37,760 nt of DNA from a virus: IMG/VR virus record IMGVR_UViG_3300027806_000082, positions 1-37,760 of that record. One strand, written 5' to 3'. Made by a program: the position numbers and the translations under genes. The notes beneath the pieces are model-generated. The model did not search any database. It was not told the DNA's origin and was given only the letters and a program-made list of their open reading frames with translations. Numbering within the stretch: the first letter of the stretch is position 1; every line of letters starts with the position of its first letter. Shown here piece by piece: positions 1 through 37,760 of this stretch.

Positions 1-117
1 ATTGTATATAATAAACTTGTTCATATGCCAACAGATAATAGATATAAATATATAGACCTAGATGATGATTTAGAAAACTTTTTAAAAGAGAACTATTATG
101 AATATCAAAAAGTATGA
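1..117 (+). CDS. 3' end of an unknown gene, cut by the window edge
   Basis: Frame 1 is open from the first base to a TGA at 115-117, giving the last 38 residues of a protein that begins outside the window. The visible part is acidic and aromatic (a YIDLDDDLENFL stretch, then ENYYEYQKV). The next gene starts at 98 inside this reading frame, a 20-nt overlap in another frame. This compact arrangement is typical of phage operons and supports the frame being real. I do not recognise the family and cannot give a function. Confidence 0.5.
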   Translation: MVYNKLVHMPTDNRYKYIDLDDDLENFLKENYYEYQKV

Positions 118-892
118 TCAGCTGTCAGATAATGAAAAGCGTCATTTAATTGAAAAATTATACGAACAAGATAAAAAAAGTTTTAAAGATATCGCAGATA
201 TGGTTGGTACTTATTCAAATAAAGTAAGAAGAGATGCTATAAAATTTAAAATCAATATTAGAGATAAAAGTTCAGCACAAAAAAATGCACTAAATAGCGG
301 CAAACATTGTCATCCAACTAAGGGTAAAATCAGAGATGATACAACTAAAACAAAAATTGGTTTAGGAGTTCTTCAGGCTTGGGAACGTTTATCAGATAAT
401 GAACTCACACAGAGAAAATTAATTGCTAAAAATAATTGGGAGAATCTATCTGATGATCAAAAGAAAAATATGCATAATAAAGCCACTAATGCAGTCAGAC
501 ATAGCAGTAAAGTGGGATCTAAATTAGAGAAATTTCTATTACATAATCTATTAGCTGATGGGTATACTGTAAACTTTCATCAGGAGCAAATTTTATCAAA
601 TACAAAGTTGCAAATCGACCTTTTTATACCTAGTATAAATTTAGCTATCGAAGTAGATGGACCTTCTCATTTTTTGCCTGTATGGGGTGAAGATGCGTTA
701 AAACGTAATCAGTCTTATGATCAAAAAAAAGAAGGACTATTAATAGGAAAAGGTTTAAAATTAATTAGAATAAAACAAACAAAAGACTTTTCTAAAAGTA
801 GATCACAGATCATTTATTCTAAATTAAAAGAACATATCGAAAATATTAAAAATAATAAACTTACAAATAATATTCTAACAATAGAGGATTAA
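98..892 (+). CDS. HTH plus PD-(D/E)XK endonuclease (DUF559/Vsr-like), possible homing endonuclease
   Basis: The 264-aa protein has two recognisable parts. Residues about 10-52 look like a helix-turn-helix of the kind that scans for binding sites (SFKDIADMVG, then NKVRRDAIKF). Residues about 140-250 match the PD-(D/E)XK nuclease fold: E144 in a helix, D174 in QIDLFIP, then AIEVDGPSHF with E185, D187 and H191, a W-containing stretch, K210/K211 and an IRIKQ strand. The EVDGPSH signature is typical of DUF559, RAP and Vsr-like nucleases. The middle (about 90-135) is basic with two LSD-type segments and may contact DNA. Phage proteins of this layout are often free-standing homing endonucleases. Its tight link to an annealing protein also allows a recombination role. 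A GAGA ribosome-binding site precedes the ATG, and the gene overlaps the upstream one. Fold call is fairly sure; role is inference. Confidence 0.6.
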   Translation: MNIKKYDQLSDNEKRHLIEKLYEQDKKSFKDIADMVGTYSNKVRRDAIKFKINIRDKSSAQKNALNSGKHCHPTKGKIRDDTTKTKIGLGVLQAWERLSDNELTQRKLIAKNNWENLSDDQKKNMHNKATNAVRHSSKVGSKLEKFLLHNLLADGYTVNFHQEQILSNTKLQIDLFIPSINLAIEVDGPSHFLPVWGEDALKRNQSYDQKKEGLLIGKGLKLIRIKQTKDFSKSRSQIIYSKLKEHIENIKNNKLTNNILTIED

Positions 893-894
893 AA

Positions 895-1614
895 ATGGCT
901 AAAAACAATAAAGTATCTACAGATGACAGTAGCAGCAAAACTGCCAAGTTTGACACCAATAGTCTGGAATGGAATGACTATGTTTTAGGTCTATTATCAG
1001 AAGATGAAAAAATTGATGGTAATCCAACTACGGATGGACTAAGGAGAATATTTGAAATAGCTCTTAATTGTATAGTTGTGGAATCTATTAGTCAGGTTGT
1101 GCAGAGTCCTGAGCCAAATAATGAAAAAAGAGCCACTGTAGTGCATACTATAGGCTATGTTTTAAATTCTGAAGGGTCAGACAAGGTAAATTTAAACCTG
1201 AAGAAAATAGTAAGCGGAGCTGCTGATGTATATTATGGCAATTGTGATAAAATATACAGAAATCATCCTGTAGCAGTAGCCGAAACAAGAGCAGAAGGTA
1301 GAGCATTAAGACGAGGACTAAAATTAAGAAAAGTAGTAGCGGCTGAAGAATTAGCCAAAAATATTGAAGATGATCCAACTAGTGATAATGTGGACAAAAT
1401 TAGTGATCAGCAAATTAATTTTATTGATGTATTAGCTAAACGTAGTAATATTAATATTAATGAATTAATGCTTGGTTTATCTATAGATCCAACTAATATA
1501 AAAAATATAAGTCATGATACTGGAGTTAGTATCATAAGAGAATTGTCTAAATATCAACAAAATATTGGTGATATTCCACCAAAATTAGTTGGTTATGATG
1601 CTTCATGGAGATAA
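895..1614 (+). CDS. Probable single-strand DNA annealing protein (Rad52/Sak-like)
   Basis: The protein is 239 aa. The core (residues about 20-155) has the pattern of phage annealing proteins: GNPTTDGLRRIFE, a hydrophobic strand region with RATVVHTIGYVL, GAADVYYGNCD, then HPVAVAETRAEGRALRRGLK, a basic helix that closes the DNA-binding domain in Rad52-like phage proteins as I recall them. A charged linker (about 155-175) leads to a small C-terminal domain, ISDQQINFIDVLAKR, that recurs in this type of protein. It would anneal complementary single strands during phage recombination and replication. The start ATG follows an AGAGGAT ribosome-binding site inside the end of the nuclease gene, two bases after its stop, so the two are probably translated together. 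The family is judged from memory of motifs only. A non-Rad52 annealing family or an unrelated DNA-binding protein remains possible. Confidence 0.45.
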   Translation: MAKNNKVSTDDSSSKTAKFDTNSLEWNDYVLGLLSEDEKIDGNPTTDGLRRIFEIALNCIVVESISQVVQSPEPNNEKRATVVHTIGYVLNSEGSDKVNLNLKKIVSGAADVYYGNCDKIYRNHPVAVAETRAEGRALRRGLKLRKVVAAEELAKNIEDDPTSDNVDKISDQQINFIDVLAKRSNININELMLGLSIDPTNIKNISHDTGVSIIRELSKYQQNIGDIPPKLVGYDASWR

Positions 1615-1616
1615 AT

Positions 1617-1940
1617 ATGAAAGTCAAATATAAGGTTGGAGATAAATTAGAGTTTGAACTTGAAGGTGCTGGTCAAAAAGAAATATTTAAAGAATTAGCT
1701 CTAATTCAAGAAATTTTTGCTGAGGAAAAGTGTGGTCTTTGTAATAAGACCAATCTGCGTTTTGTTGTGCGTAATGTTGATGGTAATGATTATTATGAAT
1801 TACGCTGTTCCGATTGTGGAGCCGTATTAGCTTTTGGACAACATAAAAAAGGTGGAACTCTATTCCCTAAACGAAAAGATGATGAAGGTAATTATTTATC
1901 CAATAAAGGTTGGCATAAGTGGACTAAAGATAGTAAATAA
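1617..1940 (+). CDS. Small zinc-ribbon protein
   Basis: The protein is 107 aa from the ATG at 1617. An ATG at 1605 is also in frame, but GGAG at 1607-1610 lies six bases before 1617 and could not serve the earlier start, so 1617 is preferred. It begins just after the stop of the annealing-protein gene (1612-1614). It carries CGLC and CSDC pairs separated by about 27 residues, a classic four-Cys zinc ribbon, followed by a conserved-looking AFGQHKKGGTLFPKR segment and a WHKW end. This suggests a nucleic-acid-binding or protein-docking accessory factor. It is the last plus-strand gene and converges on the structural operon. The 26 bases between the two stop codons are AT-only apart from one C and show no hairpin. 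The function is unknown; a partner of the annealing protein is inferred from position only. Confidence 0.65.
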   Translation: MKVKYKVGDKLEFELEGAGQKEIFKELALIQEIFAEEKCGLCNKTNLRFVVRNVDGNDYYELRCSDCGAVLAFGQHKKGGTLFPKRKDDEGNYLSNKGWHKWTKDSK

Positions 1941-1966
1941 TTAATTTAAAAATATAATTATTATTC

Positions 1967-2668
1967 TTATGGACAACATCCACAATTAGGAACTAATTGT
2001 GCATTAACATACCATATTGCTGGCGTGTCACACGCACAAGCATTTGGCCAATATGGTAAAGATTGAATAGACTGGATAATTTCTGGTGGAAATCCAAATG
2101 TATTAATATTTGATGAAGTAATCATAATAGGATTAAATGGACCAATTCTACATGGAAAATTGAATACAGTAGATTGCCACTTAGATGAACAATTAGTAGC
2201 TGGTAAATCTGAATTACATGTTATCTGCCAATTTAAATTTTCATTAATGCATCCTGGTACTTGTCCATTATATATCCATTTATAATTAGATATCTTAGTC
2301 CAAGTAATGGGGATAGATTTCCAAATCTTTTGGCCATTACATATGATATCGAAAAATATGTTTCCAATACCATTCCATTCACAACAACTACAATCTGTCG
2401 TATCTATAGTACAATCTGTAGTATTAAGTTCTGAAAAAATTGGTATTGTTTTGCGTTCTGCTATTAATCCTACAGGCTCAAGAGTTAAACAGGTAACTAC
2501 TGGCATACATTGATCAATTCCAATCCACTGTAAACCAGAATTTTTAGCATGTCCTACAACTTGGTTTCGTTCTTGATCCCACCCTGGTACTAATTCTATA
2601 GGTTGGTTAAAATATCTATAATTCGGAAATATTTGTGGAAAAATTCCAGATGGACATGGTGTACTCAT
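1967..2668 (-). CDS. Cys-rich tail-tip-cluster protein (long paralogue)
   Basis: The protein is 233 aa with 17 cysteines (7%) and many Trp, Pro and Asn, no signal peptide and no membrane segment. The N-terminal part (residues about 4-95: PNYRYFNQPIELVPGWD, HAKNSGLQW, CMPVVTC, LIAERKTIPI) is clearly paralogous to the gene just upstream (2692-3027). The C-terminal ~135 residues (CCEWNGIGNIFFDIIC ... ending CGCCP) are absent from that paralogue. It is the last gene of the structural operon, directly after the giant tip protein, so a surface-exposed virion part such as a small tail-tip or adhesin subunit is likely. The cysteines may form metal sites or disulfides after lysis. No strong ribosome-binding site is seen, so translation may depend on the upstream gene. 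I do not recognise the family. Confidence 0.6.
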   Translation of the reverse strand: MSTPCPSGIFPQIFPNYRYFNQPIELVPGWDQERNQVVGHAKNSGLQWIGIDQCMPVVTCLTLEPVGLIAERKTIPIFSELNTTDCTIDTTDCSCCEWNGIGNIFFDIICNGQKIWKSIPITWTKISNYKWIYNGQVPGCINENLNWQITCNSDLPATNCSSKWQSTVFNFPCRIGPFNPIMITSSNINTFGFPPEIIQSIQSLPYWPNACACDTPAIWYVNAQLVPNCGCCP

Positions 2669-2691
2669 ATTTTTTATTATAATTAACTAGG

Positions 2692-3027
2692 TTATGGGCT
2701 TGGTGATGGACTTGGTGATGGACTTGGTAAGCATTCTGTTACATTAATATTGCAACTTATTTCATCAAAGTCTGTAATAATACTTATATTCCTACGTTCT
2801 GCAATCAATTTTCCGCTTAATACATCTAGTTTAATACATGTAACCACTGGTAGGCATACTACTTCTACCCACACTAAGCCAGAATCTTTTGCATGAACTA
2901 AAACTTGATCTTTTAATGGATCCCATCCTGGTATTAATTCTATAGATTGATTAAAATATCTATAATTTGGTGATGTTTGTGGAAATATATTAGACGGACA
3001 TGGACTTGAGCTTGGTGTTGTACTCAT
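2692..3027 (-). CDS. Short paralogue of the Cys-rich protein, ending in a Ser-Pro repeat
   Basis: The protein is 111 aa. Residues about 8-97 align with the first ~95 residues of the downstream 233-aa protein (shared PNYRYFNQ, IEL.PGWD, HAK.SGL.W, PVVTC, LIAER). Instead of the second domain it ends with ECL followed by five Pro-Ser/Ser-Pro units and a stop. The nucleotide sequence around the PNYRYFNQ region is also very similar between the two (compare 2590-2640 with 2929-2980), so the duplication looks recent. The start codon overlaps the TGA of the 2038-aa gene (ATGA), with AGGAG about ten bases upstream. The product is probably a virion tip component. The repeat tail could be a flexible spacer. 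An alternative reading is a decaying duplicate whose C-terminal domain was replaced by slippage. Confidence 0.6.
   Translation of the reverse strand: MSTTPSSSPCPSNIFPQTSPNYRYFNQSIELIPGWDPLKDQVLVHAKDSGLVWVEVVCLPVVTCIKLDVLSGKLIAERRNISIITDFDEISCNINVTECLPSPSPSPSPSP
2699..2728. repeat. 12-bp tandem repeat encoding a Ser-Pro tail
   Basis: The unit CTTGGTGATGGA is present about 2.5 times in perfect tandem. On the minus strand it encodes alternating Ser and Pro at the extreme C-terminus of the 111-aa protein. Related GGTGATGG-type segments occur in other tail genes (near 7075, 9080, 11940 and 24950). The array is short and could change length by slippage. Confidence 0.85.
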
Positions 3028-6000
3028 GATTTCAGCGCTCCTGGAGGATCTCCTGTACCTATAATAATATAATTATAATTTGCATTATTTGCATTAACGC
3101 CAGTATATACTCTTTGTATTGTGACATGGTCTCCTGCCATAGCTCCATAACCCATAGGATTACTGACTTTCGTTAGTAGATTAGGTATAGGATCTCTTGA
3201 TTTGCCATCACAGGTAGCATACAGAGCGCTTATTGCTATAACAGCAGATGTTTGGGTAGGAGAGAATTTAGCTATTGCTTGACCAGTAATTATAACTGGA
3301 GCTTCTTGTGCATATATGATCTTATATTTGCAATTTTTTACCTCTGGATCTAAAGTTTCATCCCATATACCAGTTATTATACCTGATTGATAGGTCATCC
3401 ATTGTTGATTGTCTGTCATATCAATGATAGGTTTTTCAATAGCCATATCAAGATACTCATCCTCAAAACGTAAACCTAGCATAAAATCATCTTCTTTTTT
3501 AATTTCTCTATCAGTCCTTGGTACCCCGCCAGGAAAACCAAATAAGCCGGGCTTGCTAGCATCATTAACCCTTTGTATAACTCTAGCTACAGTTCCACCA
3601 TTGTCTACACTATATTCTGGATCGCCATTCTCATCTAAATTTTTAAAATAAACAGTAACTGATGAACCTTGGATGAATAATCCTTTTTCCATCCATTCGT
3701 CTCTATTAAATACTTTTGTTTTTTCTAGATTACTTAAACTTCTACTAGTATCCCACATAAATCCTTCATACCATTCAACTTTCATATAGGGATTAGGAGG
3801 ACCATCAATGTTAATATACATAGGTACAGTAGTATCAGATCTATTTAATTCATCAGCCGCACCATAATCTAGAAAAGTTATTTTACCTTCTGGTGCAAAC
3901 TTAACGGTTTCTGTGATTTTATAAACTAAATTAGTTGTACTAGATAAATATGTATCTAGCATGGCTGTAAATTCACATCCGTCAATATTCTCGTAAGTAC
4001 TATCAGTAGCTCCAACTACTAAATCTCCACCTATTGGTGGTAGACCGCTACCAAAAAATATTGGATATCTTACTATTAAATCGCCTTTTGGTAATTCAGA
4101 CGTTTCTCTAGCTACTGGAACAATACCATCACTATATCCTAATCCTTTAGTTGGTAATTTGGTACCTAAATAATATTTATCATTATTTAAACCAAATGAA
4201 GGAGTCTTAGTACAAATTTTACCTTTAACATATTGCGCAAAATGTTCTAGTGTGAACATCTCGTAAGTGGTTACATCTTCATCTTCCTCATTAGGTAGAA
4301 TTCTTTGTAGTGCAAACCCTACGAATGGTGGTACGTATATAGTTCCACTTAATGATTCTAATGGAATACCATTATAGTGTTCATCGAGAATATCCGAACC
4401 TAATGCTGGACCAAATGCTGTTAAATTAGGTCCCAAACTACCATTATTGGGTACTGGGGCGTACTGCGATCTACTTACATATGGATCTCTAATTACAATA
4501 GTTGCTCCACTAAAATTATCTTGTTCTGTAATTAAATTACCTTTTCTATCTAAGGGTCTGGACCACTGATCCACCAATACGCCAGATACTGTAATATCGG
4601 TTATATTCTTATCTTGCATCAAAGCAAATTTAACTACTTTATCTTCTTTTTTTAATGATTGCCATATATGATATTTTTTAGTTCTTTCATCAAAAATGGT
4701 TAAAACTTTATCTCCAGATTTTAATTTAATGAATGGATTTTGTTCTTCAGGAGTATCTCTAAATGGATCAAATACTCTCACTGAAAGTCGGTTGTAGTCA
4801 GAGTCTAGATATATTGGTGTCTGTCCATTTGGACTATCTCCATAACAGATTATCCCAGTAATTGCTGCATTACCATCTGGATTATCTATTTTATATTGTT
4901 CTGATGACGGTGGAGGAGAACCACTTGGTAAATATAAATCTTCTGACAAAAAACCTTCTAGAAATCTAGCATAGCTCTCTATAAATAGTATATCATATTT
5001 ACTCATATCAGAACATGAATTATTCATTTTGCAATGTGGCTTTAGGCCAAGAGAGCATTCGGATGCAGCGCTTAATGAATATTTATAGTTTGATGATCCA
5101 ATAATTTTGATTTGTAATGAAGAGCAATCTGATGTAATATCAAAAGTGGAACAACCAGTGGTCTCTGTGCCTCCCCATTTTTCGTTATATGGGAAAATAT
5201 TCTGAAATTGATCATCTCCTATAAAACCAGTATCTACTAATAACTCATCATTACATAAAATTTGAAATCTAAGAGGATCTACAATACCATTTTGAGCGCT
5301 AGATATAATTTCGTAATTAAATTTAATACTATAATCACCCGGAATTATAATTGTATGATCATTTGTAATACCAGGAAAATCACCCCGACCTTCAGCATCG
5401 GCTGGATCAATCTCTGTTAAATTACCAGACGATGGAGGTATATATACAGCATAACCAGTGGATGCTTCGTTTTTCCATTGTTGCTCATCCTCAAATCTAC
5501 CAAATGAAGGACCAAATTTACCAGCATTGTCTAATAGTTGTATTAGCCATTTTGATGGTTCTTCTTTAATAAGGTCGATGGTAAACGTCTCGTTAGGCGA
5601 ATTGCCTTCTGAATCTATTGGATTACCATCACAATCTATTCTTATACCAAAAGTATGATGGTTATAATATTTATCACCATATCCAGCATGTGCCCCCCAT
5701 GTTTCAACACCATAATAATCTTCTGGCTTTTCAGTTTGATCATCTACTATATTACAAATATTAATATTTCTAAATCTAATAATATTAGTAACTGGTGTTG
5801 GTGTGCTATCTTGAACAGAGTTAAGCACAATATATCTATTGTCATCATAATAAACATAAATATTAGTACATGCATCTATAGTTTGTCCTAAGAAATCATA
5901 TACAAAGATTTCTGTTTGATCCATATTAAGCTTAATATTCTCGCCATTTGGCCCAGAGATATGATATTTTTCATAAAAATTAATATCATCAGCTTTAGGA

Positions 6001-9000
6001 TTAATTAATTCAGCTTTGGCCTTACCATTAGGATTTAATTTTTCTTTTAATCTAGCAACTATAATTTTATTTGGTGATGGACAAGTCCAAACTCCACGCT
6101 CTCTGTCAAATCTTAAATCAATAGGTCCAACCGGCCATGATCTTGGATTTGATAGCCAGCCTGTTTGAAATTTGTCTGTTAGTTGATCTTTTCTAAACTG
6201 GCCTAGCTCGGTATTAATTGCGGCATCAGCGCTGTTAGGAATTGGTTTACCGGTTGTATCATAACCCCAACCCTGTAATACTAAAGGTCCTCTTAAAGCA
6301 GGAATTCTGAAGTTATTGATTTGTTGTCTAATAGCCTCATCTGTATCATATATATTTATACTACCAGGTATAGCATCATATGTATTTGTATGTGTAATTT
6401 GATATTCAGCATAAGTATCGCCAAATACTATAGAAGACATCACAAAACCTTTTTGTGTATTATTTTTGCGAGCATCCCATGGCTCATAACCTTGAGATGT
6501 ATCCTCTGCAAATAGCATAGCTCTAGTAGTATATGGATTTAAATATCTTTGATTAATTGGTAATAAATAACAATTTGATCCTTGTGACGATGATGTTTTA
6601 AACTTAAATGGAGGTATTTCATCTCTTGTTTTTGATGCTATAGGATAGCCAGATTTGTCATAATTAGTAAAATCATCAATATCTGTTTTACTATCCCATT
6701 CAATAAATTTACCATTAAAATTACATCTCATAGCAAATCTAGGTAATCTAGCTTTATTTTTCCAACTACTATTACTAGTAAATTTATTTATTGAACTTTT
6801 ATTAAATTCTTTATTATCTTTAGGATTATCTCCTACTCCTCTTAATGAGACAGGAGAATAAAATCCATCCATACTCATACCAGCTAATTGAAAATAAGTA
6901 TTTTGTAAATACTCTATAGAGTACGCTTCGGTACTTTCCGCAAAAATATATCTTCGACGATCTTCACTACCATCAAAATTTGGTGGAACGCTACCATTAA
7001 TACCATAATTAGGCACACCGCTAGGGTCGCATGATGCGTCTGGAGGAAAAGACGTTTCTGGACTAGGATAAATTGATGGACTTGGTAATGGTGTTAATTG
7101 TGACTCTGGTATTAAATAATATCCAGAAAATATTAATCTATTGGGTGTGGAATGTTTATGTTTAGTTAATGGGGTAAAATAATATTGCTTTTCTATAAGT
7201 TTTTTATTATAGTCTTTTTTAATAGTTTGTACTTTATTTTGCTCATTTCTTAAATAACTATTAATGTATTGACTATTTTTGATATTGTCTTGCCAATTGT
7301 CTAATAAATATTTTTCTGTTTTACCAAGTCTAGGAGAATAAGTAGAAAAATTATATGTGGTTGTAAAACCACCGCTACCAAAGTCTACATTAATATCTGT
7401 TAAAAGTGTTGGTCCGCTACCTTTTGTGGGATCATATCCGACATCCACAGATTTTCCAAGTTTATGACATGGTAATCCCGCTGCTGTAACTCTACCCTTT
7501 TCTAATTTTTGTAATCCTTTTGGTGCTAATTTAGCTAAATTTTTACCAAAACTATCCATAGCACAATATGGATAAGTACCTGGGAATGAGGTGTCGTTAG
7601 CTTTAATAAAATTCCAAGGAGCTATATTTTCTTGTATAATTAATTCGGCACCACCGCCTTCTTCAGTAGTTGGATCTCCCGCATAATAATATGGACCATA
7701 TCTATATACATTGCTTTTAAGAGGTATTACTACTCCTTGTGGTATAAGGCATGGAGGTTCAGTTTTAGCTAAATTTAATTGAGAAGAATTGCCTCTAGCT
7801 CCATCTAAAACAATATTATTATTATTTTTAAAATAATTATAATAATTTACTATGCTTTGTTTTGGATTTCCATCTATTTCAGGATGGTTATTGCGATTAG
7901 TCATATTTAATAAATAAGAAAATAAAACTACACCACCAATAACATTACTATCAATTGATGTTAGTGGTACTTTTTCAGATAGCGTGATCTTAATCCAAGT
8001 GCCTTCACTATTAACATAAAATCTGTTTTCGATATTACTTTTTAAATATAAATAATTATTATCTATATAATAATTACTAATATCTAATTTAGTTAAATCT
8101 ATATTCCAGTCTACACAACGCTCAGTATTATTACCAGCATCATAAGTAGTAAATTTTTTATATAAATAGTGAGTTGTTAATTCAGGACATGATGCGTCAC
8201 TACCACCACTAATTTTACCAACTTTAACAAATGATTCTATTTTACCATCATTATTTTGCACCCAATTAATATTGGTTAATCCTAATATATCTGATGTTCC
8301 CTTTTTTGGAAAACCACCATCAGCAATTTCATCACTGGTATAAAATCCTTGAGATGCTCCGTTACCTTCTATATAAAATGCTTTAGGGTCGTTAATATTA
8401 AATTGTGGATTATCTCCTTGCTCATTTTTAATACAGATACCTGGAAAAGTTGAATTCGGATCACTACCTTTAGGATCCGCTATTTTGACTAAAAATTCAC
8501 GACCATAATAAGTATCATGAATATTTTTAATCCACTCATAACATACTCTTAATTTTTCTATTCTTTGATTTAGTTTAACAGCATCGCATTCAGTAATGGT
8601 TACATTTGTTAATTTGGGTTCAGCATCATCTCCACCAAATATAGTTTTCAAAACGCTATAAATAGATTGAGTATCTGCATATCTATTAAACGATACCCAC
8701 ATTTTTGCTGCTTCTTGCTTAAATTTAGCCATATCTATATTTATAGCCGCGTCTCTCATACATTCTATAGAGAATGGTGCCGGATTTTGACTTAAAACGC
8801 CATCAGAAGCTGTTATATAATAACTACCAAATAATATCCATGACTCAAAAGAACCTGTACTCAATAATTCAGCTTCAGATAATGTAAATTCTGTTAGATT
8901 CTTTAAAATATTTGACTTTTTAAGTATAGAGCACGAGAACTGAGGTATTGTGAATCCTTTTTGGATAAAATCCTTGTCTACTGTTGAAGTGTAAAATAAT

Positions 9001-9140
9001 TTATCTAATTGTCCTGGAGCTATAGCTCCTGGCGATTCTTCATAACCAAAAAACATTCTTATACGACCACATTCTGGTGAAGGTGATGGTATTGGATTAC
9101 AAGACGGTAACGGTAATGGATCGCAATTACAATCTGACAT
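3024..9140 (-). CDS. Giant tail-tip / baseplate-type structural protein
   Basis: The protein is 2038 aa from the ATG at 9140, chosen because an AGGA ribosome-binding site lies just upstream. An in-frame ATG at 9173 would add 11 residues inside the previous gene. The N-terminus (MSDCNCDPLPLPSCNP...) has four Cys in a Pro-Ser-rich arm. More Pro-Ser hinges occur near residues 677-694 and 1403-1413, splitting the protein into at least three blocks. The first ~250 residues (for example CYEWIKNIHDTYYGREFLVKI) look like a hub-associated part. Around residues 1250-1350 a β-sandwich-like stretch (IIIPGDYSIKFNYEI) resembles carbohydrate-binding modules in texture. No enzyme motif was found. Position after the tape measure and distal-tail genes fits a central tip protein, analogous in place to lambda gpJ or Tal proteins. 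Exact homology is not recognised. Confidence 0.7.
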   Translation of the reverse strand: MSDCNCDPLPLPSCNPIPSPSPECGRIRMFFGYEESPGAIAPGQLDKLFYTSTVDKDFIQKGFTIPQFSCSILKKSNILKNLTEFTLSEAELLSTGSFESWILFGSYYITASDGVLSQNPAPFSIECMRDAAINIDMAKFKQEAAKMWVSFNRYADTQSIYSVLKTIFGGDDAEPKLTNVTITECDAVKLNQRIEKLRVCYEWIKNIHDTYYGREFLVKIADPKGSDPNSTFPGICIKNEQGDNPQFNINDPKAFYIEGNGASQGFYTSDEIADGGFPKKGTSDILGLTNINWVQNNDGKIESFVKVGKISGGSDASCPELTTHYLYKKFTTYDAGNNTERCVDWNIDLTKLDISNYYIDNNYLYLKSNIENRFYVNSEGTWIKITLSEKVPLTSIDSNVIGGVVLFSYLLNMTNRNNHPEIDGNPKQSIVNYYNYFKNNNNIVLDGARGNSSQLNLAKTEPPCLIPQGVVIPLKSNVYRYGPYYYAGDPTTEEGGGAELIIQENIAPWNFIKANDTSFPGTYPYCAMDSFGKNLAKLAPKGLQKLEKGRVTAAGLPCHKLGKSVDVGYDPTKGSGPTLLTDINVDFGSGGFTTTYNFSTYSPRLGKTEKYLLDNWQDNIKNSQYINSYLRNEQNKVQTIKKDYNKKLIEKQYYFTPLTKHKHSTPNRLIFSGYYLIPESQLTPLPSPSIYPSPETSFPPDASCDPSGVPNYGINGSVPPNFDGSEDRRRYIFAESTEAYSIEYLQNTYFQLAGMSMDGFYSPVSLRGVGDNPKDNKEFNKSSINKFTSNSSWKNKARLPRFAMRCNFNGKFIEWDSKTDIDDFTNYDKSGYPIASKTRDEIPPFKFKTSSSQGSNCYLLPINQRYLNPYTTRAMLFAEDTSQGYEPWDARKNNTQKGFVMSSIVFGDTYAEYQITHTNTYDAIPGSINIYDTDEAIRQQINNFRIPALRGPLVLQGWGYDTTGKPIPNSADAAINTELGQFRKDQLTDKFQTGWLSNPRSWPVGPIDLRFDRERGVWTCPSPNKIIVARLKEKLNPNGKAKAELINPKADDINFYEKYHISGPNGENIKLNMDQTEIFVYDFLGQTIDACTNIYVYYDDNRYIVLNSVQDSTPTPVTNIIRFRNINICNIVDDQTEKPEDYYGVETWGAHAGYGDKYYNHHTFGIRIDCDGNPIDSEGNSPNETFTIDLIKEEPSKWLIQLLDNAGKFGPSFGRFEDEQQWKNEASTGYAVYIPPSSGNLTEIDPADAEGRGDFPGITNDHTIIIPGDYSIKFNYEIISSAQNGIVDPLRFQILCNDELLVDTGFIGDDQFQNIFPYNEKWGGTETTGCSTFDITSDCSSLQIKIIGSSNYKYSLSAASECSLGLKPHCKMNNSCSDMSKYDILFIESYARFLEGFLSEDLYLPSGSPPPSSEQYKIDNPDGNAAITGIICYGDSPNGQTPIYLDSDYNRLSVRVFDPFRDTPEEQNPFIKLKSGDKVLTIFDERTKKYHIWQSLKKEDKVVKFALMQDKNITDITVSGVLVDQWSRPLDRKGNLITEQDNFSGATIVIRDPYVSRSQYAPVPNNGSLGPNLTAFGPALGSDILDEHYNGIPLESLSGTIYVPPFVGFALQRILPNEEDEDVTTYEMFTLEHFAQYVKGKICTKTPSFGLNNDKYYLGTKLPTKGLGYSDGIVPVARETSELPKGDLIVRYPIFFGSGLPPIGGDLVVGATDSTYENIDGCEFTAMLDTYLSSTTNLVYKITETVKFAPEGKITFLDYGAADELNRSDTTVPMYINIDGPPNPYMKVEWYEGFMWDTSRSLSNLEKTKVFNRDEWMEKGLFIQGSSVTVYFKNLDENGDPEYSVDNGGTVARVIQRVNDASKPGLFGFPGGVPRTDREIKKEDDFMLGLRFEDEYLDMAIEKPIIDMTDNQQWMTYQSGIITGIWDETLDPEVKNCKYKIIYAQEAPVIITGQAIAKFSPTQTSAVIAISALYATCDGKSRDPIPNLLTKVSNPMGYGAMAGDHVTIQRVYTGVNANNANYNYIIIGTGDPPGALKS

Positions 9141-9154
9141 AATAATTTCCTGCT

Positions 9155-10327
9155 TTATGGTGTCGATGAACACTCTGGTGATGGGGGCGATTCTGCATCA
9201 ATAGGGACATCAGTATCTCTAGTCACTAATTTAGAATATGGAGGATTCACAATATTACATTGAGTTGAAACTGGAGAAATATATTCACACGGAGGCGAAA
9301 AGCTTGGTTCTGGTTCGTCTATTGTGGTTAAGTAATGAAAATAATCTCCAAAAACTAAACGTTTATTTTTTTCATATGTCATTTCCTGACCATATTCTTT
9401 AGTCATAGCAATATCGTCTATACTGAATTGATTAATAAATGTTAGTAATGGAGTATTATTAATTGGTTTTGTATAGTCAACTGGAATAATTTCCAATTCA
9501 TTATCTTCAGTAATATCAATAAAAAAATCATGACCAACTTCTTCACACGCTAATTCAATTAAATCTAATAGTGACATTTCATCATTAGAAGTTCTATAAT
9601 TATCTGGTATGATATTTATTAATCTATCTAATTTTAATTTCAGGCATACTTTAGATATTGGAATTTGTATTTGTTTACCGTTTAACTCAGTTAGCGCCTT
9701 TTTTAAAAATATACCTTTATAGTTAGCCCCAGATTTCATAAAATCTTTACATTTTTCAATACCGTCACAATCATCAATGGATGGTTCTAAGAAATATAAA
9801 GTGTTTAATACTGTATGTTCAAGTTGTGATGGTGGTCTATCATAAATAGTATTAAGAATTATAGTGATTTTAGATAATAAATTTCTACCATCACTCAATG
9901 TTAATCTATATTTATATCCACCATTGTCTTCACTATAAGTATGATTACTTAAGATTCCACGAAAACAAAAATTACCCATAATAAAAGTATATATATAACC
10001 TAGTCTTCCATCATAAGGTAATAAATTTGGTCCTGGCGGACATAATGGCGAACAACCAGATGGAGCACATTCTTCCTTAAAACTTAGTAAGTCTACATTA
10101 ACAGTAGATTCTGATCCACCAATACCTAATTTACTACTAAAACCTAAAATAAAACAATTTAAAAATTTAGTTTGTATATTTTGATTAGTAAAATAATCTG
10201 CACATCCACTAGCACCACATCCGTTTGGATCATAGCCACAAATAAAACAATCGCTTGATGAAGGACAAGGATCGGTATTACAAGGATCAGTTTCAAATGT
10301 TTGGAACGGAAATTCAAATGTAGACAT
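9155..10327 (-). CDS. Cys-rich distal tail / hub-like protein
   Basis: The protein is 390 aa with 18 Cys. Residues 16-42 hold six Cys in a DPC..DPCPSSSDCFICG..NGC..SGC arrangement that looks like a metal site or disulfide knot. The body (about 45-340) is compact and β-rich, with YDGRLGYIYTFIMG, ISKVCLKLKL and LLDLIELACEEVGHDFFIDI...LEIIPVDY. That texture recalls gp27/gpD-like hub domains, which combine β-barrels with a helix. The C-terminus is a Pro-Ser-Cys tail. Its 3' end overlaps the earlier of two possible starts of the giant tip gene; the two proteins may together form a hub. No clear ribosome-binding site is visible: the start codon sits only two bases from the preceding stop, so coupled translation is likely. 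Assignment rests mainly on order. Confidence 0.6.
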   Translation of the reverse strand: MSTFEFPFQTFETDPCNTDPCPSSSDCFICGYDPNGCGASGCADYFTNQNIQTKFLNCFILGFSSKLGIGGSESTVNVDLLSFKEECAPSGCSPLCPPGPNLLPYDGRLGYIYTFIMGNFCFRGILSNHTYSEDNGGYKYRLTLSDGRNLLSKITIILNTIYDRPPSQLEHTVLNTLYFLEPSIDDCDGIEKCKDFMKSGANYKGIFLKKALTELNGKQIQIPISKVCLKLKLDRLINIIPDNYRTSNDEMSLLDLIELACEEVGHDFFIDITEDNELEIIPVDYTKPINNTPLLTFINQFSIDDIAMTKEYGQEMTYEKNKRLVFGDYFHYLTTIDEPEPSFSPPCEYISPVSTQCNIVNPPYSKLVTRDTDVPIDAESPPSPECSSTP

Positions 10328-10329
10328 AT

Positions 10330-11451
10330 TTATACATTATGCACGTAAGTAGTGTCGTTGGTATGAACGCGAGCGGTCTTGGTGAGATTTTGCTGCTTAA
10401 TAATATAATCTCCACAAATCATATCATTTAATACAACATATCCAGTGTTAGAATTATAAGTAAAATTATTCGGTCCTGTTATTTGTATTGGTATAGTGGA
10501 ATCTAAATTAATCATAAGATTGCCAAATCCTGGCTTGGGTTGTGTTTTTTCGTAAAATTGTGGTAATTGGGGAATATTATATTTATCAATTATATTTGGT
10601 TGAATTTGCGGAATATTAATTTCAAAACAGTCCTTATTCCAAGAATTATTATTTAACTTCGTAATTAGTACTGGTCCATTCCTATCTATTATTTTAATAG
10701 AATATTGTCCCGATTGCAAATTTTGAATTGTTATTTTTTTGCTATTAACTAAATATCCACTATTATTTAAATATATTTGATATTCTATATTATCAGATAC
10801 ACCATCAATATCTATACTTATAGATCCCAATGGAAAATTTTGCCTATATAATGGCCTAATAAACTTATTGCTATAGATACCGTCGCTATTAATAGCTTGA
10901 ATACTATTAAAATTTTTATTATCTAAAATATTTACTATAGTAGTATTTTTATTAGCTGCATAATAATTAAATTTATTTAAAATATCTATAATTGATAGTT
11001 TATATTGTTTTGTATCAATATTAAGTATAATATTTTCTTTTATATTAAATTCATATTTATAATTATCTGATAAAATTAATAAACCAATAATTAATTTAGC
11101 TGATGACTGCATATTTATAGTTAAAGATAAGGGTATGGTAATATCGTTTAGTATGATAGAATAAGAGTGACCATTTTTAATCTTTAATCCATTAGCTATA
11201 TAAAAATAATAATAGTTTTGGTATCCAAGATTTATATCTCCACAATTAATTACTACTGTTTGTGTATATTTTTTTTGGGTAGTTTGGTCTATAATAATAA
11301 TTTGATCTCCAATATTAATATTAAAATTAGATAGCAAATTTTTAGGAATCAAAATAGTATTATGTAGATTCATAATTTCGTAAAATATAGGCGGATTTAA
11401 TTTAGTGTAATCGCCCTTAATACTAAAGTCCACATTTATTCCTGAGAGCAT
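10330..11451 (-). CDS. Ig-like / SprB-repeat-like tail structural protein, extremely AT-rich
   Basis: The protein is 373 aa, dominated by Ile, Asn, Tyr and Leu. Two β-sandwich-like units are visible: residues about 205-260 (GSISIDIDGVSDNIEYQIY ... IQNLQSGQYSIKII) and about 310-360 (IPIQITGPNNFTY ... YVVLNDMICGDYIIK). The pattern of ITGPNNFTY, then a linker, then GDYIIK resembles SprB-type or Cna-like surface modules. One sampled line (10981-11040) is only 13% GC, well below its neighbours. A good AAGGA ribosome-binding site precedes the ATG. Lying between two tail genes in one operon, it is probably a virion accessory such as a tip decoration or fibre, but no specific family is recognised. 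Confidence 0.5.
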   Translation of the reverse strand: MLSGINVDFSIKGDYTKLNPPIFYEIMNLHNTILIPKNLLSNFNINIGDQIIIIDQTTQKKYTQTVVINCGDINLGYQNYYYFYIANGLKIKNGHSYSIILNDITIPLSLTINMQSSAKLIIGLLILSDNYKYEFNIKENIILNIDTKQYKLSIIDILNKFNYYAANKNTTIVNILDNKNFNSIQAINSDGIYSNKFIRPLYRQNFPLGSISIDIDGVSDNIEYQIYLNNSGYLVNSKKITIQNLQSGQYSIKIIDRNGPVLITKLNNNSWNKDCFEINIPQIQPNIIDKYNIPQLPQFYEKTQPKPGFGNLMINLDSTIPIQITGPNNFTYNSNTGYVVLNDMICGDYIIKQQNLTKTARVHTNDTTYVHNV

Positions 11452-11461
11452 ATCTTTTCCT

Positions 11462-13243
11462 TTATGGGCAAGATGGTTTTACATATGACATATTAAGTCT
11501 AAATACGTTATTACCTATTGTTTCTTGATCATTTACTTTGAACCAACAATCTAAATTTATATTATTATCATTTTGTAAGTCTTGTAAAACTTTTTCCGCA
11601 CAAGCTCTCAATTCTTGAATAGTAGATTGAGACATATTAAAGTTGCAACTATTCTTATTGAGTGTGGCAGTTACGGCTATATCATATTTTTCAGCTGACT
11701 TACAACATAGATTTTGAATAAGTACACCCTTATCTCCTCGTCCAGGTATTATAAATTCTACTATATTATCTCTTGGTTTATCATGTGTAATTTCTACATC
11801 AACTTTTTTAGCTCCTAATATATTACAATTTGCTTTATTAGATAATACAAATGTAAAGTTAATTTCACCTTGAGATAAATTTCTATTAATTTGTGAACTA
11901 ACTAATCTAAGATCACATAATTCGGGTGTAGTTGGAGATGGTGATGGAGATGCCGATGAACACGGATCACTAGTAGCGCTCAAGGCACAATTATCTTTTA
12001 TATAACCACGATTAGCAACACTATCAAAAAAACCCTCACTATTATAATAATAATTAGCAATACTTTTTAAATTTTCTTCTTTAGCAAATCTTGTTAAAAA
12101 ATTATTAGCATTACCAATTTTTTCATTTAGATTACAATTAGTAATTGTATTGTCTGATATACCAGCTGACATTTTAATAATTTTATCAAAATTATTATCA
12201 ACTAATCCTTGTATATTGCCCGTTAATGTAATAGTTTCTCCTTCTCCATCCAAACTTTGTTCCACATTAAGAGTTGTAAATACTTTATCTTCAGGTCCAC
12301 TAGAACATCCACTCGGCCTATATATAATTTCACCAGTAACGCTAATACTATTTTCTATAGGATTAATATCAATAGTTCTAAAATCTAATAGAGATATTCC
12401 TCCTGTATATGTTGCAAAAGCGGTGGTCAATTCAGATGTTGGAGGATTAAATACTCCAGCAATATTTATATCTCGTAATTTTTCAATTCTGTCACGAATA
12501 TATGTTTCAGCAGCTGCTAATCCATATGTGTGTCCTGTTTCTGTACTTCCACCATTACAATCCGTTAAGCCCCTAATACCACCAGCGCTTATACTAAAAT
12601 TAGTCTTAATATGTCTATTACCCCAGCCCTTAAAATCTGACCATTGAGACATTGGGACAGGATAACTGCCACCAGACCAGTTGAATGTATCATCATTGAT
12701 GCTAACAGAAAATTGTTCTGATAAATTATTAAGCATTAATCCATTTAAAATAGATGATGAGCTGCCCGATGATTCTATTTTACCAGGATATGCTGGACGT
12801 TCACCAAAAGATAATCCAATATCATTAGTATAAAGATCAATTTCAATAGTATATGGAGCCATATTAACCCATGTAGGCATATTCCCTTCACTAATATTTA
12901 ATGAAGTGATTCTTCCATAACCTTTAATAATTGTACTATCACATTTAATTTCTACATAAACACATTCTCTATATTGTCCTATTTGTAATATATCTTTTAA
13001 GCCAGTAACCCCACCAGCACCAGTAGTTACTACTTCATTAAAACTACTACCAACAACACTACCATTAAGAGTTACTTTGAGTACGCCTCCTATAGTTAAA
13101 TCTCCAGCCTTATATTTTTCTAAAGCTATATTTAAGAATGGAGAAGGTATTAATTGCTTACCTCCAACCATTACAGAAGCCCCAGCATTACTAGGACCGC
13201 CACCAGAAAAAATTGTAGATACATCGCATGTTGAAGTTGGCAT
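11462..13243 (-). CDS. Distal-tail structural protein with Ser-Pro hinge
   Basis: The protein is 593 aa, encoded immediately after the tape measure, where distal tail proteins lie in siphoviruses. Residues about 1-420 are β-rich with GGKQLIPSPFLNIALEKY near the start, LNGSVVG and GYGRITSLNISEG. A Cys-Pro-Ser hinge (DPCSSASPSPSP, residues about 423-436) leads to a second domain of about 155 residues with CCKSAEKYDIAVTAT and a SCP end. The hinge suggests two separately folded parts, one in the tail ring and one exposed. A TAGGAT ribosome-binding site lies inside the end of the tape-measure gene. No enzymatic motif is seen. Role is from position and texture; an exact Dit homologue is not claimed. 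Confidence 0.6.
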   Translation of the reverse strand: MPTSTCDVSTIFSGGGPSNAGASVMVGGKQLIPSPFLNIALEKYKAGDLTIGGVLKVTLNGSVVGSSFNEVVTTGAGGVTGLKDILQIGQYRECVYVEIKCDSTIIKGYGRITSLNISEGNMPTWVNMAPYTIEIDLYTNDIGLSFGERPAYPGKIESSGSSSSILNGLMLNNLSEQFSVSINDDTFNWSGGSYPVPMSQWSDFKGWGNRHIKTNFSISAGGIRGLTDCNGGSTETGHTYGLAAAETYIRDRIEKLRDINIAGVFNPPTSELTTAFATYTGGISLLDFRTIDINPIENSISVTGEIIYRPSGCSSGPEDKVFTTLNVEQSLDGEGETITLTGNIQGLVDNNFDKIIKMSAGISDNTITNCNLNEKIGNANNFLTRFAKEENLKSIANYYYNSEGFFDSVANRGYIKDNCALSATSDPCSSASPSPSPTTPELCDLRLVSSQINRNLSQGEINFTFVLSNKANCNILGAKKVDVEITHDKPRDNIVEFIIPGRGDKGVLIQNLCCKSAEKYDIAVTATLNKNSCNFNMSQSTIQELRACAEKVLQDLQNDNNINLDCWFKVNDQETIGNNVFRLNMSYVKPSCP

Positions 13244-13249
13244 AATATT

Positions 13250-16200
13250 TTATCCTAAAAGAGCTTTCATGATAGTTTCTTTCATCACTGGTATTACTTT
13301 ATCATAAATATTTTGTACTAATTGAGTATCTCTATTTGGATTATTCTGAATATTAACATCCAAAGTATCATTAAGATTTAGATTAACATCTCCAGTATAA
13401 GAATGAGAAATACTAGCCTTAATTTCTTTATTAAATTCTACACTAAATCTATTTAGTGTTTCACTTAGTTTTTCAGCAGTAGTTTTAAAGATGCTCATAT
13501 TTGTTGACAAGTCTTGCATTGGTTGAATAATAGCATTCGTAGATGCACTAAACTTATCTATTGTTTGATCGAATATTTGACTTGATGGAGTATTACGATT
13601 ACGTTGTAGATTATAAATATCTCCAGGTGGTGGAGGAGCAACAGTTGGAGATCTAGACCCATTATTTCTTTCCGCATCTCTTAATGCTTTTTCCATTTGT
13701 CCTTGAATTTGTTCACTCATTGACTGTGCAGCTTTATTAATATTTATTTTTCTTGCCGCGGCTTCAAGTTCATCTCTTAAAGACTTTATTTGTTCGGCTG
13801 CTGTTCGACCAGCCTCTGTTGTAGTATCTAATTCAAATAAAGCCCTGTTTAAAGCTCTGATTTGATCAGTTGCTGTTTGGGCTGATCCAAAATCACTTGT
13901 AACAGTTTTTGCTTGTTCTTTAGATAAGGCTCCTGGAGTTAGAATAAAATCAACTTCTGCTATCCCAAAGTTTTTAACTGTTGGCTGGCTAATTTTAGAT
14001 AAAATATCTGATAATGGTTGAGCAAATTCTGCCAATGCTGGTATTGGTTGCTGCCTACTAATAAGTTTTTGTTCACTAGCTCTAGTTTGAGCTTCAATTC
14101 TTTGAATATTCTCTATTATTGCGGGAAATAGTCCTGTAAGTTCTAGATTAAAGTTATTGAATATTCTGGTAGTTTCTTGTTGGGAAGTTTCCATTTGTGT
14201 TAATAATGATGCTTCAATGGCCTCTCCAGCAATTCTTCTTTGTTGTTGTCCAGCAGCAACAGCCAGCCCTGGAGCATTTGGGAAAATTGTAGATAAATAT
14301 GGTTTGAATGCTTCTGGTAAATAAGAACCAATAATATCTCCAATATTTCTACCTTCAGCAAATAATTCACCAAGAACTTGAACTTGTGCTCTACGCTCAG
14401 CTTCATTAGTAGGTCTAGCGGTACCAACTACAAACCTAGCTGCTCTGGCTACTAGTCCTCTAATTTCTGCATCGCTTACTCCTCTAGCTTTTAAGAATCT
14501 TGTACCTTCGGTTCTAAATAATCTAGCTTGTGCAGCATCTGTGAATCTATTAGTTTGTGCCGCATTAATAGACTCTATGGTTTGTTGTAATTTAATAAAT
14601 TGTTCTGGATTTTCTGCCGCATCTAAAAATTCAAATAATAATTCTGTACTAGTATCAAATTTATTTTGTGCCTCTGCTATCTTATCAAGAGCGTTTTTGG
14701 TTTTTTCTCCACTAGTAGCAATAGTATTTAATGCTTGATTCAATCTTGCTATAGCAGATATTTCTTTTTCATATAAATTTTTGAGTGGCGCTTTGGCTTT
14801 TATATCTGCTTGATTCTTTTTTATATTTTCATCTAAACTTTGAGCTATTTGTCTACGCTTATTTAATTCTGCTACTATTACTCTAGGATCTGTGGTACCA
14901 GCTTGTGGAATACCTCCTCCAATATTCTTAGTTAATTGTTGAATAGCAATATCGAAAGGCTTATTAAGATCAGATAAAGAAGCTGTAACTCCTAGTAATC
15001 TATTTAATTCATTAGCCTCTTGAGCCTCTAATTGTAATCTTTGTGTTGTAGATTCAATTAATTTACTTTCTAGATCCAATCTAAATTTTATTTGTTCATT
15101 TAATTTATCTTCAATTTTAGCAGTAGCTTCTATTATTTCTGAATATGCCTTTTGTGATTTTTCGGATGTTTTTAATAATGCGGATAATGCTGCATTATTT
15201 TGAATTAATTCATTAACACTATTAATTGATTCTTTATTTCCATCCAAAGTACTATTAACACTAGCTGCTAGTTCATTGAATATTTTTTTAAGTACTCCAC
15301 CTTCATTAGTAATTCTACTTAATGATGGTCCTAATTTTTCTTCTAGTTGATCTCTTAAAGCATCTCCAGCTCTACCTTGTGGAGAAGATTGTATTTCTTT
15401 TAATACGGCTGGCAATTCTTGTTGTATAACACGAGCAGCTTCTACTTGACTTCTTAATTCTTCAAATAGTTTTTGTTGTTCTGGCGAAGATCCTTGAATA
15501 TTTAACAAGCCAGAAACTGTACTAGATACAGCGCTTAAATCTTCTGCACTAGCGCCGCTCAAATTATTGAGTACACCTATTTGTCTTCTTAAGACTTCTC
15601 CACCCTGAATTCTTGGTTCTCCACCAAGAATAGATAACCTTCTTTCTAAGTCATCAAACTGATCCATAGTTTTACCAAGAGACATTTCTACACGACCAGC
15701 TAATGTTACTAAAACATTATCCAGAGTTACTAAACTTAATTTAAATTTATTATTAGCATTAGTTAATTCTCTTAATGCTGCTATCTCTACGTTTTTAGCA
15801 CCAACATAATTCTCAACAACTCTTTTTACAGCATCACTGTTTGCTCCCCCAAGAGCAAAGAATTGTCTTTCTGCTTCTGCTGTAGTAATATCTCCAGTTT
15901 CAGTTTTTGCTCTTACAAATTGACGCTGTATAAAATCTTTGGTAGTTTCATCAAATATTCTATTGAAGTTACCCAAATTATTACGTTGACTATCTACAAG
16001 TTCTTGCATAGTGGACATGTCGCTAAATGGAATACCTTCAGCCACTAGTCTACTCTTTAATAATGTTCTAAATGTGAAGTTTAATTCATTGATAGCTCCT
16101 ATTTGTGGAGTACGACCAACTTCTGTTCTTAAAGACTCTCCAGTGAATCCTCTATTTTTAAGTTGAGTAAACTGTGGTAAAATTTTATCCACAAAAGTAG

Positions 16201-19200
16201 CGTTAGCTAAACTAAAAGCTTGAGAATTTTTAGTAGCTTCATCTAAATTCTTATATAATCTATCTAATTGTTCACTACTCTTTTTTAATCCACTATTAAA
16301 AGCTCCAAATAATTGAACTCCTACTTCTATAACAGTAATTGCAGCTCCAACCCACGGAATAAGATTCTTGAATGCTCCCAATAACTGTGCCGCAACACCA
16401 GGAGCTGCAACTTGTACTGGACCTGCTACATTTGCTGGTAGACGCACAGCATTATATGCTGCGGTAACTGATGCTGCTTTATTAGCAGCATTACTTAATG
16501 CTGTAATAGCTGTAACGCTAGTTAATATAGTTAAAGTAATATCATTAATAGCTGAACCAAAATTATTCGCTATTTCTAAACTATCAATCTCTCCCTTAGT
16601 GCTTTGTACAGAAGCATCTAATTCCGTAAATGTTTTTTGTAAATCTTGCGCGGCCTGCAATCTTAATTCTTCTGTTGGAGCACTACTAATAGCTTGTACT
16701 GTTTTATCAAACTTACCAAAAATATCTACATTCTTTAATAATGCTTTTTCTAAAGCTTTACCAGTAGTATCAGTTAAAGCTCCACTAACTAATCCACTAA
16801 TAGCCGTACCAGCTTGTCCAGCAGCAACAACTCCTTTACTTGCTCCGACAGTATTTAAAGCTATGCCAGCACTTAATGTTAAACTACTAGCTTCTCTAAT
16901 AGCCCCACCCAATGCTGTACCAAACATACCTATAGTGCCATCTAATTTACCAAAACTAGATGATAATTTTTCAATTTGTGGTAAAATAACCGCTGTAATA
17001 GCAGCTATCACACCAGGAGCACCTCCTATCATATCTACAGCACCACCTTGGGCATATCCTACAACTCCACCCTTATTAAAACCTTGTACTTTATCAGCTT
17101 TATTTAGTCTATTTAAATTACCATAACCAATTCTTTTTGCTGCTTTTTTATTAAATACAAATTCACCAGGAGTTAAGAGAGCTGGAACAGTATCTTCTTC
17201 GGAAACTGAACCACCCATAGCAAATCTACTTAATGCTAAATTTGCCTTACCCATAGGAGTTTTAAAATATCTTTCAATTTGAGCTATAAATTTAGTAGCA
17301 TCTTTACCTCCTGGACCAATAGTTCTAGTAATATCTGTTGGTATATTTGTAAAAGCAGATCCAAATATTTTAGATGCTGACTTTAATCCTGTGGGAAAAT
17401 CAATAGATTTCGTATCCTCATCCTTTGAGGTTAATGGAGCACCAAGTATATTTAAAGCAGACTCTAGACCCGCGCCAACAACATTATAAAAACCAGCATT
17501 TTCAATAGATTTTTGGATAAGGCTAGAATTATCACTAACAGAAGCACCAAGACCAGACTCAGAAGACAAGCTTTTAGCTATATTTACTACAGAAGATTCA
17601 AATCCTGTGTATAGCATGTTTTGTAATTTTTCAGCATAGTCCTTGCCTAATTGACTACTAATAGTGCTAGTAATAATTTTAATAAATTTTTGTTGGGGCT
17701 CATCTGCTGTACCAACATTTATTCCTCTAATATTTTGATAATCTTTTGATGAAAATGCGGGTGGAACTTCAACAGGAAAAGTACCTAAAGACGATTCTCC
17801 TTTAGCTCCAGAACCATATCTTAATCCAACTAAACCAAATGTCATAATTTTATTAGCCAGACCTTGTTGACCTCTAGTAATATCTTCAGTAACAGCTTGC
17901 TGTTTACCTAATAATGCTTGGGTTTGTAAAGCTTGTTTAGCTTCTGATACCGCTACACTTTTTTGGGTTAGTTTATCTTGCGCTTGTTTTATTTTTGTTA
18001 TATCCAAACCACTATTTAATGCATTTTTATTATTTTTTCTAATATCATTTGGCGTTACTATTCTTGGTATTGATTGACCCTTGTTTGAGCCTTGTTTAAG
18101 AACAATAGGATTAGGAGCAGTTATATTGCCATTATCGTCCACAATATCATTTCCAAATATGCTCTTAAGTATATCGCTATCTTTTAGTGGCGCTAGTACT
18201 CCCTTACTTGTGGAGCCTTCCTTAAATTTTTGTACATATCCACCTCTGGCGAATTCTTGTACTAGTCCACTTTTTAAAAGTTGATTGATTGTTTCTGTAA
18301 ATGCAGTAGCGTGTCCTGGCTTAGCTGCTACGCCTCCACTAATAAAACTATCAAAATATTGTAAAGCCGTATTTGCTTTTGCTACTTTTTGTGGTTCACT
18401 ATCTCCTAATGATGCTATATATTTTGGTATAGCTAATTTAATTTTTTCAGCTGAATTTCCTGGAAATACTCCAGCTAAACTAGTTTTACCACCGCTTTGT
18501 CTAAAAGAAGATAACGGATTTTTAATAGTATCTAATAGTGTAGAAGTAGCACTAGCCGTTTCTGCTTTCATACGAGGAATAGCAGCTAGTGATAAGCCGT
18601 AGTCACTAATAACTTGTTCTAATTCTGGAGCATATTCAGCTTTCTTTTCTTTAGATAGTGCGCTAGCGGGAGACATAATTCCCTGAGCAGCAGCCATCAA
18701 TAATTCTCGTCCTCTATCAAAAAATCTTTCTCTTCTTTTTTGTGTATCTGATTTTGGTGCTTTGGTTGCTATTTGTGATCCAAATGGAGCAATTTTTTCT
18801 CTAAAAAATCCTTTCTTTCCATCTGGACCAATGGTTAAATCTTTCTCAAGATCAGCAGTAATTTTAGATTCTGGTACTTCAATAAATTCTCTACCAATAG
18901 CGATACCGCTACCTCCAGTAGTCATTATATCATATGCTTGTGCTTTAGCATATTTAATAAAATCTTCGGTAGAAAGACGATCAACTTCTTCGGGAGATAA
19001 TTCAATAAATTTACTACGAGCGCCTCTGCGTCTTTTAACTCCTCTTCCTTTAGTACCATCTTTAAATTTTTGAACTTCTCCACCACTATTCATTCTAGCT
19101 AAATTTTCAATACCAATAGCTTGCACTGCACTTTTACGAATAACAAATTCACCAGGAGTTAAATTTGCTCTAAATGTATCGCTATTACCACTACCAGGAA

Positions 19201-20971
19201 CTAAGCCTCCACTAGCAAAACCTCTGACTGGTCTATTTAATAATAAGCTATTAGTATTAACTATGTTTTGATTTAAAGCTAATATAGATTGATTTAATAA
19301 TGTTAATGTTTGCCCAAGAGTATTTAAAGATGAAGTATTAGCTGATAATGCTGCTGCGCCAGTACCTCCACCGCCTCTAGTTCCACCGCCGCCACCTCCG
19401 CCTCCTGATGGAGTAATACCACCACCTCCGGCTGGACCTCCGCCTCCGAATAAACCTGTTTTAAATCCTGAAAAATATTCAGTTAAAGCTCCTCCAACCT
19501 TAATGCTTGCAAATGTTAATAAAAGAGGTAATATTGGTTTTAATGCTCTAGCTAAATTAATAAAAGAATCAGCTAATGTTAAAGATACCGTCACGAAAGC
19601 TTTAAATGATGTACTATCTCCAATCTCTCTTACTAATGCAAGGAAATTCTCTCTAGTGCGAGCAAACTGCACAGCTAAAGATTGTTGGGCCACTAATGCG
19701 TCCTTTGCTGTTGATGTAGAACCCTTTTGGGCTACTGCTAAGGCTTGTTCAGTAACGGCAAATTGTTGAATTAATGGAATAACCTTACCAATTTGTCTAA
19801 ATCCACCAAGTTCTTCTGTAATTGTAGCAAATTCTGCTGTTCTTGGATCTATCTTGCTTAAGCCTTCGCTTAATCTTCTAGTAGCCTCAAATAATCCAAT
19901 AAATTTACCTTCTGTGTCCTGAAGCTCGATACCAAATTCTCTTAATTGTTCAATTGTTTTGGTTCTTTGAATTCTAGTAAAAATAGTTCTTAAACCAGTT
20001 GCAATTGTTTCTGCACTTTCACGAGTAGTAGCACGAACACTAGTAAAGATAGCAATAAATTCATTTAATGCATCTGTTCCCTGACTGACACCCCTACTAG
20101 CAGAAGCAAACACACCACCAGTACGCTGAATCGCAGCAATAATATCGCTAGCTTCAACAGCAAATGCAGCAGCAACAGCATTGATACTACCTAATGCTGA
20201 ATCTAGTTCTTTAGACTGCAAACCAAACTGTCTTAATGCTGCAATAGCTCCTTCTGTAGTATCTGTTAAACTATCAAATGATGGAGCGAGTGCAGATTTA
20301 GCCAATGCTTCCAAAGCTATTTTAGTATCCTCTGCTGATAAACCAGCCTGTGCTAAAGTTGTAGCAACGGTTAATAAGTCAGAAGACGCTACACCAAGAC
20401 TAGTAGACAATCTAGTGATCTCTTTACTAACATCACCCAATTCGGACACTGATTTTCCGGTAACTTGTGATAATCTTACAATTTCTTGATTAAATTTAAA
20501 AAATTCCTTAAATGCACTATCAAAAGCATTGACTAATCCATAAACTATAGTTGTAACAGTACTAAATGCTGCAAATCTTTTAATAGCCAAACCTGATTGC
20601 TTGCCGAATTCTTCTACTTGAGTACGAGTTTGAGAAATAGATTTACCAGCAGACGATACTGCTCTACTAGTTTTAGCTATACTATTTACATTGGCTGTTG
20701 CTGCTGAATTAATATTATTAAGTGACGCAACCATTGCGCCAAGTGATATATTTAAATTACTAATATTTGTATTAGCACTAATTGCGGCTTTAGATAGATT
20801 GTTTAGTCGAGTAGTAATTGATGTTATGCTTTTAGCTGCATTTTGATTAACATCTAGATTTAGTTTAATTTTAGCATTATTAATATCCTTTTGTATTTTA
20901 GATACAATAGGTTTAATATTGGCTGGGCCTCTTAAATTAATTTGAGCTGTTAGATTAAATGCTGCTGCCAT
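13250..20971 (-). CDS. Tail tape measure protein
   Basis: The protein is 2573 aa, among the longest class of tape measures. It sets tail length and leaves through the tail with the DNA. Residues about 130-420 match the phage tail minor protein domain (PhageMin_Tail type: FNQEIVRLSQVTGKSVSELG, AAAFAVEASDIIAAIQ, TIATGLRTIFTRIQR). A Gly-rich linker lies near 510-535. Two copies of the tape-measure motif GG-x-V...TPGEFV(I/F)xKxA...IG follow near 595-625 and 1260-1295. Hydrophobic stretches near 475-490, 1310-1330 and 1530-1560 could be membrane-active. The C-terminal half is long coiled-coil-like helix. The start ATG has GGAG seven bases upstream and follows a terminator-like hairpin. Several long antisense ORFs lie inside it and are ignored. 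Confidence 0.95.
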   Translation of the reverse strand: MAAAFNLTAQINLRGPANIKPIVSKIQKDINNAKIKLNLDVNQNAAKSITSITTRLNNLSKAAISANTNISNLNISLGAMVASLNNINSAATANVNSIAKTSRAVSSAGKSISQTRTQVEEFGKQSGLAIKRFAAFSTVTTIVYGLVNAFDSAFKEFFKFNQEIVRLSQVTGKSVSELGDVSKEITRLSTSLGVASSDLLTVATTLAQAGLSAEDTKIALEALAKSALAPSFDSLTDTTEGAIAALRQFGLQSKELDSALGSINAVAAAFAVEASDIIAAIQRTGGVFASASRGVSQGTDALNEFIAIFTSVRATTRESAETIATGLRTIFTRIQRTKTIEQLREFGIELQDTEGKFIGLFEATRRLSEGLSKIDPRTAEFATITEELGGFRQIGKVIPLIQQFAVTEQALAVAQKGSTSTAKDALVAQQSLAVQFARTRENFLALVREIGDSTSFKAFVTVSLTLADSFINLARALKPILPLLLTFASIKVGGALTEYFSGFKTGLFGGGGPAGGGGITPSGGGGGGGGTRGGGGTGAAALSANTSSLNTLGQTLTLLNQSILALNQNIVNTNSLLLNRPVRGFASGGLVPGSGNSDTFRANLTPGEFVIRKSAVQAIGIENLARMNSGGEVQKFKDGTKGRGVKRRRGARSKFIELSPEEVDRLSTEDFIKYAKAQAYDIMTTGGSGIAIGREFIEVPESKITADLEKDLTIGPDGKKGFFREKIAPFGSQIATKAPKSDTQKRRERFFDRGRELLMAAAQGIMSPASALSKEKKAEYAPELEQVISDYGLSLAAIPRMKAETASATSTLLDTIKNPLSSFRQSGGKTSLAGVFPGNSAEKIKLAIPKYIASLGDSEPQKVAKANTALQYFDSFISGGVAAKPGHATAFTETINQLLKSGLVQEFARGGYVQKFKEGSTSKGVLAPLKDSDILKSIFGNDIVDDNGNITAPNPIVLKQGSNKGQSIPRIVTPNDIRKNNKNALNSGLDITKIKQAQDKLTQKSVAVSEAKQALQTQALLGKQQAVTEDITRGQQGLANKIMTFGLVGLRYGSGAKGESSLGTFPVEVPPAFSSKDYQNIRGINVGTADEPQQKFIKIITSTISSQLGKDYAEKLQNMLYTGFESSVVNIAKSLSSESGLGASVSDNSSLIQKSIENAGFYNVVGAGLESALNILGAPLTSKDEDTKSIDFPTGLKSASKIFGSAFTNIPTDITRTIGPGGKDATKFIAQIERYFKTPMGKANLALSRFAMGGSVSEEDTVPALLTPGEFVFNKKAAKRIGYGNLNRLNKADKVQGFNKGGVVGYAQGGAVDMIGGAPGVIAAITAVILPQIEKLSSSFGKLDGTIGMFGTALGGAIREASSLTLSAGIALNTVGASKGVVAAGQAGTAISGLVSGALTDTTGKALEKALLKNVDIFGKFDKTVQAISSAPTEELRLQAAQDLQKTFTELDASVQSTKGEIDSLEIANNFGSAINDITLTILTSVTAITALSNAANKAASVTAAYNAVRLPANVAGPVQVAAPGVAAQLLGAFKNLIPWVGAAITVIEVGVQLFGAFNSGLKKSSEQLDRLYKNLDEATKNSQAFSLANATFVDKILPQFTQLKNRGFTGESLRTEVGRTPQIGAINELNFTFRTLLKSRLVAEGIPFSDMSTMQELVDSQRNNLGNFNRIFDETTKDFIQRQFVRAKTETGDITTAEAERQFFALGGANSDAVKRVVENYVGAKNVEIAALRELTNANNKFKLSLVTLDNVLVTLAGRVEMSLGKTMDQFDDLERRLSILGGEPRIQGGEVLRRQIGVLNNLSGASAEDLSAVSSTVSGLLNIQGSSPEQQKLFEELRSQVEAARVIQQELPAVLKEIQSSPQGRAGDALRDQLEEKLGPSLSRITNEGGVLKKIFNELAASVNSTLDGNKESINSVNELIQNNAALSALLKTSEKSQKAYSEIIEATAKIEDKLNEQIKFRLDLESKLIESTTQRLQLEAQEANELNRLLGVTASLSDLNKPFDIAIQQLTKNIGGGIPQAGTTDPRVIVAELNKRRQIAQSLDENIKKNQADIKAKAPLKNLYEKEISAIARLNQALNTIATSGEKTKNALDKIAEAQNKFDTSTELLFEFLDAAENPEQFIKLQQTIESINAAQTNRFTDAAQARLFRTEGTRFLKARGVSDAEIRGLVARAARFVVGTARPTNEAERRAQVQVLGELFAEGRNIGDIIGSYLPEAFKPYLSTIFPNAPGLAVAAGQQQRRIAGEAIEASLLTQMETSQQETTRIFNNFNLELTGLFPAIIENIQRIEAQTRASEQKLISRQQPIPALAEFAQPLSDILSKISQPTVKNFGIAEVDFILTPGALSKEQAKTVTSDFGSAQTATDQIRALNRALFELDTTTEAGRTAAEQIKSLRDELEAAARKININKAAQSMSEQIQGQMEKALRDAERNNGSRSPTVAPPPPGDIYNLQRNRNTPSSQIFDQTIDKFSASTNAIIQPMQDLSTNMSIFKTTAEKLSETLNRFSVEFNKEIKASISHSYTGDVNLNLNDTLDVNIQNNPNRDTQLVQNIYDKVIPVMKETIMKALLG

Positions 20972-20982
20972 TATTTAACTCC

Positions 20983-21025
20983 AAATAAAACAAATATCCC
21001 CAATAGAAATACTCTATGGGGATAT
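20983..21025 (-). terminator. Terminator-like hairpin just upstream of the tape measure gene
   Basis: On the minus strand, ATATCCCCA plus TCTA pairs with its complement around a five-base loop (arms 21013-21025 and 20994-21007, one bulged base), about 13 base pairs. A T-rich run follows (complement of 20983-20993). This has the form of a Rho-independent terminator. It lies in the 84-bp gap between the chaperone-like gene and the tape measure, so it could reduce transcription into the tape measure or act as an RNA processing site. Confidence 0.65.
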
Positions 21026-21055
21026 AAGTTATGAAATATATGATATAATTTATTT

Positions 21056-21895
21056 TTAGTCTTTTGTTGATTCTGATGTTGGATTTGAATCATTATTATT
21101 ATCCACCAGTACTGGTTTACCTTCATCGTCTAAAAATGGCTGAAAATCAACAATATATTCTCCACTATCATCCACTAAATTACCATCTTTATCAACAAAT
21201 TTACCATCTTCATTAATAAATCTTCCATTTTTATCTAATAATCTACCCTCTTCATCTACCAATCTGCCTTTTTCGTCAACCAATTCTAAGTTTTCATTAA
21301 CAAATTTATATTTAATTAAAAACTTATTTTCTGGTAATTTTTTCTCAAAATCACTATCCAATCCATACATTAATGAGGCTAATTTTTGAGCACCTAATAA
21401 GGCAACAGGATCGGTTGACCTATTAATGTAGTCATCATATCCTTTAAAATATGGTTTCTTAGTATCTTTATACACCACACAGGCCGAAACAAGATAATTG
21501 AATCGTGCATTATCAGCTTGACCTTCAGCGGTATGAGTGTCTAAACTAGTTTTAACCGAGATTAATTCTCGTAGTTCTTCTCTTAATTTTTTAATTTCCA
21601 ATGCTAAACTTTTAGCCTTTTTAAGAGATATGCCGCCCTTAGATAATAATTTATCATTATTAGCTATTTGTTTTTGTACAGTGACAAATTGTAACTCTTT
21701 TTTATCATCCCATAAACCTTGCTCTTTAAGCAAATCGTCGAGTCTTGCTCTAACTATAGAACCAGATTTAACAGCATCGGAGAATGCTTGATTATATATT
21801 TTTTGAGCTTCTCTTTGCTCATTAACATTAGTGGCCTTAATTTCAAAAACAGTATCTATGCCATCAATATTTACAGTAAAATTGTTATCAAACAT
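21056..21895 (-). CDS. Tail-assembly-chaperone-like protein with heptad repeat
   Basis: The protein is 279 aa from the ATG at 21895, preferred over 21907 because GGAG is six bases upstream of it. The N-terminal ~145 residues are paralogous to the 350-aa protein encoded at 22196-23248: both have a β-hairpin start, a GLWDDKKE/YNIWNDNKE motif, then a helical region ending in a VYKD segment. Position between tail tube and tape measure is where tail assembly chaperones (lambda gpG/gpGT type) are found. Near the C-terminus six 7-residue units of the type LVDEEGR follow each other, then an acidic tail. The repeat may bind metal or form a solenoid. The usual frameshifted extension is not apparent here. 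Chaperone role is from position plus paralogy. Confidence 0.6.
   Translation of the reverse strand: MFDNNFTVNIDGIDTVFEIKATNVNEQREAQKIYNQAFSDAVKSGSIVRARLDDLLKEQGLWDDKKELQFVTVQKQIANNDKLLSKGGISLKKAKSLALEIKKLREELRELISVKTSLDTHTAEGQADNARFNYLVSACVVYKDTKKPYFKGYDDYINRSTDPVALLGAQKLASLMYGLDSDFEKKLPENKFLIKYKFVNENLELVDEKGRLVDEEGRLLDKNGRFINEDGKFVDKDGNLVDDSGEYIVDFQPFLDDEGKPVLVDNNNDSNPTSESTKD
21158..21283. repeat. 21-bp tandem repeats encoding six heptads
   Basis: Six in-frame units of 21 bp encode LVDEKGR, LVDEEGR, LLDKNGR, FINEDGK, FVDKDGN and LVDDSGE. The pattern is hydrophobic pair, Asp/Asn, acidic/basic, Gly, basic. The units have diverged at the DNA level but the period is exact. Two of them resemble the DxDG core of calcium loops. 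Confidence 0.85.
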
Positions 21896-22193
21896 TGCGA
21901 TCTCCATTCTTAGGTTTTAATAGAAAATTATAATTATATTTATATTTTGAATCATGATTAATAAAATCATCTAATTCGTTTATAGCTGATCTTATTTGAT
22001 GATTACCATGATTTAACAATTCGTATCTCAAATCCTCCCATTTATCTCTAAAGAATTCTTCTTTTTCGTTGGTTGGTTCGTGTCCATGATTCCATAAATA
22101 TCCAAACGCTTGTTCAAATCTAGAAATACTACCTATCATTAAAGTTTTGAATCTTTTTTCAATATTTTGTATAATTTTATTTTGATCGTTCAT
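21888..22193 (-). CDS. Conserved small tail-assembly-region protein
   Basis: The protein is 101 aa and highly charged, with FKTLMIGSISRFEQAFGYLW and then EFFRDKWEDLRYELLNHGN-QIRSAINELDDFI. I recall this arrangement as a conserved small phage protein encoded next to tail-assembly genes (a TMIG...RFE..FG.LW...LNHGN.QIR pattern). It is probably all-helical and cytoplasmic, acting in tail assembly. It starts three bases after the end of the 350-aa gene, and its end overlaps the start region of the next chaperone-like gene, which places it between two paralogues. No enzymatic motif is visible. Confidence 0.65.
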   Translation of the reverse strand: MNDQNKIIQNIEKRFKTLMIGSISRFEQAFGYLWNHGHEPTNEKEEFFRDKWEDLRYELLNHGNHQIRSAINELDDFINHDSKYKYNYNFLLKPKNGDRNV

Positions 22194-22195
22194 AA

Positions 22196-23248
22196 TTATC
22201 CTTTCAGTCTATCTTTTTGCATTGTCATTGCTTGTTGTTGTAATTCTCTTTTCACATGAGGCACCTCTGACCATGGAATTGATTTATCAATATTGTTTAG
22301 AGCTAATTTTTGCATATTTTTAATATCTTTATTAGTTTGATTATCATTTAAGCTATATATTTCTTTCATCTCTTCCTTATTATTAGTCATAACGAAAACT
22401 TCTCCAACATCTTTTTTATCTAATCCATATTTTTCTGTAATTATCTTTTGTTTTTTCTCTTTAATAGATTTATCATTTTGATATAATAACCAACCGTCTA
22501 AAGCATCATTATCATTAATTATTTCTTCTGTTGGGGCTTCGAGATGTTCTCTAATAGCATCCAGAGTCCTGGAAAAATTAATTAAAGATCGTTGTTCGTC
22601 CGTTAAATTTCTAATATTAGTACCAAAAACATTGTCTTTATTAGATGTCCAATATGACTTCCACAAATCGTGTCTAGCTACTGCTTTAATGTCCTCATTT
22701 CCTAATGTATTATTATGAATTTCTGCAATAATTTGATGTAAATAATTTGCATCTATAGATTCAAAATCATCATTAAAAACTCTTACACTATCTTTATACA
22801 CCATGGTGTAGATCAGATATTGATTTTTCATATTTTGAGCATAATACTCAAGTGTTAGATGATCAAAGTGATGTTTTTCTATATAAGCTTTATTTATACT
22901 ATCATTAAGATTATTAATTATTAATTTAATTTGATTTTTTTTAGTAATCGTATTAAAATTAAGATAATATTCTATTTTAGTCTTATCTAAAGCTTCTAGT
23001 AATTTTTTAAAGTCTTGTTCTTTATTATCATTCCAAATATTATATTTAACGAGCAATCTTTTAATAGATTCTTCGGATATCCAGCTATCGCTATATTTAT
23101 TACTAGATAAGATATTCTTATAAAAACAATGAGCCTGGTATTTTTCTTCAATACCAGGCATCACTATTTTATAATTTATATTATTAACTTCTATATAAAA
23201 ATATCCATTAATAATTCTATATAGAGTATCTTCAATATCAAGTTCCAC
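22196..23248 (-). CDS. Tail-assembly-chaperone-like protein, GTG start
   Basis: The protein is 350 aa. It starts with GTG at 23248, supported by AAGGA six bases upstream; the nearby ATG is out of frame and closes at once. The N-terminal ~150 residues are paralogous to the 279-aa protein two genes downstream (INGYFYIEVNNINYKI, RLLVKYNIWNDNKE, IYTMVYKD). The C-terminal part is different: LWKSYW, LDAIREHLEAPTEEI, then NDNDALDGWLLYQ and a basic amphipathic end. A DALDGW segment like this is familiar from tail or baseplate assembly proteins of other large phages. It lies directly after the tail tube gene, as expected for a chaperone that keeps the tape measure soluble. Function is inferred. Confidence 0.6.
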   Translation of the reverse strand: MELDIEDTLYRIINGYFYIEVNNINYKIVMPGIEEKYQAHCFYKNILSSNKYSDSWISEESIKRLLVKYNIWNDNKEQDFKKLLEALDKTKIEYYLNFNTITKKNQIKLIINNLNDSINKAYIEKHHFDHLTLEYYAQNMKNQYLIYTMVYKDSVRVFNDDFESIDANYLHQIIAEIHNNTLGNEDIKAVARHDLWKSYWTSNKDNVFGTNIRNLTDEQRSLINFSRTLDAIREHLEAPTEEIINDNDALDGWLLYQNDKSIKEKKQKIITEKYGLDKKDVGEVFVMTNNKEEMKEIYSLNDNQTNKDIKNMQKLALNNIDKSIPWSEVPHVKRELQQQAMTMQKDRLKG

Positions 23249-23274
23249 ACCGCATCCTTATTAAAAATTATCAA

Positions 23275-24189
23275 TTAGCCAGTGATAGTCAATTCATTAT
23301 AGGTAATATAAGTATATGTTTCAGTAACATTACCACCACCAGTATCGCCACCACTATAACTTACGCTCTGTAATGAACAACCGCTGCCTAAATCGAAAGT
23401 ATAAGCAATTATTCCATCGCTATCGCACAATTTAATTACAATGGGTTCTTTCTGAATATCAATACCTACGCATTCACCTGAAGTTTCATCAAATGATGGA
23501 CCAGCAAGAACATTTGCGTTTTCACCATCTGAAATAACATCAAAAGATACTGTAATTTCAAGAGGGAAATTAACAAAACGATGAAATGGAGCTAATTGAC
23601 CTAGAGCAAACATTTTTTCTCTACCAAGATCAGCACTAATACTAATTTGACTTAGTCTTCTACCGCTTACCATGGTTGGTAATGTACTATCTCCAATCTT
23701 GACATTTTGTCTACGTAATACTCTTTCATTTGGATTAGCTGGTGGAGTTATAACCGTGCCTCCAACAGCTTTGTGACTGCCAACAAATACGAGTTCTTCT
23801 GTTAAATTACCATCAACAGGAAATGTATAGGTTAATGAACTAACATAACAACCAGTCATAGTGACAGCTGCTGTATGTGGAGCTGCGACAAAATCTTGTG
23901 TTTCGTCATCAACAGCTAATACTATTTCGCTTTGATCATTAGCATTTTCTACTAATGAACCACCACCAGTAGCCAACTCCCAGATAGTTGGATATCCATC
24001 CAAAGCCTTACTAATTGTGATTTCCACATCTGGATCAGTAGCTATATTGTCATAAATTGCTAATCTGCCTAATTGGAATACTTGTTCTAGATTAAAATTA
24101 GTATTTAATCCAACACTTTGCGCACCTACGACAACAGTGCCGTTTACGCCTACAGCATGACTAGCATAAAAAATTCTTTTGTTTGGCAT
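23275..24189 (-). CDS. Major tail tube protein
   Basis: The protein is 304 aa, β-rich, with the tube-type pattern VEITISKALDGYPTIWELA near residues 55-75, SSLTYTFPVDGNLTEELVFVG near 117-137 and an ISISADLGREKMFALGQ segment typical of tube subunits. It forms the hexameric rings through which DNA passes. Position immediately upstream of the chaperone and tape-measure genes supports this. The gene is visibly richer in GC-ending codons than its neighbours, as expected for an abundant virion protein. GGAG precedes the ATG by about eight bases in a 47-bp gap that also holds a TATAAT-like box. Confidence 0.8.
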   Translation of the reverse strand: MPNKRIFYASHAVGVNGTVVVGAQSVGLNTNFNLEQVFQLGRLAIYDNIATDPDVEITISKALDGYPTIWELATGGGSLVENANDQSEIVLAVDDETQDFVAAPHTAAVTMTGCYVSSLTYTFPVDGNLTEELVFVGSHKAVGGTVITPPANPNERVLRRQNVKIGDSTLPTMVSGRRLSQISISADLGREKMFALGQLAPFHRFVNFPLEITVSFDVISDGENANVLAGPSFDETSGECVGIDIQKEPIVIKLCDSDGIIAYTFDLGSGCSLQSVSYSGGDTGGGNVTETYTYITYNELTITG

Positions 24190-24236
24190 TTGGAATTCTC
24201 CATTATAAAGTGTGTTGCTAGCTAATAATACACCAA

Positions 24237-25271
24237 TTAATTATTAATTTCAGAAATTGTCTCAACGGTTAGTTTTACATTCGCTTCTGATAAAAATGGA
24301 CTAAAAGATTGAACCTCAGAAGCAAAAATATCGGTCAATCTAGCATTTAACCATATATAATCATTATCAAAAATTAAATCCCCATAATTTAATCTATCAG
24401 GATTTAAAGTACCATCAATATTAAATGGCTGAACTCCATCTAATATTACTAGATTGGTGTCATACATTCTAATAAATTTATCTTGTTGTAATCGAAGAAT
24501 ATCTATTAAATTATTTCTATCAGCCATATTTTCAGCAACAATGTGTAACATAATTTCTTGTTTCATCACAAGAGATTTATCTCCTAATTGAAATGGTTTA
24601 GATAATCCTCTAGCAATAGATTCTATAATAATTGCTGGTAATTGTACACGATTGTTACTTAGTATACTAAAATCTCCTTTATTTAATTGATTAAAATGAG
24701 CTAGATTATCATCTGTTTTATATTGTAATTGTTGCCACCATTTAGCATTATCATAACTATATACCTGAACCCATCTATATGAATATTCCATTTCTACTAT
24801 AGAATTTAAATTAATTGGATTATTGAATATAACTCTACTATTAATATAATCTATCTTATAAGCATATTGACCTATTGTATTTAATGGATAAAATACGTTA
24901 TTAACGTATATACCATTAATTAATACTGGCGATGAGGTTTGCACATATGGTGACGGACATGGATCACTAGTGGTTTCTCCAACAGGAGTAATACATCTTG
25001 TGTATGTAATATCATTTTCCCAAATCCAATCTTTTCTAATGGTTTGCCATACTTGTCCATTTTGATAATTAGGATCCTCTGTGGGTTTTAATTTTGATAA
25101 TGGATTATTATAGATATTTGTTTGATTTCTTTGAACATTAATAAAGCCACCGATATTTAAAAATCCCCACTCAAGAAAAGACTTAATATTATTTTCTATT
25201 TGAGCAAGTATTAGTTTCTCGCCTATGCTAGAAACTCCGCTAAATTTTTCATTACCATATGTAAACGCCAT
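24237..25271 (-). CDS. Virion structural protein, probable neck / tail-completion protein
   Basis: The protein is 344 aa. Conserved-looking blocks are VYSYDNAKWWQQLQY (about 165-180), RVQLPAIIIESIARGLSKPFQLG (about 206-228) and AENMADRNNLIDILRLQQDKF. As I recall, this set is found in a structural protein of marine and other large siphoviruses encoded just before the tail tube. A Cys-Pro-Ser segment (DPCPSP, residues about 102-110) interrupts the first domain, like the hinges of the distal tail proteins. Its place between neck proteins and tail tube suggests a tail-terminator or connector role. It starts with ATG right at the end of the preceding gene (AAAGGA upstream). No enzymatic motif. Confidence 0.6.
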   Translation of the reverse strand: MAFTYGNEKFSGVSSIGEKLILAQIENNIKSFLEWGFLNIGGFINVQRNQTNIYNNPLSKLKPTEDPNYQNGQVWQTIRKDWIWENDITYTRCITPVGETTSDPCPSPYVQTSSPVLINGIYVNNVFYPLNTIGQYAYKIDYINSRVIFNNPINLNSIVEMEYSYRWVQVYSYDNAKWWQQLQYKTDDNLAHFNQLNKGDFSILSNNRVQLPAIIIESIARGLSKPFQLGDKSLVMKQEIMLHIVAENMADRNNLIDILRLQQDKFIRMYDTNLVILDGVQPFNIDGTLNPDRLNYGDLIFDNDYIWLNARLTDIFASEVQSFSPFLSEANVKLTVETISEINN

Positions 25272-25272
25272 A

Positions 25273-25920
25273 TCATGTGTCCTTTAATGCTTTAGATAAT
25301 ATGCTATTTATAGTAGAATCAACAGAATCGATAGATCTGGTAATCCAATTATTATTTATTGTTCCAGAATAAGTACTGGGTACCGACCACTTTCCAGCTA
25401 CAGCACCTTTCATAATAGCCATACCTGTTCTTGATCTGGGGTTAGGACCTAGTTCAATATTATATTCTTTAATAATAGTCTTATTGCCAAATAATAATAA
25501 CCACTCCAACCAATTAAGAGTATCTCCTTTTTCAGTAATAAATGTAGCATCAGAGGATCCTAGAACATCACTAAAATCTCTCTTAATCATACTAATTTTA
25601 AAGCCTCCACTTAAAGTATTTCTACTAATTTTAGTATTTTTGTATTCTACTGATATATCTTGCCAAAAATTAACAATTGAATTAACTCTAGTATCACTAT
25701 CTGGTAAACCAAACTCAGCTTTTAATTGACCATATAATAATGATGAATATTCTGGTGCTTTTTTAATTGCTTCAATAATAGTATCCTTAATTTGTACAGA
25801 TACTTTATTAAATAATTTATTGAGATATTTGTCAACTTCCGGAAGTAATGCTTCTAGTATTTTTTTATTTATTTGACTTTCAGTTTCTTCTAATTTTAAA
25901 AATCCTGATAAATTTACCAT
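25273..25920 (-). CDS. Head-tail joining / neck protein
   Basis: The protein is 215 aa. After a helical N-terminus the central block WLEWLLLFGNKTIIKEYNI...GPNPRSRTGMAIM followed by W-S-VP...Y-GT..NNWITR is a strong match to a conserved neck-type protein found in many siphoviruses (HK97 gp10-like region). It would line or seal the head-tail joint. Start and stop overlap by one base with the upstream gene (TAATG), so translation is coupled. Confidence 0.65.
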   Translation of the reverse strand: MVNLSGFLKLEETESQINKKILEALLPEVDKYLNKLFNKVSVQIKDTIIEAIKKAPEYSSLLYGQLKAEFGLPDSDTRVNSIVNFWQDISVEYKNTKISRNTLSGGFKISMIKRDFSDVLGSSDATFITEKGDTLNWLEWLLLFGNKTIIKEYNIELGPNPRSRTGMAIMKGAVAGKWSVPSTYSGTINNNWITRSIDSVDSTINSILSKALKDT

Positions 25921-26450
25921 TATTGCACATTTTGCCAGGTGGTAATAATAAAAGAATTATCTCCAAAACCAACAGGTATTGGATCTCTGTGTCTAATAAA
26001 TTTAGTATTAGTTAAATTTGTAATATTAGTATCAACAATAATATATGATGCATTTTTAAGTTTAGCATAAATATCTATTGATGATAAAGACTGTATCATG
26101 CCGTCCACAAAGTTTACATTATTTAATTCTAATTGATCCATACCAAAAAATACAGGTTTAATAATACCTAAATATACAGTTTCTTCAGAAGAGAATGTTA
26201 GACTACCAGCACCTATACAGTATGGACAAACTTGACCATTAACAAATGGTATTGGTCCGCCTGTTTGGTATTGATTACTAGATCTTTGATTAATTGGATC
26301 GTAAACACAATTGGGACAGTCGCTTAATTTTGTATTATCAAAATATAGTTTACACGGTACAGTTAATGCAGTATCTTCTAAGAGAGCTAATATAGCATCT
26401 TTAAATATTTGTTTAAATTGAGGTGTGATAATACCTGTAAAATTACTCAT
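25920..26450 (-). CDS. Head-tail connector protein with CxxC zinc pairs
   Basis: The protein is 176 aa. It contains CPNC (about residues 45-48) and CPYC (about 76-79), a likely four-Cys zinc site in a long loop, with an N-Q-x-S...TGGPIPF stretch between. The C-terminal half is β-rich. The gene sits between a fibre cassette and the neck protein and overlaps the previous gene by ATGA. A connector or stopper role is inferred from position; the zinc site is seen directly. Confidence 0.55.
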   Translation of the reverse strand: MSNFTGIITPQFKQIFKDAILALLEDTALTVPCKLYFDNTKLSDCPNCVYDPINQRSSNQYQTGGPIPFVNGQVCPYCIGAGSLTFSSEETVYLGIIKPVFFGMDQLELNNVNFVDGMIQSLSSIDIYAKLKNASYIIVDTNITNLTNTKFIRHRDPIPVGFGDNSFIITTWQNVQ

Positions 26451-26698
26451 ATATTTATTTCTAATAATGGATTAATGATTAATAGTTCTGACGGGCTTAT
26501 AGCATTTTCAATTCTAGAATCAGACGGAGCATCTCTTAATTTTTGTTTAAGAATAGCTATATTATGTTGCTCTACACTATTATTGTTTTCGATAGCTCGT
26601 AAATATAAAATATCTAATTTTTCAAATATGGTTTTTCTATTGATTCTAATTTTATTTTTCCATATCTGCCTAGCTATATCCATATTAATTGTGATCAT
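26447..26698 (-). CDS. Small tail/fibre assembly chaperone-like protein
   Basis: The protein is 83 aa: MDIARQIWKNKIR, a helical middle with LDILYLRAIENN, then KQKLRDAPSD..IENAISPSEL. A helix ending in KQ.LRD with a short C-terminal pro-rich part recalls C-terminal domains of phage tail fibre assembly chaperones (Caudo_TAP type). A second in-frame ATG five codons in may be the real start. The gene overlaps its neighbours on both sides (ATGA type). Confidence 0.5.
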   Translation of the reverse strand: MITINMDIARQIWKNKIRINRKTIFEKLDILYLRAIENNNSVEQHNIAILKQKLRDAPSDSRIENAISPSELLIINPLLEINI

Positions 26699-26922
26699 AT
26701 ATCACCACCATTTCCTATTCCATCATAATTGGTAAAATCATATGTCCAAGCATCTCTAAATACTCTATCTTCTGGAAGATCATTAATAGTTATAATTTTA
26801 AATACTACATCTTTTGGCACTTGATTATGAGCTAGTTGTGTGACATGATCCAAATTTTGATCATCTACTGGAATGATAATATTTATAGAACTATTGTTAT
26901 TTGGATATATTATTCTATACAT
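26695..26922 (-). CDS. Small conserved partner of the fibre-assembly protein
   Basis: The protein is 75 aa: MYRIIYPNNN start, VPKDVVFKIITINDLPEDRVFRDAWTYDF. The RIIYP...DLP.DR.FR.AW pattern is a small phage protein I recall next to fibre-assembly genes. The ribosome-binding site GGAG lies within the last codons of the fibre gene. It probably acts together with the next 83-aa product in assembling the adjacent fibre; this is inference from the gene pair. Confidence 0.55.
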   Translation of the reverse strand: MYRIIYPNNNSSINIIIPVDDQNLDHVTQLAHNQVPKDVVFKIITINDLPEDRVFRDAWTYDFTNYDGIGNGGDI

Positions 26923-27448
26923 TTAAAACTCCAAAAAATACCAGATTGCATTCTGAGCTATCATAATTTAATCCATTTAATATATCGTTAAATATAATTT
27001 CTACACTACTAGTAGTTTTAACAGAGTTAGCCTTTGCTCCTAATGTATTAATAATATATGTATCAGTATTAAAATCCCTAGCCCATGCTGTAAAAGTATA
27101 ATTAGTATTAATAAATGGATAAGTAAAATTAACAGTATAGCGACCAACTCCCTGATCAATAATACTACTTATATTAAAACTATCTCTAATATTAACTATA
27201 CCAACAGCGTTAAAATTAATCCATGCTGATGCTGTTCTTTTAGAAACATTAAGTTGAACACTACTATTAGTAGATAATTGTGGATATGTAATAATTAAAT
27301 CATCAATATTAGTAATATCAGATAATTCGTGATTATGTGGAATAATTCCCTGATTACTCTGACTAATTATAATATTATTAGTATATTTTATAACTTCTAT
27401 ATTATTGCTAGTAGTATTTATCAATATATTAGTATCATAAGTAGACAT
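26915..27448 (-). CDS. Short fibre / receptor-binding-type protein
   Basis: The protein is 177 aa. The N-terminal part ends in a short HNHELSDITNIDD motif that often precedes fibre stalks. The C-terminal part, from SAWINFNAVGIVNIRDSFNIS through GRYTVNFTYPFINTNYTF, is the trimeric β-sandwich tip commonly found at the end of phage side fibres and marine phage receptor-binding proteins. It lies within the head-tail connector genes and is followed by two assembly-type small genes, so it may form a neck fibre or collar whisker. GAG-type ribosome-binding site upstream. Confidence 0.6.
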   Translation of the reverse strand: MSTYDTNILINTTSNNIEVIKYTNNIIISQSNQGIIPHNHELSDITNIDDLIITYPQLSTNSSVQLNVSKRTASAWINFNAVGIVNIRDSFNISSIIDQGVGRYTVNFTYPFINTNYTFTAWARDFNTDTYIINTLGAKANSVKTTSSVEIIFNDILNGLNYDSSECNLVFFGVLNV

Positions 27449-27459
27449 TATAATTCTCT

Positions 27460-27990
27460 TTAATAATATTGATTATCTTCATATCTACTATGGTTGTAGT
27501 TAGGATTATTTAGATTTTGTGGATCAAAATTATTGCCAATAAATGGACTAAATATAGCTCTAACAGCACTAGCATTGGAAACATCCCAACGAAGAGTTAA
27601 TTGTTCATACATTGAACATGGTCCCTCTGCTAATAATGTTTTATATCCAGCTAAGTTACCACCAACACTTAAACTAGCAGGTCCTAATGCCGCCCTAATA
27701 CCTTCTAAAGCTGTTTTAGTTCTAAATGTACTTTGGTCAACTAAGCATGAAGCCTTTAATGATACTAAACTTATAAAAATATCATCTTTAGGATCTAGAG
27801 TAGGATCTGGAGTAATGCTTGGATAAGCTATATTAATTACATATTTATTATCTAAATTTACATCAAACTGTACATATTGAGCCGCTACTACCGCTAACTG
27901 CTGTAGTCTAGCATCACTATATTGTGGAGTAGAACTTAAATCATTAATAAGCACTCTAATAATTGTTACTATTTCATTTTGCCATGCCAT
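27460..27990 (-). CDS. Head-tail connector (adaptor) protein
   Basis: The protein is 176 aa, mainly helical in the first half: MAWQNEIVTIIRVLINDL, then a DARLQQLAVVAAQYV helix, and DPKDDIFISLVSLKAS. The WQ..I..ILR.LIND....Y.D..L.QL...AA pattern is typical of gp6-like connectors encoded after the major capsid protein. The C-terminus is Asn/Tyr-rich. It would form the first ring below the portal. A ribosome-binding site AAGGT precedes the ATG. Confidence 0.65.
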   Translation of the reverse strand: MAWQNEIVTIIRVLINDLSSTPQYSDARLQQLAVVAAQYVQFDVNLDNKYVINIAYPSITPDPTLDPKDDIFISLVSLKASCLVDQSTFRTKTALEGIRAALGPASLSVGGNLAGYKTLLAEGPCSMYEQLTLRWDVSNASAVRAIFSPFIGNNFDPQNLNNPNYNHSRYEDNQYY

Positions 27991-28005
27991 AATATTACCT
28001 TTATA

Positions 28006-28404
28006 TTAACATTGTAATAGTGTATTTGTTTGACTATACCTTTTAATTAGCGTAATGGTTCCATATAGTAGTCTTATTACTTCTTTTCCTCCACCAGTAT
28101 ATAAATCAATATTAGATTGAATTTCTAAATCATATTGAGCAATATCGAAATTTAATGTGTTTGTTTTTGACGCTGGTAACATTAAAACCAATGTGCCATT
28201 TGGTCCATCTATAGTAAAACTATATAATGATAAATCCATATTTTCTGTAGTAAAAATAGAAGTTTCACCACTATTAGTAGTCCATGTTAGTCTAGCGCAA
28301 TAATCAGTTAAATCTATAGGATTATTATTTTGATCCTTATATATCAATTGTAGTTTAAAGGAACTACCTTGCTCAATTGGAAAATCGTGTTTAGTAGCAG
28401 ACAT
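28006..28404 (-). CDS. Small Ig-like virion protein
   Basis: The protein is 132 aa with one β-sandwich: FPIEQGSSFKLQLIYKDQN, PIDLTDYCARLTW, GTLVLMLPASKTNTL, YDLEIQ and RLLYGTITL. This I...G..F...I...D..G.PIDLT.Y.ARM..R pattern is frequent in phages in small proteins linked with head, neck or fibre (BppU-N-like). It is the first gene after the terminator that follows the capsid gene, with a good AGAGGA ribosome-binding site. Its exact place in the virion is unknown. Confidence 0.6.
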   Translation of the reverse strand: MSATKHDFPIEQGSSFKLQLIYKDQNNNPIDLTDYCARLTWTTNSGETSIFTTENMDLSLYSFTIDGPNGTLVLMLPASKTNTLNFDIAQYDLEIQSNIDLYTGGGKEVIRLLYGTITLIKRYSQTNTLLQC

Positions 28405-28458
28405 AATATCCTCTTGGCTAGATATTGTGATTTAAGTATATAGATATACACCTTTTAT

Positions 28459-28488
28459 AAAAAAAGAAAGGCTGGCACTAGGCCAGCC
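28459..28488 (-). terminator. Rho-independent terminator after the capsid gene
   Basis: On the minus strand GGCTGGC pairs with GCCAGCC around a five-base loop (28470-28488), followed by TTTCTTTTTTT (complement of 28459-28469). It lies 37 bases downstream of the major capsid stop codon and is the most GC-rich hairpin seen in the window. It would limit read-through from the abundant capsid transcript into the connector and tail genes. Confidence 0.9.
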
Positions 28489-28525
28489 ATTCTTCTTATG
28501 ATAATTGATAAATTATATCTAATTA

Positions 28526-29536
28526 TTATAGTGAGCCAAGTAGTACTCTACGGTTATCGAGAACAGCAAAACCCTGTTCTGCCCAACCATAGAAACCAGC
28601 TCTCTTCTGACGATGAAGAGTATCGTCTTCGAAGATCTGAACTTCTTGACGAACTGGCATTATGAAGCTATCTCTCTTGCGAAGATCTAAACCAACTACT
28701 AATTCAACGTCACCTTCTGGTAGTGTGCCAGATAGTACATTGTCATAGAATAGTTGATATTCTTGACCTTCTCCTAGTTCATCACGATCATGAAGATTGA
28801 CGCCGAATATACGGTTAAGCGTACCATCAGCAGCAACATAAATTTCACGACGAGTAACTTCATCAACTTGATCAACTCCCCAGTTGCGAATATCTTCCAT
28901 TGCTTCTGGAGAAACATAAAGATCAGTTAATAAACCACGATTATTACTAGCACTATTACCACCACCATTTCTTCTCATTACTGTTTTCATGAGAGATACT
29001 AGTCTCTTGGTAAATTGGCCACTATCAGCATCGCTGTCGAATACAACGATATTGCGATCTGTACCAGCAGCAAGAAGTGTATGCCAGCCATCGTCATTCA
29101 TCTTTTTGACGAATTGAGCTTCCATAACTTCCATAGCACGACCAACAACATCCCAACGAGCATCACGAGCATACTTTAAGAGATAATCAATGCTAGCGCC
29201 AATATCATAGGTTGGAACCATAACATAATCGCCTTCAACATGACGCTCTGGAATATATCCGTGATTTGGGATAGTGTAAGCGACGAAATCTTTTTCTGTA
29301 CCAGGAGCAAGAAAATCTAATGGAAATTCTGGAGTAGCACTTTGAGCCAATACGATTGGTTCAAAGATATTATCTAGAATATTACCATTTAGAATACCCT
29401 GACGAAGTGGTAATTCTAAGGCTTTTGCAAATTCAGAATTTGCGGCTAAAGCCTCCTCTTTATTCAGTGAACCAGATCGAACTAAGAGGTCAGTTAGTTC
29501 TGGATTTGGTTGAAATGACTTAGTATGAGCTGACAT
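28526..29536 (-). CDS. Major capsid protein (HK97-fold)
   Basis: The protein is 336 aa. Seen: a helical N-arm, an EFPLDFLAPGTEKDFVAYTIP stretch, a long helix (IDYLLKYARDARWDVVGRAMEVMEAQF), RGLLTDLYVSPEAMEDIRNW and a C-terminal AGFYGWAEQGFAVLD end, consistent with an HK97-like shell protein. Order (portal, protease-scaffold, decoration, then this gene) agrees. Codon use is clearly more GC-rich than its surroundings (the line at 28561-28620 is 48% GC), as for the most abundant virion protein. GGAG ribosome-binding site upstream, terminator downstream. Confidence 0.9.
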   Translation of the reverse strand: MSAHTKSFQPNPELTDLLVRSGSLNKEEALAANSEFAKALELPLRQGILNGNILDNIFEPIVLAQSATPEFPLDFLAPGTEKDFVAYTIPNHGYIPERHVEGDYVMVPTYDIGASIDYLLKYARDARWDVVGRAMEVMEAQFVKKMNDDGWHTLLAAGTDRNIVVFDSDADSGQFTKRLVSLMKTVMRRNGGGNSASNNRGLLTDLYVSPEAMEDIRNWGVDQVDEVTRREIYVAADGTLNRIFGVNLHDRDELGEGQEYQLFYDNVLSGTLPEGDVELVVGLDLRKRDSFIMPVRQEVQIFEDDTLHRQKRAGFYGWAEQGFAVLDNRRVLLGSL

Positions 29537-29557
29537 TTTTATTTCTCCGTTTCTTAA

Positions 29558-30007
29558 TTACTGAATGTTTACTGAGACTTTAGCGTAACCATCGGCATCC
29601 TTACCGCTAAGGAATGTACCGATTTTGACAGCGTTTGTTGATGTGGTGGAAATTGTTCCACTTGGACCAACATAAGCACCATCACCAGCTTCTGGATTAC
29701 CATCAACAAGATCTGTAGTAACTTGACCTACTCTTAATAGTGTCACCTTACCACCAACTTGTACTTCATCCTTATGCCAGTTAATATGCTGTCTTGTTAG
29801 GTCAAGATTAACTACATCGTTAAGCAAAACGCCTGCTGGCACACTGCCTGAAGCAGCTGTTGCGTATGCTACCACAGCATCGGCATCATCCATCGATACG
29901 CCAACACCACTAGTAACAAAAGAAACTACGCCGCCTCTTTCAGCAACTGTGTTCATGAAAAATGAAATATCTGTTAAGTGTTCAATACGATCTGGTTTAA
30001 GAGCCAT
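29558..30007 (-). CDS. Capsid decoration / head stabilising protein
   Basis: The protein is 149 aa: helical start (LKPDRIEHLTDISFFMN), Ala/Gly/Val-rich β strands (VVSFVTSGVGVSM, VPAGVLLNDVVNLDL), and GKVTLLRVGQVTTDLVDG. Its size, Val/Gly-rich composition and place between the protease-scaffold and the major capsid gene match small capsid proteins found in this position in many phages. A GGGAG ribosome-binding site overlaps the stop codon of the upstream gene. Confidence 0.7.
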   Translation of the reverse strand: MALKPDRIEHLTDISFFMNTVAERGGVVSFVTSGVGVSMDDADAVVAYATAASGSVPAGVLLNDVVNLDLTRQHINWHKDEVQVGGKVTLLRVGQVTTDLVDGNPEAGDGAYVGPSGTISTTSTNAVKIGTFLSGKDADGYAKVSVNIQ

Positions 30008-30008
30008 G

Positions 30009-30626
30009 TTATTCTCCCTTATTTAGTTTTTTACCTAGTCTAGCATAAACAAAATCTACTAATGCTGCGCGAGTATTTTCGACAGTATTATCTTCGCCAC
30101 CAACAGTTACAGTCGCATCTGTTGGTTCTTCTACATTCTCAAGAGCTTCAGTTAAATCTGGTGTTTCAGCAACAGATTCTTCAGCTTTTGTATTTTTTTT
30201 CTTTTTCATTGTTAACATTTCTGTCATAGCAGCGAATGTTTCATCATTAACATTCTCAAATCTGTCTAGAATACTATCAAGCTCATTAGCATCAAAACCA
30301 TGCTCAACTAGAGAGGCTTTGCGCATCATTTTCTTTTCTTTCTTCATATAAGCCGCTATTGATGTATTGGCTTCTTCTAATTTGAGTTCTAGATCACTAA
30401 TTGAAGCCATCATTTTTTTCTTTTCTTCTTCCATATCTTTCATTTTTTTAGCAGCTTCTTCGTGTTCTAATGCCAACGCATTTTTCTCGGTACTTAAAAC
30501 AGAAAGTTCTTCTGCATGTGAAGTACTGAGAGTTTCGAGTTGGGATTTTAGTTCAGCAATTGTAGTCTCAGCGGCTTGAGTTGCCTCGGCACAATCTGAT
30601 ACTACTACTTTGTTGTCTTCACTCAT
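30009..30626 (-). CDS. Nested scaffold protein from an internal start
   Basis: Within the protease-scaffold frame, Met277 (ATG at 30624-30626, MSEDNKVVV) is preceded by CGGAG nine bases upstream, a better ribosome-binding site than the gene's own. It lies exactly between the protease domain and the coiled coil. The in-frame product is a free 205-aa scaffold, as in the classical lambda C/Nu3 arrangement. Codon use after this point looks more GC-rich, fitting higher expression. The site is seen; expression is inferred. Confidence 0.6.
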   Translation of the reverse strand: MSEDNKVVVSDCAEATQAAETTIAELKSQLETLSTSHAEELSVLSTEKNALALEHEEAAKKMKDMEEEKKKMMASISDLELKLEEANTSIAAYMKKEKKMMRKASLVEHGFDANELDSILDRFENVNDETFAAMTEMLTMKKKKNTKAEESVAETPDLTEALENVEEPTDATVTVGGEDNTVENTRAALVDFVYARLGKKLNKGE

Positions 30627-31454
30627 AATTTGATTCTCCGAATTAATATTAGACTGAGTTGTTATTACACCTGATTTTGAAATATCTTCATTTTTTGGTA
30701 AATTTATATTATTTTCCATAAACTTAAACGATTCTTTACTAAATATTATACTATCTGGATTTGCGGGTTTGTCTACATAACCTTTACCACTAAATGTAAT
30801 ATTTCTTAAAACCCTACCAATTTTATAGTTATCGTGTTCTCCCAATCCACCATAAGCTCTAAGATGTTTGCTTAAATAAGCAGTACTGTTATTTCTTGTT
30901 AATATTTTGTACTCACCAGTACTCTTATTAATTAAACCATAATCAAAGCCTTTAAAAAAGCATTCCATACTAACGTATTTGGTGCCATTTTCAATTTCTT
31001 TAATTAATGCCTGTGTTCTTTCTTGCAGTTCTGGTTTTGTATAAGATTTATAAATTACAGCGCCTGTAAGAATATGATATTTTTCTGGTAAATTTTCTAT
31101 TGGAGTATTTTCATCAATTAGAATACCATCTTCTGTTATTGGATAATTAGAAACTATATGACCAATAATAGTTTCTTCATCATGCTCAAGATTAGTTGGT
31201 TTATGTTCTGGACTATGTCTTGCCGCCCATACTTCATTTTTATCAAAAATATCATCATTTTTATTCCAACTACTACTCACTAAAATAGATTGAGTATAAT
31301 ATAAATCGCTATCTTGAATAGAAGCCAAAGCCTTAAATGCTTTAGATTTAATCTCTGAATTACAAGGCTCAATTGCAGCAGCATATGATATGCTAGCCGA
31401 GGCTTGTATTTTATCTGCTATGTCATCGTCATATTCTTGTTGAAATAATTGCAT
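30009..31454 (-). CDS. Prohead protease fused to scaffold
   Basis: The protein is 481 aa. Residues about 50-235 form the protease: DDIFDKNEVWAARH, NLEHDEETIIGHI with the probable catalytic His91, and KYVSMECFF with the probable Ser162, as in prohead proteases of the herpesvirus-assemblin-like fold. Residues about 277-400 are a Lys/Glu-rich coiled coil typical of scaffold, followed by an acidic tail and a basic C-terminal end (FVYARLGKKLNKGE) that could bind the capsid protein. It would template the shell and then be degraded. GAGG lies just before the ATG. An internal start is described separately. Confidence 0.8.
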   Translation of the reverse strand: MQLFQQEYDDDIADKIQASASISYAAAIEPCNSEIKSKAFKALASIQDSDLYYTQSILVSSSWNKNDDIFDKNEVWAARHSPEHKPTNLEHDEETIIGHIVSNYPITEDGILIDENTPIENLPEKYHILTGAVIYKSYTKPELQERTQALIKEIENGTKYVSMECFFKGFDYGLINKSTGEYKILTRNNSTAYLSKHLRAYGGLGEHDNYKIGRVLRNITFSGKGYVDKPANPDSIIFSKESFKFMENNINLPKNEDISKSGVITTQSNINSENQIMSEDNKVVVSDCAEATQAAETTIAELKSQLETLSTSHAEELSVLSTEKNALALEHEEAAKKMKDMEEEKKKMMASISDLELKLEEANTSIAAYMKKEKKMMRKASLVEHGFDANELDSILDRFENVNDETFAAMTEMLTMKKKKNTKAEESVAETPDLTEALENVEEPTDATVTVGGEDNTVENTRAALVDFVYARLGKKLNKGE

Positions 31455-31473
31455 ATTTATACCTCTTTAATAA

Positions 31474-33645
31474 TTATTCATACACCGATGCATAAAATGA
31501 TGATTTAATTAATTTGATTTCTTCATTTGTTAGTTGTTTATTTAATTCATTACTAATATTTTTAATCCAATAATTTAAACCATTAAGTTTATGGGTTATA
31601 ATATCTGTATCAATACTAGAAATAGTTTTATTAATATAATTTTCGTCAATATTAATATTAGGTTGAGTATTTAATAAAATTTTAGTTTTAAGATTATCTA
31701 ACTCAAATGATTCCTTAGCCGATAATTTTCTTAAGTTATCTTTATTATAAAATTCTAACATTATAGGATTTAATATTTGACTAATTTTTTCTTGAGCATC
31801 ATTTGCCCATACGGCTAAAGAAGCACCAGTTCTTGGAGCAAAATCTCTTTCTTTTCTTTGTTTACTATCTCGACTATTTTTGGGTCTTCCTTGACCAGAA
31901 ACTCCAATTGGGCCAGAACTTGTTCCAATTTTAGATGCTGGTGGAAATTCTGATTTCATTTGAATAGCGTTTTTTTCTCCTCGTTTATTAGGTTCTAGAT
32001 CCAAACCAACTTGACTTGGCGTGGCAATACCAAGTTGTAGTGCTATCTTTTTAAGATTATTCTCAAAATTAGCATCATAATATGGCCCGGCCTTTTGTAC
32101 CATTCTTTCTGAATTCCTGTCTCTACTTTCTCTATTAAGTCTAAATTTTTCCATATTTGGATCTATACCAAATTTCATTTGAATTAATTCATCACTAATA
32201 ATATTTCGATCAGCGAGTTGTATTAACAATGCCTTCTCAGCATCTTCATTACTTAGATCCATTCTATCAAACTCTATTTTAGCAGGATATTTGAATCCCA
32301 TAGATTTTTGTACTAGTTCTATTTCTTTTTCCCAAAAATTAACTAATACATCTCTACCATACTGAAGTCTCTGGGTTAGTGTTTTTAGACTAATGAAATT
32401 ATTGGTAGTACCAGAAGCTCCAAATGTACCAGTAAGCGTTGGAGGAATACCTAATCCAGCATATACACTATTTAAATGCGGTATATATTTACCTTCTCCA
32501 AGAAATTGATGTACATTAGTATTACTTTCTAATAATTCGATATCTGGACCCCAAACCAAATCCATTGTACCACCACCAACATTATTACTTAATATTGCGG
32601 ATAGTTTTGAAGCGGCTGCTTTTGTTGGAGCAATTTTATGTTCAAGGCTGCCAAGTTTAAAGATTCTAATATTAGATACAGCACCATCTAAAGCGCACAT
32701 ATCAGCTAATTTTAGCTTTTCAATAATAGTAATATCATCCATGATTGCATAAATCATAGGAAATGCCCAAATTTGCCAATCGTCTTTTTTATAATGATAA
32801 ACAATTGTTTTATCTGGATTTAATAGATATGGTTTTCTGGTTTTAGCTGCTTCAATTATATCAGTAGGTAATTGTTGAATAATTTCTTTTTCCGTATCAT
32901 TTTTTGGATTATTAATAACTTTTCTTATATGTGACGGCAATATTACTCCGTAAAATTTCTTATTCGAAAATGCCGATAAAGATCCACCTATTACTTCCAC
33001 ATAAACTGGATCTATAAATGTATATCTCCATGGTATTTCTTTTTTAGCTAATTCAATATCTCCAGTTTCTGGATCCATAATATCAGCAGAAGCTGTTGCT
33101 CTATACATCTTATCTATAATTTTATTATTTAATTTAGCTGTCTGCCTATTAATTACAACATTACCAGTACGATAAATATTATTTAAAAATCTTTCACTTC
33201 TATCCTTTGCATTAATTTTTTTAAACCAAGCCTTAAAAAATCTTTCAATTCTTTTGTTTGGATGTACAATTCTAATGCCTTGGCTAGCAAAATCTCCCAT
33301 AAGATCGATAACATTTTTAACCAAACCCACTCTTTGATAAATATCATCAGCGGATCTAATGATTTCTTTAACCTTATTTGGTATAGCCTCTTCTGGCCTA
33401 AAAGCGTAATAGTCTTTTTTGGTTAATCCTGGTCTTCCGCTAACATTGGTATCTAAATTAGAAAAATCTAATCTGGTTCTTCTTGCAGAAGATCTCTCTA
33501 TACCATTAAATTCTGATAATGATAATGAAGATTCTTGTAGAGCTTTTTCTTTGCTGCTTAGGTCTTCTCCCCACGTGACATAAGCATTTTCATTTGAAAT
33601 TTGAGCATCATGAATTGCGTCACTTTTTGGATATTTTTTAGCCAT
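31474..33645 (-). CDS. Portal protein
   Basis: The protein is 723 aa from the ATG at 33645 (MAKKYPKSD). The frame continues upstream to TTG at 33702, but that region is low-complexity and starts without a ribosome-binding site. Seen: a helical clip/wing region with RIVHPNKRIERFFKAWFKKI, RTGNVVINRQTAKL, a PWRYTFIDPVYVEV strand, HYKKDDWQIWAFP, a long helix before GLGIPPTLTG and a basic GRPKNSRDSKQRKERD segment near the C-terminus. Order after the large terminase and before the protease is canonical. It forms the dodecameric DNA gate at the head vertex. Confidence 0.85.
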   Translation of the reverse strand: MAKKYPKSDAIHDAQISNENAYVTWGEDLSSKEKALQESSLSLSEFNGIERSSARRTRLDFSNLDTNVSGRPGLTKKDYYAFRPEEAIPNKVKEIIRSADDIYQRVGLVKNVIDLMGDFASQGIRIVHPNKRIERFFKAWFKKINAKDRSERFLNNIYRTGNVVINRQTAKLNNKIIDKMYRATASADIMDPETGDIELAKKEIPWRYTFIDPVYVEVIGGSLSAFSNKKFYGVILPSHIRKVINNPKNDTEKEIIQQLPTDIIEAAKTRKPYLLNPDKTIVYHYKKDDWQIWAFPMIYAIMDDITIIEKLKLADMCALDGAVSNIRIFKLGSLEHKIAPTKAAASKLSAILSNNVGGGTMDLVWGPDIELLESNTNVHQFLGEGKYIPHLNSVYAGLGIPPTLTGTFGASGTTNNFISLKTLTQRLQYGRDVLVNFWEKEIELVQKSMGFKYPAKIEFDRMDLSNEDAEKALLIQLADRNIISDELIQMKFGIDPNMEKFRLNRESRDRNSERMVQKAGPYYDANFENNLKKIALQLGIATPSQVGLDLEPNKRGEKNAIQMKSEFPPASKIGTSSGPIGVSGQGRPKNSRDSKQRKERDFAPRTGASLAVWANDAQEKISQILNPIMLEFYNKDNLRKLSAKESFELDNLKTKILLNTQPNINIDENYINKTISSIDTDIITHKLNGLNYWIKNISNELNKQLTNEEIKLIKSSFYASVYE

Positions 33646-33704
33646 ATTTTTTTTAATATATTTGTAATTGTATTGTAATTCTATTAACTGATAATACACC
33701 AATA

Positions 33705-35747
33705 TTATCTATATATGCCACCATATATACCTTCTTCATTAGCAGCAGACGTAAACCATTCTGGCCCTTTATAAAGTTGACCAGTTATTTTACCAACATC
33801 TTTGGTAGTTCCACCAATTAAATTATATTCTGGACCAGATAAAGTCCTATTCATTTGTCTAGCTAACATATTGGCTATAACTAAAGCACTATATCGGTCT
33901 TTTCTTAATCTACCCTTTTTGCCATTTGCGGTTTTAACTTCTGGAGTGTCCCATCTGTCTCTAGAACCAGAAGCTCCGCTTGTATGAGTCATTACTATGG
34001 TAGTTAATTCGTTTTTTAGTTCTTCGATTTCTAAAATACATTCGCTTAAACTATCGTATAAAGGATTAGTTAAATCTGTATTTAAAATATCTTTACCTTC
34101 CATTTCCAATGTTAGTCCGAGTGTAAGATTATCAAATCTTGGAAAAAGTAATGCTTTATCCTCTAAGTCTTTGCGTAATCCATGATTCGCTTGAGCTGTC
34201 CATTCCGCTCTAGCAAATTGAATCAGTTCTAATATGTGTAGTCCTGGCTGTATATCAGTATCTTTAGATTTATCAAAATTAATAATAGGCCAAATTAATT
34301 TTTCTCCATCAGACAGATTTTGTGGATCGTGTAATGCTTCCTCAATAGCAACTCCGCCACCTTGTGCATCCATACCTATTCTTATTGGAGGAAAATAATT
34401 CATTAAACTTCTAATTTTTCTTGCACAGAAACTATAGAAATCATGTTCTTGTACTAATCCTGTTTTTTGTCTTTCTTTAAAATTAGATCGATTAGTAGTC
34501 CAACAATAAACAACCCTGCTATGGTCTTTATGTAGTTCTAAAATGACAATACTAAAATTATCTTGTTCTGATGCTGGGTCTACACCATATACATACTGCT
34601 TAGTACTATCTCCTTTAATTACTGGATCAAAAACAATTTTACCACTACTGGGCAGTATAATATTTTTATCTTCATCTGTTACACAACTTTCTATTAGGCT
34701 TCTTTTAAAAAAACCATCACTATCAGCAGTAAAACATGCTGCATATTCCATATTATATATACCAGTATGAATAGTAGCTTTAGCTCTACTAACTTGTTTA
34801 TCATCCATGAATCCTAGTGGAATAAGCTCATATGGAATACGAATAATGCTATAATCTTTCCAATTAAAACTACTTGGTATTTCTCCTTTAAATATTTCTT
34901 CTAATTTTCTAGTATCTCCACGACTTTCTATAATAGCCTTATATCTTCTCCAATAACTTGCAAAATGTTTAAAGGCATAATCTGCTGTGCCGCTAATAAT
35001 AGCCTGATTGCCCATTTTATATTCTAATGTTTCTAATTCATCATTCCATAGACCAGCATCTCTCATCGCTTTTTTCTTAGCTTCTTCTTTTACATTTTGA
35101 ATAGGGCTTGCACTTACAGCGGCGAAACCCGACACAACCGTTTCATAAATATCTGGACTAATAGAGGCAAATTCGTCTGCAATAATAATATGTGCTCTTA
35201 AACCTCTAATTTTACTACCATCGCCCATTGGAATCGCTATTGCCCAGCTTTCTCCTAATCTCATTGTACATCTGTCTACGTCTCGTCTTGGTCCATCATC
35301 ATTACCATTAAAAATACTTCTTAATATAGAACTAGATCTCCAAATGTTTTCCATATATTCAAAAACTAATTTACTCTGTCTAAATGCAGCACCGACAATA
35401 ACAATTTTTGTACCTGGAAAAAATATACATTTTAATACTGAATATAAGGCTAAAAGAAAACTTTTACCCCAGCCACGGCTGGCTATATACATTGGAAATG
35501 GTCTAACCCAAAATTCTTGCAAAATAGCAATCTGTATTGGATGTAATTCTATACCAAATAATAATTTAACAGTCATACCAAAATATTTTGGATTCCTCAT
35601 TAGTCTTAATAAATGAAGGTCTGGATTTTCAATATCGCTTTTAACCCTATTAATCATAAGATTTTTAGGTATAATAATTTTTGACAAGTCGCCAAGATTT
35701 AACCAGGCGTCTTCAAAAGCGTGTTTATTTTGAATTTTTTGGCTCAT
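33705..35747 (-). CDS. terL: Terminase large subunit
   Basis: The protein is 680 aa. The ATPase has Walker A SRGWGKS (residues 90-96), Walker B IIIADE (187-192) and a motif III-like SGTAD (252-256). The RNase H-like nuclease has D390 (YGVDPAS), D460 (RIGMDAQGGG) and D617 (RKDRYSALVIANM). It cuts and pumps DNA into the prohead through the portal. The first 23 nt overlap the end of the ERCC4 nuclease gene. The ribosome-binding site is weak, so coupling with the upstream gene is likely. Confidence 0.95.
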   Translation of the reverse strand: MSQKIQNKHAFEDAWLNLGDLSKIIIPKNLMINRVKSDIENPDLHLLRLMRNPKYFGMTVKLLFGIELHPIQIAILQEFWVRPFPMYIASRGWGKSFLLALYSVLKCIFFPGTKIVIVGAAFRQSKLVFEYMENIWRSSSILRSIFNGNDDGPRRDVDRCTMRLGESWAIAIPMGDGSKIRGLRAHIIIADEFASISPDIYETVVSGFAAVSASPIQNVKEEAKKKAMRDAGLWNDELETLEYKMGNQAIISGTADYAFKHFASYWRRYKAIIESRGDTRKLEEIFKGEIPSSFNWKDYSIIRIPYELIPLGFMDDKQVSRAKATIHTGIYNMEYAACFTADSDGFFKRSLIESCVTDEDKNIILPSSGKIVFDPVIKGDSTKQYVYGVDPASEQDNFSIVILELHKDHSRVVYCWTTNRSNFKERQKTGLVQEHDFYSFCARKIRSLMNYFPPIRIGMDAQGGGVAIEEALHDPQNLSDGEKLIWPIINFDKSKDTDIQPGLHILELIQFARAEWTAQANHGLRKDLEDKALLFPRFDNLTLGLTLEMEGKDILNTDLTNPLYDSLSECILEIEELKNELTTIVMTHTSGASGSRDRWDTPEVKTANGKKGRLRKDRYSALVIANMLARQMNRTLSGPEYNLIGGTTKDVGKITGQLYKGPEWFTSAANEEGIYGGIYR

Positions 35748-36201
35748 ATAACTTATATACTCTCTTCATTATAGATAATGCTGTTTTTTCAGCCCATTCA
35801 GGATTACTACAAAAAATAACATGTATATTATGATGCACAGAAAGTTCCGTAAGAAATTTTAGTATAAATGCTGGACTAATTCTAATTTTTGACCAAGCTT
35901 TTTTAGGAACGTCTGATCCTACTGGATAGTTCATCATTTGTTCATAGTTACATTCTATAAGAATATATGCATGTTTATATGTTTTCATCCTCTCAATAAC
36001 ATCTTTAAATCTGGGCTCTGTCATATTATTTGCAATTTCTGCTATACCATTTTTTCTTTCAATACATAATATATTTTCTAAGCCGTCTATACTATAATCA
36101 CCAGTATCTAATTTACGATTAGCTTTAGAGTGATATGGAAAATGCCATGGGTGCTGTTCTCTAGTATCTATTATAATGGTAAAATTATCTTCTGTATTCA
36201 T
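35725..36201 (-). CDS. ERCC4-type nuclease
   Basis: The protein is 158 aa, essentially a single ERCC4/XPF nuclease domain: IIIDTREQHPW (residues 8-18), TGDYSI (about 33-38) and CIERK (about 46-50) give the GD...ERK active-site signature, followed by IECN in the core. Archaeal and eukaryotic relatives cut branched DNA. Here there is no helix-hairpin-helix part. Position between an HNH nuclease and the large terminase suggests resolving branched DNA before packaging. It starts in an ATGA overlap with the HNH gene and runs into the terminase gene. Confidence 0.85.
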   Translation of the reverse strand: MNTEDNFTIIIDTREQHPWHFPYHSKANRKLDTGDYSIDGLENILCIERKNGIAEIANNMTEPRFKDVIERMKTYKHAYILIECNYEQMMNYPVGSDVPKKAWSKIRISPAFILKFLTELSVHHNIHVIFCSNPEWAEKTALSIMKRVYKLYEPKNSK

Positions 36202-36461
36202 TTTTTGCTCGCTATAATTCTCATAAATGTAGAAGCATAAGTTTCTTCTAATCCTTTAATCATATCATGATGATATTTACATAAAGTAATTCCATTATCT
36301 ATTACAAATCTTAAACCAGGAAAATTAGCCCAATTTTTTATATGGTGTGCATTAAGTTTTTGTTTTTGATTGCAATTTGGCCATTGGCATTTAAAATTAT
36401 CTCTTTGATAGACACTTTTACGCCATTGAGTATATTGAGGATCTTTAAAGTTTCGGAACAT
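36198..36461 (-). CDS. HNH endonuclease
   Basis: The protein is 87 aa from the ATG at 36461 (MFRNFKD), preferred because the extra 13 residues from 36500 are a Leu-rich stretch unlike the family. Seen: RDNFKCQWPNC, then LNAHHIKNWANFPGLRF, NGITLCKYHH, the full HNH zinc-finger signature. Small HNH proteins next to terminases assist packaging in several phages by nicking at cos. A free-living selfish HNH is less likely because it is so small and embedded in the operon. Confidence 0.85.
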   Translation of the reverse strand: MFRNFKDPQYTQWRKSVYQRDNFKCQWPNCNQKQKLNAHHIKNWANFPGLRFVIDNGITLCKYHHDMIKGLEETYASTFMRIIASKK

Positions 36462-36501
36462 AATATTATGCAGATGTAGGAATAATAGTAGTAATGGCAA
36501 G

Positions 36502-36520
36502 TCAAATTACTGCAATTTGA
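36502..36520. other. AT-rich stem-loop in the gap before the HNH gene
   Basis: TCAAATT pairs with AATTTGA around ACTGC (7-bp stem, 5-base loop), in the ~150-bp non-coding stretch between the small terminase and the HNH gene. A TATAAATA-like octamer lies close by on the minus strand (36534-36541). The stem is weak and no T-run follows, so it is not called a terminator. It could be an operator or processing site; nothing else is evident in this gap. Confidence 0.35.
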
Positions 36521-36611
36521 TCTGTGGCCTAATTATTTATACTAATAAAATAATATTCATATTTAATTTTTCTAATTGCTAATAGTCTTAAAAATAAATT
36601 TTATGCTGAAT

Positions 36612-37427
36612 CTAAGAATCTAAAATCACACTTTCTGGTGTCAAGAATGGTCTATCTACAGTTTTGTCTGCAAACTCATGATATTGCTCCAATCCTTGAA
36701 CTGATTTTTCAGTTGCCATCCTGATAATTTCCATTTCTCGACCCTCTTTTTCCCTAATTTCTTCATCTTCTAACATGCGTATTAATCCAACCCAACTACT
36801 TTTGCCGTCTTCTATTCGTTTAATACGCTGTTCTCTGGTGGCCTTAAGATCTTTACTAATTTTTTGTTGTTCGTTTAATAATTTAGTATATTCATTAGTA
36901 TAATTAGCGATACTATTACGAGCAAAACTTAATTGTGTTTCTAAATTAGTTAGTCTTGGTATATCTCTTTGATCTTCTGGTAATGCATAAATTTTATCTA
37001 CTTCTTTTTGTAATTTTTCCGTTTCTGAAATGTGTCTTTTGCGTTCTTTCATGCTACGATTAATAAGAATATCAATAGTAATAAATTGTTTGATTTGAAG
37101 TTCCTCCGCTGGTAATACGTCTTCTCTAAATTGACGAATAAGATTAATCCATATGCTTTCAAAATATTCTAATTCTCCACTATCATTATCAAATTGTTTT
37201 TTAATTTCTTGCCAAAATGTTTTACTATGTAATTTATGCTTAAGATATGTTTCATCATTTAAAACTTCACTATCTTCTAGAAGTCTATTTTCTGTAATAT
37301 ATCTTTGTACCGGAGCTAAATTACGATTAATTTTATCGGCTATTTGCTGTATAGATAAAGTATTAATATTATCTCTAATAAATTTTTCTTCATCTAAACT
37401 AAGTTGGCCACGTTTTTTACTACTCAT
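36612..37427 (-). CDS. Probable terminase small subunit
   Basis: The protein is 271 aa. Residues about 8-55 form a helix-turn-helix (LSLDEEKFIRDNINTLSIQQIADKIN..LAPVQRYI) that would bind the packaging site. Then follow an AEELQIKQFITIDILI segment, a long coiled coil (about 130-205) for oligomer formation, and a C-terminal helix (FADKTVDRPFL). This HTH plus coiled coil layout fits a small terminase, and it is encoded upstream of HNH, ERCC4 and the large terminase. ATGA overlap with the upstream ORF; GGA ribosome-binding site. A transcription regulator is the alternative. Confidence 0.6.
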   Translation of the reverse strand: MSSKKRGQLSLDEEKFIRDNINTLSIQQIADKINRNLAPVQRYITENRLLEDSEVLNDETYLKHKLHSKTFWQEIKKQFDNDSGELEYFESIWINLIRQFREDVLPAEELQIKQFITIDILINRSMKERKRHISETEKLQKEVDKIYALPEDQRDIPRLTNLETQLSFARNSIANYTNEYTKLLNEQQKISKDLKATREQRIKRIEDGKSSWVGLIRMLEDEEIREKEGREMEIIRMATEKSVQGLEQYHEFADKTVDRPFLTPESVILDS

Positions 37428-37760
37428 AAATTATCCATATTTATATTAAAATTGTGCAGAATATGTGATATATGATCTCTTAGTTTGAGTAAATCTTGTT
37501 TGTTTACTTTACCACCGCCCTTTAGTCTTAAGTATGTTTCTCTATATTGAATTGATAGATTATTTTCTATTAAGGATAAAATTTCTACGTTAGATAATAA
37601 ATTGGTGAAGTCTGTGGATGTGTGTGAGGTAGAGTTATCATTTTCAATATGCACGGGTTGCATGAGATTTTTTTTAATTTGATTACGGGTTTGCCATTGT
37701 GAATAAATATCACAATCATTTTTATTTTTAAATTTGGCGCACTGATTATCTGATTTCAGA
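37424..37760 (-). CDS. Partial small protein running off the right edge
   Basis: The frame is open from the stop at 37424 to the last base of the window, giving at least 112 residues. The internal ATG at 37663 would give only 79 residues and splits a conserved-looking segment upstream (CAKFKNKNDCDIYSQWQTRNQ), so the true start is probably outside. The C-terminus is helical (SIQYRETYLRLKGGG ... LLKLRDHISHIL). It overlaps the small terminase start by ATGA and is probably in the same operon. The function is unknown; two Cys in the upstream part could belong to a metal site. Confidence 0.5.
   Translation of the reverse strand, partial: LKSDNQCAKFKNKNDCDIYSQWQTRNQIKKNLMQPVHIENDNSTSHTSTDFTNLLSNVEILSLIENNLSIQYRETYLRLKGGGKVNKQDLLKLRDHISHILHNFNINMDNL

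Follow-up and report, generated by a model that had tools for sequence, protein, structure and literature searches.

Selected cysteine enrichment in the distal tail proteins of an uncultured phage lineage points to a probable disulfide-armoured tail tip

The distal tail of an uncultured phage, represented by a 37.8-kb IMG/VR virus record (37,760 nucleotides, analysed at full length and hereafter called the window), is built from proteins far richer in cysteine than its other structural proteins. The six products encoded past the tape measure together contain 91 Cys in 3749 residues (2.43%), against 22 Cys in 6697 residues (0.33%) for the remaining structural proteins of the window (Fisher p = 3e-22). 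Comparison with homologous loci shows a real, selected, clade-level enrichment in the tail tip of this lineage; selection is indicated both by terminal Cys that do not vary within the near clade and by an excess of N-terminal Cys in distant relatives. The reading that we favour, with moderate confidence, is a disulfide-armoured siphovirus tail tip, in which the conserved Cys would be oxidised after lysis and paired mainly within domains.

Gene order and lineage

The structural genes follow one another on the minus strand in the order terminase, major head protein, neck and tail genes, tape measure and six tip genes, the latter encoding proteins of 593, 373, 390, 2049 or 2038 (depending on the start), 111 and 233 aa with 16, 3, 18, 32, 5 and 17 Cys, respectively. 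The tip genes end opposite plus-strand genes, among them one for an HNH endonuclease. The tape measure protein (2573 aa; positions 13250-20971), which matches PF10145 (PhageMin_Tail) and tape-measure PHROGs, is devoid of Cys in the window and in all five near-clade copies, and serves as an internal control. The 283-aa gene just before it contains an array of 21/42-bp tandem repeats (21168-21284) coding for repeated GRxxxxDG-type units. The 176-aa product of a neck gene (25920-26450), for which there is no PHROG match, carries the conserved motif pair CxxC...CPYCxGxG and probably forms a zinc ribbon. The 344-aa neck-side protein (24237-25271, minus strand), which the initial annotation had credited with the pattern of the tip, shares it to the extent of two Cys (93 and 105) inside a single insertion loop; both Cys and the loop are present in L005, L007 and L012 and missing in L058 and L081.

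Ten records of the lineage gave no match to the contractile sheath family (PF04984) although the controls gave signal, which makes a siphovirus-type tail likely; the module is probably the distal tail of an uncultured, non-contractile long-tailed phage. The window terminase shares ~24% identity with its counterparts in Bacillus phages Slash and Stahl and in Microcystis phage MaeS. The 2049-, 593-, 233- and 390-aa tip proteins had no match among 50,697 phage records, and neither the near nor the distant tip families matched anything convincing in sequence searches of Pfam, PHROG and the PDB. A host search found no tail relatives in genome contigs. Terminase relatives sit in three unrelated MAGs (Alphaproteobacteria, Flavobacteriales and SAR202), and because the contigs bearing them may be phage contigs binned with those genomes, we assign no host.

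Scans recovered a contig nearly identical to the window (L001/L109) and diverged near-clade modules, namely L110/L132, L134/L138, L137/L140 (with L136/L142 alike), L139 and L141. Searching with a profile built from the distant hub/adhesin proteins gave 78 loci, some on contigs of >200 kb. The distant gene order opens with the tape measure, a fibre-like gene, a Dit-like gene (about 515-690 aa) and a hub-adhesin fusion (commonly 1680-2320 aa), a single protein corresponding to the separate 390- and 2038-aa products of the window; these are followed by a gene for a protein of ~2200-2770 aa and then often by one of 110-180 aa. In many of the loci L148-L225 this last protein has 10-11 Cys in a zinc-ribbon-like CxxC arrangement.

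Cysteine enrichment and its conservation

The non-structural proteins of the window contain 1.1% Cys, and the tail proteins of MaeS and Slash, the annotated phages with the nearest terminases, 0-1.4%, in line with the premise of the initial annotation that phage tail proteins are normally poor in Cys. That annotation had also described a run of five consecutive tail genes, four of them with Cys near one or both chain ends; the enrichment past the tape measure stands (p = 3e-22), but the genes number six and the 373-aa product is Cys-poor. The gene for this accessory tail protein (10330-11451, minus strand) evolves faster than any other in the cluster; its five homologues contain 0-3 Cys, and the protein is 39.5% identical to its L110 counterpart.

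The 593-aa protein (11462-13243, minus strand) adjoins the tape measure and appears to consist of a tube-type N-terminal part, a Pro/Ser linker (about residues 420-442) and a Cys-rich C-terminal beta domain. All 16 of its Cys are invariant in six homologues of 52-61% identity, against 29% of all columns (p = 1.5e-9), and ten of these columns switch between TGT and TGC, so silent change occurred while the Cys stayed. With the low-confidence model of this protein (pLDDT 52), the best Foldseek matches among solved structures were tail-tube and baseplate-tube proteins, baseplate chains of lactococcal phage p2 ranking lower; among viral models, four long, uninformatively named proteins preceded TP901-1-type tail and Dit proteins, the tube and Dit matches having E values of 2e-3 to 0.4. 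The protein thus looks like a member of the tail-tube/Dit type, and the model matches fit its gene position, a Dit-like gene lying right after the tape measure in near and distant modules.

The putative hub (390 aa; 9155-10327, minus strand) carries a Cys-rich N-terminal extension, and 11 of its 18 Cys are invariant in five homologues (p = 4e-4). Its AF2 model has a pLDDT of 33; the protein looks like a hub from its position and from homology to distant unannotated proteins, its profile aligning with the N-terminal region of the hub-adhesin fusion in distant modules (hhalign prob 98, E 2.6e-13). In L137 (10001-11488) and L141 (7686-9173) the hub is enlarged to 495 aa and 29 Cys by two Cys-rich insertions of the GVCC...C...C...W...C type, for which no Pfam family match was found. 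The putative adhesin (2038 aa from the start MSDCNC; 3024-9140, minus strand, in a frame open to 9173, equivalent to 2049 aa) matches the distant 1858-aa family in profile comparison (E 9e-51). It has 32 Cys, and in the part shared by four homologues 14 of 19 are invariant (p = 3e-4). Distant adhesins (A8; L123:9281-14857 and relatives) possess an invariant CPxC...CxxC set (C1439, C1442, C1486, C1489), which the adhesin of the window lacks.

The terminal 233-aa protein (1967-2668, minus strand), a tip or fibre protein, has 17 Cys (7.3%), every one of which aligns with a Cys of the L110 copy (77% identity); Pfam, PHROG and phage-record searches gave it no family match. The 111-aa protein (2692-3027, minus strand; 5 Cys) is a paralogue of its N-terminal 95 residues. 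Both genes are replaced in L137 (15343-15858, minus strand; 171 aa, 13 Cys) and L141 (13467-13946, minus strand; 159 aa, 5 Cys) by small convergent genes whose products carry an N-terminal CCC motif.

It could be argued that the Cys and the Pro/Ser runs are incidental to fast-evolving, exposed tail proteins rich in low-complexity sequence and have no redox role. The tip genes are indeed only 40-77% identical to those of L110, whereas the flanking genes are 93-98% identical, and one run, the (PS)n stretch PSPSPSPSP that closes the 111-aa protein, is encoded by a 12-bp tandem repeat. However, this reading is already disfavoured, and we regard it as very improbable, given that 16 of 16 Cys are conserved across divergent proteins, that one member of the cluster, the 373-aa protein, is Cys-poor, and that the pattern recurs in five modules.

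The recurrence of a DPC(P/S)S motif reported in the initial annotation was confirmed, with three occurrences against 0.01 expected in residue-shuffled proteins; the shorter PC(P/S)S occurs five times against 0.10 expected, and Pro/Ser runs of at least six residues are also well above the shuffled expectation. A shared DNA element behind the DPC and PSP motifs was ruled out: synonymous codons vary between occurrences, so the motif is not a copied DNA repeat. The same annotation had seen the Pro/Ser stretches as flexible hinges. They are conserved as Pro/Ser/Thr-rich spacers of varying sequence and look like ordinary flexible linkers at module boundaries. In the L137 and L141 adhesins the end past the Thr/Pro stretch is swapped for a different Cys-bearing end, the behaviour expected of such linkers.

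Cysteine content of the distant relatives

Cys make up 0.2-1.1% of the residues in the Dit-like proteins of the distant modules and about 0.6-1.3% of those in the fused hubs. Terminal Cys are kept across the near clade, whereas the distant homologues of the 593-aa protein keep its domains (435 aligned columns in profile comparison, E 1e-15) and are Cys-poor, an outcome that the initial annotation had named as refuting its proposal. As about 60 distinct distant modules retain the domains with few Cys, the simplest account is a gain in the near clade, whose Dit-like and hub proteins probably became rich in Cys in that clade specifically.

A different use of Cys is seen in a late tail gene of three distant loci (L164:22872-24779, L167:22240-23952 and L168:22177-23826), which encodes proteins of 549-635 aa with 8-8.6% Cys. 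Each of the three has Cys in the same 42 alignment columns, and the Tyr/Trp/Asn/Gly-rich loops between them (e.g. YYYGYYYGYYYY) differ in length and sequence and lie over TATTATTATGGT-type tandem DNA repeats. The arrangement is reminiscent of a scaffold braced by Cys that displays hypervariable aromatic loops. No retroelement-based diversification (RVT_1) was detected in 18 records, in which the controls gave signal.

Disulfides, staples or metal sites

Invariant terminal Cys occur in the near clade at both ends of the 593-aa protein, near the N-terminus of the 2038-aa protein and at the C-terminal end of the 390-aa protein, and some terminal Cys of the tip proteins are the sole fixed residues in an otherwise variable stretch. 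The individual terminal Cys singled out by the initial annotation in the 593- and 2038-aa proteins are thus among the conserved ones. Its description of the proteins as Cys-capped is nevertheless too strong, since Cys are no denser at the chain ends: counts in the first and last 20 residues are as expected for the 593-, 390-, 233- and 111-aa proteins, and a terminal concentration was rejected with the weak exception of the 2038-aa protein (p = 0.02). Most of the conserved Cys are interior, which makes intra-domain disulfides the simpler reading.

These observations also bear on the proposal that terminal Cys of neighbouring tip proteins staple the chains, covalently locking hub, Dit-like ring and adhesin. 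In addition to the invariant terminal Cys of the 593-, 390- and 2038-aa proteins, the proposal can draw on the distant relatives, where 49 of 60 hubs have a Cys ahead of their first conserved motif (QTLFLG; 10 expected) and 55 of 57 products of the next gene have one within their first 20 residues (16 expected), these counts coming from related sequences and hence not being independent. The odd Cys numbers of the 111- and 233-aa proteins count for stapling and against the purely intra-chain pairing of disulfides, and N-terminal Cys of phage Milano (BW2 Cys3, LP1 Cys3) are bonded across chains. Yet the chain ends show no excess density, 11 of the 60 distant hubs lack the N-terminal Cys, which is thus dispensable, and the first 20 residues are free of Cys in 56 of the 60 Dit-like proteins from distant modules. 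We judge inter-chain stapling unlikely.

Metal-bridged joints, also put forward in the initial annotation, find slight support in the sequences. CxxC, CxC and CC occur at chance frequency throughout, zinc-finger-type spacing was rejected on this basis, and the 593-aa protein contains no CxxC. Binding of Zn or of an Fe-S cluster by the tip Cys has a precedent in the lambda tip and the R4C hub, in each of which four Cys coordinate an Fe-S cluster (PMC10721106, PMC10276861), and could be served by the invariant DCxxC of the 390-aa protein (C27, C30), which lies beside C21, C37 and C42; the CPxC...CxxC set would suit it as well, but occurs in the distant adhesins and not in that of the window. Moreover, additional Cys arrive in twos rather than fours. 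Cys 193 and 398 of the 593-aa protein, 806 and 857 of the 2038-aa protein, and the pairs 121/187 and 228/261 of the 390-aa protein are gained or lost together, in comparisons of 4-6 near-clade homologues that are partly confounded by relatedness and also include single losses (in the 2038-aa protein, C14 in L110 and C127 in L141). Cys 93 and 105 of the 344-aa neck-side protein likewise come and go as a pair. The paired changes, together with the lack of CxxC and CxC enrichment, fit disulfides better than metal, and metal sites appear improbable.

Under the favoured reading of mainly intra-domain disulfides, the tip proteins would fold and assemble in the reducing cytoplasm, and lysis would expose the virion to oxidising conditions under which the bonds form, a few inter-chain bonds perhaps being added through N- and C-terminal Cys. 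Oxidised and paired outside the cell, as predicted, the Cys would harden the exposed tip, a putative stabilising function, while leaving the Cys-free parts of the lumen, such as the tape measure, unaffected. A sulfhydryl oxidase (Evr1/Alr) had no match in 18 records, in which the controls were silent too, so that its absence is not shown; thioredoxin scored above threshold in just two records, both of them distant. An elaborated version seems to us rather doubtful. In it, terminal and domain Cys would join the tip proteins covalently once the cell has lysed, and DNA could leave the virion only after contact with the host surface had led to reduction or rearrangement of these staples; in distant relatives, a Cys scaffold of the same principle would carry hypervariable aromatic loops.

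Comparison with known systems

The initial annotation had considered the cluster a candidate for an undescribed system. The principle is not new, since a disulfide-networked tail and baseplate have already been described for Agrobacterium phage Milano, whose structural proteins contain 2.1-2.4% Cys, with mapped disulfides and DTT-sensitive stability; inter-chain disulfides occur in its sheath, baseplate, neck and capsid, and N-terminal Cys are among those bonded (PMC10811340, PMC10491603). As in Milano and its relatives 7-7-1 and OLIVR4, the window combines tail structural proteins high in Cys (2.43% in the distal tail) with conservation in relatives and a probable stabilising role. Unlike the contractile Milano, it has no sheath match, its Cys enrichment does not extend beyond the distal tail (0.33% in the rest of its structural proteins) and its bonds are predicted. 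Most plausibly, the window would work by Milano's principle while standing outside the Milano group; the novelty lies in the lineage, in the protein families and in the restriction of the Cys to the tip.

Siphophage T1 likewise has disulfides in its tail, as is putatively the case here, but these connect rings of the tail tube (PMC11945409) and represent one bond type in the tube protein rather than in Dit, hub or adhesin. Functional Cys in tail-tip proteins are shared with lambda gpL and the R4C hub; however, those comprise four Cys in one domain, whereas the window has dozens over several proteins and no metal-site spacing, and no sequence relation to the gpL-type Fe-S tip was detected in Pfam, PHROG or PDB searches. 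The 593-aa protein resembles siphovirus Dit and tail-tube proteins in adjoining the tape measure and in the prominence of tube and Dit structures in its Foldseek lists, and differs from siphovirus Dit in its extra linker and Cys-rich C-terminal domain, as far as a low-confidence model can tell.

The module would be a second example, seemingly of independent origin, of a phage tail with many Cys under selection. Here they would be restricted to the exposed tip and have arisen in a single clade of a large uncultured lineage, in tip families without a Pfam, PHROG or PDB sequence relative. Its clean internal controls, namely the Cys-free tape measure, the Cys-poor 373-aa neighbour and the Cys-poor distant homologues, make it well suited for asking whether such disulfides provide environmental stability to the virion or act as a trigger.
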